64,000 nt of DNA from Isoetes taiwanensis (lineage: Eukaryota; Streptophyta; Lycopodiopsida; Isoetales; Isoetaceae). Within the stretch, counting starts at the first letter, position 1, and every line of letters begins with the position of its first letter. The position numbers and the translations under genes are program-made. Below the pieces are notes generated by a model. The model searched no databases. It saw only the letters and a program-made list of their open reading frames with translations, and was not told the origin of the DNA. Of the stretch, positions 1 to 64,000 are shown in pieces. The DNA lies in the NCBI GenBank assembly GCA_021234155.1, contig JAJEKV010000005.1, forward strand, positions 12,100,787 to 12,164,786, written 5' to 3'.

Positions 1-64
1 TCGTGGCTTGCATAGCTCCTTTTTTCTTATGTTATGGACATATCAAATAAGGTGGAAGTAGTGA

Positions 65-69
65 AGCGG
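65..69. repeat. 5-bp target site duplication, left
   Basis: AGCGG directly precedes the first TGTAAC terminus of the TRIM element and is repeated exactly at 722-726 after its last GTTACA terminus. A 5-bp duplication is what LTR-retroelement integrases make. Confidence 0.8.
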
Positions 70-280
70 TGTAACAGATCCATGGAGGCAGCTCGAATAG
101 ATCTGGGTATCGCGTTCCTGAGACACCAGCATAAATGAGTAGAAGCGACTACTCATAAACGTCTAGATGGTTTTGCCCAGTTGGCTAAGGGCATGTCGGG
201 CCTTGGTCTTGGACACCATGGGATGGTGTGATCTATGGTTTGTGATGCTCGAGGACGAGCATAGTTCTAGTGGGAGAGAT

Positions 281-416
281 TGTAACAGACCCCGCTCGAG
301 TAGATCTGGGTATCGCATTCCCGAGACACCGGCATAAATGAGTAAAAGCGACTACTCATAAATGTCTAGACAGTTTTGCCCAGTTGGCTAAGGGCATGTC
401 GGTTAGGAATGTTACA
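281..416 (+). repeat. TRIM middle LTR
   Basis: 136-bp LTR with TGTAAC and GTTACA ends. It is complete, unlike the copy at 70-199, and nearly identical to the copy at 577-721. Confidence 0.85.
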
Positions 417-418
417 TT

Positions 419-430
419 TGATATCAGAGC
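419..430 (+). promoter_or_regulatory. TRIM primer binding site (initiator tRNA-Met)
   Basis: TGATATCAGAGC lies two bases after the middle LTR. The usual plant element sequence is TGGTATCAGAGC, complementary to the 3' end of initiator tRNA-Met, so one base differs. Confidence 0.8.
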
Positions 431-576
431 AGGACTCGAGTTCGAGTCTCCATGGGGGCAAGTATGACCCGGAATACTGTTGGACGGTAGGTCATGATTT
501 GGTCTTGGACACTAGGGAATGGTGTGGTCTATGGTTTGTGATGCTCGAGGACAAGCATAGTTCTAGTGGGAGAGAT

Positions 577-721
577 TGTAACGGACCCATGGGAGATCGT
601 TCGAGTAGATCTTGGTGTCGCGTTCCCGAGACATCGGCATAAATGGGTAGAAGCGGCTACTCATAAACGTCTAGACGGTTTTGCCCAGTTGGTTAAGGGC
701 ATGTCGGTTAGGAACGTTACA
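577..721 (+). repeat. TRIM 3' LTR
   Basis: 145-bp LTR preceded by a purine-rich tract (GTGGGAGAGAT) that would act as the polypurine tract. It is followed directly by the AGCGG duplication. Confidence 0.85.
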
Positions 722-780
722 AGCGGATCAAGAAGCATACAGGATCAAAGCAACCATTAGCCACATAAATAACATCCAGG

Positions 781-1331
781 CAATGTTGTTAAAAAACCCG
801 TTTTTTATTTTTAAGGTACTTCTATAAAAATCCTCACGTTTTTTAAAGGATTTTTGTGATTTGGTATGGCCAAAAAATATAAAATAAAAAAATTTCACAT
901 TCTTTGCACTGCTTTATTGGTCATATTTGCTACTGTTAAAATGCACATTTTTGCTACAAGTTATAAGACATAGCATGCCAACAAGTAAATCAGAAGCTTA
1001 TGCTACTATTAGAAACTATTAAGTTCAAGTACAAAGATATCATAGCTGTTTTGCCATGCAACTCTTAAGAAAGTTCAGAAAAACATTATTATAGAGGTTA
1101 AGAAGTATAAGAATTTGATATACAAGATAAATAAGTTCAAGAATATCATATATCTAGATAAAAAAATCACAGTCTAAGGATTTTTAAGGATTTTTAAGGA
1201 TTTTAAAGATTTTTAACGTATTTCATATGAAATACGTTTTTTAAGATTTTTTTCAAAAATTTTAAAAATCTTCAAAAAATCTTAAAAAACGTTTTTTAAA
1301 CGTACGGATTTTGACGTATTTAACAACATTG
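781..1331. mobile_element. hAT-type MITE with 8-bp target duplication
   Basis: The ends are a perfect 13-bp inverted repeat, CAATGTTGTTAAA at 781-793 and its complement at 1319-1331. The 8-bp word CATCCAGG lies immediately outside both ends (773-780 and 1332-1339). An 8-bp duplication with a CA(A/G)TGTTGT-like terminus is typical of the hAT superfamily. The 551-bp interior is AT-rich, repeats a GGATTTTTAA-type motif near its right end, holds a small palindrome (ATTTCATATGAAAT at about 1221-1234), and has no coding potential. It is therefore a non-autonomous element. Confidence 0.85.
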
Positions 1332-1525
1332 CATCCAGGTAAATTCTGAGGTAAATCTGAGGCTTGGCCTACATTTGGTTTTGCCAACAAGTAACAGCCC
1401 AATACCCAGGTTTTCCTTTAGGAAATTTTATATGTTTCTCACTGACGCCTCTGCTATTTAAAGTTCTGTTTTAAATAAACATCTTTTAAATAAACATCTT
1501 TCAACACTTATGTTTGACATGTCTC

Positions 1526-1610
1526 TATTCTATTCTATTCTATTCTATTCTATTCTATTCTATTCTATTCTATTCTATTCTATTCTATTCTATTCTATTC
1601 TATTCTATTC
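1526..1610. repeat. (TATTC)n microsatellite, 17 units
   Basis: Seventeen perfect TATTC units. They are flanked by two diverged copies of the same roughly 70-85-bp sequence (about 1456-1527 and 1612-1697, both beginning ATTTAAAGTTCT and ending in a GTTTGACAYGTCTCTA-like word). The flanking duplication indicates that the tract grew at, or recombined within, a tandem duplication. Confidence 0.9.
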
Positions 1611-1917
1611 TATTTAAAGTTCTATTTTAAATAAACATTTTTTCATTCCGTTTCGAATGAAAATCTCTTTCAACGCTTATGTTTGACACGTCTCTAGCTG
1701 TTTGCTTCTCCCTCATAACTGGGAGCCTTATTGTGTCTTGAATCTATCCTCTGAAACTTCTTAATCGATGAAAATTCTGGGTCGTGGAGCTCTGCCCTTG
1801 ATAACTAAGCTATATCTCTTTGGAATATATCATTTAAGTTTTACGTTATCTTTAGGACATCTAGATATCAAGTAAGCGTAGGTATTTTAACAACGATCTT
1901 ATAGGTGTTTTAATCTT

Positions 1918-2067
1918 GAAATTTGTTGTTTTGGTGTGTTATAAGAGATGTTATTATTTTGGTTGGAAAAAAAAATAACAATTCAAAAAACATTGGCAAA
2001 TTCGTGAATAACATATAAAACATTAAATATAGCACATCTCCCATAACACATCAAAACAAAAAATTTC
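1918..2067. repeat. Small foldback (inverted repeat)
   Basis: The 33-bp sequence at 1918-1950 is the complement, with about five mismatches, of 2035-2067. An AT-rich loop of about 85 bp separates them. It may be a very short MITE, but no target duplication was identified. Confidence 0.5.
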
Positions 2068-3276
2068 AATTTTTTTTTTTTTTTTTTTTACTAAATGCGG
2101 CTAATATAATGCGGCCACCATAACATCGTATCCCAAAGTTAGAAATGAAAGAGGCCCAAAAAATAAACTGCCCAACTTAACTGTATTAGTTTCAATATCT
2201 TCATAAAAGCTTACTGCACTATAATGATCTTCTGAATATAGCTTGCAATACGGCCTTTTGTAGGTCTTCTGGCTTATTCACCCATGGCTAAGCTCTGGAA
2301 GTAATCAAACCTCTCCCGTTCATCTCCTCTATCCATTCTACCACATGAATCCAAAGGCAATCTTAAATTCTATCATGCTTGCACCTGGAAAGACAGAAAA
2401 AATCAATTTATGGCCAATTCAACACAATCTACTGGTGAACCAAAAAAATTTATTCCAGAATCAAGCACAAGATCAAGTGCAAACCCCCGAGTTCAGGAAT
2501 TACATCACCCCCTGCAACAGTTTACCTAGGTCAGGCAGGCCACCCCAGCTCATCTAGGCATCCTCGGACATGCAAGCGGCTGTGCAACAAAAACTCCTAG
2601 CTGCCTTCGTATTTGTGGGTTTCGAAATAATAAGGCCTTAAGAAGTCAAATCGAAAAAGTTCTTAAAAAGTTTGTTACATTTAAAAATAACAAGCCCTTA
2701 AAAAGATAAAACAATAAAATATTACAAGAAATTTATCGCGGCGGCCAAGGCCGCCGCGAACATTTCTCTTTACCAACTTGTTGGCAATTTTAAACTCGAA
2801 TATTATAAAGGACATCTCAAAATAAAAAATTTAAAATCAAATTGTAATTTTTGTGTCATTGCTTCATTTAAAAAAAAATAAAAAAAAAAATTTTTTTGCA
2901 CTATGGCCTATAGAATAGTAAAATGAGTTAATCACAAAGTCTCTCTTGCTTCAAATTGCATTGCAGTTTCTCTCTTGCCTCAAATTGCATTGCTGTAAGG
3001 CGCTCTGTTAGTGTAATTTTGGGATTGATTGTTATATACTGCCACTTAGACACAATAAAAATGATATTTTGAAAATAATTATGCACTTTGCATTCTTTCA
3101 AATATGCAAACTATTAAGTCATTTGCAACATGTAGCAAGACAAAGCCACGGATGTCAAGAATGGCTTCAAATTAATGTATGCAATGGGACCTTTTCGAGG
3201 TAAACTTTAGCAGCTTTAAGTCATGCTTCAACAACATGCAACAAAATCAAAAGGCCTACCCATAAGATTGTTCAAC
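2068..3276. other. Intergenic, no gene seen
   Basis: AT-rich sequence with a poly(T) run near 2070-2090 and short homopolymers. The only open frame of note (2345-2557 plus, 70 codons) resembles no family I know and is not treated as a gene. A strong GC palindrome sits at 2736-2759. Confidence 0.6.
2736..2759. repeat. GC-rich perfect palindrome in AT-rich DNA
   Basis: Two 11-bp arms, TCGCGGCGGCC and its complement, are separated by AA. This is the only strongly GC-rich stretch within several hundred bases. No CTRR end follows closely, so a Helitron terminus is not supported. Confidence 0.75.
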
Positions 3277-3331
3277 GCAGTTGAGTAGCGCTGTGCTTAG
3301 AACGAGCAGTTGAGTAGCGCTGTGCTTAGAA
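3277..3331. repeat. Two-copy tandem repeat, 29-bp period
   Basis: A 26-bp word starting GCAGTTGAGTAGCG occurs at 3277-3302 and again at 3306-3331. Confidence 0.85.
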
Positions 3332-4513
3332 AGAAGCTCCGACATAGTTTTCTTTTCTATTTTCTAATCAACTGATAATCCACATGCGTCTCATTTCCTA
3401 ATTAGATTCAAAATTTCTTATGGCTCTCGTCTTCCTTACCTGGGAGCGAAGAGGTCTGTGAACCAAACATAACGAAGCTCTAAATCGCAGTAGCAGATAA
3501 AAAGAGGAGAGCTTTTCAGTCCTGATGTTTTGTCAAACATAAAATTTGGACACCTGCTATGGCCTTTTTCATCCAGCTTAAGCATCCGTTGCTCCCTGTC
3601 TCCATCTTTACCATTTGCCACAGAACTCGTGGCCTTCCTTTCACAATCCATGAATTCTGCAAATTTACATTCAACTACAACTTCCTTTTGAAGGAGAGCT
3701 CAGCTGAAGTTTCAAGACCCATGATAAAAGACTTTGTGATCGTGCAAGAAAATGGAAGACATGATTCCAGAATAAACTACCTATATTACTGGGGAGCTCT
3801 GACGTGGGACAATTGGGTAAAGTTGGATAATTAGTTGAAGAATCTCTTCAAGGTTTGGCTCAGGTTATCCATCCAGTTTGCTGAACCGAGGAACGTAATT
3901 AGTTGCATTGCTGGTGAAAGCATTATAAACAGCAAATCATGTGCAGGCAAGCATAATGCTGCTGAGACCTCCTTGAGCAAATAACTTATCTACAAAACAA
4001 TTTCTGCTTTTTATATGAGCGATTTTTACACGAAAAACCTATGTTCTCCATGCCTCTCTTCTAAGGACATGTATTGACAGTGATTGATAGATGATTTTCC
4101 TGCCATGTCTTATAGGGATGCACCGTCATATAGCATATAAAGATAATAAACGTCCAAAGCACCATAGCAGCGAAATCTTAAAAACTATATATATCTAGCA
4201 TTGCAATGCACCTGTTCTATATCTATATGCACTAGCAGCTATTCTATCCAGCCATTGGCCTGCTTAGAGCAGAAAAAACCAAGCAAGCAAATCCCCTATA
4301 TAGTACATGTATTTTTTCAAAATAAACCGCTGCTAAGGATCTTCTATAGATGAAAATAAGAACCTACCTTCCAAACGGATGATACTGCAATGCCTGTTGG
4401 GCCTTGAGGAGGGCATCCATAAGCCTTGTGCTGATTCCTTAATTGTTGTACTTTTCGATTAGTGGCTCCTTATATATTATACCCGCTATAATGTCATTGC
4501 ACTGTATAGATAA
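3332..4513. other. Intergenic, no gene supported
   Basis: Opposing short open frames at 3436-3651 (minus) and 3559-3834 (plus) overlap each other. Neither shows a recognisable domain or splice context, so no gene is called. Confidence 0.5.
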
Positions 4514-5333
4514 CTAAATATATTCTTTATTGGAGAGATTTCCATTTAGCACTCGGCTTCTTCGCTTTGCATAAGCTTTAGCAAATTCCAACCGTTGCTC
4601 GACATTTTCCATCATAGAACAAAGAATTTGTGCAGCAAAAATACTGTGATTACCAGAAATAATATAAAATTTCTTGTTCAAGAGCTCCTCAGAGTGGGAC
4701 CAAGTGATCAACTTCCTGCATTGATATCCCATCAATTAATAGGCATTATAAATAGACGGTCTAATAAAGAGAAATATGCAATAAAACTTACCTTGTCACT
4801 GGGTCAAATAGGACGACATCGACAGGCGTGAGAAGCTCCGTTGGGCACCTTTTGAAGCTCTTGATTAATGTCTGTACATGATCATTAGATCGAACCCTAT
4901 GAGTTAGATTTGCTGGGGCTGTCTCACAATAAAAAATGCTGATCTTCTGAAGTCGATTCACTCCCATAGGATAAAATCTTTTAAATTCTTCTAGCTTGGA
5001 GACGGTCTGTTCAGCAAGCTTCTTTTCTTCATCTGGATGGAATTTTAATTCATCGGGCATACGTGAAGCAGATGGCCAAGTCAACATGGACGAGGTTGGT
5101 AGACGAGCATGCTTCAAGGTAACGAAAGCAGATTCCGCTTCCACAGTCCATTCAAATGGCACGTCCTTAACTGTGAGGCATATCAAAGGAAGGGCAATCT
5201 CTGAATAACCCCGAATGAAACGTTGATAGAAATTGGCAAACCCAAGAAAACACTGAACATCTCGAATGGAATAATATAAATGGTACGCGACCTTCTTATA
5301 GGCTCCATAATAGGCCAGATAGGAATAGTACAA
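4514..5333 (-). pseudogene. Chimeric Ty3-type RT / ParB-like gene remnant with intron
   Basis: Exon 1 runs from 5333 to 4792 on the minus strand and exon 2 from 4715 to 4514. The intron between them (4791-4716, 76 bp) has a consensus donor (AAG then GTAAGT) and a TGCAG acceptor, and splicing keeps the frame open. The N-terminal part carries a Ty3/gypsy reverse transcriptase to RNase H signature ([15 protein letters not shown], then a PL-LT-K-VPFEWT-EAE-AF--LK pattern). The homology stops abruptly around residue 85. The remainder, including [15 protein letters not shown] before the intron and YIISGNHSIFAAQ after it, does not belong to a retroelement polyprotein. It recalls the N-terminal box of ParB/sulfiredoxin-like domains, which I infer with low certainty. 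No complete domain is present, so it is probably a dead chimera; a lineage-specific expressed gene is possible. Confidence 0.55.
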
Positions 5334-6677
5334 TGCTTATGGTCACCATATAGAAAGAATTATCATAAGAGATGCAAGCAACTATCAAACCGAAAAACTA
5401 GCATGAGATCATGCCCAAGAACTATGGTCAAGGTCCTCAACCTCTTCTTTATCCCCGCAAGATGATAAGATCCTCACCCTTTTAGTTCTTCCAGTACTAG
5501 AGGGCATGGCCTTCTTCCCACCTATTGAGGGTACGATGAGAAGGCATTATCACTTGTAAAGTGCAATAAGAACACAACCGAGGAAATACCCAGAAGAATA
5601 AGGTATGCCATTGTAAGGAAGCTCTAGACTCTATGAGAACTCCTAGAGATCCACCTTCTTCAAGGAAAAGGGGAAGTTTGAAAAGGAGGTTTCAAACATA
5701 CATGTCACATCTGTTCTTGTAGAACATACACAAAATAAAGGGTTTTTGTGCAATTTTCTGTAAATGGAAGCCAATAAATAGTACGTAAGAGAGATTAATT
5801 GCAACTTTTGCAAAGAAGAGTTTGCATGAAAATCACTCTATTAATCCGAAGAGAGTATAAAGTTAATTGGATGTTGTATTTAAAAAAATGGTAAGATCTA
5901 TCCAAAAAATTAACAATTACGACAACTTGCATTTAGCTGAAATATTCTGAAGGTTTTTCTTGCAAAAACCTCTTTTGAAGATGACTCCATGGGAAGATGT
6001 AATTAGGTGTTTGGGATTGAAAGTTGCTCCAAATCATATGTTGACCAGACAATCTCAAATTAAGGGCTGCTAAATTCTACGGAAGTGATGGAATCTTATG
6101 CATTGAATGTCCAAAGGGTTAGACAATTTAGGTGCCTTTATCCTATGTGGAAGATGTGAATTTAATAATATTCTGGGGTTGCACAAGGAATCTTGTATAC
6201 AAAAGCAAAGGAAAATAAACATTGACCTCAAATGCAGGAATTAGTTGCGATAAACATATTGGATGAATGATATGGTGGCGTGTATTCCCCATCCATTCTT
6301 TTGTTATCTACATATGATCTTTGTAGAAATTAGAAAATTAAATCAAGAAAACTTGTCCTATAAAATGCATTGGATGGTAACTTACTAAAGAGTCATATTG
6401 AAGTTGTCCGAGCTCTTTATATGAAGGAAATGGAGATATGCTTACAACATGAAATTGTTGAAAAAGCGTGATCACGAACCTATATGAATATAAAATACAG
6501 TGACATGTATGAATATCCGCAGGTGAAGTATTTGATGCCATTGTTTAAAAAACTGCTCTAGATGCCAGATTTATTGCATTTTGGATTGACATTCTTCAGC
6601 TACAAGTTTGGCTCTATTCTAGTCTATCTAGCAACTTATACTATGTCAATCTAACATGTAAAAGTGCAAAAATGGGT
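5334..6677. other. Intergenic, no gene seen
   Basis: AT-rich sequence with scattered stops in all frames and no recognisable coding or mobile signature. Confidence 0.6.
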
Positions 6678-6940
6678 GACTCGAGTTACTCTGCATGAAA
6701 CGCGTCTGCGTTCGCGACGCAAGGCCCTTCGGCGCGGAGTGACCCAAGTGGGTCGATCTACATTATTTTTTGGCATTTTTGACAAATTTAAGATGATACA
6801 ATGTAAAATTTAACTAATTCTAAATATTCTAACAATTTTTCTTGCAAAAATTGGACAATTTATGCCAACAAAGTGACGACTCGGGTTACTCCGCGCGAAA
6901 CGCGTCTGGTTCGCGACGCAAGACCCTTCAGTGCTGAGTT
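6678..6940. repeat. Direct repeat pair of about 63 bp
   Basis: A GC-rich unit beginning GACTCGRGTTACTC, with CGCGTCTG and TTCGCGACGCAAG inside, occurs at about 6678-6740 and again at 6878-6940. AT-rich DNA separates the copies. GC content and CpG density stand out from the surroundings. No protein or known element was recognised. Confidence 0.7.
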
Positions 6941-7051
6941 AAAGGAAATTTTAAACTAGCAGATATTGCAAGAAGATTTTAGTTCTATTACTGATAACTT
7001 TACACCAAATGGTCTATACAACATTATTTTTATACAAAAATTGCAAGCTTT

Positions 7052-7291
7052 CTAAAGCTTGTCTTTTCGGATCCTCCTAGCCAAATGGAGGTCCTTTGAA
7101 ATTACTGTTACCCTCTTCGCATGGATGGCACATAGGTTGCCTTCCTCGAAGAGCTGTATCAGCTCTGCCTCTATAGCTTCTTGTAGAGATCGGACCGTTA
7201 GGGGTATAACCCTATAATTGGTCCGAAACTCCTGTATAACTTCCCAGAGAAGCCATTCGAATGGCGCCTTCCAGATCAGAAGATTAGTAAC
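7052..7291 (-). pseudogene. Histone H3-like C-terminal remnant
   Basis: The translation covers the H3 histone fold from the start of helix alpha-1 to the C-terminus. It includes LLIWKAPF, SLQEAIEAELIQLFEEGNL and a nearly canonical CAIHAKRVT plus KD-LARRIR. Roughly half of the 78 aligned residues match canonical H3. The loop-1 length matches ordinary H3, which argues against CENH3. Residues corresponding to Arg63, Arg69 and Arg72 are all Trp (TGG for CGG), as expected from CpG decay. The N-terminal tail is absent: the frame continues upstream to 7453 but reads as non-histone sequence. Most likely a truncated, decaying duplicate; a strongly divergent H3 variant with an upstream exon cannot be excluded. 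Confidence 0.7.
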
Positions 7292-7645
7292 AAGGTTGCA
7301 TATTAAACGGGAGCAAATCATTGAAACGAGAACAAAAGGAATATTCCTCAAAGATTCCTTTTTTTCAAAAAAAGAGCTAAAATGAGGCAAAATTTTTATT
7401 TTGATTATAAAATTGCATTTTGACCCCCCAAAATCACTCAATTTTTTATGCAAAGAGAAAATTGACTATGTCAAAGTGACGCTTTTCCTAACAGTTAGAA
7501 TTTACCTGAAGTGTGTTTTTAGAGAAAACCACTAATTTAATTGTACGTCCTACACAACATTTTGTTAGCTTGGATTGTATTCCAGAAAAGGTACTTTTAG
7601 GTTACAATGAGCCATTTTTTAATGATATAATATTTCAAAGTACCA
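7292..7645. other. Intergenic, no gene seen
   Basis: AT-rich sequence between the H3-like remnant and the palindromic repeats, with no feature identified. The upstream part of the frame containing the H3 remnant (to 7453, minus) shows no histone similarity. Confidence 0.5.
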
Positions 7646-7797
7646 AAATTGTATTCCAGAATATACTTTTGCTATTCGAGGATAACAGAAGTGTATTTCG
7701 GAATACACTTTTGCTTTTCTTAAAAGTCAAAGTGTATTTCAGAATACACTTTTGGTTTTGCTCGAAATCTAAAGTGTATTCCAGAATACACTTTTGC
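7646..7797. repeat. Array of four palindromic repeats, about 41-bp period
   Basis: Four units at about 7646, 7688, 7728 and 7770 each contain a near-perfect palindrome, AAGTGTATTC facing GAATACACTT, followed by a short variable spacer. An open frame runs through the array (7513-7812) but is just the repeat read through. Related units occur at 8043-8083 and 23732-23838. Confidence 0.85.
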
Positions 7798-8042
7798 TGT
7801 ACAAGTTTTTGAGACTCAACAGTGATCTGGAATATATTTCATTTCTGGATAGCGACATGGGAAAACCTTCAAGTAGGTTTTTCAGTATCTTCAATGAATT
7901 TCAATGACCTTGCGATTTTATTTTGTTTATTTTATGGAGATACAGGATTATGGTTCTAAATAATAAAAGGGATTATTTTTGTTTCTTTTTTGGAGACTAG
8001 TAATACTGGATCATGGTTGTAGATGAAAGTGGGAAAGTTATT

Positions 8043-8083
8043 CTAGAATACACTTTGTATTCAAAGTGTATTCCAGAATATGT
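8043..8083. repeat. Rearranged copy of the palindromic repeat
   Basis: GAATACACTTTG followed by CAAAGTGTATTCCAGAATAT. The same half-sites as the array at 7646-7797 appear in the opposite half-site order. Confidence 0.75.
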
Positions 8084-8990
8084 TTTTAGTCACAACGGGA
8101 GAGGAGGCGAATTTTTTTCTCCGCCTCTTTTTTTCCGCCTCAACTGATTTGATCGGGCGATTTACTTCAGCTGTGGTCTACTTTAGCTCTGGCATGGTGA
8201 ATCCGAAACCATGGCAGCTCTGGCGGCTCTGATAAGCTTCAGGTTCTTAGATTTAGGATTTTTCCATGGCAAAAATAAGCCCACGGCCTTCCGGTCTGCC
8301 CTGTAGCACGATCTTCTCTTGTGTTTCAAATCGCAGAATACTGTGCTAGGAAATAAACTGAATCAGAGCCTTTTTTATATTTGCATGCAAAAACTCCAGA
8401 AACTTGAGACTAAGTATCAAACAGTCTGGTCTCTGTAATTTTTTGGGTTGCCCCTAGGGGGGGCAAGCCCTCGCTCAGTTGGGTTTTCGGCATATTCCAG
8501 GGATATGCTGGTATATGCCTAGGATATTCGAAAAACTGCTCCAAACCTGCTACCGCCCTTAAACTGGCGTCACCCTCGTTAGTGTGCAGACGCCTGTAGG
8601 TGCTCTTCTTACAGTATAAGCGGAATAGAACATGGCAGATACTGGGGCATGGATACTCGGCTCAGTTCGATTTCTAAACTGGAGCTGCCTTGGAATTCCT
8701 GCTTCAAAGTGGAAAGCATCCGGTAAGTCATGACTGGGCAATTATTCAACTTGCACCTTTCGTTTTTATTAATCTAAACAACTCTTGAATGGAACTGGAT
8801 ATGATATTGCATCATATAATTTGATGGATGATAAACGAAATTGGTGATTAAATGGGATCTTATATCAATTGCATGGTTTCCTTTCTCAGTCAGTTTTCAT
8901 GTGCAAGGATTTGCCGGAGTTGAGTATGCCTACGGTAGCTATTCCCCTTTGATAAAGGCCAAGCTTTAGCTTAATCAGAGGCAGCTAAAT
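8084..8990. other. Region upstream of the SmF pseudogene
   Basis: No intact gene. The DNA is somewhat less AT-rich and may contain the former 5' UTR and promoter of the SmF gene copy. A short frame from the ATG at 8214 (about 31 codons) has no recognisable product. Confidence 0.35.
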
Positions 8991-9471
8991 ATGCTGAAGC
9001 CCATACCGGCCAATCCTAAGTCGTTTCTTAACGATCTGAAAGGGAAGCCCGTTATTGTGAAGCTCAAATGGGGAATGGAATACAAAGGTACACCATGCAT
9101 AAATTCAATCGAGTTCATCTAATAATGTTGTCCTAGATTTTTGTCTTTTGAAAAACGTTGAAATAAGTTTTCCTTACTTGTATCAGGGTGCTTAGTATCT
9201 GTTGACTCATATATGAACCTTCAAGTAAGAAGTTTCTTTCTTTTATATTTTCTAGTTGATTTGTCAGCTTATAATAATATTTCTGAGAGTAGCTTGCTAG
9301 CACTGAAGAGTTCATTGATCGCTAGCATAGTGGTAACCTGGATGAGGTCCTCATAAGGTCGGTAATGTAAATTGGTAGACTTGTTACCCCATTTGTTTAT
9401 GGCCCATTTGTAGATGCAACAGTGTTCTCTATCTATGTGGTGTTCTAGAGAAGGAGGGTGTTTCAAAATAG
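8991..9471 (+). pseudogene. SmF (small nuclear ribonucleoprotein F) pseudogene with introns
   Basis: SmF is a core Sm-ring subunit of spliceosomal snRNPs. Exon 1 (8991-9087) reads [20 protein letters not shown] then [13 protein letters not shown], the Sm1 motif. Exon 2 (9187-9224) reads GCLVSVDSYMNLQ. Exon 3 (9293-9357) reads LASTEEFID and later SGNLDEVLIR. Exon 4 (9414-9471) reads CNSVLYLCGVLEKEG, the Sm2 region. Splice sites lie at GTACAC/ATCAG, GTAAGA/GTAG and a weak GTCGGT/TAG, with reading phase kept throughout. Exon 3 has an in-frame TAG at 9323-9325 where SmF has Gln, and the Sm2 Arg is Cys (CGT to TGT). Retained introns indicate a decayed genomic duplicate, not a processed copy. The C-terminal acidic tail is cut short by a stop at 9469-9471. 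Confidence 0.85.
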
Positions 9472-12034
9472 AAGTACATTTGCACACTTTTCTATGCAGT
9501 TCGATGTATATGTGTTTTTTTTTTAAAGAGAGAGCCAACAATTGATAGTGCTCAGAAGTCTAATTAGTAAACACACTCACAGTGCACTAACTGTCATATC
9601 ATCTGCCTCAGTCTTCAATTTGTTTGGCATAATTGATGGAACACATAGATATGGCACTATTTATTAATGCTGGTCTAACTTTAACAGCATGTAAGGCTGT
9701 TACCGTCATTAGATCAACGACTTCCTACCTTCTTTAATAATATAGGAAGACACGCTTCCTCAAAGAATAATTCCTCGAAAAGGAGGGTGGTTGTTTTATT
9801 CGCAGATGTTGTTTCCATTCTATCGCTGATCTAAAATTAAGTCTTTGTATGCTCACAGGCTCAAAATCCATCTCGAACAGATATACAACACAAAACTTTA
9901 TGAAAGGGGGCTAGAGCATTAGTGCGTCAATGTCCCGTTGTTCATGTGGTGTAATCTGTCATGCAGCTGGGATTAACATTTTCAGGCTTTGAATTAGGAC
10001 TTCCAGAAATCTTCCCTTTTGGAAGGAGCCTTGAATTGGAATGCTTGAACCCTCCTGGCATTCTTAACAGTGAACTAATTGCAGGTTTAATTCTATACCT
10101 GGAAATCTTCTCTTGCATTATGATATTGGTTCCTTTAGCAACAAGGTTGATATTTATGACATTTCTTAAAGTCCTACAACTTGTTTGTAAGATTCGTGTC
10201 CTAATATTCCTCCTTCCCTGCATATACTGCAAATACAAGTAGACAGAACTCTTGAAATAAAAATCTCAGATCTATTCGGATGAAATGTCTAATGTAATAT
10301 ATATGAGCTATTTCAACAAGTCATATAAGGATGCTTGGTGTTTGCGGGTCTCTATTCTCATGTTGGTGGCCACAAATGGAGAAATATATTTCAATACTGC
10401 AGCTCTTGTTTTATGTTTGCGCACCTTCCTGCAAAGCCGAGGCCCTGTTCATGATGAATATTGCGTATCTTATATCCTTGCATGAATGATAACCATAGAA
10501 TGATGGGACATTCATTCTAATGGAATATAGATCTTGATCATGCCACAAGTGTACATATTGTGGCAACTTTTCAATTTATTTGACATACAATATTGATTAG
10601 ATGTGTGTTGTTTGTGCAGTATTTATATCTATACAAGAAGAGTCACAGAGGTAGCATCTTGTCTCATAACTGTAGTTGGGCATATAATGTTTGCCATAGC
10701 ATTTCTAGGTACATTGTGGTCTTGGCTTCAAATCAACTTCATGTGAAGCTAGTATTGGCATTTTGCATGTGTCTAGGCTGAATGCCTGTTATCAAGGGTT
10801 CATGTCGTAAGCATGCCTGTGACATACATGCATGCCTTATAACAAACAACCCCATGCCTGAGATGTATGATCTGTATCCAAAATTTGGTGTTTGGAGGAT
10901 TTGCTTATGTCATTATTTGTTAGGCTTAGATTCTTTATTAGTTTATAACCTTTCTCTGATCATTGTAAAAGCAACTGTTCTAGTTATGTTATTATCTTAT
11001 AAAAGGGGTGCCATAACGAGATAAAGGCCCTTCAAAAGTGCTGTGAAAAATGTGAATACAAATCGTGGCATTGTGCATCTTTATCAGGCCTCCTTGGAAG
11101 CAAAAGCATGCTGACAAATATGTGTTATTTGTTTTAGATGTTATCAAGGGGTCCTATATAATATTCATGTAATCTTGCTAAGAACTAACTGGCCAAATAT
11201 GGTAGTTGGTATGCCCTATGCTATCTTTGTGATGAATTCTATCTCAAACATGGACCTATCTGGCCATGTCTTAAGTTATTGAAGATGGCCCAAGCTGTTA
11301 GGGACATATTCTGTTTGTTATCATTATTAATTCTTTTTAGATGGAAGTTAAAAGGACACAAATTACTGTAAAATTATATAATATATATTGTTTTTTCATT
11401 CGAATGTATCCTATAAGGAATTGCTCAAATTTAAGTAACGATTTGGATTGTCATGACTTTATGTGCCTGCATCAGTAATAGTACCATATAGAAATATATA
11501 AAATAGCATATATTCACAACCTAAGATGAGAAGGCAATGGCTAATGTAAAATAATGGTCATTTAGAAGCTATCACGCCTCTTATTCTGTCGCATTCTTTT
11601 CATATATTGCCTATATACTTGGAGTATATAACTGGCAATGCTATGGATGTCATCATTTTATTTTGAGAACGGTATTTGATAATAATCATGTTCTAAAATG
11701 TGTGTCCTTATGGGTCCTTATGATTACTTCAGATGTTTTAAAAATCCAAAAAACCTTGAGTTGTTGGATCCTAAATCATCTTCCAATAATCTAATGCACA
11801 TGGGTCTACACATCGTACACATGACAAAACTCGGATTAGAAAGAGCTCTTGCTTTAGCGAACTTAGAGACCACGTGCACACAATATTAGCTCGGAGACTA
11901 CATGCACACAATATATTCGAGTTGCAGGGGGGAATTTGGATTTGCAATGCTGTCCACATGTAATCAACAAACAGAAATCAACAATTTAATAGAAATAAGA
12001 ACAACAAGAGCACAAAACTGAAAACACCTTTCAA
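9472..12034. other. Intergenic, no gene supported
   Basis: The frame at 9961-10242 (plus, 93 codons) is the longest. It starts with a plausible mixed-composition segment but turns hydrophobic and AT-rich and matches nothing I know. I see no RNA gene or mobile-element terminus in this stretch. Confidence 0.5.
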
Positions 12035-13430
12035 TTCTTGCACTGCGACTCGCATGAAACCAACAAAGCGCCCGATAGATAGGCTTCTCATTCATCTCAG
12101 CAGATTTTCTACAATGGTGGACAGTGGATAGTCGCACACATGCGAACTACCCACGAAAAATAAAGGGAAAATCCAATTATATCATTTGGACCCCAAAACA
12201 AATACAATGCTAATAGATGAATGGCTGATGTACCTGCCGAAAGCTTATCACCGGGATTAAAAAACCCCGCCCTTTCGGGTTTTCGAGGAAAAACCCTAGT
12301 GATAAAGCCTTGCCGGCAAGGGCTTAGACAAACGTAAGGCATAGAATCGCTCCCAAAAACCCGCGCATGGAGAAGTCAAAATGGATGGCGCTCGCCAACC
12401 TGTACCTGCACATCACCAACAACAAACGAGAAACATACCAAAGAATAGCATCACCCAGTGGGCGGAAAAAAAGCATCACCCACCGGGTGGAAAAACATGA
12501 TAAACAGAACTTGTACAAAATATAATAAACAAAGAAGGGGGAGGGTGGGTTCAAAGAGAATAAGGTGCTTCTTTGAGAAGAGGAAGCCCGCGGGTAAACG
12601 TCGATGAAGAACTCGCAATAAGTAGCAAAACGCCCAACCTGATGAACGGCCTAAAAGCGATGCGATGCATGCATCGCGGCGCATACAATGCATGCATGCT
12701 CGTCTTGAGCAAGAATGCCGATTCGCTACGCGAATCGGCGAGCATATTCTTACCGCGATTCGCATGAAACCAACAAAAACGCCCGATACCAAAGGACTTC
12801 CTTAACAAACTAGGATCGGGGACGAAGGTCACGGGATGAAGGCTAAAGGCGGAAAAGGACAACCGGAAAGCAATGCCAAATTGGCCAAACCAGGCGAAGA
12901 AGCCCCTCCTGCACGAAACAAATCAAAGAGAATGAGATGCTGCGGGGAAGAGGAAGCCTTGGATGAAAACGTCGATGAAAAGAACTCACATGAATAAGTA
13001 GCAAATGCCCAACTTTGAAGAAACGGCCCAAAAGCGCGCGATGCATGCATGCGGCGCATGCAATGCATGCATGCTCGTCTTGAGCAAAGAATGGCGATTA
13101 AGCTCGCACGCGAATCGGCGGCATTCTTGCCTTTGCGACTTCGCATGAAACCAACAAAGCGCCCGAATACCAAAGGACTTCCTTAACAAACTAGGATCGA
13201 GGGCGAAGGTCACGCGGGATGAAGGCTAAAAGGCGGAAAGGACGACAGGAAAAAGCGCCAAATTGGCCAAACCGGGGAAAAGCCCTCCCACCTCAGGAAA
13301 CAATTCAAAGAGAATAAGGTACTGCTGAGAGAAGAGGAAGCGTCGATGAAACGTCACATGCATGCGACGCATGCAATGCATGCATGCTCGTCTTGAGCAA
13401 GAATGCCGATTCGCTACGCGAATCGACAAC
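12035..13430 (-). repeat. Array arm 1 (minus orientation)
   Basis: Order is terminal word, module B (about 12072-12545), core, A, core, A, core. Hairpin cores lie near 12711-12745, 13081-13120 and 13400-13430. It faces arm 2 across a spacer, forming a large imperfect palindrome. Confidence 0.8.
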
Positions 13431-14710
13431 ATTAGCAGGCACTACTCCAACCCACCCACATAAAAAACGTGGATTTGACTCTGCACATTATTTTCCCTTT
13501 GTTCTTAAAAGTTGCATGTCAAGCCCTGCTCCATCTTCAGCTTGTGGCTTGCCCAACACAACAAACCCAAGCAACCCAAGCACATACAACCAATCAATTC
13601 TCTCAGTAGAAGCTATTTCTTTTAAATCTTAACAGATCTTCAGAGCAGTATCTCAATCTGGCCGTAGCTCTACCAAAAGGTTGAATGGAGTCTGCGAATT
13701 TCATTGAACGCGCTCTTGTGGTTTGCTCCCCCTCCGAATCAAGACATTATGAAGTGGCCGACCGATAAATCCAAGATAAGAAGATCACAGATTTGAGTTG
13801 CCAGATGTCCCAAATCGAGAAAAAAAACAAACAAAAAAAACAAAACTTATGCTACCAAACTAGACCAAGGCAAGGGGAAAAAGAAATACACATGCTAAAT
13901 TTAACATTTTTTGAAAAAAAATCAACAAGGGCTCGACCCGTAAAAAACATTGGGCAACTTTGTTGAAGTAGCATGAAGCATTTTCTAGGCGAGTAGGTGG
14001 GGGATGAGTTTTCTTATAGGGTTTTGTAATTTTTCCCAAAATTAGGGCTATTTATGTAAGTTGATGATGTTTGGTTCCCTTTGTCTTCCTACATGGTCTT
14101 CCATGATGCTTGGAAAACCTACTTGTTCTAACCAAATTTAGAGGCTCCTCCTCCTCCTCCTCCATGCAACCTAACAAAGAAGGCTATCGTATTGGCCCCC
14201 TATGTCTGCTTAAGTCTCATTAAGGACATTTGGAGGGTCTTATGGGAGATGTTACCAATGTGGTATGATATCACACAATGGAGCTTATAAAGATAGGTGA
14301 TGCTCTTGAAACTTTAATTGCTATTAATTATCTACATATAACACAATGAAGCTTTGTACTTGTACATTGTGTTGGTCAATTACTAGTTCATGGACTTTAT
14401 TTGTCTACAAGTTTTAAATTTATCGCATTATAGCCATCGTTTGATCTATTTTTACAAAACACCAGTTAAATACACATATCATGGGTCCAAGCCACCTTCA
14501 CGAGAACATTCCCACTTGCACTGGCGTATAACATGACATGACACAAGAGCCAAAGCCCCACGATAGAAGGCAAGGCAATAATGGTCATAAGAAGGGCATT
14601 CACCGCATAACAATTGTACGTAATGCTATCATGAATAAAAGACAAAAAACAATTGTTGAATGTATTGCCAATCACGATAAATGACTTTCAACCAGATAAA
14701 ACAATTATCA
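13431..14710. other. Spacer between inverted arms
   Basis: Non-repetitive, AT-rich DNA unlike the arms, with a short CTC-repeat run near 14147-14162. No gene recognised. It forms the loop of the first inverted pair of arms. Confidence 0.6.
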
Positions 14711-17135
14711 ATGTCGTCGATTCGCGTAGCGAATCGGCATTCTTGCTCAAGACGAGCATGCATGCATTGCATGCGTCGCATGCATGCATCGCATGCATTT
14801 GGTAGATGTTCGTCCGGGTTGGGCGTTTGCTACTTATGCGGATTTCTTCCTCGGCGTTTCATCGGGCGCTTCCTCTTCTCTGTGATTACCTTTTCTCTTT
14901 GATTTGTTTCGGGGGGGGGCTTCTTCTTCCTGCTGGTTTTGATAATTGGCGTTGCTTTCCTGCTGTCCTTTTCGGCCTTTAGCCTTCATCCTGTGACCTT
15001 CATCCTCGATCCTAGTTTGTTAAGGAAGTCGCTTTGGTATTCGGGCGCTTTGTTGGTTTCATGCGAGTCGCGGTGCAAGAATGTCGCCGATTCGCGTGGC
15101 GAATCGGCATTCTGCTCAAAACGAGCATGCATGCATTGCATAAGGCTGCGCATGCATGCATCGCATGCATTTTGGGCGTTCTTCGGTTGGGCGTTTGCTA
15201 CTTATTGCGGAGTTCTTCATCGGCGTTTCATCGGTAGCTTCCTCTTCTCTGTGATACCTTTTTCTCTTTGAATTTGTTTCGAGGCGGGGGGGAGGCTTCT
15301 TCTGCTTGGTTTAGCAGGCAATTTAGGCGTTGCTTTCTGCTGTCTTTTTAGGCCTTTAGCCTTCATCCTGTGACCTTAAGTCCTCGATCCTAATTTGTTA
15401 AGGAAGTCCTTTGGTATTGGTGGCTTTGTTGGTTTCATGCGAATCGCTGATTAAGAATGTCGTCGATTGGCGTGGCGAATCCGGCATTCTTCTCAAGGCA
15501 ACATTTAATACGATACATCGTCGCATGCATCACCGCGGCTTTATGCATTTTAGGGCGTTAAGTCGGGGTTGGGCGTTTGCTACTTATTGCGGATTTCTTC
15601 CTCGGCGTTTCATCGGCGCTTCCTCTTCTCTTAGCGATTACCTTTTTTCTCTTTGAACCCACCCTCCCCCTTCTTTGTTTATTCTTTTTTTTACGCGAGT
15701 TCTTTTTATCATGTTTTCCACGGGTGGGTGATGCTTTTTCCACCCAATTGGGTGATGCTATTCTTTGGTATGTTTCGCTTTTGTTGTTGGTGATGTGCGG
15801 TGTGCGGGTTGGCGGCGCCATCCGCTTTGACTTCTCCATGCGCTGGTTTTTGGGAGCGATTCTATGCCTACGTTTGTCTAAGCCCCTTGCCGGCTAGGCT
15901 TTATCACTAGGTTTTTCCTCGAAAACCCGAAAGGGCGGGGTTTTTTAATCCCGGTGATAAGCTTTCGGCAGGTACATCATCCACTCATCTATTAGCATTG
16001 TATTTGTTTTGGGGTCCAAATGATATAATTGGATTTTCCCTTTATTTTTTGTGGATAGTTCGCATGTGTGCGGCTATCCACTGTCCACCATTGTAGAAAT
16101 CTGGCTTTGAGATGAATGAGAAGCCTATCTATCTATCAGGCGTTTTGTTGGTTTCATCACGAGTCCCATTCTAGAATCCCATCGATCAGGGACATCGGAT
16201 CGCCATTCTAGAATGGGGCGACATGCATGTTTTGCATGCATCTTGGTGGCCTTATGCCCATTATGGTTGGGAGTTAAGCTATTTTAGGCGCGATTACGCA
16301 TCAACATCTCATCGGTAGCTTCCTCTTCTCTCTGTGATACCTTATTCTCTTTGATTGTTTCCCGAGGCGGGGGAGGGCTTCTCCACACTTGGTTTGTGGT
16401 TTGGCATTTGTTTCTTTGTCCTTTTTCCAGGCCATTAGCCTTAGATCTGTGACCTTCCCCTCGATCCCTAGTTTGTAAGAAGTCCTTTTGGTATTCGGGC
16501 GGTTTTGTTGGTTTCATGCGAGTCCCATTCTAGAATCCCATCGATCCGAGGACATCGGATCGCCATTCTAGAATGGGACGAGTATCACATGCATCATGCG
16601 GGCGGCGCATGCCCATTATGGTTGGGAGTTCGCTATTTTTAGGCGCGATTACTGCATCAACATCTCATCGGCGCTTCCTCTTCTCTCTCGTGATTACCTT
16701 ATTCTCTTTGAACCCACCCTCCCCTTTCTTTGTTTTGTATTTTTATCGCGTGTACAGCGTAAGTAATCAACCCTCCACTCGGGAGGTTTGTTTTGTCTTG
16801 TTGTTTTATTGGTGATGTGCGGTGCAGGTTAGCGGCGACATCTGTTTCCGACTTTTTCCATTACGTGGGTTTTGGGAGGCGATTTTTATGCCTTTATGCG
16901 TTTGTCCAAGCCCCTTGCGAAGGCTTATCACTAGGGTTTTTCCTCGAAAACCCGAAGGGCGGGTTTTTAATCCCTATTGATAAGCTTTCTACAGTACACT
17001 AGCCTAATCTCTATTAGCATTGTATTTTGTTGGGGTCCAAATGATATAATTGGATTTTCCCTTTATTTTTGTGGGTAGTTATATGTGTGCGCTACCCACT
17101 ATCCTCGTGTAGAAAATCTGCTGAGATGAATGAGA
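14711..17135 (+). repeat. Array arms 2 and 3 (plus orientation)
   Basis: Standard cores lie at about 14711-14795, 15093-15170 and 15455-15545, followed by module B (about 15650-16137). Two variant cores then follow near 16154-16222 and 16528-16580, where CATTCTAGAAT-based arms replace the GCCGATTCGC arms. A second B copy ends at about 17135. Confidence 0.8.
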
Positions 17136-17166
17136 AGCATGAATGGGCTTCTCATTCATCTCGCAG
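17108..17166. repeat. Tail-to-tail junction palindrome
   Basis: GAGATGAATGAGAAGC faces GCTTCTCATTCATCTC across a seven-base centre near 17137-17143. This is where array orientation flips and two B modules meet end to end. Confidence 0.85.
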
Positions 17167-19250
17167 ATTTCTGAATGGATGGACCGATAGCCGCAATACG
17201 CTAATCCAACTACCCACCTAAAAATAAAGGGAAAATCCAATTATATCATTTGGACCCCAAAAAAAAATACAATGCTAATAGATGAGTGGTTGATGTACTG
17301 CCAAAAGCTTATCACCGGGATTAAAAAACCAGCCCTTCGGTTTTCGAGGAAAAACCCTAGTGATAAGCCTTCGACAAGGGGCTTAGACAAACGTGAAGGC
17401 ATAGAATCGCCCCCAAAACCCCGCATGGAGAAAGTCAAAACGGATGGCGCCCGCCAACCCCGCAACCCGCACATCACCAACACAACAAACGAGAAACATA
17501 CCAAAGAATAGCATCACCCAATGGGTGGAAAAAGCATCACCCACCGGGTGGAAAAAACATGATAAAATGTAACTTGTACAAAAATATAAAAAACAAAGAA
17601 GGGGGAGGGTGGGTTCAAAGAGAATAAGGTACCGAGAGAAGAGGAAGCGCCGGATGAAACGCCGATGAAGAACGGCGAATAAGTAGCAAACGCCCAACCC
17701 GAAGAACGCCCAAAACGCATGGCGATGCATGCATGCGACGCGATGTAATGTGCATGCATGCCGTCTTGATAAAGAATGGCGATTCGCTACGCCGAATCGA
17801 CGCATATTCTTGCAATCGCGACGCATGAAACCAACAAAGCCCCGGTCACCAAAGGACTTCCTTAACAAACTAGGATCGAGGGATCTAAGGTCACGGGATG
17901 AAGGCTAAAGGCCGGAAAGGACAGCAGGAAAAACAACGCCAAATTAGCCAAACCAGGCGGGGAAGAAGCCCTCCCCGCCTCGAAACAAATCAAAGAGAAT
18001 AAGGTGCTGCCGAGAGAAGAGGAAAGCCGGCGAAACGTCGGCGAAGAACTCTGCAATAAGTAGCAAACGCCCAACTTGACGAAACGACCCAAAACGCATG
18101 TAACGCATGCATGCATCGCGACGATGCAATGCATGCATGCTCGCCTTGAGCAAGAATGCCACTTTCGCCAATCCGCGAAATTCTTACCGGTGCGACTCGC
18201 ATGAAACCAACAAAGCGCCATAAATGAGGCTTCTCATTCATCTCGGCAGATTTGCTACAATGGTGGGCGATGGATAGTCACACACATGCGAACTATCCAC
18301 AAAAAATAAAGGGAAAATCAATTATATCATTTGGACCCCAAAACAAATACAATGCTAAAGGATGAGTGGCTGATGTACTGCCCGAAAGCTTATCACCGGG
18401 ATTAAAACCCGCCCTTTTCGGGTTTTTGGAAAAACCTAATGATAAGCCTTGACAAGGGCTTAGACAAGCGTAAAGGCATACAATCGCTCCAAAACCAGCC
18501 GCATGGAGAAGTCAAAGCGGATGGCGCCGCCACCGTACGCACATCACCAACAACAAACGAAACATACCAAAGAATAGCATCACCCTAGTGGGTGGAAAAA
18601 AGCATCACCCAAATTGGAAAAACATGATAAACGCGAGAACTGTATAAAATAGGAAGGGGGGAGGGTGGGTTCAAAGAAAATAGCGCTGGCGAGAGAAAGA
18701 GGAAAGCGCCGATGAACGTCGATGAAGAATTCCATAATAAGTAGCAAATGCCCAACGACGAATGGCCCAAAGCATCACGATGCATGCATCGGAAGCATGC
18801 AATGCATGCATGCTCGTCTGAAACAAGAATGCCCGATTAAGCTCGCCCGAATCGGCGACGATACTGCATTCGATGAAACCAACAAAGCGCCGAATACCAA
18901 AGGACTTCCTTAACAAACTAGGATCGAACGAAGGTCCGGGGATGAAGACTAAAGGCGGAAAAAGCAGCCCGAAAGAGCGCCAAATTGGCCAAACGAGGGA
19001 AAAGCCCCTCCCTGAAACAAATCAAAAAAAGAAATAGGTTACTTCTTGAGAGAAGAGGAAAGCGCCCGATGAAAGCGTCGATGAAAAATTCGCAATAAGT
19101 AGCAAATGCCCAACGGCGAATGGCCCAAAGCGCATGCGATGCATGCATCACGAGCATCGCGATACATGCATGCTGCGTCTGGAGTGGCACGCCACCGCTA
19201 CGCCGAATCGCATCGGACATTCTTTGCACCGCACTGCATGAAAACCAAAA
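17143..19250 (-). repeat. Array arms 4 and 5 (minus orientation)
   Basis: Two consecutive B-core-A-core sets, with B at about 17143-17612 and 18225-18665. Cores lie near 17775-17805, 18150-18180, 18830-18865 and 19185-19215. Some cores are damaged by short insertions or deletions. Confidence 0.8.
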
Positions 19251-19256
19251 GCGCCC

Positions 19257-20263
19257 CATGCATGCATTGCATCCGCATGCATGCATCGCATGCGTTATTC
19301 GGTTACCAAGTTGGCGTTTGCTACTTATTGCGAGTTCTTCATCGGCGTTTCATGGTAGCTTCCTCTTCTCAGCATGACTTATTCTCTTTGATTTGTTTCG
19401 TGGCGGGGGGGGGCTTCTTCCCCGCCGGGTTGGCCAATTTGGCGTTGCTTTCCCGCTGTCCTTTTTCAGCCTTTTGCCCTTCATCCCGCGATCTTCCCGC
19501 CGATCCTAGTTTGTTAAGGAAGTCCTTTGGTATTCAGCGCTTTGTTGGTTTCATCTGCGGTCGAGTGCAAGAATGTCGTCGATTCAGCGTGGCATTGGCA
19601 TTCTTGCTCAAAGGCAAGCATGCATGCATTGTATCGTCGCATGCATCACGATGCGCTTGGCCTGTTTCGGCAAGTTGGGCGCTTTTGCTACTTATTGCGA
19701 GTTCTTCATCGACGTTTCATCGGCGGCCTCTTCTCTCGCGAGCACCTTATTCTCTTTGAACCCACCCTTTCCCCCCATTCTTTGTTTACTTTATTTTGTA
19801 CAAGTTCTCGTTTTATCATGTTTTTGAAATTGGGTGATGCTTTTTCCACCCAATGGGTGATGCTATTCGCGGGTATGTTTCGCTTGTTGTTGGTGATGTG
19901 CGGTACAGGTTGGCGAAGCCATCCGCTTTTGACTTCTCCATCTTGCGGTTTTTGGGAGCAATTCTATGCCTTACGCTTGTCTAAGCCCCTGCGAGAGGAG
20001 AATATCACTAGGGTTTTCCTCGAAAACCGAAGGGCGGGTTTTTAATCCCGTGATAAGCTTTCGGCAGTACATCACCACTCATCTATTAGCATTGTATCTG
20101 TTTTTTGGGGTCCAAATGTTATAATTGGATTTTCCCTTTATTTTTCGTGGGTAGTTCGCATGTGTGCGGCTATCCACTGTCCACCATTGTAGAAATCTGC
20201 TGAGATGAATGAGAAGCCTATCTAGGGCGCTTTGTTGGTTTCATGCGAGTCGCAGTGCAAGAA
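19257..20263 (+). repeat. Array arm 6 (plus orientation)
   Basis: Orientation flips at an ATGCATGC-rich stretch near 19253-19290. The order is half core, A, core, B (about 19755-20237) and the terminal word, ending GCAGTGCAAGAA, the complement of the left end at 12035. Confidence 0.8.
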
Positions 20264-20771
20264 TGTAGAAGAATTGGACACAAGGTAAGCATTGAATGCT
20301 CATTGCTTATTCATATCAAGCATAATAATCTCCTAATCAATTCACATTTGACATTCCTTACCAAATAGATGCAACATCTAGTCCAAACAATGCGCAATAA
20401 AGATACATGTAGTTCTATATGTTTCAAACACATCTGCAACCACATCTTACACGACGATCAAGTCATCATCATCTGGTTGTGAAAGCGGTACCTCAATTAG
20501 ATCAAAAAACATATTCAAATTCTATACTAACCCAACATTGTTGTTATTATTCTTCAAAGTAGGTATTCAAAACCACACAAAATGCAAGTGGTCCAACACA
20601 TCTACTATAGAATGCACATGTGCCACGTATCAATATCTCCTTGCTTCATCAAACTAGCATAAGTTTATAGGTTAGTGTAGTATCGTGATAATCTCTAGTT
20701 CAAACGCTTGTCAAATACAAAAACCTAGTTGCAAAATAGTTGTTTCAGATTCTCTCATTGTTTAACCCTAC
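20264..20771. other. Intergenic, no gene seen
   Basis: Ordinary AT-rich DNA starts directly at the array edge, and no feature was identified. Confidence 0.5.
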
Positions 20772-20810
20772 CAAACAAACAAACAAACAAACAAACAAAC
20801 AAACAAACAA
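20772..20810. repeat. (CAAA)n microsatellite
   Basis: About ten tandem CAAA units. Confidence 0.9.
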
Positions 20811-20904
20811 TGCAAATGCCAAAAACGTGATAACGTAATCCAGCCCAACCGTTCCCCAAGCCTCCATTACTGCTAATTTTATATGTGCCATGGCTGAAAT
20901 GTAG

Positions 20905-21190
20905 GTGGTTCTCCTTGGATCTGCTCCGGATCCACGTACTCAAAATGAGTTTGTCCAATCAACTTTCGCATAGTGACAAGGCAAAGCTTTGGCTTGCATA
21001 TGATGATCCACTTTCTCATTTGGTGAGTGCGTTTCATCTGATTGCTAATCATTTCTTTCTATTTCTTGTGTCAGATCATGCACGATATATTGTATCTTGG
21101 AAATTGTGCCAGATATATACAACATTAGATTTCATTCTAGTCGCATCTATTTTTGAACCGTGTGGATTGACACAGCTGACCGCAATGTGA
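20905..21190 (+). pseudogene. Starch synthase III-like pseudogene fragment
   Basis: Two exons of a GT5 glycosyltransferase C-terminal domain are visible. Exon A (20905-21022) follows an AG acceptor and reads VVLLGSAPDPRTQNEFVQ. A frameshift follows, then NQLSHSDKAKLWLAYDDPLSHL up to a GTGAGT donor. Exon B (21113 onward) reads IYTTLDFILVASIFEPCGL, then TQLTAM and a stop at 21188-21190. The ADP-glucose-site motif of starch synthases III/IV has FEPCGLTQ-AMRYG, so the stop replaces Arg (CGA to TGA) and YG follows it. The expected Pro before SIFEPCGL is Ala. Flanking exons were not found on either side, so this is a truncated genomic remnant with its intron kept. The enzyme would elongate starch chains in plastids. 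Confidence 0.82.
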
Positions 21191-23731
21191 TATGGTGCGA
21201 TGATGTAATAGTCGTCAGCACTATAGAAGCAGCCTTCACAAAAAGGAAGCATATACATGTGCAAATCATAAGAAGTGGATTTGGGTCAGACATAAATATT
21301 GAAAGTACAGTTATTAACGCGTGATATCAAATGAGTAAGCGTGATATAGTTTCATGAAATGCCGCCTATACTCAACATAGTTTTGGATATGCAACCACTA
21401 TATTTCATCAGCAAATACAGTTGGAACGCATTCAACCAGATAGGGTCACTGTAAATGCACTATATGCATATTGTTATTCTAGCTTAGTGGTTTATGCAGT
21501 ATTGACTTCATCTATTTTAAAGTGTGATACCATTATTTGAGGGATGTTTATGACTAGGCAATATTATGCTCCATCTTACGACAAAAAAAAGCACTTCTAC
21601 ATTCAGATATGGGAAGCCTGCTGCCAAGTCTGCTTATCACATTCTTCGTATTCCCCTAACTTGAAACCAATGCGATGGTTACATAGTCAGATTTAATGCA
21701 ATGGAAATTGGGTATCTCATAGAGGACACTTCCGCTATGTCCCTTGTGTTATAGTTTAAAGCTCATTGAGCTAAACATCCTTTTTATTTTCCAAGGTTTG
21801 AAAGCATGAAGCCAAAGAGAAGGCTAAGACAAACATTCTCAAATTTCTCAAACACGTTCTCAGAAATTTTGTTAGGACTTGATCAGCATGCATACAAAAG
21901 GTGGCTCACCTGCGGACTTATACAATATGTGTGATGTCTCCAAAAATGTCACTTACACATCATGCTCTTTCGCAGCACTATACAACCAATGCAAGCACAT
22001 TGTCTATTAAACTCTATAATATAGAACAAGCAACCCAAGCATTGACCAAGCCTGAATAAACCCATTTTCTACAAAAACCGCGAAAACACACTCTCAGGCT
22101 ACTGAAGGGCAACCCCTCTGCGCAGCACCTTGTTCTTTTTGTACATTTCCAAGATAAGTTTAATCTTTAGTCATGCAGCAACCAATTGTTCTGGAAGCTC
22201 TCCATAGAAACCGAAATTTTGGAAACACCATGGGCAATGACATGGTTGATAGTTATTTCATGATATAGCATTTGATATGGACTGTCAGAATTAGCGTTCG
22301 CATGGATCCCTCTGCTTCTTCATTTTATGTGTAGTTTGCCAAGTTCGACCAATGACATTAAAAGAATTACGAGTATAAGATCGGGTACCGATGTCATGCA
22401 GGATATCTTCTGCAGAAATTGTCTCTGCTCTTATTTTAGACTCAGCAAATGCAACATAATTCTGTCAAGGTATTGACAGACAATGTAATAAGATTGTATA
22501 CATGGCTTTGCAGGGTTTGCTGATGAAGGCAAAACGTTTGGGTGGCCGCAGACCTTTATTAATATCTGGAGCATGGTTTTAGTTGCAATTTTTTTTATGT
22601 CGGTTGCAAAATCTCCTTGCAAATGGTTCTGTCTTAGGCTTGTGCCTTTCATAGGATTTTTCTAGTTTTAAATAATGGAATTTGTGTAATTTTTTGCAGA
22701 ATTGGAGCATAGTGTGGCTTCATTGCACATATGCAGCAACATCAATATGGCATAGAAAGCTGAATAAACAGCAACATAATAGTTGAACAATGAAGTAAGA
22801 CTGCCGTAGAATTGCAAAAGCACGATGAACAAAACCCGTACATGTTGGGCCAAAGCTCCACAAGGACATTATATGCAACTCTAGTTTATGGCACTTAAAA
22901 GAAACACCAGTTCTCATGGTTTATGGCACTTAAAAGAAACACCAGTTCTCATAGTCTTTCACTCATCAAGGATTTGCAAAATCAACAACAGTGTCAAATA
23001 AATGTAAGATGGTTGAATTCCAAGCCCAAATTGCATGAAGATGGATCTGGACAGCATAACAAATATAGTTCTAATAGTTTCAGATGTTGGTGCATGACAT
23101 GCTCATTATCCTCCAAACCTTGTATCTTGTATCTGATAACATGTGATTATGTCTTGTTGCAACTTGCCAGTCCATTTGTATCTCTCCAACCCCTTGATGA
23201 TGAGCTGTATATTTTCATGCCCTCTGGTTGGTGTGATAGCCTTGCAACCAGCTGATGTGGACTTTAGAGTTCTACTTTAGAGTTGTGTGCCTTAGTTTAG
23301 TGAAAAGGACTATTTTTTGATGTATCTCCTTGTTTTATTGAATATATTGTTTTGTGTTTTTATATCCTAATCCATGCATGCTACCGATGAGTTTATTTAC
23401 ATGATCCAGAGCAAGAAAGATGAACCAAAAAAGTATGGCTAAGTAACATTTGGTGTTTTATCAAGATCAGTGAGAAAATTAATTGGAAAAATCCTCCTTA
23501 GGCATTTTATGGAAAAGGCATTCTAGACTCAAGCCACAAGGTCCAGCCTGTTCTTAAGGGAGATGGGAAGCCATAGCCAAATTAGGTGTGTTAGGGAAAA
23601 CCAAAATGTCTTATGCCATGTTGTACTTGTTCATTAATCGTACCTCTTGGACAAGCCAAAATACTTTTAGTCAGGTCACCTCCTTGAATGTAACACACTG
23701 GTCAGGAATGTAGAGGTGAATTCAGGAAAGC
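21191..23731. other. Intergenic, no gene supported
   Basis: No further starch synthase exons were recognised. The short frames here (for example 22923-23255 plus) show no known domain. A 35-bp perfect tandem duplication lies at 22884-22953. Confidence 0.5.
22884..22953. repeat. 35-bp tandem duplication
   Basis: The unit beginning GTTTATGGCACTTAAAAGAA occurs at 22884-22918 and 22919-22953 with an essentially identical sequence. Confidence 0.9.
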
Positions 23732-23838
23732 AAAGGTGTATTCTCGAATACACTTTTGCTTTCTCATAATTCGAAGTGTATTCTGGATACACGTTTGTAT
23801 TTTAGAAAAATAAAAGTGTATTCCAGAATACACTTTTG
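23732..23838. repeat. Second array of the palindromic repeat, three units
   Basis: Units at about 23733, 23773 and 23813 share the AAGTGTATTC / GAATACACTT palindrome of the 7646-7797 array and have a period of about 40 bp. The middle unit is degraded. Confidence 0.85.
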
Positions 23839-24200
23839 TTTTTACATTATTGGTTTTATGTGTCATAGTGTTCATTTGTTTACTTGATTATTTTTTTGTT
23901 TTTTTATTCAGCCAATAGAACGTCAAAACATGTCAAATATGTTTGAGGGAACAACTACACGTGAAGACTTGGGGCATATACCCAGTTGCAACGTCTGACG
24001 AGCATATTGTTCAATACAGACCAAATTTTGAGGGTGCCAAATTGATGTACTGAAAAATTTCAAAGAAATAGTTATTATTTTTTCTTCTCTATTTTGATGT
24101 TTTTGATATCTCATTTTAAGAGATTATGTATTCACATCTACATTTTGTCATTGTTAAGGGCGCTTCTTTACAAAAAACAAATTGCCACTTAATGAGGAGC

Positions 24201-24218
24201 CAAAATGAGGGGAAAAAA
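24201..24218. repeat. LINE target site duplication, left
   Basis: CAAAATGAGGGGAAAAAA recurs at 27014-27033 with one extra G and an extra A. It brackets the LINE between them. Confidence 0.75.
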
Positions 24219-27013
24219 GTCTTTTTTAGAGCTGCAAAAATTCGGAGACAAACTTCTGCGATGGTGTCTCTCCAAGTTCAAGATGGGCCTCTCATCTCTG
24301 ATCCTCAGCAACTTAAGTTCTTTCTGCATGACCACTTTTCTTCCTTTTTTGCTTCTCGTCGTCTTCCCTTCCAATCAGATTTTCAGGAGGCATTACTGGC
24401 AAAGATGCATCCTATTATATCTGAGGAACAAAGAGCTACTCTAGAAACAGATATTACGGTGAATGATTTAGCAGATGCTACTTTCCTTTTGAAGAAAGGA
24501 AAGTGTCCTGGAATTGATGGTATTCCTATGGAGTTCTTTCAGGAGTTATGGGATTGGATTGGCGATGATGTGTACGATGCGTTTCAGGATTTCAAGAGGC
24601 AAAGGCGTCTAGATAAAATTCTTAACTCGGGCTGCATTTCTTTTATTCCCAAGTGTAAGGAACCTTCAACAATTTCGGACTGGCGCCCTATCACCTTACT
24701 ATCTTCTGTGTACAAGGTTTTTGCCAAAGCTTATGCACAAAAGCTCTGGGATATTCTCGTTGATTCCATATCCTCTACACAGTCAGGATTCTTGCCACGA
24801 CAATGCATATTAAACAATGTAGCTGCTGCCTATGGAGGTATTTACTGGGCTCGACTTCGGGGCCATGAAATTGTATATTTGAAGCTGGACCTTGCAAAAG
24901 CATATGACAGTGTTGACTAGGCCTTCTTAGAGAAATGTCTCTTACGCTTTGGTTTTGGTGCACAATTCATAGCTGATGTCATGAGGCTTCATTATTCTGC
25001 TCGCTCTTCTATTCTCTTCCAAGGGGAACCCTCAACATTCTTTTAGGTGGGTCATGGCATCCGTCAGGCCTACCCATTAGCTCCATTGTTATTTACAGTT
25101 GTGGCAGAGGTCCTTGCCCAGGTCTTCTCTCTTGCCGCACAGGAGGGAATCTTGCATGGACTTCCTATGAACAATGGGTCGCAGGAGATCTGTAATCAAT
25201 ATGCGGATGACACTTTCCTTTTTCTGAGGGCAGATGAGCAAAATTTGCAGAATGTCGTTTCCTTGTTGGATTCTTTTTCCCTAGCATCTGGTATTTTTGT
25301 GGGTTGGCAAAAGTGCACAGCACTATGGGCGTTGGACTCTCCAGTTCCACCATGTGTAACTGCTTATCCATGGAAGATCCTTCCCCATGGTAAAGCAACC
25401 AAACTTCTTGGTATCCCTGTAGGTGTTCATATCTCATCAGGAGATGCGTGGGAGGCAGTGATTAAGGGCTTGGAAAAGCACCTTTTCTGGTGGGTCCACA
25501 GCGAAGTTTTCCATGGCAGGACGAATCGTTGTGGCTAAGTCAGTTTTAAGCAGCACCCATGTGTATATGGCTTCGTTCATGTTGGCTCCACAGTCAAAGG
25601 TACAACTTCTCGTCAGGGTTGTCAGGAACTTCATCTAGGGGGAACAGAGGAGGGTGCTGCTGTCAAAGTCAGTTGAGAAAAGTGCATGTTGCCAAAGCAT
25701 TTTGGCGGCCTTGGAATGATCAATTTTCTTTTGCAGAGCAAGATAATGATTTCTAAGTTTATTTGGAGAATTTTGAATAATGTGGATGAGTCCCCGGGTT
25801 CCCGCCTTGTTTATCAGTCTTTGCAAATGTACATTTTTTTTGGGTCTCGATCTCTTAGGCCACTTTTCCCCTGGGCTCTGTTTTATCCACTGACCATATA
25901 CCCTAATGCGTCCCCATTTCTTAGAGGATTGCTAGTTGCATGGGAGACTGTATAATCTCTGTTTTTTTTTCACCATCTTGCGCACACTAGCACTACTGCA
26001 AGTTGCTGGTGGATTCCATTGGACGGTGGTCCTCTGGTAGCTTCAGTCCACCCATTGATGCAGCGTCGATGGAGAGCAGCAGGTGTGTATATGATATCTG
26101 ATTGGTATAATAATCCAAGGCAGTTGCTGACATGGGAAGAGTTCAGAGCTAAGTTCCTCCTTTTAAGGTGGGATCGAGCTATTTGGCAGAAGGTGCCTTC
26201 AATTCTTTCTTCAGTAGCACAAGTGGATAACCCCCAGCCTTGGGTAGTTCATGAGCGTGTCAAAGCAGATAAGTTGGTGAATTCCATGTACAAGGTCTTG
26301 CTTGCTGCGGACGTCTTGCCTCCTTCGTCCAAGTGGCCTTTGGTCATTCCTAGGAATCGGCAGATAGCAGTATAGAAATGGGTATGGGATAAACTACTCC
26401 ATCCCAAAATATCTGTTTTATGGTGGCAAGTCATTCATCGTTGTTTGCGCATTAATATTCTGGTGCACAGATTTCATCCAGAGGTATCTACACTTTGTCC
26501 CTTATGTGCACAGACGAGACAATTAAGCATTGCTTCTTCCTATGTAGACATGTCAGACATGCTTGGTTGTGGCTTCAAGGCCTCTTTCATTGCAATTTGA
26601 ATAGCCAGCAGGTGTTATTAGCAGTCTATCCAAGTAGTTGAGATAATTTGACAAAAGGGGCGTTTCATTTGGCTTCTGCATGGATCATTTGGTCCATTTG
26701 GAAAAGAAGGAATCTTCTCATATTCAAAGGTCTTGATTGTTCAGATGCACAGATCCTTCCTAATGCCCAACAACGAATTGTCAAAGCACTAGGTGCTCAT
26801 CAATTGTTAATGAGGTGAAGAGCCATATTTGGGAGCACTATCTTCAGATTCATACTTACTTATGAGTTTTTGCTTGCTCTTCATATTGTTTAGATGTTGT
26901 ATTTGAGTGGGGTGGTTTAGCTCTGGTGGACATTCTCTCCACTGAGTTATTAGTCCCCATTGTATTTTGTAACTTTCTCTGGATCATAAAGGCTCAAGTC
27001 CTTAAAAAAAGAA
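24219..27013 (+). mobile_element. 5'-truncated decayed LINE (L1-type)
   Basis: The endonuclease is missing. The element begins in the linker before the reverse transcriptase (FFRAAKIRRQTSAMVSLQ). RT blocks follow: KGKCPGIDGIP, ISDWRPITLLSSVYK, SGFLPRQCILNN, LKLDLAKAYDSVD, a degraded RQAYPLAP (normally RQGCPLAP) and the catalytic YADD in NQYADDTFLF. A C-terminal zf-RVT region (CPLCAQTR) lies near 26390-26600. Stops at 24918-24920 (Trp to TAG) and 25045-25047, plus frameshifts after 25540, kill it. It ends in a short A-run and is flanked by about 18-bp target duplications. Confidence 0.88.
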
Positions 27014-27323
27014 CAAAATGAGGGGGAAAAAAATTGAACCTTTTGAAATTCTCAAGGTTATCTAAAAAAGGCCAATTTTAAGAGCACGGTATTTTTTTAA
27101 AGGGAATCTTTAAAACGGGAGTTCTGCAATACTCCCATTTAATTTGCAATCTTGTTTAATGCACTGTTGGAAGTGCCTAATCCCAAAACACCGTGGCATG
27201 CTTGGAGTTGGGTCCATGATGGACCTTCTTTGGAGGTTCTGGCTGGGGTGGTGGCGGCTTCGGCTGATTCCTTGGTCTGCCGCCTTTAACTTACTTTTGT
27301 ACGTTCTGCCTGCATACTAGTCA
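27014..27323. other. Intergenic, no gene seen
   Basis: It contains the right-hand LINE target duplication (27014-27033) and otherwise no recognised feature. Confidence 0.5.
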
Positions 27324-27482
27324 TTGTACCTTTTCCATCTTCTTAGGTACTCCTGGTATGCTTTCTTCTTCCTCTCGAACTCGCGATCCTTCTTTAGCAT
27401 GAACTCGTGCTCTCCTGCCTTCTGCTTCTTGACCACCTTAGGTGGCTTGGGTCACTTTAGATCAAGTGGTCGGGCGTCGGGA

Positions 27483-28034
27483 TTAGAGGTTTCCCTGACC
27501 TCCCCTTCTGGCTCCTCCTCCTCCTCCTTGTTCCCGCCTTCTACTTCCAACCTCTTCGTCCTCGTCCGCTTGCTCCTGACGAGGTTCTTCAATATGTACT
27601 GTTTCCCTGGGCCTATCTTGGTCTCTTTTGGACTGCTTCTCCCTTCCCTTGGCCTCCTTCTCTCGCTCCCTCTTCCTTCTTGCCGCCCGATCCGGCCACT
27701 CTGCCACCTTCTCCTTCCCCTTCTCCTTCTTTTTGCTAGGGCCGACCTCTGTTTGATGGCGCTTCTCCTCCTGCAGTTGCCCGCCTTGCTGCTCCTCCTC
27801 CTCGTGCTGATCCTGGCGGGTTTGCTGCTCTACTTGACTGGGCGAGGGCTTGTCGAGCACGACCGTTTTGCCCGTCTGCTGGGTGTGCTCCGATGAGCTG
27901 CTGGGTGCCTGCTCATGAGAGGAATGGAAGGTTTCATCCATTGAGCTGGACGAATCGTGATGCTTCTCTTCCTCCCTCCTGGGCCTGAGGTGCTCCGGTA
28001 TCTTCTTGTCGCTCCCTGGTGCCATCCCCGACAT
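27483..28034 (-). CDS. Highly charged low-complexity protein, unknown
   Basis: A 183-codon frame from the ATG at 28034. The product is mostly Glu, Lys, Arg, Gln and Ser, with SSSS runs, a KKKEKGKEK stretch and a glycine-rich end, consistent with an intrinsically disordered protein. After its stop, another in-phase stretch on the same strand (about 27450 to 27325) reads PKPPKVVKKQKAGEHEFMLK and continues with charged, predicted coiled-coil sequence to a stop. This suggests a longer ancestral protein broken by stops. GC content is higher than in the flanks. It could be the gag-like leader of a retroelement or a host disordered protein; no domain identifies it. Confidence 0.4.
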   Translation of the reverse strand: MSGMAPGSDKKIPEHLRPRREEEKHHDSSSSMDETFHSSHEQAPSSSSEHTQQTGKTVVLDKPSPSQVEQQTRQDQHEEEEQQGGQLQEEKRHQTEVGPSKKKEKGKEKVAEWPDRAARRKREREKEAKGREKQSKRDQDRPRETVHIEEPRQEQADEDEEVGSRRREQGGGGGARRGGQGNL

Positions 28035-28079
28035 AGTGGGCTCCTATATTTTCTTGTTGTGCATTTGATGCGAGCCATA

Positions 28080-28645
28080 TCTTACGGTCAAGGAAATGGA
28101 TTAGCTTGAGCTAGGGATCAAGAAAGAGAGGTTTGGGGTGGTCAGGGAGAGTGGGACCCTAAAATGATATTTAAAAAGGGAAAGATGCCCTTAGTGCTGG
28201 AAATATTCCCTCACCATTAATACCCCTATTAATTAGCTCCCTATATTAAATATCTCTACTATATATAGTTATTTCCTTATTATAATTAAAATTCGAATTT
28301 TTCCTAATAGTTTGATGTGTGTTATTTATGGATTTGTGCCATTTTTCATCCAGGTCTCAGTTTGGGATGATTCTTCGACCCATTTTGGGTGAAATTTGAT
28401 GCTCATGCATAATTTCCACTCCAATCTTACTAGAATGTTAATTTGACTCATCCTTTTTCCCTGCATCTATAATTTAGTCTAACTTTATGACCCTACTACT
28501 TAGAAGAAAAATTTTCTCCCATTTTTCGAGGTTCAATGCTAGAATTCCTATCCCATGTTCTATTAAGCCAGTTAGACTACTAAGTCTGGGATATGGTTAG
28601 TGCTAGCTCCTGTACTTGTGATTATGTATATAACTGTGCAGTATG
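28080..28645. other. Intergenic, no gene seen
   Basis: AT-rich DNA between the charged frame and a LINE 3' end. It contains an ATATTTAAAA-like A/T patch near 28170, but no promoter can be assigned. Confidence 0.4.
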
Positions 28646-28798
28646 TCAGCATCCTTATTGCTACTAAGGTTTTTCCCCCGAAAACGGGGGTTTTTTAATC
28701 CTGGTAGTAATACGCCTGCTGCTCTCTCTTTGTACTTGGGTCCCATAGGCCAGTTGGTCTCCGTGGACGATAAAATCATATTCTATTCTATTCTATTC
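28646..28798 (+). mobile_element. LINE/SINE 3' end with (ATTCT)n tail
   Basis: It contains the hairpin region GTTTTTCCCCCGAAAACGGG followed by TTTTTTAATCCTGGTAGTAA, then GGGTCCCATAGGCC and CTCCGTGGACGATAAAA, and ends in an ATTCT pentanucleotide tail. The same order is seen, on the minus strand, at the 3' end of the LINE at 41160-42420. Only the 3' end is present. Confidence 0.75.
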
Positions 28799-29162
28799 TT
28801 GATCAACCAAGAACATTGCTCTACTAAATATACGACACCCGATCGTACATCTCGTAGGAAATCCCCCATCCAGCCCTCTGGCTGCATGGGCCCTCCATCT
28901 ATCCCACACCTGAGATATCCCCAGTGAGGGAAGGGGACACGGAGGTGCCTTGACGCCCTTCCCCAATGGGCTCCTATAACAGCGGAAGCATAACATAACG
29001 ACATCATTAACACTAAATAATAGAATCAACTACCTCGAAGGGTAGCACATCCATACTACTAAAGATACATCAAAGATACCAACATGCCGTAAAACATATG
29101 AGCTCCTACCCAGGCTCAGACTCGTAAGGTAAGTAGACTGACCGCCACTACAAGAGAATGCC

Positions 29163-29410
29163 TGTTCTGTGTTAGAAAAATCGTCAGATGGTCTTCATAA
29201 AACAAACAAGTGGCCAACGATTTTTATCTGATGATTCAAAACGTCAAAAAAATCGTTAGAAAAATCGTCGAAAAAATTGTCAGTTTTCTGACGATTAAAT
29301 GTCAACGAAATCGTCAGGATTCATCAGAAATAGCATCAAGAAAATCGTCATGAAAACCGTCAAAAAAAAAGTCAGAAAAATCGTCAAAAAATTCGTCATA
29401 ATAGTTTTCA
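29163..29410. repeat. CACTA left subterminal repeats
   Basis: About a dozen degenerate copies of GTCAGAAAAATCGTCA-like words with differing spacings. Confidence 0.8.
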
Positions 29411-29861
29411 CCAAATTTGTCAGGTTATTCATCTATGTACATTTTGTCTGGATTTGCATTTTGTTTGGAATTTGAAATTTGTATTGATTTGCAGTATGTC
29501 TGCATTTTCAATTACGGGTAAGAGCATACTAGGGTCTACATGTTTTGGAAACTACCTGGAAAATACTCTGGATAGTCAAAGATGATGATATATTTGAGTT
29601 CTTAACATCATCTTGACATCACAAGGTACCTTACAACATGTATGTACTACTACTCTTGGACATAACACAATTTCTTTTAGTCAATCTTGTAGTCTAGGTA
29701 CTTTAAAATACAATTATGTACTTGCACAGAAGTACACAGAAAAGTACCTTTTTGGTAATTTTTTATGTAGGCCCTAGCATGCTTTCACCCTTACACAGCT
29801 TGTAATGCTGCTGAAATTTAACATGAATTTAGGCTATAAATTATGAAGATAAGATAAGAGA

Positions 29862-29905
29862 TTTTATCGTCCGCGGAAACCAAATCGGGCTATGGGACCC
29901 AATAC
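29862..29905 (-). mobile_element. LINE 3'-terminal fragment inside the CACTA element
   Basis: TTTTATCGTCCGCGG followed by GGGCTATGGGACCC matches, in inverse orientation, the last bases of the LINE ends at 28745 and 41200. Only about 45 bp are recognisable. Confidence 0.55.
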
Positions 29906-32900
29906 AGAAACAAGAGCATAAGTAAAGCAAGAACTTTACTTAAATGCAATCACAAGTCACAGTTACATGTAACAATCTCTACAATGCCAACAAGAATAAT
30001 GTGGCAAGGTGCTCACTAACAGCTTCATTTCCTTGTTGCGATATGCTTGTTCTCTGCAAAATGAAAATACACAATATTATTGATTGCCCTGCATGTGACT
30101 ACTAGTATACCTTAGAGGCCAGACTCATTTTATAAATCATGAATCTAAAATTCAAAATAGGCATTGATATATAGATCAATTTAGAATGATTGTTTCTATC
30201 TTTTTACCCCAGAGTGACCTGCCACTTTAGCCAAGAAGGGAGGTTTGAAATTCTTCACTTATCGCTTGCTCCAAGCTTATTGGAGGTAGCGCAGGGTCTG
30301 CAGCCCGCAGTTCAGTGGTGTTAACATATAATTTTTTACATATACAATTCATGAAGTAGTAGAATACCTTGGCTGCTTATTGAGGGCATCGCATGGACTG
30401 GTGTTAATAGAGATCCTGTAACAAGTAACACGGGGGGCATAAACTTATGTGCATGAAATTTTGAATGGATATGTGAAAAGACATAGTTGTACTACATGCC
30501 TTCGTTAGATAAAGTTAGATAAAGCTGCAAGGCTTGATGCAGAGAGTCCAATATCCAAAAACACTTGCAGCTCCAATACCATAACCTGGTAAAAGAATAC
30601 AAATTAGGGATCAACTAAAAACAAAAATAGAAAAGCTGGGAAACAAGCTTCATATAGGTTATTGAATATAAGATTTACAGCTATTGAACGTAAGATGTAG
30701 AACTTGATATTTCTTAACAACTTCCAAAATATATCATTATCCACCATAAGATTTAGAATGTAAGGCGTAGAAGTTCACATATATCCTCGAACATCAAATT
30801 CAAGAATTCATGAATTTGTTTATGCACAATGTAAATTGTCTTTTCCTAACATTCTTAAAAGCATAAATCATGATCTGATTTTCACACTCCATAATTCAGC
30901 AGTTTGCATTGCTACATGCTGTGGCAATAATTTGTTTGAAGCCACTTGTCCTGATCTTCATCAGTAGGCCAGCTATTTTTTGGACCCCACAATGTATTTA
31001 ACCAAAGCTTTAGAGCCAGCATGCTCAACCATATCAATTAGGCTTTGTTATATTTGCATTCGAGCTGGAAATTCATAAAAACCTTGTCAAACAAGTAAGA
31101 AACATATGTTTGAGCAAGAGCTCTAAGTGCAATATCAGTCCATGACTATCAGGCCTTCATATTTTCGGCAAGGGTCTAGGCCATTTTCACATCATTATTT
31201 AGAGAAAAATCGTACCTTTGTCTTAGATACATATTCTGTACATGAGAACTTGGCTAAGCCGCTTAAGGCAAACCATAACTTGGACGTGTTTCCGTCTTGG
31301 ATTTGCAGGAACTAGCCTTAGCAGACGAATCCCCTTTCCACTGATATGTATTACAGCTTCTTCAAGCAATTTCTTTAGCTTTGCTAGATACTGAAGAGTA
31401 CCACAAGCCCTAAAACATAGTTATTGGACCACGGGGCTATCTATCATTGCATAAAACCTTCAGTATGTTGCATCATGGAGCAAATTGGCTAGCTCCAACT
31501 ACAAATCGGCCAGCTCCAACGGTTGAAACTTCTAATCATAAGCGACCTTTGTGTGCACTTAGCACTTCACTGAAAGGTTTTTTGCCGCCAAATAGATCTG
31601 TCGCCCATGCTAAAAGCAGCGACCAGTATTTCCACAAGCTATCTTAGTCATAAGGATGGATCTTGGCATCTCTGCATATGCATTTGCGGCCACAAACACA
31701 GTAGCCGACCAGAAAACCATCAAGGCAATTTGCCCTAAATTTTTCTCATAAATGCATCCCCTAAAGTCTTATGACCATTGTAATTTAATCACAATTTTCT
31801 TATCTTAGCAACCTTGCTAACTATATAAATGCACCCACTTTGCACACCCTCAAGCCAATATAAATCAGATAACTTGGCCATATTAAGGTTCCACGTTTTT
31901 AGTCCGTTTTTAAAAGCTTGGGGGTTTTTAATATTTTGGGGTTTATGATGGTGAATGTGGTTGCGCTTTTGGTTTGACACTCTTCAGGATCATTCCTTCA
32001 AACATACCCAGGTTTCCTGGCCAGGCATGGCCACACTTTTCAGTTCTCGGAAGAGCTCTGGGTGTTTACAAAGAGTTTTTACTGGCTTGTTTCGTTTTCT
32101 GGCTCAGACTTTCTTGCAGAGCGATGGCGACAAGATCTTGTAGGTTTTGGCAGATTGAATACTGAAACAAATCCGTTTCTACATCTTTTGTAGATTGTCT
32201 GTAGAGATTTTTGCGCTTGAAGACGGTTTCTTTCACTTGGTTTTTCAAATTTTTATTCTTCCACCATTTCAGTTCTTGCCTCACTTTCTTATTTGGATTT
32301 CCTTTCGGATTCATTTCCATTCGATTATGTTCTTGCTTCTACCTCTGAAATTCATAGTTCGGTCTTAGCATCGTCGTGATGTCATCTTAGCAATTCTATC
32401 TGACAGTTTCATTCATGCTGCTTTGCCAGTCACAGTTGGTTCGTCTGCTGCACTATGTTGGAGATTGTATTTCATAATTTCCAATGGTTTTAATCACATG
32501 TATTTCATTCTTCTCCAATGGTTAGATAATTGAAAATGGGAAAAGGAACCTCTTAGACATAAGGAACCACTTAATCATCAGATACAAGACCTTTAAGAAC
32601 ATTGGCCCTGCACATGGTTAATAAAAAATTCATATTCGTTGTAATCTTTTGTCATTTTAAAGCAAGTTTAAGTTGTTCAGGCTAAGTGCCGAATAAAATA
32701 ATTTAAACTTCCATCATTTTCTACATGCATAGTGTAGAACTTTAGCAGGCTCTATGCCAAAATTATAATATGCCCTAAGGCAACTAATATGCCCTAAGGC
32801 AACTAATATGCCCTAAGCATTTATTCAAATCATTCTCATGGAATACACCAAGGTTATGGATGCTATCCCACAAGTATAGCTGTTTATACAATATTGCTTG

Positions 32901-34062
32901 AAAAAATCTTTAGAAATTAATAGTTTTCAATGAATTGAAGATTCAAATAGAGTATCTATTGATTCAAAGTTTAAAGAGACCATCATAATTATTATCAACC
33001 TATATTTATCCATAAGGTTCATAAACCCAAAAGGTTAATTACTAGATAACTAATCTAGAAAGGTTTTCAAATGGAGGTGACACCGGAAAAACCCTAACTA
33101 AAGCCAGCCAAAAGGTTATGCTTTTTAACCAAATAACTTAATCAAACTGTTATGGTTCACAACAATGAACCATACCTTTTATCTCTTCTACACAGAATAC
33201 CAGACTTCTTCAAACAAATCATAATCTCATAACCTATAAACCATCCAGGTTTGCTACATAATCCACATAATAAACCGTTAGTAATGACAAAATGATCTAA
33301 GTATGAAATAAGAAGACATGTAAGCTCAGATCCAATAAACATAGAATACGAGTTACACCAATAACTCAAATTGATCAAGCTCTTAGTTCACCAAAACTAG
33401 AGCTAGATGCAGATGCAATAACTAGTCTTTGGTAGTTCACCGCCCAACTGGGTCACTCGGTGCTAAGTGGTGGCAGAATTATGGCAAGGCTTGCTGGCAA
33501 TGGCAGAGCAACAAGCAAGGGCGGTCTATCAAAACATGATTGCGGTCACATGGTCAAGGAGATATTCGAATTAGAGTTAAAGCTAAAGTAGTTTGTCCAA
33601 AAAGTGGTCGTCCAATAATAACTATTCATGCCCATCCTTTTGTTTATAGTTTAATAATCACGTCTATCTTTTCCTTTCAAAATAATTTTGGCTTTAGTTC
33701 CTTTTATCTTTGACTTTTAAACGTAAGATACTATCTTGGCTCAACTATATTTAAACTCTAAAACTTTAACCATTAAATAATATCTTGGCTCCATGATATT
33801 ATTTAACCATAACCATTATAAGGTTTTCTTGCCATTTATTTGCCTTGCATTGCCCATAATTTTGCCATTCTTACACACCCATGCTTGTCCACAAAGACTA
33901 ACGTCCAAGACCACTCCCCCGAGATACCATATTCATAACACAAACTTGATTTAATTGTACACCATGGAAGAGATCCATAGGAGATCTTTCCAATGCAACA
34001 AATTTCATTCAAAACAGGCTTTGGGATCAATTGTTATGATAAAAAATGTGAAAAAAAGAAAA
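29906..34062. other. CACTA interior, no gene recognised
   Basis: AT-rich sequence with short frames only (for example 32066-32320 minus, Lys-rich). No transposase or captured host exon was identified. A 19-bp tandem repeat with 2.7 copies lies at 32767-32818. Confidence 0.5.
32767..32818. repeat. 19-bp tandem repeat, 2.7 copies
   Basis: The unit AATATGCCCTAAGGCAACT is repeated. Confidence 0.9.
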
Positions 34063-34318
34063 AATCTGACGTTTTTTCTGACATTTTACCTAACGTTTTG
34101 TCTGACGCACGTCCTGACGTTTTTTCTGATGAAAAGTTTAAGGTTACACCTGACGCAAAATTCTGACGATTTTTCTAACGATAGTTGTGACGTTTAATTT
34201 CTGACGATTTGTCTGACGTTTACTCCTGACGATATATAGTTAGAAATTTAATAGTCAGGATAATCTTCAGGATATTTGTCAGTACATAACCATTCAATTT
34301 ACCTGACAATTTTTCTGA
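34063..34318. repeat. CACTA right subterminal repeats
   Basis: Repeated CTGACGTTTTTTCTGACG-like words, the inverse of those at the left end. Confidence 0.8.
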
Positions 34319-34347
34319 TACAAAACCCTCATCCTCTTGTAGTGAGC

Positions 34348-34890
34348 TGGACCTCAAGATAGAGCAGACCGAGATATGGCAATGGGGGGGGTTGGCTATA
34401 GACAATGGCTAGGGTTGACCACTTCATCCGCCCCTCCTGTGCATACGTTGTAGACTGGCTAGATCGGGCTCTGGCGTGACTATAACCTGCCAGATACGTA
34501 GTCTCATGGAATCACCCATCGAGACTACTCCAGGTTGCATCTCCCCGGTCTGATGAGATAGGAAGGGTTCCATCTCCCCTTCTCGAGGTCTAGTGGTTCC
34601 ATGGGCAGTTAGAGGATCATGGCGACACACGATTCGTACCCGACTGAACTCCCCAAAACAAGAGCCAGGCAAACACCAGCAATTCCTGAGGGTCAGGGCG
34701 ACACCATTGACCCAGGAAGCGTCAGACCTATACCCAGCCCACATGAAGTGACCTACTATAGGCCTAGCCCACTATGGGTCCCTAGTAGCCACGCTCAGTA
34801 GGGATCTCCCTCCGCTTTGCCACTAGCCTCGTTATATGGTACTAAGTCATTCCATAGCTCCCGTAGCCGGGTGGGTTCTTGTGCAGGGAA
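34348..34890. other. Intergenic, no gene supported
   Basis: A moderately GC-rich segment with overlapping short frames on both strands (34424-34744 minus, 34619-34801 plus). None resembles a known product. Confidence 0.45.
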
Positions 34891-35490
34891 TAAATTACTA
34901 ATCGCATATTTCTTATTAGCCAGAATGACTTTAGCTAAACTTGCTCGATATTAATCCCAAAACTTTCTGTGGTTTAGCTAAACTCTACACATTTTTCCTC
35001 TCATACTTTCTAGCGTTTAGCTAAACTAACCCAAACATCAACCCAAAAATTTCTATGGTATGACCAACAGAAAATATTAAGCCAAATTACTATACTTTTT
35101 CTCAATATATTCCATTTATTTTGGTCATTTTCTTTGTGAAAACATTCTAAAATAATGCTAACTAGCAAAGTGTAGGACTCAAATTAATTCATAATGCTAG
35201 AAACTAAACTACTAATCCTATATTTCATATAAATTAGAATGATGTTAGCTAAACTGGCCCGAAATTCATTCTAAAAGTTTCTATGGTTTAGCTAAACAAT
35301 ATAAAATTTCACTCTCTTACTTTCTAGCGTTTGGCTAAAGAGCTCCAAGGTTGGTGCAGTCCCGAAAAAAGTTAAGCTAAAATTATTATTTTTTTCCCAA
35401 TTTTTTCCATTTACTTTAGCCAAATTATTTTGAAAATGTGCTAAAAAATCGCCAAATAGCTAAGTTTAGCCCTTAAATTATTCCATGTTC
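34891..35490. repeat. Two diverged tandem copies, about 300 bp each
   Basis: Both halves contain, in the same order, a TTAGCTAAAC word, a TTTCTRTGGTTTAGCTAAAC word and CTTTCTAGCGTTT. The copies start near 34893 and 35208. Confidence 0.7.
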
Positions 35491-36034
35491 TTGTGCACAG
35501 GCCGCATAATAATAGGAACTAAGGGGTCTAGACTAGAAGCATCATCTAGATAATAGCCACTAGGTCTCTATCCCCCTTCCCGATACACAAGAGGTGCAAA
35601 CATAAGATCAACTAACATCGTACCTCAACATATCATGATAAATAATGAAGATACATCCAAGCCTAATAACATGCATCTAACTTACAGTTAGGGTTCATTG
35701 ATTGGGGTTCCAAATCTAGATTGAGGGTTCTAGGAAGGCTCTACTAACAAGATAAGATACTAGGTCATCTGGAATCCTAGGTTCCAGATGATCTACCTAT
35801 GAAGCTACTATGAATACCTGCTCCGGAGAGCTTCTTCCAACTCTTGGGGTCTCCATGATTTGATGATGAGTGGGTCTCCATGACTTGATGATGAGTCGAG
35901 TGATTCCTCCTCTTTCTGATGAGCGCCACTGCCTTGCGGTTGTCAATCTGAGCTACGTCACAATGAATGGTGTTCAAAACAGAGGTTCCGAGCGAAGAAC
36001 AGGTCTCAAGGCAGGTGGAGCCAAAAAGTGGCCT
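35491..36034. other. Intergenic, no gene seen
   Basis: No coding or mobile signature. A short local duplication around CATGATTTGATGATGAGT lies near 35852-35895. Confidence 0.5.
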
Positions 36035-36057
36035 AGGGTTAGGGTTAGGGTTAGGGT
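36035..36057. repeat. Interstitial TTAGGG repeat, about four units
   Basis: TAGGGT is repeated three times, then TAGGG. This is the six-base telomere type, not the usual plant seven-base TTTAGGG. Confidence 0.8.
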
Positions 36058-36293
36058 ACTTTTAGGGTTCCATGTCACTGCCACGTGGCTCCAATGGGGT
36101 GCTTCCATGTGGTGCCCACTAGGTTGCTGCCATGTGGAAATGGCCTTAAGCCTAAGCTTGGCTAATTTATGTAAATAACTTGGCCATGCTCCCTTTTCCA
36201 CTTACTATGTAGAAGGCTATAATGATGGGCTTGTACGGTGACGAGGCCTAAAAATATACGTATTTATGGCGTATATTTTTGGGGAACGTCACA

Positions 36294-36357
36294 GTTTAGG
36301 GTTTTAGATTTTAGGGTTTAGGATTTTAAGGTTTTAGGGTCTAGGGTTTAGGGTTTT
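36294..36357. repeat. Degenerate TTTAGGG-like tract
   Basis: Repeated TTTAGGGTTTTAG and TTTAGGATTTTAAGG words, consistent with a decayed plant-type telomeric or telo-box tract. Confidence 0.6.
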
Positions 36358-36587
36358 CTCTAGATTGATATGTTTTCTTTTCTTGGTGCTTGTATAGTTT
36401 GTGGTTCGCTTTTTTCTTTGTTAGTTTGGGCTTGTATAGTTCTTGGTTCGCCTTGTTGGTTTGCTAGTTTGGCTTTGACAGATGCCTCCCCCGTTCCCTT
36501 TTTGCGTTTGTTTTCTTAGGTTAGTTTGTTTTCCCACCAGAATGCACATTATTGGAACTAACCTTTTTCATCTGTCTAGCAGTGATG

Positions 36588-37303
36588 ATGTTGGTCTCAT
36601 TTTTCCCTAGTTCTATATGGTTTGATATTCTAATTTTCTATATTTTGAGTTTTCGCATGATGCACGTTTTTTAAAACTCCGAATGTTGATTTTCTCATGG
36701 AAACTATAACTTACGGTAGACATGTATGTATCTAGGTTATGCACTTTAGGCATGATGTCGACATGGGGTTATAAGTGTATTATTTTGGACATGTATATTA
36801 TGATATGGATAATATTTGACCTCTTTCTATTTCATGTCTCATGTTGCATCAGTATTTGTTATGACTTTTTTTCTTGGGTGGTATGTTTCTTATCGGTGTT
36901 GCAACTGCATTAACACCAATGTACCTTGTAAATTCTTTTATCCCATGTTTTTCTCATGGAAACGATACCTCGTGGTAGACTTGCACGGACTTTATGTTAT
37001 AGGCTTTAGGCATGATATCTGACATAGAGGTTATGTTTGTAGTATAGTCTATTATTCTTCTAGAGTGCTCACATTGCTTGAACTAAATTTTTTTCCATAT
37101 GTTTAGCAGCAATGATGTTGGACTTGTTTTTCCTAGTTCTATGTGGTTTGGTTTAAATTTCTTATTTTCGAGTTTTAACATGATGCATGTTTTTAGAACT
37201 CCAAAGTTGCATGATTTCTCAAAACTATAACTTATAGTAGACATGTACGTATCCAAGTTATGTGTATTGGGCATGATATATGGCATGGGGTTATTCATGA
37301 GAA
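36588..37303. repeat. Three diverged direct repeats
   Basis: Copies begin near 36588, 36945 (partial) and 37114. They share CCTAGTTCTATRTGGTTTG, a GAGTTTT-CATGATGCA word and a GTAGACATGTA-like word in the same order. Short frames across the region derive from the repeat. Confidence 0.6.
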
Positions 37304-37309
37304 TTCTCA

Positions 37310-37366
37310 TGGTTCCAATTGGTCTCCGCGGATGATGAAGAACAATTCAATTCAATTCAATTCAAT
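37310..37366 (+). mobile_element. LINE 3' end with (AATTC)n tail
   Basis: GGTTCCAATTGGTCTCCGCG followed by GATGATGAAGAAC and then AATTC repeats. This parallels the CTCCGTGGACGATAAAA plus ATTCT tail at 28760-28798. Confidence 0.6.
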
Positions 37367-37469
37367 AAAAAGATAATATAATGAAGCAAAATAAGCTCTA
37401 TCTAGGAATTCGGAAGCGAGCTACAAGACTTGTTGTTGTCATGCTGTCAAAAAGCCTAGAGTACTCTTA

Positions 37470-38144
37470 TATAGCACAGGTAAATGCCTAAAAAAGTTGG
37501 GAGGAATATTCTGGAAGTGTAATTGCCTGTGGGTAGTTAAGTAATGTGAATGATTCGGGTAGTTAAGTAATGTGAAGAGAAATATTAAGTGGTGGGGAAC
37601 GCAGGTTGATCATTGCCCTCTTGCTGCTTGTCCTACAGCTCCAGGCATTGTAGTGAAGGGGTGCCCTGTGTTTTAGTGTGAATATTTATTTGTCCATGTG
37701 TATAGTTGCAATGATGTACAATGGCAGATCACATCTTTCCTGCCCCATCTGCTGCCCAATTTGTATATCTTATCCATTAAGAGGTGAACTGAGTTTCTGA
37801 TGTTGTACCGTGTTTTAAATGATGAAATATGCTTTGCTCACAGCGGGATGAAACTGGATAATTTAGAAGAGATGCACCGCCGAATCAATTTGGGAAAAAA
37901 ACAAAAGTGCAGAAAGGAAAGTTTGAGAAAGAGCTCTTGCTAGAAATATCCAACGATTAAGTTGTTCCATAAACCCTTCATGCTGATGTTTGTCAGCACT
38001 TGGATGCCTTTATGGAAAAGGAAACTTCACTAAGAAAAAACTGCCACTTAATGGATATCAAGATTCCTTAGATATTACTTTATCTAATGGATCCATTTGC
38101 ATGGAAAACCAAAGTCCATGGCTTTCGTCTTTTTTAAAGTCAGA
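37470..38144 (+). pseudogene. 3' fragment of a duplicated OPT gene
   Basis: The sequence matches, with few differences, the region from the end of exon 5 through the 3' flank of the OPT gene (about 61402-62641), in the same orientation. The last exon is kept only from the [20 protein letters not shown] stretch to the stop at about 37676. Intron 5 after its first 110 bp and most of exon 6 are deleted, with a GAA microhomology at the join (about 37575). It cannot encode a transporter. Confidence 0.88.
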
Positions 38145-38248
38145 AAAAAAACCCGATCATTTCATAAAGCAACCATCCCAAACACATTGTCAAATATTAA
38201 TGCACATTTCATAAACATTGTTCAAAACACAAAAGTATGTGTCAAAAA

Positions 38249-38410
38249 GATTTAGTACAGGTTGCGGACAAGATCAAAACATACAAGAATGCAATTGCGA
38301 TTGTACTTTAGTACAGGTTGTGGACAAGATCAAAACATACAAGAATGCAATTGAGATTGTACCATACAAAGATAGAGGTGGTGTGCCCAAAGATAGAGGT
38401 GGTATAGAAG
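38249..38410. repeat. Duplicated flank shared with 63517-63631
   Basis: AGATTTAGTACAGGTTG followed by GGACAAGATCAAAACATAC occurs twice here (about 38249 and 38311) and once at 63522. The same TAGAGGTGGTGTGCCC word follows at both loci. Confidence 0.8.
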
Positions 38411-40285
38411 AATAGAATACAATACAATACAATTAGTGTCCTGGGTGCTACAGTGGTTCATATCACAAGCCCTTTGTCTTTGTGCACCTCACGGTGTCTA
38501 ATTACCATCTCATTGATTGCATCTGCTAAATCCGCTTTTGTCTCCTCTCTTACCATAAGGGTGTGTGTCGTTTTGTCCCCAACTTATAGAACTGTACATG
38601 TTTCTTATGTCTTCGTATGTTTTACATTCATTGAGCATGTGATTCTCGTCCTCTATTCTCCCGGTGTCACAAATTCTGTAGATTGGGTTCTCCCTTTCCA
38701 CTTTCCTCCATCTGTCCCTCTCAATTCTTAGGTCATGGCTGCCCATTCTGAATCTTGCTAAGGTGTCTCTTCTTGCCTTCCTTATTCGGCTATCCCTATA
38801 CGTTTTTTGTCCTATCAGTTAGTTCGGGTTGAATATTTCTCTCAGCCAGAGTGTTTTTTGGGCCGCTGTGCTTTTGTAGCCACGCTTGTGTCGCTCTGTC
38901 TACCCATTCTTCACTCCATTTCCCTTCATTTAATATGTCGTTCAGCTTCATTCCCATCTCTCTGGTCCAAACTGCTACTTCTCTGAACTATCCACCACCT
39001 GCAGTAATGTGGAGTTTGGCCGATTCCCAAATTGCAATTATAGATAGCTTCTCCGTATGTCCACCCATGTTATCTCTCAGCAAATATCTGATGGTCCTTT
39101 CCCAGGCTCTAATCTCCATTGGTCTCTGGCCTGTCTCGTATACCATGGCTGTCAAAGATGTGCTCATCCTCACTTTGAATTCCTGCCAGTGCCGTTGCCT
39201 CAAAATACCTTCCTGCTTCTCCCATTTCTTGTCTGACAGACCAGGTCCCCATGCCTCTGATCCGTACAACTGTGTTGACGCAACCACCATGCTGAACATG
39301 TAGCATTTGATCTCCCAATCAATTATTCTGCTCCTGTTGCAAAAGTTTTTCATTGTGTAATAGCTTCCTATGGCTGACTGAAACTTGGCATCCGCTCCTT
39401 TAGACCATTTGCCAATACCATGAGTGTCATATCCTAGGTATTTATATTCTGTAGCTTCCTCCAATTTTGCACCCATATACTTGAAGGATTTGTGTCTAGC
39501 CTTAGTTCCGAATGTGACTATCTTGGTCTTTGTTAGGTTCACTGACAGACCTGTCTTACTGCAGAAAGCTTATAGTAGCCCTAGTAACTTGTGCATACCC
39601 CTAGCCTTGGTAGCCATCATGCTCAAGTCATCTGCGTATAGCATTATGGGTACTTTGGTGTCTCCTAGAGTCGGAGCATCCATATCTTCATGTCCTTCTT
39701 CTATGAATTTCTATAAGGCGTCAATGTATATGTCAAATAGTGTTGGAGATAATGGACACCCTTATTTTACTTCTGTGTCACAATTTATTGTCTGTCCCTC
39801 TTGCTCCATTTTGGCGTACACTCTCTGGTATAATCGTGTAATATAGAATCTATCATGCCCTCTGGCACTCTTAGGTCTACCAGCCTCTGTAACAACTTTT
39901 CTCTTGGGACGGTATCAAATGCCTTTTTGAAATCTACAAAGCAGCATATCTTCTTACATTGTGATTTGGTTTGCTCTATTACTATTCGGAAGGTGACCAT
40001 GTGGTCTGCGGTCGAGTGTTCAGGCCGGAAACCCGCTTGCCCCTGTACTCTTAGATTTTCTGTTTCTGTCCAGTACTTCAATTTATTATCCAAGACCTTC
40101 CCAAACCACTTTGCGAAGATAGAGCTTACCATTATTGTTCTGTAGTTTCCTGGCTCATCCCTACTGCCTCCCTTGTGTAGGGGTATTATTTTGTCATATA
40201 CCCATCTGTCTGATATCCCTGTCTGGACTATGCTGTGGAATATTTCAGTGACTTGATCCCTTATTACTGTATCGGCGCATTTCAA
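38411..40285 (-). mobile_element. Decayed non-L1 LINE with pentanucleotide tail
   Basis: Reading on the minus strand, RT blocks are KIIPLHKGGSRDEPGNYRTI, GQAGFRPEHSTADH, FVDFKKAFDTVPREKLLQ, a GCPLSPTLFDIYIDAL box after an in-frame stop, and YADD at 39628-39639. Then follow FKYMGAKLEEATEYKYLGYD, LYGSEAWGP, ETGQRPMEIRAWER and a C-terminal RICDTGRIEDENH-LNEC zinc-like tail. It is broken by several stops and frameshifts and is truncated on the 5' side, with no endonuclease. The 3' end (38411-38433 on the plus strand) is an AATAC-type repeat rather than poly(A). A second copy of the same 3' end starts at 63722. Confidence 0.85.
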
Positions 40286-41159
40286 AAAGATTCAATACAG
40301 GTAGTGTTAGAGGTGGTGTGCCGAGTGTTGGGCATTATACATAAGCGTGCATAAGCGGTAGATGTAACGCTTGTGCAAAATAGGTAGATGTAATGGAATG
40401 TGTAGATGCGTGGCATCCTCATACCTTGTCTTTTTTATGCATGTGGTTTGGAGTCTTACCTATATTACATACGTTGAATATATTATCTTTTATACAAAAT
40501 CCATAGAATAAAAGCCAAGAGAATAGCTTGTTGTGAGGGTTTTTGGAATGATTTAGAAGGAGCAATTTTTGGGCAATTTTTTTGGTCAAACTTTGAAGCA
40601 TCATATTTTGGTGACTAGAGATCGTTTTAGATGATTTTTACTTTATTAGAAAAGATATCAATTAGGGTTTCGAATTGATTCTGATTAGGCTTTAATTCGT
40701 CCATATGCCGGAGTTATGATAGAAAGAGTGACGATGGGTCAAGATTGACTGCACTATATGTATCTTCTTGTCTAGTTTGATTCCTGAAGCTAGGAGCTAA
40801 AAGGAGGGGATACTTTGGAAGGAAAACAGATAGAAGATGCCATGGAACCATTCTTGAAGTAGTTTTCCTCAGATGAGTTATTAAGTCTTACACTAGGGAT
40901 TGCTCTTGATTTGCTTAAGTGATGTTCTTGGATTGTATTGAATTGTATCTGAAGACTTTCGGATTACGTTACAAATATTGATGGTGATTGATTGAAGAAT
41001 CAATGATCCATAAGAAAATGAATCATACTAGCTGTTAGTAAAAAGAATAGATGCATCTTGGCTAATCGATTTAATAAAGACAAATCACAAATCAAAGCTA
41101 AAGAAATCGTGTGACATAGTCATTATTGACAAATTAATATGAGATGTTGCATTCCTTAT
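40286..41159. other. Intergenic, no gene seen
   Basis: The first 40 bases repeat flank words AAAAAGATT and TAGAGGTGGTGTGCC found left of the LINE. The rest is AT-rich and featureless. Confidence 0.5.
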
Positions 41160-42420
41160 GGGAGGGAGGGAGGGAGGGAGGGAAGGAAGGAAGGAAGGTT
41201 CTTTTATCGTCCGCGGAGGCCAATCGGCCTATGGGACCCAAATTACACTGGTGCAGCAAGCCCGTTGCTACCCGGATTAAAAAACCCCCTTATGAGGGAA
41301 AAACTGTCGCAGCAACAAGCCTAATGGCAGCTGTACAAATATACATATACACATGAATTCCCGGCACCTCAGGTAGGCGCGCGGGGACAGAGGTGAGTCT
41401 GCAGATCCAAAACCTCCTGGAGGTAGGAGCCAAGGATCGAACCCGACGGCGTCTCGAGTAGTAGTTCGTCGGCGAAGGGCGCACCAGGTCGCACCAAGAG
41501 GGCGTAGCGAGCCCGAATCTGACTATAGGCTGGACAGCTCTAGAAGGCATGGCTTTCATCCTCAACAACCCCCAGCAGGCAACACTGACAAAGCCTGTCC
41601 TGGCACGGCTCTCCAATCCACCGACCCGTCTTAAGCCGAAGATGGTGGGCCCCTGTTCGAATGGACGCGATGATCCTGCGCTTCTTCATGGGCAACTGAG
41701 AACGCAGGTAGAGCTGTGGGCCTCGAACTAGGGTGGGGTTTATGTGCTATTTGTAGTGTGCCATCTTTACCCTTCGAGCATTGTGGTCCCGCAGCTTCCC
41801 AGAAACAAGAGTCCAAGTACCCCCTCGGCCTATCCCGGCCAGCGATAAATTCCCGGGTCGCACCTATGTGCCTCTACGCCCAACCAAGACCAGCCACCGG
41901 GCTCTCTTGTCCTTCCAACAAGCCCTGAGTCGATTCTTGGGCTCATTTCAGCACAGCGTAAGCCAAGTCGCGGGAGCGAGTGTCGCCTATCTTGGCCACC
42001 TTAAAATAAACAATGTGTCTATCGAGGGTCGCATGCTGCAGGGGCATGAATCCTGTCTCCTGCAACAAGATCTGATATGGAACTGAGGGCTTGACCCCAA
42101 GTGCCCGCGTCAAAAATGCCTTCAGGACCTGCTCCAAGTCGTTCCAAGTCGCCAAAGATACCACTAGGCCCCACACCTCGACCCCATACAGAAGAACCGC
42201 CCACCGGTGCACGGAACAAATGTGGATTGGTGGCCCCTGGTCCATCAGCTCTGCCCTGTGACTATTGTTTTGCATTGCGTACAGCGCCTTCCAACCTGCG
42301 GTCACCCGAAGGCGGATGGATGCATCTCAATACATTGAGGACGGAAATTCCACCCCCAGGTACTTGTAGCTGGATGTGACCTCTACCATCTGCCCCTGAT
42401 AAGTGAGCGCTGGAGGTGCT
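41160..42420 (-). mobile_element. 5'-truncated LINE with tetranucleotide tail
   Basis: On the minus strand the 3' part of an RT protein is visible: SSYKYLGVEF, then a stop, AGWKALYAMQNN, LLYGVEVWG and LTRALGVKPSVPYQILLQET, with later frames broken. The 3' UTR holds the hairpin GTTTTTCCCTCATAAGGGGG followed by TTTTTTAATCCGGGTAGCAA, then GGGTCCCATAGGCCGATTGG and GCGGACGATAAAAGAACC. It ends in a CCTT/CCCT repeat (GGGA and GGAA units at 41160-41198 on the plus strand). It belongs to the same general group as the LINE at 38411-40285 but to a different family. Confidence 0.82.
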
Positions 42421-43430
42421 GGATGACGTGAGGAGGATATGGGGGAATAGCTCTATAGGGACATTGTGATAATTTGCTATGTAAAATGATAACTAGTGCA
42501 TTGGACATAATAGCATCCTAGGATGAGCTTTCTTTATGGGAGGAAATGTTGAGACTTCTATATGCTCTTGTATGATATATCTCAACATGCTAAATTCTTA
42601 GATGACATAGTTATATAATATCGGTTGCATCATGCCAACATGCTCTTGTTGACTACTAGACATTTGATTGTGGTAGTACATGAATGTGATGTGTTCTCTG
42701 TAATATCATTGGTATTGTTTGCATTGCTCAATCTTGTTCTTGATATAAATGCATGGGAAATGCATGTGAGCTATGAATCTGGATTCTTGTATCATATAAT
42801 GATAAAACATGGTTTCAATCTTTGACATGTGGAATATGTGCTAAGTTCTTAGCTGGTGCATGAGTCTGAAAATCTGAGAAAACTTATCTGATTTCTTTTC
42901 TAATGCAGCATCCAATATCTTTAGGCAAGAAAAGACTCTGCTACTGCTGAATAAAGTGATGGAGGTGCGTTCCCTCGGAATAAATCCTTCCCATCTGTTT
43001 GTTTGGAATTTGAATTGAGTCTCGGCATAAATCCTTCCCATCTGTTTGTTTGGAACAAAAGGGGGGACGGGGGGACATGCCAAGTGATCCACTACAACGT
43101 GCTTTGACCCCCATATTTTACAATAAACTTTTTTCCAAAAAAAAAAATTAGAATAAGGCATTTGCCAACATAATGGGGCATTGCCCCTCTTGGTGTGTTT
43201 ATTTTGGCCTTTATGCTAGCTCTGTTCATTGTACTATTATATAGCACTTTGTGGTTTCCATGGACTCCCTGTGCAGACGTTAAAATGCTATCTATCTATA
43301 TGCTTACCAATCAACCTTTTTAATTTGGGATTTTCCGGTTTGGTGAGAAAGGGTTTTGGTTTTGTTTTAAGCACAATTTCCTAAGATTGTTGGAATATTC
43401 TGGTGCTTCCAAAAATCGCTAGCAAATCTT
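42421..43430. other. Intergenic with a 47-bp-period repeat
   Basis: No gene recognised. A 35-bp word with CATCTGTTTGTTTGGAA occurs at 42974-43008 and 43021-43055. Confidence 0.5.
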
Positions 43431-43859
43431 TTGTGTGGTGGATTACTTGATCCTACGATAATCTCTCGATCTTTATGGTTGAGAGTTAACACAGTTTTAT
43501 GGCTATTCCTTCTCACTCTCACGGGAGCAAAGGACCAAGGCACTGTGATGGCAGAAGACGCGAACCTAGCTTCTTCTCCTGCGAACTCTGCTGGTGCTAG
43601 ATGCTTGGGTGCTTTTGCCGACAAGAGCTCGAGCCAGCACATAGTGGAACTCGACGTTGAAGAATGTGGATCTACCATGTATTTCTGTCATTCCTTTCCT
43701 CATGCAACCTTATTTTTGTTGAGAGGCCGATTTGATACTACTCCAACCGCGAACCAATTTGGGTTCAAGAATCCTCTTTATATGAGGAATGGAGGTAATT
43801 TTTTTGTAACTTTCTTCATCATAGCTTCTGCAAAATTCTTTGTTACTCTCTATTTATGA
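43431..43859 (+). CDS. Unrecognised frame, possible remnant of a spliced gene
   Basis: A 142-codon frame of normal composition, including SPANSAGARCLGAFADKSSS and HIVELDVEECGSTMYF, followed by low-quality AT-rich codons near its end. The GARCLG and LLRG words recall TCP-1/chaperonin-like folds, but I could not align it. Downstream plus-strand segments bounded by AG and GT sites have protein-like composition, for example 44132-44220 (AVSSAIARKLYESQKACQEG) and 44361-44447 (LDMTADAKGNLLANLFLED). A multi-exon gene or pseudogene may therefore run to about 46.3 kb. Function unknown. Confidence 0.3.
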   Translation: MCGGLLDPTIISRSLWLRVNTVLWLFLLTLTGAKDQGTVMAEDANLASSPANSAGARCLGAFADKSSSQHIVELDVEECGSTMYFCHSFPHATLFLLRGRFDTTPTANQFGFKNPLYMRNGGNFFVTFFIIASAKFFVTLYL

Positions 43860-46800
43860 AGTTTCAAAGCAAGATGATGCATTTGATTGCCAATTCTTAT
43901 TCGAAAATTTTGTACTAATAAGGATGCAACAACAGGTTGCTGATGAGGCAGAGCATGGTTGAGAAACTCCGAGGTAAAAATACTGCCCTGCCTAGAAGTT
44001 CTGGCTTTCAATCCAGCCCTGAGATCTCACATGTGAGCAAACACCTCCTTTCGCCTCTCATGGTTTGTTATTCTGATTGATGAAGAAATACATATCCAAG
44101 TATTTAGCATAGCATTTTCTCTTATTCTAGGCCGTTTCTTCCGCCATAGCTAGAAAGCTCTATGAAAGCCAAAAAGCATGTCAGGAAGGCAAACAGAAGG
44201 ATGTTATTCAAACAGCACAGGCTTTTCAAACCACAGGCTTCCCATCCTCTTGCTGTGGTGCTTCAAATATAAGATGATGAGTGTATTGGAGGATAATAAG
44301 TGCAAAGCTACTCTCTCTTAAGCTTGAATACATATAAGTGTTGAATGTTGTTTGTGTAGGCTTAGATATGACAGCAGATGCCAAGGGAAACCTACTAGCA
44401 AATTTATTTCTGGAGGATACTGATGTGGAGTTGCCAAGGCAGATAAGATTTGCGCTGGCCTATTATTATCAGAATTAAGCCTTATCTTGGTCTATTATTA
44501 TCAGAATTAAACCTTAGCCATCCAGTTTAACTTATGGAAGTTTTGATATAGGCAGCAATTGAATGCAAGAACTTGCAGTTGGAGAGCCACACATCATATT
44601 CTTATAAGTGGCTCAACATTTGGCGGGCATTAACATCTCTTCAGAGAAACCTCAGTCATGCAGGAACCTTTGTGTTCAAAGATAAATGAAGTTTCAAAGA
44701 CAGTTTCAATATCATATGGTGGCTTAGCAATGTATCACCAAGAACATTTTGTGTAGCAGCTCCGTGCAAGGAGAAAGAACAATCGGCTTTAAGGTGTTAT
44801 TTAGTTTATCTATTGGTTCTCCTGCTTCCAGACAAGACGGTCAATATGATGAATATAAGAGGGATTATGGCAAAAGTTTAGAGAAAATAATGGAATGATA
44901 TACAGGGAAAAACTTCTATGCTTGAGAAAACTCAGTTTGCCACCTCTGAAGTTTACAACGGTTTCTTGAGCATCTCATACACCATAAGTGTCATCTCAAT
45001 AGCTGGAGTGAGGTAGAATGGTTTGAGAATTTGGTTGTTGTAAATGGAATTGAATCAAGAGCTGGGGATATTATATTCTTCCTAAAAGAATGTTAAATAT
45101 CCCATCCCAATAAAGACTGATGGTGCTGGCACAAATCTTCTTAAAATATGCTGTTAGATGTTTTAGTCAAGAATAAAACAAGTTTTAGTAGTTCCTCATT
45201 TTCTTGCCAATGTCATTTTCCGCATGACAATCTGGCTCATTCTTTTTAGTATGTAGAACAGAGTTATTCTTAGTACAGCTCTATCTGTTATTCTTAGTAC
45301 AGCTCTATCTAATGCTATATTTGTGTTGGTATGCTAAAAGCAGTTTTTGCTACCGTGAATGCTCTCTTACAGAGGTATGTTGCATCTATTTCTCTTTGTT
45401 CTTATATTAAAGTGACTACACACAAATGGACTACTAAAGTAAATGGACTACTAAAGTTTTCTTTTTTCACAAGATCCTGAAATGGCTATCTTTTGCTCAC
45501 ATGCTATCAACGTATGAAGGCAATTCAGTTCTTGGTGATTCACAGCATAGAGCACAAAGGAATTCTAGCATTTTCTCATGTTCTTTTCATGTAACATGTT
45601 CATATAGTATGTCCTTGATTATTAGCTTTTCTTTGTTTTTTGGATTGCAGGAAAGCCTAGGCTAACCTAAGATGTGGCAAAATTGGAAAATGATTTTTGC
45701 TTCTTACCCTTATTTCGAAATGGAACCATTTGCATAAAGAAAAATAACATCTGAGGAAAAATGCCGAGTAGAAGGTATTTCTGTTTAAAGGTTATTGTCC
45801 TATCTATGTAATATAATTGAGCCTATTTGTTTACTTCATCTGGTGCACAAAATTGAATTCCTCATCACTAAAAATGGGCAGTTAGATCTTTTTATCTGTT
45901 ACTTAAAGCAAGTTGATTTTTTCTGAACAGAGAGACTTGGCAAGATGTATTCAGGTGGAAGAATATCTGAGACAATGATTGTTGCTTAGATTTCTCACAG
46001 CGTTTTAAGTTTGTGTTTGTGCATGTCCTCTATAAATGCAATTTCTCAAGATATTTTGCTATACGAAATATTCTGCAGAAAATTAGTTGCTAGATGAAAA
46101 TCCTTCATAGATTGGTTTATCCAGAACTTCTAGGATTATCCCTTTCTTTTATTATGTTCGTTGTTTGAGGTCTGACTTGATTTTTTACTAATTGGTTTCG
46201 CAGGTCAATTGTTGCAAGTGGCTGTTTTTGAAACTACTTCCTTTCAGCAAATAAAGAGGTGCCCTACATTTGTTTTTTCTGTTTAATGTGCCATTTGTTT
46301 TCATGCGTGTATACTATGTTGTGTTCATCGCCCTCATATAGAGTAGGTAGGATGTGACCAAGAATCACGAAAATGTAACAACAGCGCAGAGAATTATAGC
46401 TCCCAACACTTGAATATTGGAACGATTTTAATTTCCAAGAGTTAGGACTTTATAATATTTTGATTTGAAATACATGCCTTTAGGTTGGCGTTCTTATTCA
46501 CCACTAGCTCTATATTGACAACATCTTTATTTGTTGGTCGCATAGATCTGATTGTCCTCCTGTAGAGGTTAATAAAAGCAATCATTCTATTAACTAATTC
46601 TTAAGGTTAGTTAAACGTGTGACTATTTGCAAGGTCTAATTGCGCTTCTATTTGATGCGCATATTATTTTGCAGGTTGAATGAGGAGAGGCAAGCATGAT
46701 AGAGGCAGAGCGCTTATTGCCAAGAAAGGCATTGCAGGATCCTAACAACATGTGTTTTGTACTGCTGTCTGATAGGTAGTGATATGTAGCCTCATTGTAG

Positions 46801-46972
46801 CGTTGTAAAGTATTATAGATCACCACAATATTAGTGTATAACCCAAGGCTTATAAAATTCAGCAATTTAAGCTTTATATATATGAATTTTAAGGTACTTC
46901 ATCAAGTCCATCTAGAAATTGCTCCCACCCTAGCATATCCTAGCAATATCAAGCATTTCAATATTAAGCATT
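43860..46972. other. Region of possible unidentified exons
   Basis: Candidate splice-bounded segments lie near 43935-43980, 44132-44270, 44361-44447, 44553-44650 and 45930-45990. None gives a family I can name, and stops interrupt several. A 24-bp perfect tandem duplication lies at 45263-45310. Confidence 0.3.
45263..45310. repeat. 24-bp tandem duplication
   Basis: GTTATTCTTAGTACAGCTCT plus ATCT occurs twice in a row without mismatch. Confidence 0.92.
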
Positions 46973-46989
46973 GGTGCACAAGGATTGTC
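46973..46989. repeat. LINE target site duplication, left
   Basis: GGTGCACAAGGATTGTC recurs exactly at 53741-53757. Confidence 0.9.
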
Positions 46990-47508
46990 TTTTTTGATTG
47001 AAGGCCGTAGAGGATATATTAATAAAGTTAAGTTAAAGTTACAAAATTACTTTTTGAAGGGAAGTGTAACCCCTGTTTATCTCCTATATATAAGTAGAAG
47101 ATTAAGCCCAAAATAGATATCCATAACAGTATTTTTAGATAACACCAACATCCTAAAAATAGGATTTTAAATTGGAATTGGCTGATTTGCGACCACGTCC
47201 TCTGACCATAGCTGATAGTGTGCAAAAGGCACATAGGCATGCCTCGGCTTTTGCCATGTTGAACCTCCCTCGATTATCCTTGGCTTCGCACAGCAGGGCT
47301 CTTCTGACGTCCGGATACTGATCACAGGAACAATCACATCCACATGTCTCGTCATGACTCTCACCATCTGGGGGGCCGAATACTTTGATCCACTGCTCAT
47401 TTGTTCTCGGATCGATCTTTTTCCACTTGAGTTTTCGAACAAGCATGAATATGATTCCTGAAAAGCAACCAGTAAAATATGAGAAAAAGATGAGGAATTC
47501 AAGAAGAC

Positions 47509-48324
47509 TTAACCTGCAGCTATTATCCATTTTATATCATATTCTATCTGCTTAATAACAGCCTCTGGATGAGTGATGTTACAGTTAAAAATGAAATTAT
47601 TCCTGCCCTTCCAGATCCTCCATAGAATGATGTAAATTCTCCAATCCCTAGGCTGATCTGGCATGAAGAGTTCAATGGAACTGATAGCATTGAGGTCAGT
47701 CCCAGTAAAAGCTGAGGCTAGTTCCAGAACCCACTCTGACCAAATGCATTCCCTAAATAAGTGGTCCACGTCCTCCCTATGGGCCAAACATCTGGGGCAC
47801 ACATCTGAATCTGCCATATGCAACTTAAATCTCTTCTGATTAGTGGCAAGAGCCTTGTGCCACAACTGCCACATAAAGGATTTGACCTTAGGTGGGATTG
47901 GGCTTGACCACATAAACTTAAGGTTCCTGATACATCTTTCTGCCCCAATCTGCCACTTGTTATGCATTGTAATACCCTGATCATTCATAAGGAATCTGTA
48001 AGCTGTTCTCACTGTAAATTCAGCTTTCCCATTATGGTTCCAGTTACTTTCCCCATTCGCCCACTTCCCTTGGACAAGCGTGGTACAAATGTTATTATAC
48101 AAGGCTTCACAATTATCATTCTCTCCATAAAGCTTCGATTCCCTGAAAGGGATAATCCCATTCTCATTAAACATATCTCTGATATAGTGGATGCCCTTAT
48201 TATCCCATAGTTTAGCTTGATCCGGGAAGTGGCAGGCCAGACAAAGAGAAGGATTATTCGTGAGTAGAGCTGGGTTCCAAAATATGGACTGATCTAGAGA
48301 TAACCCCTCTTTCCAAGTGAACAT
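47509..48324 (-). pseudogene. LINE ORF2 C-terminal zf-RVT region, frameshifted
   Basis: The frame contains a zf-RVT domain (FMWSSPIPPKVKSFMWQLWH, then CPRCLAHREDVDHLFREC with Cys/His spacing typical of this family) and LWRIWKGRNNFIFN. It is the natural end of ORF2, separated from it by a frameshift between about 48420 and 48325. After the WIIAAG end, a GTTAAG...TTTTCAG stretch precedes another frame (to 47153) of unknown nature within the element. Confidence 0.8.
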
Positions 48325-48418
48325 CCCCTTTACCAGATTCCAGGCCCTAATCCACTTTTTGATGAGGCCCGGTATGGAATTTGGGACAGTAAAGGGAAAA
48401 TAAATAGCATGGGGAAGA

Positions 48419-51139
48419 CTAGGGGTGACACCTGGTTAAATAGTGCCTGATTATTATAGAAATCGGGTGGTTGATCTTGTCATGAGCAGCATTGAAGAAA
48501 TATTTAGCAGCCAAGGCAATCCCCTGCTTTTCGATATTGATTACACCAAGCCCTCCTGACTTCTTGTTCTTACAACACTCCTTCATAGATATCGGAGTCC
48601 AGCACCTCTTATTCTGCCCACAAGAGATAAACCTACCTATAATACTCTGGAGCTTGGAGGATACTTTCTTAGGTGCCAGGATAACAGAGGACTGGTAAAC
48701 ATGAGAAGAGGAAATAATAAAATTAGCTATTATGGCCCTGCCCTGTTTAGAGATATACTTGGAATTCAGACTGTCCACCTTTCTCTGAAATTTCTCAATG
48801 ATATCTGCCCATATATCAGAGGGACTGCCTTTTAAGGCCATAGGGACACCTAAAATTTTGGAAGAGGTAGTTGGTAAAATATACTTACAGCCCATGAGAG
48901 CAGCCGTTTGCTCTCCTTTTACCTGGTCTTTGGCCACAATCTTAGATTTCAAAGGGTTGATCTTACATCCCGAAACTTCACCAAAGTCTTCCAGTATGGC
49001 TTGAGTGTTGATGAGTGATCTGTTATCCATCGAGACGAGCAGGAATGTATCATCTGCAAAATGCCCATTCAAAATCTGATCCAAGCCTCCATTTCCTGGA
49101 AGGGAGAGGCCTTGAATCAAATTAGTGCTTTTGGCTTCCTCCAGTTTGCTGTGAAGGGTCTCCATGACAATAAGGAAGAGGAATGGGGCCAATGGACAAC
49201 CTTGTTTGACCCCCCTCAGCAGGGGGAAGAATGGTCCACATTCCCCATTAATTAAAACAGAGGATCTAGAGTTAGAAAGAATTGCTTTAAAAAGGAGAAT
49301 TACCTCATTGGAGAAGCCTAAGGCTTTACAACATTTGAAAAGAAAGATCCAGCTTACAGAGTCAAAGGCTTTAGTTATATCAAGCTTAATAAGAGCAATA
49401 TCCTGGTTTGTGTCCTTGGCCCAATTCAGCCCGAGAATCGTTGTAACCACATTATCTAAAATAAATCTATCCTTCAGATAGGCTGCCTGGGAAGTGCTAA
49501 TAATCTTTTCCAATACCGACTTCAATCTCTTAGCAACAGCACCAGAAATCAGTTTATATACCACATTGGAAAGGGATATGGGCCTATAATCCGAGAAGGT
49601 AACAGGGACCTCAATTTTAGGGATGAGCGTGATCAGACTAGTATTTATCCTCGCATCCATGCATTTACGGACCCTGAACTCATTGGCCAGGCATGCAATA
49701 CTATCTCCAAGAATAGGCCATGCTTTAATATAGAACTCCACAGGGAGCCCATCTGGACCCGGGCTTTTGCCTTTTTCCATATCCTTGGCAATACTTAACA
49801 ATTCAGCCGCAGAGAAGGGTTTCTCAATATCTGAGTTGTCCTCAGGGTTAACCTTAGCTTGAAGGTTGATGAATCTATCCATAGCCTGCAGCTGGCGGTC
49901 CTGATTAGTACCCATGATATTTTTAAAGTGATTTGCAGCAGCCACCTTTATCTGATCTTCATTCGAGATATCCTCATTCCCAACCCTGATCTCAAAGATA
50001 TGGTTCCTCTTCACTCTACCTTTGGCTTTGACAAAAAAGAACTTGGAGCTACTCCTCTCATCATGCTTAATTTCCCTTATTTTGGCCTTCAGCCTCCACC
50101 CCTCAGCAATTCTTATCTCCTCTCTTTCAATTTCTGACCGAATCCCATCCTTGTCTACATCACTGGCAATAAGAAGCCTATTTCTCAATTCCTGGAGATG
50201 AGCTGTTTTTTGAGCATGTACAGATTTTCCCCATTCTTTAAGCCAAATTTTGATATCCTTGGACAATTGGATCCACCAATGCATCCACCCTGTACTACCA
50301 TTTGGTTTAGGATGATTGTCTAAGACTTGCTGGAACCTAGTCATGAACTCCTCATGCTCAAGAAGGTTAGTGTTGAGCTTGAAATATGTCTTTCTCTTTC
50401 TGACATCATTAGCAGCCGAAATCCTTAGCTGCTGAGGGAAATGATCCGAAAGGGTGTATCCTTCCAAATTATTTACTCTGTTACTTTGATTCCATAGATT
50501 CTCGGATAAGTAAAACCTGTCATGGAGACATAACGTTGGATCCACCCTTTTGTCTGTCCAGCTATAAGAGTTAGCTTTGGTTCTGGCCATAGTTAGATTA
50601 TGCCCTCGGATTAGGTCAGACCAAACTGCCTTCTCCTGCTTCCCCAGAGGCCTAAAATTTTTGTTCTTCATAAAGCTGTTAGTTACCATATTTAAATCTC
50701 CCCCTAAGATACAATCATCAAATTCTAAGTTGTCCAAACTAATTTTAACTTTTCTCCAAATATCAACTCTATCCCCTGGATTGTTAAAAGCATAGATGTT
50801 AACTAAAGCAAGTCTAATCTTAAAACAGGTACATAAGAGAATCTGCCACTTACCATCTTTCCCATTAATCATATAAGTGTCAGACAGGTTCAAATTATTA
50901 TTCCATGCAATGGCAATTCCTGCAGAGGAGTCATTAGCAGGAATAGACCAAACCTTGAGATTAGGAGGAAGGGATCTACTTAGAATGGTCTCATGATCAG
51001 CATCGTGAATCTTATGTTCTTGGATGAACAGAAAATCAGGGGTAAGGGAGGAAAGACATACCCTTAATCTATCCCTTTTCATGCTATTGTTGAGGCCCTG
51101 GAGATTCCAGGTAATACAATCTATATTTCTATCCATCAA
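48419..51139 (-). CDS. LINE ORF2: endonuclease and reverse transcriptase
   Basis: 906 codons starting at the ATG at 51139, overlapping the end of ORF1 by 11 bases, which fits reinitiation or coupled translation of ORF2. The N-terminal exonuclease-endonuclease-phosphatase-like domain begins IDCITWNLQGLNN and has the catalytic-type Glu in FLFIQEHK. The RT domain carries KGKSPGPDGLPVEFY, FSDYRPISLSNVVYK, AAYLKDRFILDN, ALIKLDITKAFDSVSW, RGVKQGCPLAPFLF and the catalytic FADD near residue 694. All key blocks are intact. The frame ends early, before the zf-RVT domain, because of a frameshift. Confidence 0.93.
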   Translation of the reverse strand: MMDRNIDCITWNLQGLNNSMKRDRLRVCLSSLTPDFLFIQEHKIHDADHETILSRSLPPNLKVWSIPANDSSAGIAIAWNNNLNLSDTYMINGKDGKWQILLCTCFKIRLALVNIYAFNNPGDRVDIWRKVKISLDNLEFDDCILGGDLNMVTNSFMKNKNFRPLGKQEKAVWSDLIRGHNLTMARTKANSYSWTDKRVDPTLCLHDRFYLSENLWNQSNRVNNLEGYTLSDHFPQQLRISAANDVRKRKTYFKLNTNLLEHEEFMTRFQQVLDNHPKPNGSTGWMHWWIQLSKDIKIWLKEWGKSVHAQKTAHLQELRNRLLIASDVDKDGIRSEIEREEIRIAEGWRLKAKIREIKHDERSSSKFFFVKAKGRVKRNHIFEIRVGNEDISNEDQIKVAAANHFKNIMGTNQDRQLQAMDRFINLQAKVNPEDNSDIEKPFSAAELLSIAKDMEKGKSPGPDGLPVEFYIKAWPILGDSIACLANEFRVRKCMDARINTSLITLIPKIEVPVTFSDYRPISLSNVVYKLISGAVAKRLKSVLEKIISTSQAAYLKDRFILDNVVTTILGLNWAKDTNQDIALIKLDITKAFDSVSWIFLFKCCKALGFSNEVILLFKAILSNSRSSVLINGECGPFFPLLRGVKQGCPLAPFLFLIVMETLHSKLEEAKSTNLIQGLSLPGNGGLDQILNGHFADDTFLLVSMDNRSLINTQAILEDFGEVSGCKINPLKSKIVAKDQVKGEQTAALMGCKYILPTTSSKILGVPMALKGSPSDIWADIIEKFQRKVDSLNSKYISKQGRAIIANFIISSSHVYQSSVILAPKKVSSKLQSIIGRFISCGQNKRCWTPISMKECCKNKKSGGLGVINIEKQGIALAAKYFFNAAHDKINHPISIIIRHYLTRCHP

Positions 51140-52598
51140 ACTTTATACTTACCATACTCAATTCGAGCTTGGATGGTTTGCTTCTTTTATCAACGATTTT
51201 CCAGCCTTTATCTTCAGTATCCAGAATCCCCTCAATTTTATCCAAAATGTCTGCCTCTCTTTTTTGAATCAATAGGTCGGGAATGTCCGGCACCGAAAAA
51301 ATGAAGTCCCCTGTGTCGATTCTCACTGACATGTTAATGTTTTTTTAAATTAGGACCATGTTATCTTTAATTTCCACACTAGGGGTGTCGATGTAATCCT
51401 TGTGATCATGAACCATATTAGACACTTTCATTTTGTCGCTTAGGATCTTCTGATCATTAAAATGGGCTGGCATAATAGAATCCTTATCCCCCACCTTCTC
51501 CTTCATCTTCTTTGGCATCCAAACCTGCTTGAGTTTCTGGGGGGGAGCTTCATTATTCTCCAACCCAGGGACCGACCATTTGGAGTAATTAACAGTGATT
51601 TCCAAATATTCATTAATTTTCACTCTTGTTTTAATCTTTTTTCTCCATTCAGAGTTGATTTTTTTGGAAATACACACGGAAGGGAAGTTAGTTTGAGGGA
51701 TATTGATATCTATAACTTCCCCCAAATTTTCAGAGAGGGTCAATAAATGAGTGCGGGTCCAAAAAGCTGGAGGGAGATTAGGAAAAGTGATCCAATTCTG
51801 ATCTCCCTTTCTGAACCCGGAATGAAATCTGGACTCCACTTCATGATGTAGAAAGGGGAGTTGGCAATGGAGTCCAACTTCCTTTTTAAGATATATTCAA
51901 CACAGACCTCATCCCTACACACAATCTGGAAGGTTTTACTATCTAGCTTGAGGATCGACATGATCGGAATGTGCTGGGATTTGGTTATCCAGGTCTTAAT
52001 GTCCCCCTGAGCAGGACAATTGCGCGGGAAATGAATCAAGAGACCTTTTTTAGAGAAGATGTTAGTAGCCGATGAATCAGGCACACCAAACATATCAATA
52101 AAATCACCATCTCTAACATTCTCCCTCCCGGGGTTAGTAGAAGTAGCCGGCTTTTCCCCTAAAAGAATATTTTTATATAATGGGGAAGAAATCACACCTT
52201 TTGCTTTGTCGTTCTTTCCTATTACCGGGATGGAGTTGATGATCTTATTTTCCCCAATCTTCGTTTTTGTCAGGTTCAGGTTGGAGAGCTTGATTTCTTC
52301 ACAATTTCCGCAATCACAGGAGTTGACCTCCATGGGGTTGAAGAACCCATTTGAATCCTTGATTTCACAGGTTTTCGCCTGCTTCTTTCTTCTGAGCTGA
52401 TAAACTTCCAGAGAGGTGGATATCCCTTCTATGGACTGGTCCATGGCAAGCCCCGATTTGAATGATTTTCGTTGCCTTTCTATAACATGATCCTCCGCTT
52501 CCCCATCTTTTGATTAACCTGATACTCGCCTTGGAGCCTTCTTTCAACCCATCCCAAACAATTATAAGGTTCTTTACCTTTGATAACAGTTCATCCAT
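51129..52598 (-). pseudogene. LINE ORF1 (RNA-binding, DUF4283-like), frameshifted
   Basis: ORF1 is split over four minus-strand frames: 52598-52365, 52444-51740, 51839-51345 and 51332-51129. Breaks lie near 52450, 51830 and 51340. Sequence such as NIFSKKGLLIHFPRNCPAQG, then YILKRKLDSIANSPFYIMKW, is typical of the DUF4283-type ORF1 of plant L1 elements. The last piece overlaps the ORF2 start. ORF1 proteins bind the element RNA. Confidence 0.75.
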
Positions 52599-53740
52599 GA
52601 AAGTTCTAAATATGCTTGTTTTTTCAGCATAAACAATTGTTTGAGTGGCCTTGCTTCACAGTGATGAGTTTATAGAGGGTATTATCCATTTCTTGCACAA
52701 AACCGAATGTGTTCCAAACCCAGTCTCTGTCATTCGCCCTTCCGTCCATGTAGTCTTTATCAATCCCTTTCAGTTTCTCCTTGCAGGCCACGATTCCTAT
52801 TTCTTCGTTTACCCCCATGCAAAAAGCCGCTGCCCTTTGCTGATCTCTGATTATCTCCAAACCCGTGTAAATTTCCTTAAGCACACTCCAAGCCTTATCT
52901 CGCCTATCCTCTAGCCAGAATATCTGCGTCCATTCTTCATCCTCTATACTCCATTTCTGATTGGAACTTCCAGCCTTTGTTTTCATGCTAGCTATCGATC
53001 TCGACTATGTCTACCTGCGCACTCCGCCAAGACAACCGTTACCAGAAAGCAGACTGTAACCTCGGCTTCCTTTCCCCAATTTTTCCAAAATCAGAGATAA
53101 CTGCACTTGATGTCTTTCCGCATCCCCCGAGATAATTCCCCCGATATGACATAAAAGCTGACAGGCCGTACTATCAAAAATCCCAAAATGACTAATCCTA
53201 AAAAGACCTTGCTTGACGGGCCCCAAACCCATTACGGCCCAAGCCAAATCTAAAACTAATTAGAAACTAGGAATCTCCACACCACCACGCCTAGATCTCG
53301 CCTCCTGATATGTTGTGATGGTCAAGGTCAAGAAAGCGTTTCAATGATAAACTGGTTCCACCCCAAATTCCAAGGGAGCACTCATCATAAACAAATTTCT
53401 CTCATATCTATTCCCAAGACCGATATAGGGCTGGGAATTGTGGGCTGCCACTCTTAAAGACCCAGATCTGTAAGCAAAGAATGCACAAAAAGAAGGAGTT
53501 GAACGCAAATCTACAAAAACCTATCCTAGAATTCGATTCTACTGCTTCCCTAATCAAATTCTCAATGACTAATACTGAATCCTGAATTTCCACTGGGATA
53601 TGAACAATTCCCAGCCCCTGGAGAACAGCTTCGAGCAAAGCCTCATCCATCGGGGCTGGGAGGTTCTCCCAGTAGCGTGGAGGTTCTAAGGCGCTGGCGC
53701 TTAACGTTCATTTTTTCTTTCATTCATTTGCCAAATCACC
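52599..53740 (-). other. LINE 5' region
   Basis: Three further minus-strand frames (52986-52624, 53247-53011 and 53650-53408) lie between the ORF1 start and the 5' target duplication. They are protein-like in composition but not recognised. This may be a long 5' UTR or an upstream part of ORF1. Confidence 0.5.
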
Positions 53741-53757
53741 GGTGCACAAGGATTGTC

Positions 53758-53940
53758 ACATGGGTAATATTATATTTCAAGCTCCAGACAAAGGAACATT
53801 GAAGCACTTCATCCAAACCTATCTTCAAAGTGCCACTTTAGTCACATCTTGCTTCCATCATTGAAGGGACCAACAAAATGTTGCAATATCAGATATTTCA
53901 AGATTAGTGCTCCTTGGACAAATGCCCACTGCATTGTCAA
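53758..53940. other. Flank of the L1 insertion
   Basis: AT-rich sequence with no gene. Confidence 0.5.
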
Positions 53941-54080
53941 TGGCTTCTATTTCATGTCCCCTAGAAGAGAGAAATCAACAAATATGAATTTTTCAATAAA
54001 TAACCTAGAATGGCTTCTATTTCATGTCACCTAGAAGAGAGAAATCAACAAATATGAATTTTTCAATAAATAACCTAGAA
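53941..54080. repeat. 70-bp tandem duplication
   Basis: 53941-54010 and 54011-54080 differ at a single base (TGTCCCC versus TGTCACC). Confidence 0.95.
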
Positions 54081-57000
54081 TAGAACAAATATCGACCCCT
54101 TTTCAAATCTAAACGGGAATAGAACAAATATGTATTTTTGAGCCACTGAACATATTGTCTCCATTCTTCTATACCTCTCTTGATCCCTTTCAAATTTAGC
54201 AAGATCATTCCCCATGCCCAGAATTTCATGTCTACTTATACTTTTCTTATCCTTGGTTTTTAAGCGATGCAATGCGATGAATGCAAAGGATTATATAAAC
54301 ATTTTTGCCTTCAAGGAAGAACTATTTCATTTTCTACTTTGTAGCATGTATGATGTAGTTTATCCAAGTTATATTTATCATCAACATTTGCGCTACATGT
54401 ATCTAAGTATTTTTACAACATCATCATTGCCTACAACAGGCCTGTAACTATGCTCGGCAACGCCGGGCACCCTTTACTAGTATATCCTTAGTATCAAAAT
54501 ATGTATATTATTAGTAGGCTACGATATTTCAGGCCATCCTGACCGTGGAAGGCGCCACATATGCACCCTGGACGGCTCAGATGCAGTGGTGTGTGTTGAT
54601 TTTTCTGACCGTCCACCGATGAGGTGGACGATCCTACGGCTCACGCTGACTTACGCGATCTCGGCCGTTATTTGCACCCAAGATCCTACGGTCCACGTTG
54701 CATGCTCAGGCCTTAAGGAGAGGCTTTCAAAAGTTTTTATATTGTTGAGGGGACCCTAGTCATTGCCCCCCAAGCCCCCCATTCCAATTACTAGACTAGG
54801 CCTTAATTAATTGAAAAAAATGTCGTTCCATATATACTTAAGGGTGCCTCTGATCCTAATGGTTCTAGAATGTTCAATATTGTTCTAGAATCTAGGGCAT
54901 GCATAAATATCCCATATCCACAGATGTAAAAAAGAGCATCCTTCACCAGTATATAAGGAGGCTATCCACATTAGGATGGGCACTGATTATTGGCTAGAAA
55001 GTTCTAGAATGCTTTGGAAAGTTTTAGGATATTCGAAAAAAATTATGGAATGTTAAGGCTATTCTAGAAAGCTCTTCAATGCCAGCCTTGAGCTTCTAGA
55101 TGTGTATGGGTAACCACATCAATCTAAAAATAGAAGGTTTTTTAAAAATTTGCAAAGATTCGAAATAGAATTTTCTAGAATGTTCTCTTACACATAGGTA
55201 AACACTTTTGTCTAAAAATAGAAAGTTTTTTTCAAAATTTTACATAGAGTAAAAAAAAATATATTAGAATGTTCTAGAACACCTCAGCCTCAAAATAGAA
55301 AGTTTTTTTGAAACTTAGGCTGAGATTCCACTGCCGGAAGTCGCAGTTAACTAGGTGGCATCAAATACCCTAAAAACTAAACTACGAGAGCAGGATGCAT
55401 CGATTCCACTACGGCGGAGGTAGTTCTTCCACAAAAAAACTATTCCGTTGTTTCGATTCGTGTCAAGATCTGGAGTGGGGTAATTGATTCTGCTGCTAAA
55501 AAACGGGATGAATCCCCTGATAGTTAAGCGGCTGTTAATAGCATCCACATCATCTACCGAAGCAAAATCCAAAGCTCAATTACCTCTGCTAGTGGAATCA
55601 CAAAAAACAAGGGAAGTTTGGAATCGTTCAACACGATTGGCCGAGTTTCAACTTCCAGGCATCAATTGCCGTCAGTGGAATCTCATTCTTATATTAGGTG
55701 AGTCCAGATGCATATATATATTATGATATGGGGCGAATTTGGCCGTGGGAGGCGCCACGTATGACGAACCGACGGCTGAGCGGCGAGGGTAGGGTGCAAA
55801 ATGTGGCAAACTTGGGGCGTTACTGACCGTCCACGTGGCAGATCATTTGACAGATCGTGTAGATGAGAAGTTGGCTTGTGTACAAAGCGAGCTCGATAGC
55901 CATAGCCATGGTGCATCGAGTTTTAGCTGGCAAGCCCCTTTTGCCTAGGCCCGAGATCCTGTCGCTCTGTATCTTCGCCTCTATCCATTAGTTGCCTTTG
56001 CAGGTAGGCATGCGACTGCTAATAGGCGGCTTCTTCTCTTGTTTTGAACTTTGGCTGTTCTTGGCTTGTTTTGAACCTTGGCGTTACTAACATTTTCTTG
56101 CTTGATCTATTTTGCAGATCGAATAACAGTGGCTTCATTGAGCTAGGCATGTGCCGATTCCTCTGGGCGCATCAGCTTATCTGGAATCGATTTGCATAGA
56201 GTATCTGCTGACAACAAGTATTAACAATTATCAAATGCATTCGCTCCTCATTAGATAGCCACATCTTGATTTTGAATAGCCATGTATAGAACAGTGAGTG
56301 CTTTGGATGGCAGACTTCAATTGGAGGTAAGAAAGGATAATGTATTAGAGTAGGAAGATGAAGTTTGTTTGCAAAAAATATTGTCTTCGATATTCCTCAA
56401 CGTCAGCAAAGGAGGCCCATTTCCAGTGTGGAAATGATGCCAGCCACTTGGCTTAGGTCTGTTTGCCTGTAATGAGACTATAAATATAGGAAAGACTTAA
56501 AATCCTTTACTAAAATGAGAAATGTTGCAGGCTGGTATTAAGGTTGCTACGGAGGTTTTGAAAGTTATTTGTATTGAAAGCCTTCTTTGTATGAAGCCCA
56601 TTTACTGTGCACATGACCATCTAGTTTGGAAGCATAAGTGAGCACAAATCCAGGAAACTTTGAAATTCGAATGCAACTAAAGTTCATGCAACAGTAAGGT
56701 AAGCCATTTTTGTCTATTTCAGAGCAGCTAGAGTTGAGTTGGATGAAGTAGTTATGGCCAATTATCTATGTGGTGCATATTCCAGCTAGTAAGAACTGAG
56801 GCTCGCTAGTCAGCTGCCTATCTCCTTTGAAGAGCTCCATGTAGGCACACTTCTTGCTTATGCTGAATTCAGGGTTAGGTGCACATTCTTTTCTAGGAAT
56901 TGGGCTTGCCTTTTACATTTGTTTGATACTAGATTAGTATGGATAGATTCATATTTGATGCATTGAAATTTGATGCGATTGTGAGGCATCCTATTTTCGT

Positions 57001-58857
57001 TCATTTTAAAGGACCTACAGTTCAACTGCATGAGCTGCTTATTGGGCAATCATCTGTGGGCTTCATAGTTCAGCTAGCAAAAGCTGAAAGACGCTGGTTG
57101 GATGACTATATTCTGTGAACAGCCTCAGGTAAACTGCCATGCGTATGTGCGTAAAGAAGCCTAATTTCTATCCCTTGCTTATATTCAATTCAAGGTTAGC
57201 TGTACATGTTTTTTTACGGGTTGGGCTTGCCTTTTGCATAAGATGAGCACTTCCACTTTAAAACAAATGAATTTTAGGCATTTATGTTTTGTATGAGAAA
57301 CCTTATGTTGTTGAATTAACTTCCAGGCAGTTTTCTTGTTAGAGACAACTGTGCTTGGTACTGCAGCTAAGAAAAGCTGAAGGATGGTAGTCACGCTAGG
57401 CGCTTGCCTATATTCTGTGAAGAGTCCCAGGTAAAATGTCGGTCTCTACCTCTGCATATAATGCAATATGCTTACATAGGCAGCTAAGGAAGTAGATGTG
57501 TGCTTCGATTTTAGCACAAATGTGTCTCACATATTTTATTATGGGGTTTCTAAAGCTTATGTGAAAGGCATAACTGCAGCAACTTATCAACTCTTCTTTG
57601 AATTGTTTGATCCAATGCAGATTGAACATATACATGATGGCCATCTAGAATCATGGGCACTAGATTAGGTAGCACAATGTAGCAATGCATTGAGTCTTCT
57701 TTGAGTTATTTGATACAGGTTCTATGCAGTGCGGGCGCCTAATCAATCAATTTATTGTAAATTATGCTAAAAGTTATGCTTAGCCTTGGCCGCAAATTAG
57801 GTATGTCCTCTGTTGCCCTGTGCCGATCCAAAGATTGTAAGCAGTTAAGATGTTTGTATTTGAATTATACTAGCACTCATTGAGTGTCATGGGCTACCTA
57901 TCTACAATAGCTTGGTTTATGTTGGCTAAAATAGAGACAACTCCAATATTGCCCAGCGCTTATGCTTGGCCTTAACTACAGAACTCACGAAGTTCATATG
58001 GGATTTGAACATACTTATATGCTCGAAGCTGCTGGTCCTCGCTATGGCAGTAATACAAAAGAATCTTGAAGGACTCTTCAATTCGCTCAGCTATAATCCA
58101 AGCAGTTAGCAACCTGATCTCTTTCTGGTTCCAAGCTTACCATGTTTACTAAATTTCTGGTAAATAGGTCATGATTTGGAAGACGCATCTTTTGTGTGGT
58201 TTCCTTGTCACGAGCTTTCTTTTTGGTCAAATCTTTATGCTTTCTAAGAAACCATATGCAAATTAGGTTAGGTTAAAATTCTTACGGTCAGCCAACAACC
58301 AGGCCTTAGATGTAGAAACATTCTGGTTTATTTGACATGTTTACACAATGGATCTGAAAAATATGTACCTAGCAACTTTTATAGATCATTCTTTGAGCTT
58401 TTCAATCCATGTTCATGCTTGAGGAGAATTTGCTTGCTCAAGTTATGGCTCTCTTTGTATACTGCTGTAAGATTAGAACAGCAAATGCATTTTGCTATAT
58501 TTGGGCTATTTGCAGTAGGAATCTGAAAATTGTATACCTAGCATTATTCTTAGATCTTCTCTTGAGCTTTTCAACAGATACTCTTGCTGCCTTGCATTTG
58601 AAAGTTATGTTAAAATTCGCAAATCGCTTGGAATTCTATCCAGCTATGGAGCGCAGAATTTAGCAGCTTCACCCCTCTTTTATTTCGGGAGCTCAATATA
58701 CTCTCACTCTCATGCTTTCTTCATCCGGTGACGTCGGGTTCGTTTTTTGTCCAATTATTTTATCCTCCAAGTTTTTTCTCCAATTTTTAGTTGTAATTTT
58801 GTCTTCAATCTCAAGAATTTGGTTTTTCTTGATAGTTTTCTTTTGATTTGTAAATCA
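54081..58857. other. Intergenic region upstream of OPT
   Basis: No intact gene. It contains two related GC-rich modules (about 54537-54720 and 55735-55850), a cluster of TTCTAGAA words (54863-55280), and diverged direct repeats (near 56800-56920, 57090-57245 and 57390-57450, sharing TTCTGTGAA, CAGGTAAA and GGGCTTGCCTTTT words). A further two-copy repeat lies at about 58350-58410 and 58515-58575. Any OPT promoter and upstream leader exon would be here. Confidence 0.5.
54863..55279. promoter_or_regulatory. Cluster of six TTCTAGAA palindromes
   Basis: TTCTAGAA occurs at 54863, 54883, 55002, 55063, 55173 and 55272. Each fits the inverted nTTCnnGAAn core of heat-shock elements. Whether they act on any gene is unknown; the OPT start codon is about 3.6 kb away. 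Confidence 0.4.
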
Positions 58858-58858
58858 G
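58829..58858 (+). promoter_or_regulatory. Probable 3' splice site in the OPT 5' leader
   Basis: A pyrimidine-rich stretch ending TTTGTAAATCAG directly precedes GGAAGC and, 22 bases later, the OPT start codon. This suggests the mRNA has an intron in its 5' UTR. The donor was not identified. Confidence 0.45.
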
Positions 58859-58880
58859 GGAAGCATTGCTGGCCAATGCA

Positions 58881-61800
58881 ATGGGGAGCGAAGGCGCATC
58901 CCCTTCAAACAGGGCTGATGATGTTGAACAAGGGCCCCTAAAAGAAACCCTTGATTTGGAAGAAAATTGCAGCAATGGGGCAGAAAAACAGCATTTCGAA
59001 GGGGATATAATTTGTGCGGTTAAGGATATTGACGCTCATCAAACAGAGCAATCCCCGATAGAGCAGGTGGCATTAACTGTGTCAACCACGGATGATCCAT
59101 CAATTCCAGCTTTCACTTTTCGTGTCTGGGTTATAGGCAGCATTTCATGTGTGGTTTTGATGTTCTTGAATACGTTCTTTAGCATGAGAACACAACCCCT
59201 CGCCATATCTGGAATTGCAGTTCAAATTGTTGCTCTTCCTTTGGGTCGTTTGATGGCTTCAACGCTACCCACGAGTCCCCTGCGTGTACCAGGATTAGGA
59301 TGGAGCTTCAGTCTAAATCCTGGTCCTTTTAGCATGAAAGAGCATGTTTTAATTACAGTTTTTGCGAATGGTGGTGATTCTTCCGGTGGGGATGCTCATG
59401 CTATTGCGTCAATTACTATAATAAAAGCATTTTACAAACGCCGGATTAGCTTTCTTGCAGCTTTGTTTGTGGCCATCTCTACTAGAGTAAGTCTTAGCCT
59501 TCAAACCTTGTAATTCTGTTCATCAAGTATCAGTATGAGTTCATGCTTTTGCAATAAAGTTGAGTATAAGGTGCAGGACCCAGCAGAGGCCAGATAGTCT
59601 TTTTTCTTTTAATTTTAGAAAACTGTCAGGTTTCTTTTGCTTAGGCTATAAGGGTCAAATGTCACTAAGGTCATCTTTTGTTAATTTCAAATGAAGATTC
59701 TTTTACTCACGTTGACTACTACCAGATCATGGGATATGGATGGGCAGGACCTCTGAGAAGATTTTTAGTAGATCCGGCTCATATGTGGTGGCCTGCCAAC
59801 TTAGTTCAAGTATCTCTCTTCAGGTAAAGTAGATACCACTTAACCGTTGCAATGTTCATTTGCAAAAAGACTTATACATCTATACACTTAGGCTTTAGGC
59901 TATGTTCAGTATTGGGTCATGCAAACATCCTACTTTGAAAGCTAGGTAACATTGCAGCATAAAGTCGCATAAAGTTTTTTACTTTTTTGCCATAAAGGAA
60001 TTCAAGTGAGGCAGACACACCAACTTAAGAATAAGAAGCTTCAAGAAAGTAAGAATGTTTCAATCAATTTAACCTGCGTAAAGCAAATAGATACTCGAAG
60101 GACTAAAAAGTACTACTAATGGCAATACCTTGTTTTTAATTAATATGTATATTATCTTTCAGTTGCTCTTCAGAAACTTGAGCCCTTTTGTGTATTTTCA
60201 AGGTTTTTCTTTATCTTGCATTATATATCAATTATTCTGTTTTTTTCCAATTTGAGAACCGTGTTGCATGTGCAGGGCTCTTCACGAAAATGAAACAGTC
60301 AGCAAAGGAATGAAGCGCATAAATTTCTTTTTGTTATTTATGGCTGTGAGCTTCATTTATTATGCCTTACCTGGGTATCTTTTTACATTGATGTCATTCT
60401 TCTCTTGGGTGTGCTGGGTATGGCCACATTCTGTAATCATGCAGCAATTTGGGTCAGGCAAAAGTGGCCTTGGACTTGGAGCCTTTTCATTTGATTGGGC
60501 AGGTATATCTGCGTATTTCGGCAGTCCACTTGTTGCCCCATGGTTTACTATTGTGAATATCGGAGTAGGGTTCTTGCTGTTCACTTATGTTGTAATTCCT
60601 GCGGCTTATTGGAGCAATTTATACCATGCTCGAACTTTCCCCATCTTCTCTAACAAGCTATTTACATCTAAGGGTAAGAGATATGATGTTACCCGTGTCA
60701 TGACCCCAGATTTTCAGTTAGACAGGAAAGCATATCAAAGCTATGGAAAGTTGTATATGAGTACATTTTTTGCGCTTTCAACTGGAGTTGGATTTGCTCG
60801 AATTGCGTCAACCGTTACGCATGTCATTTTATTTAATGGAAGGTTAGCAACTTTCAGCATCTTTAGTATTTTGACATGCTCATTTTGTAAGGATTCTATT
60901 TTTACAGGGATCTATGGCAACGATGTGGTCGTGACAATATTGCAAGAGATGATATCCATACTCGTCTCATGAGGAAGTATTCTAGTGTTCCAGTCTGGTG
61001 GTTCCTGTTGCTACTAGTAGCGAGCATTAGTATGGCCCTTTCAGTGGTTACAGTGTGGAATTACCAGTTCCAACTCCCTTGGTGGGGTATATTTTTTGCT
61101 TGTGCATTTTCCTGTGCGCTGACCCTTCCAATTGGGATTATCACAGCTACCACGAATCAGGTATGTGCACAATGTTGGCAGTTGGGATATTAGAAAGGTG
61201 CTGGTAATAATACAGTTTTGCTTTGCAGCAACCTGGATTCAATGTCGTCACTGAATTCATCATTGGCTACATTCTACCTGGGAAACCAATTGGAAATACC
61301 ATGTTCAAAACATATGCTAAACTTAGCATGACACACGCCATTTCATTCTTGGCAGATCTTAAACTTGGACACTACATGAAAATTCCACCACGCAGTATGT
61401 TTATAGCACAGGTAAATGCCTGAAAAAGTTGGGAGGATGGGAGGAATATTCTTAAGTGTAATTGCCTGTGGGTAGTTAAGTAATGTGAATGATTTGGGTA
61501 GGTCAGTAATGTGAATGATTCTCCTAAAGTTATGAGCATGCCTGCAGGTGTTTGGAACAGTTATATCGGCAACTACAAACTTGAGTGTTGCATGGTGGAT
61601 GATGGAAACTATAGAAAATATTTGCAACACCGATCTCCTGCCTTCAGACAGCCCTTGGACTTGCCCGAAAGACAGGGTTGCATTTGACAACACAGTAATT
61701 TGGGGGTTAGTTGGTCCCAAAAGGCTTTTTGGGCATCAGGGAGAGTACAGAACGCTTGTTTGGTTTTTCTTGTTAGGAGCAATATTACCTGCCATTGTCT

Positions 61801-62162
61801 GGATATGTGCAAAAACGTTTCCAAAAGTAAAATGGATAGTCCTGATAAACATCCCTGTGATGCTTGGTGCAATTGCATCGATGCCACCTGCTACACCTGT
61901 TAATGTGGGCTCCTGGCTTATTGTAGGCACGGTGTTCAACTTCTTCCTGTACAGGTATAGAAAGCGATGGTGGCAACGCTATAACTATGTGCTCTCTGCT
62001 GCTTTTGATGCAGGCACGGCCTTCATGGCTATATTTTTGTACTTCTGTTTCGACCTAGAGAAGAGAAATATTAAGTGGTGGGGAACGCAGGTTGATCATT
62101 GCCCTCTTGCTGCTTGTCCTACAGCTCCAGGCATTGTAGTGAAGGGGTGCCCTGTGTTTTAG
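58881..62162 (+). CDS. Oligopeptide transporter (OPT family, PT clade), six exons
   Basis: Exons are 58881-59486, 59726-59823, 60276-60842, 60908-61160, 61229-61411 and 61548-62162. All introns are GT-AG and phases agree, giving 2,322 coding bases (773 residues), normal for plant OPTs. OPT proteins are multi-spanning proton-coupled importers of small peptides or metal chelates, usually at the plasma membrane. Visible hallmarks are [10 protein letters not shown], the NPG motif at residues 146-148 ([15 protein letters not shown]), [20 protein letters not shown], the KIPPR motif at 559-563 ([12 protein letters not shown]), ENICNTD and the C-terminal [15 protein letters not shown] ending GCPVF. 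The acidic N-terminus (about 60 residues) is variable in the family. The ATG at 58881 was chosen because an in-frame TTG 15 bases upstream is not a normal plant start. The substrate cannot be told from sequence. Confidence 0.95.
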
Positions 62163-63516
62163 TGAATATTTATTTGTCCATGTGTATAGTTGCAATGATG
62201 TGCAATGGCAGATCACATCTTTCCTGCCCATCTGCTGCCCAATTTGTATATCTTATCCATTAAGTGAATTGAGAGGTGAACTGAGTTTCTTATGTTGTAC
62301 CGTGTTTTAAATGATGAAATATGCTTTGCTCACAGCGGGATGAAACTGGATAATTTAGAAGAGACGCACCACCGAATCAATTTGGGAAAAAACAAAAGTG
62401 CAGAAAGGAAAGTTTGAGAAAGAGCTCTTGCTAGAAATATCCAAAGTCCGGTTAAGTTGTTCCATAAACCCTTCATGCTGATGTTTATCGGCACTTGGAT
62501 GCCTTTATGGAAAAGGAAATTTCACTAAGAAAAAACTGTCGCATAACGGACATCAAGATTCCTTGGATATTACTTTATCCAATGATTCCATTCGCATGAA
62601 AAAACCAAAGTCCATGGCTTCCGTCTTTTTTTAAGTCAGAATATATCACAAAGATATATTGTTCCCTTATGGGTTTTTTTGGGTGAGGTTGACCGTCGGC
62701 CGTTGATTCCCGGTATATTCATGGAATTGTTCTAGATCCACGGATACGAACATTTTGTCAAAAAAAACGGATGACAAATGCTATGGTCCAAATCCTATGA
62801 ATATAAACCATAGCTGCCTTAAACTATAGCTGCTTTGCTCTCCCAAAAGGCTTTTGGCCTCTGAGCAGAATCTTTGCAAGTTTTCGCCACACCTCCCTGC
62901 TACTCGGTTGTGTTACTCGGCCAAATCGGCTGCAATCGGCCAGCCTGCATGTCTTCATACTCAAAGAGCCTGCATGTCTTCATACTCAAAACGGCTTCAG
63001 TCTCACTACCCAACTAGATTTCCAAGCTCATACTCTGGGACTGGGATACAGGACATCCACTTATGGAAATCTGCAGATAACTCAGTAACGCAGCTACATT
63101 TTGAATAACTCAGTAACGCTCAGATAACTCAGGAGCGAGCTCTGTTTCTTCCATTTCCGGTGAAGGTGTAGTGCTCTTCGTCCTCTTTCTCTACACCAGG
63201 ACTCACCAGAACCAGAGCCATGCCGGAACCCCTGCCAGTCTCCCTGCCCCGCTCGGATCCGTTCCCAAAAAAGAAAGGAGCATTTATTTTTATCTTTCTA
63301 TCCTCAAACCATGCACATCCAGACCTTTCTCCTTCTATTTCCAAACCATGGACTGATAAATCTACCTCCATCTTAATTTCCTGCCAACAAGCAGCTCAAA
63401 CATGTCCAAAAAATACCATCCACATACCATTTCGGATACATACGCCCCCAAAATCTAGGCCCAACCATAGGTGAAATACCCTCCCCAAATACGAAACAAA
63501 ATAATTAGAAGTTTAT
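62163..63516. other. OPT 3' flank and intergenic region
   Basis: The first 480 bp (to about 62641) are also present in the truncated upstream copy at 37677-38144, so they belong to the duplicated unit. The rest shows no gene; short opposing frames near 63129-63474 are unrecognised. A 25-bp-period duplication (GCCTGCATGTCTTCATACTC) lies at 62943-62990. Confidence 0.5.
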
Positions 63517-63631
63517 CAGAAAGATTTAGTACAGGTTGTGGACAAGATCAAAACATACAAGAATGCAATTGAGATTGTACCATACGAAGATAGAGGTGGT
63601 GTGCCCAAAGATAGAGGTGGTATAGAAGAAT
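63517..63631. repeat. Flank shared with 38249-38410
   Basis: The word AGATTTAGTACAGGTTG and the following roughly 100 bases, including two TAGAGGTGGT words, match the segment beside the truncated OPT copy. Confidence 0.8.
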
Positions 63632-63677
63632 AGAATAGAATACAATTAGTATCCCTAGTGTCATGAGGCCATCAGAC
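63632..63677 (-). mobile_element. Minimal LINE 3' end (about 45 bp)
   Basis: AATAGAATAGAATACAATTA followed by GTATCCCTAGTGTCATGAGG matches the first bases of the larger copy beginning at 63722, inverted. It is an extremely 5'-truncated insertion. Confidence 0.6.
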
Positions 63678-63721
63678 TATAGAGGTGGTGTGTTTAAAGG
63701 TAGAGGTGGTATAGAAGAATA

Positions 63722-64000
63722 GAATAGAATATAATACAATTAGTGTCCCTAGTGTCGTGAGGCCATCGGATTGATGTAGTATGGGCGAGCTCTCTTATGG
63801 GTGCTACAAGCGCGTCATGCTGTTTTGTTATAACCCTTTCGGAGGGCTTATCTTGTTTTCTATTAATACCAGCACCCCACTTATATCTGGCATCATGACC
63901 ATGCGAGGGTGCGTCGCTATCATCAGCTTTTAGCTGTGTACGTTGCGGGCTTTAATGTCACTCACTTTTACAGTGGTTCATATCACAAGTCCTTTGTCTT
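63722..64000 (-). mobile_element. LINE 3' end running off the window
   Basis: AATAGAATAGAATATAATAC tail followed by the 3' UTR of the LINE family seen at 38411-40285. The last 28 bases (GGTTCATATCACAAGTCC plus CTTTGTCTT region) match 38456 onward. Compared with that copy it keeps about 250 bp of 3' UTR that is deleted there. The coding part lies beyond the window. Confidence 0.8.

What the first reader, a model, noticed from the sequence alone, without database searches (positions are those of the whole stretch)
12035..20263. 8.2-kb composite array of tandem and inverted hairpin modules
Six B modules and about a dozen hairpin cores are arranged in runs that change orientation three times, with the whole block closed by inverted ends of at least 60 bp. 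It is neither a simple satellite nor a recognised transposon. Two alternative links (short A, long B) join identical cores, so the repeat grows by exchanging links. Cores carry alternating purine-pyrimidine CATGCATGC runs, which are also RY-type motifs bound by plant B3 factors. It could be a foldback-type element, an amplified replication intermediate, or a structural locus.
Basis: partly seen in the sequence, partly recalled or inferred. Interest (0 to 1): 0.78.

Follow-up and report, generated by a model that had tools for sequence, protein, structure and literature searches.

The report
Paired tandem rolling-circle transposon insertions
The strange 8-kb block is not one folded element but two neighbouring insertions of an abundant transposon family, built of head-to-tail copies with hairpin ends, that looks like the rolling-circle "Helentron" type best known from animals, here in what is probably a quillwort genome.

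Summary
The reading as one closed block is wrong. It is two separate insertions, E1 (+, 12034-13433) and E2 (-, 14710-20264), in ordinary repeated host DNA: related empty sites join the flanks of E1 in 4 loci and of E2 in 5. Modules are dispersed genome-wide: 2,637 exact copies of one 3'-end 23-mer and 589 of the window-type 20-mer, 0 in reversed controls. Solo copies have HINE/Helentron anatomy: palindromic repeat at the 5' end and again ~30 nt before the 3' end, GATA microsatellite, 3' hairpin, ATT target. The arrays are best read as head-to-tail multimers of a non-autonomous rolling-circle transposon; E2 also carries an inverted piece. Helentron genes (Rep, helicase, endonuclease) exist in this genome, but none of 14 loci examined shows these ends, so the enzyme partner is unproven. 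The genome is probably the lycophyte Isoetes taiwanensis (inferred from assembly size).

The parts
12034..13433 (+). E1: first insertion, units B-A-A', 5' end ATTCTTGCACTGCG..., 3' end ...GCGAATCGACAACATT
   Evidence: four related empty sites join 12033 to 13434
12034..12747 (+). B unit 1 of E1
12748..13125 (+). A unit 1 of E1
13126..13433 (+). A unit 2 of E1 (shortened; BLAST rows 13135-13355 and 13357-13425), ends in 3' hairpin 13408-13425 and terminal ATT
12720..12737 (+).
13434..14709 (.). host DNA between the two insertions; itself repeated in the genome
14710..20264 (-). E2: second insertion, 5' end at 20264, 3' end at 14710
   Evidence: five related empty sites join 14709 to 20265
19576..20264 (-). 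B unit at the 5' end of E2
19257..19554 (-). A unit of E2, 3' part missing at the inversion joint
17143..19256 (+). inverted piece inside E2: B (17143-17807), A (17817-18158), B (18191-18858), A (18868-19184), start of a further unit to 19256
17128..17157 (.). head-to-head joint GAATGAGAAGC-ATGAATGG-GCTTCTCATTC; one of 20 places found with this joint pattern, this spacer only here
16539..17138 (-). B unit of the TTCTAGAAT subfamily, first ~52 nt missing
16175..16536 (-). A unit of the TTCTAGAAT subfamily
15460..16177 (-). B unit
15080..15447 (-). A unit
14710..15074 (-). A unit with the 3' end of E2 (hairpin 14718-14735, terminal ATT on the minus strand)

Best explanation
The block is two independent insertions, in opposite orientation and 1.28 kb apart, of one family of non-autonomous rolling-circle transposons with Helitron2/Helentron-type (HINE) ends. 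Inferred: a Rep-helicase supplied by another element nicks the TT at the 5' end, peels off one strand, normally stops at the 3' hairpin, and sometimes runs on or uses a circle, giving B-A, B-A-A or B-A-B-A-A multimers that insert at ATT without a target duplication. E2 later, or during transposition, acquired an inverted B-A-B-A piece by joining two units head to head with loss of both 5' tips.
For: Empty sites: E1 in L029, L030, L031, L037 (all 4 places whose match starts at the E1 edge) and E2 in L032-L036 (5 of 20 places that reach the E2 edge); ATT at 2 of 4 (one AAT, one diverged) and AAT, the same word on the other strand, at 4 of 5. L013, inside a reading frame I take as Copia-like, has relatives aligned over the whole 210-nt flank join; the three read show ATC, ATT, ATT. 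Nine solo loci chosen: 9 of 9 start ATTCTAGAATGGG; 8 of 9 show the 3' hairpin and 6 of 9 end exactly GATGCGATT. The 5' and 3' repeats differ together between the two subfamilies: TTCTAGAAT at both ends, or TTCTTGC at 5' with GCAAGAA at 3'. 2,637 and 589 exact 3' ends, controls 0. Neighbouring 3' ends within 1.5 kb lie on the same strand in 33 of 34 and 26 of 26 pairs (first 100 places of each list). Known HINE traits match: palindromic subterminal repeats, 3' palindrome, four-base microsatellite (passages). The genome encodes Helentron-type proteins.
Against: No Rep-coding element with these ends was found: none in the stretches read at L022-L026 nor in ten 3' regions, one of which extends L023, 14 loci in all. 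Searches for the same exact ends on other interiors gave family copies or stretches without a Helentron match. A 3-bp target duplication (ATT) cannot be told from no duplication. Among nine solo copies L014 has lost its 3' hairpin and L016 and L019 vary at the last bases. Canonical Helitron ends (TC...CTRR) are absent. The 20 head-to-head joints are not explained by simple rolling-circle multimers.
Confidence: 0.84

Rival explanations
1. A single foldback or Mutator-like element with very long internally repeated terminal inverted repeats, 12034-20264, with 13434-14709 as its centre.
For: The outer ends are inverted over about 1 kb; plant MULEs with multiple tandem TIRs are known (PMC3310237, outline and abstract).
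Against: Related sites lacking E1 but holding the 'centre', and others lacking E2, show two events. Eight of the nine solo loci show no long inverted arms at the element; L015 has an inverted pair 5 kb apart, which I read as a second copy. Solo ends are asymmetric. No 8-9 bp duplication at the sites read.
Confidence: 0.03
2. A cut-and-paste DNA transposon with a 3-bp ATT target duplication whose non-autonomous copies multiplied, tandem joints arising by insertion of one copy into the flanking ATT of another.
For: One ATT before and two after insertion fits a 3-bp duplication as well as a no-duplication reading.
Against: The ends are not terminal inverted repeats: the 3' copy of the repeat is followed by ~30 nt with a hairpin. 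PIF/Harbinger duplications are TWA (recalled). Joints are regularly spaced and same-strand.
Confidence: 0.08
3. Nested and adjacent insertions only: every unit is a separate insertion that targets ATT or the GATA run in earlier copies, with no rolling-circle multimers.
For: ATT stands at clean joints; head-to-head joints hold the CTATCTAT run in 15 of 20 places; microsatellite-targeted non-nested TE arrays exist in plants (PMC5907723, abstract).
Against: Orientation is nearly always the same within a cluster (33 of 34; 26 of 26), and B-A in that order is the form of 6 of 9 solo copies at unrelated sites.
Confidence: 0.12
4. Assembly artefact.
For: The presumed source assembly used Nanopore reads and optical maps (PMC8566536, passages).
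Against: No N in the window; the ends of both insertions match clean empty sites and unit joints recur at other loci.
Confidence: 0.03

Closest known systems
HINE / DINE-1 (Helentron-associated interspersed elements), e.g. HINE-Mo of a mite (PMC4067079, passages)
   Same: Palindromic subterminal repeats near both ends, 3' palindrome, TT at the ends, no coding capacity, high copy number, tandem repeats in some copies.
   Different: Probably a plant host; fixed ATT rather than T runs; two alternating unit types, each with its own 5' and 3' end; autonomous partner not found.
Cg_HINE of the Pacific oyster (PMC7492417, passages)
   Same: 5' repeat, microsatellite mostly of four-base units, 3' repeat and palindrome, tandem repeats, dispersed.
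   Different: In the oyster the tandem monomers lie between the two end modules; here each repeated unit carries the end modules itself.
FoHeli / Helitron2 of Fusarium oxysporum (PMC5148889, passages and one section)
   Same: Asymmetric inverted repeats with hairpins, FoHeli1/2 insert between TNAT and T, copies with multiple 5' ends, evidence for joined ends.
   Different: Different end sequences; the FoHelis described there include copies that code for Rep-helicase.
MULEs with multiple tandem TIRs (PMC3310237, outline and abstract)
   Same: Tandemly repeated end modules in plant elements.
   Different: MULEs have true terminal inverted repeats and longer target duplications (recalled); the solo copies read here have neither.
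SaTar microsatellite-targeted MULE arrays in guayule and rice (PMC5907723, abstract)
   Same: Modular arrays and microsatellites next to joints.
   Different: Arrays of unrelated MULEs; here one family with hairpin 3' ends.

Membership tests
HINE / Helentron (non-autonomous) | subterminal inverted repeats, palindromic, at the 5' end and tens of nt before the 3' end | tested here: met
   CCCATTCTAGAATGGG-type repeat at the 5' end and ~30 nt before the 3' end; window type TTCTTGC/GCAAGAA, itself not palindromic
HINE / Helentron (non-autonomous) | short palindrome near the 3' end | tested here: met
   CGATCCGATGTCTCGGATCG and CGATTCGCTACGCGAATCG; folds; seen in 8 of 9 solo copies and
HINE / Helentron (non-autonomous) | microsatellite, mostly of four-base units, after the 5' repeat (trait of described families, not of all) | tested here: met
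   GATAGATAGATAG-type run in B units; trait as in PMC7492417 passages
HINE / Helentron (non-autonomous) | insertion at TT without target duplication | tested here: inconclusive
   TT at both termini and one ATT or variant in most empty sites; a 3-bp duplication reading is not excluded, and no T runs are seen
HINE / Helentron (non-autonomous) | autonomous Rep-helicase-endonuclease partner with the same ends in the genome | tested here: inconclusive
   Helentron-type genes present, but 0 of 14 loci examined show the ends; not exhaustive
Canonical Helitron (Helitron1) | 5' TC and 3' CTRR, insertion between A and T | tested here: not met
   3' ends are GATGCGATT or GACATT/AACATT, no CTRR
Foldback / Mutator-like element | long terminal inverted repeats with 8-11 bp target duplication (recalled) | tested here: not met
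   asymmetric solo ends, no inverted arms at the element; empty sites show at most 3 bp
PIF/Harbinger | TIRs and TWA target duplication (recalled) | tested here: not met
   asymmetric ends, ATT target
Satellite DNA | long tandem arrays at few loci | tested here: not met
   dispersed; 65 of 66 and 74 of 74 clusters in the two 100-place lists hold one or two exact 3' ends

The most novel reading that the evidence does not exclude
A land plant (probably the quillwort Isoetes taiwanensis) carries both coding Helentrons with Rep, helicase and endonuclease and a HINE-like family with thousands of 3' ends. [quoted passage not shown] Its multimers, including palindromic head-to-head forms, move or spread as units, so rolling-circle transposition is a continuing source of palindromes and satellite-like arrays in this lineage.
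Probability: 0.35. Interest if true: 0.62.

Novelty: new variant of a known kind. Interest (0 to 1): 0.46.

Why it matters
Helentrons and HINEs are described mainly from animals, with a limited range elsewhere (PMC4067079, passages). A HINE-like family with thousands of 3' ends beside coding Helentrons in a plant nuclear genome would widen that range. It also gives a clean system, with several empty sites and two unit types, to test how rolling-circle elements make head-to-tail multimers and palindromes. For the finding itself it removes a false 'single palindromic locus'.

Tried and rejected
Foldback/MULE reading of the block: rejected by empty sites and asymmetric solo ends. Canonical Helitron: rejected, no CTRR.

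Search for the autonomous partner. DUF6570 gave 24 matches; five of these loci were read. L025/L026 with L027/L028 are a Helentron with its own different ends; L022-L024 show no family end in the stretch read, but their own ends were not all reached. Ten 3' regions chosen (nine new loci, plus L047 which extends L023) had no family 3' end. Motif scans there and gave a few weak matches with 3-4 edits (in L024, L025, L026, L047, L050, L054) and one with a single mismatch to a 12-mer (L048); BLAST against the element did not support any and I discounted them. Patterns asking for the family's exact ends on other interiors returned 188 places (3' end, 100 listed), 11 and 2. Four of the 188 and two of the 11 were read, and both; none gave a Helentron protein match. 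The remaining listed places I judged from the printed letters alone, most as family copies with small indels; 88 of the 188 were not listed. Each pattern accepts only about a third of unrelated interiors, so a partner is not excluded. L021 has a family copy beside a decayed Helentron fragment; read as neighbourhood, not partnership.

A lenient motif harvest of 3' ends (378 rows, much of it noise, output cut) was used only for clear examples; no formal covariation count was made. An earlier count said endonuclease in 8 of 10 loci; that was wrong. bears out 5 of 10 (L048, L049, L050, L051, L054); in L052, L053 and L055 the match stops at or just inside the start of that domain, and L047 and L056 have none. 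One search lists each palindromic place once per strand, so its 40 rows are 20 places. Not tested: B3/RY binding, Z-DNA, small RNAs, methylation. Species by size: one search returned nothing, led to PMC8566536.

Full report
Observation. Self-BLAST places it at 12034-20264 with inverted outer ends (83.6% over 1,066 columns) and alternating runs. A unit map against the canonical modules gives 6 B and 8 A units. Units differ a lot: B pairs are 70.6-88.6% identical and A pairs 58.3-84.5%, so I infer that the array did not arise by recent amplification in place. Control windows and shuffles show nothing comparable.

Genome context. The window is G000:C1056:12100787-12164786 of a 1,658,258,908-base assembly in 1,110 contigs. 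Isoetes taiwanensis is published with 1,658.30 Mb, 204 scaffolds and 909 unplaced contigs, i.e. 1,113 (PMC8566536, passages). I infer that this is the source; the tools name no organism. The word Helitron has 0 occurrences in that paper's main text.

The modules are a dispersed family. A 341-nt query had 3,300 first-look candidates, of which 40 were scored, giving 43 match rows. The exact 23-mer CATTCTAGAATGGCGATCCGATG occurs 2,637 times and the window-type GAGCAAGAATGCCGATTCGC 589 times, both with 0 in the reversed control. These count exact 3' ends only, and many elements carry two, so they are not element counts.

Anatomy of solo copies. Nine of the places were read with flanks (L013-L021). 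All nine 5' ends read ATTCTAGAATGGGACTCGC or one base off (L019), with unrelated DNA before them. Eight of nine show the 3' hairpin; six end exactly ...GATGCGATT, L016 and L019 vary at the last bases, and L014 has lost the hairpin. Six of nine are B then A (L013, L015, L017, L019, L020, L021); L016 is longer, L014 and L018 are shorter. In L013 the first 3' end, CCCATTCTAGAATGGCGATCCGATGTCTCGGATCGATGCG, runs straight into the next 5' end through one ATT. The 5' repeat recurs about 30 nt before the 3' end, followed by the hairpin. B units carry a GATAGATAG-type run after the 5' repeat. This is the published layout of HINEs: palindromic subterminal repeats, a 3' palindrome, and in oyster HINEs a microsatellite mostly of four-base units (PMC4067079 and PMC7492417, passages). 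The window's subfamily has TTCTTGC at the 5' end and GCAAGAA before its 3' hairpin GATTCGCTACGCGAATCG. Both copies of the repeat differ together between subfamilies, which argues that the two ends work as a pair (inference).

Two insertions, not one. The 1,276 bp between the first + and first - runs match other genome places (41 rows including the window itself, 40 of 244 candidates scored). Nine were read past the point where the array begins: all 4 whose match starts at the E1 edge, and 5 of the 20 whose match reaches the E2 edge. Four (L029, L030, L031, L037) continue directly from about 13434 into the sequence left of 12034, so they lack E1. Five (L032-L036) continue from about 14709 into the sequence right of 20264, so they lack E2. 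At the E1 site the empty copies read ATT in two, AAT in one and are diverged in one; at the E2 site AAT (ATT on the other strand) in four and AAG in one. A third case, L013, inside a frame that I read as Copia-like integrase (no domain search was run on it), was tested by joining its flanks through one ATT: 40 rows, two of which are the filled locus itself; the three relatives read show ATC, ATT and ATT. So these insertions most likely sit at pre-existing ATT. Whether the second ATT belongs to the element (no duplication) or is a 3-bp duplication cannot be decided from the sequence.

Multimers. In the first 100 listed places of each subfamily, neighbouring 3' ends within 1.5 kb are on the same strand in 33 of 34 and 26 of 26 pairs; 32 of 33 same-strand spacings are 352-380 nt and 23 of 26 are 365-384 nt. 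E1 is B-A-A'. E2, read from its 5' end at 20264, is B-A, then an inverted B-A-B-A piece, then B-A-B-A-A to its 3' end at 14710. Read-through of a termination signal is the published explanation of tandem Helitrons (PMC4067079, passage), FoHeli1 molecules with joined ends have been amplified (PMC5148889, passages), and copies with multiple 5' ends are described there (section read). I take rolling-circle multimerisation as most likely here; it is inferred.

The inverted piece. One boundary is a head-to-head joint of two B units that have lost their 5' tips. A pattern for this joint gives 40 rows, i.e. 20 places, with 20 different spacers; the window's spacer is found only in the window. The pattern itself limits the joint to this position and to a gap of 1-30 nt, so other head-to-head joints were not counted. 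Four of the 20 were mapped (the window's and L057-L059), and all join B at about position 42-46 to B at about 53; L006 shows a similar joint. L060 shows that some B units start with a different leader, AGACTTAGACTT; 8 of the 20 spacers carry AGACTT and 15 the CTATCTAT run. The recurrence may mean repeated formation at the GATA run, or spread of a few palindromic ancestors. I could not decide, so this stays open.

Who moves it. The genome has many Helitron_like_N matches (1,813 candidates, 150 scored) and 24 DUF6570 matches. L025 encodes DUF6570, the Rep domain and, in a second frame, an endonuclease match with a weak Pif1 2B match; L026, its near-identical relative, has a PIF1 helicase match. 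Rep, helicase and endonuclease together are what the papers read call a Helentron. A Rep search from L023 gave 96 match rows (85 of 533 candidates scored). Of ten 3' regions read, the endonuclease part is matched in five (L048-L051, L054) and the family's 3' end in none. The L025/L026 family has its own ends: TTTTTGGATTGCCCCTGTTAAGGGGGCAATTC and a 3' hairpin before GGGTTTGA. So the genome has the right class of enzyme, but the specific partner is not identified; it may be extinct, divergent or unread.

Novelty. [quoted passage not shown] My literature searches (listings of 20 of 6,423, 15 of 42, 12 of 3,142, 12 of 25 and 15 of 20 papers) listed no paper with HINEs or Helentrons of a lycophyte in its title; subscription papers are not held. 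The kind of element is known; the host, end sequences, B/A unit structure and palindromic forms I know from no paper seen here. I therefore rate it a new variant of a known kind.

Noticed in passing
window 7646-7798 and 23732-23846: Two separate tandem arrays of a ~40-bp palindromic unit (AAAGTGTATTCCAGAATACACTTTTG...), 16 kb apart.
   Followed up: no
window 47509-51142 (-): Non-LTR retrotransposon: RVT_1 and endonuclease in a 907-aa frame, zf-RVT next to it.
   Followed up: partly
window 24120-25538 (+) and 39785-40291 (-): Further reverse-transcriptase fragments (RVT_1).
   Followed up: partly
window 58854-62162 (+): Parts of an OPT oligopeptide transporter gene (two frames matched).
   Followed up: partly
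window 1524-1614: Perfect TCTAT x18 microsatellite.
   Followed up: no
L025 with L027; L026 with L028: Two near-identical Helentron copies with DUF6570, Rep, helicase and endonuclease matches between them and defined ends.
   Followed up: partly
L021:6421-7911: Family copy next to a decayed Helentron N-terminal fragment related to L023.
   Followed up: partly
L060:55-90: B unit with alternative 5' leader AGACTTAGACTT in place of the GAAACC...GATA stretch.
   Followed up: partly
window 11736-12033, 13434-14709, 20265-20842: The host DNA around both insertions is itself a dispersed repeat of unknown kind.
   Followed up: no
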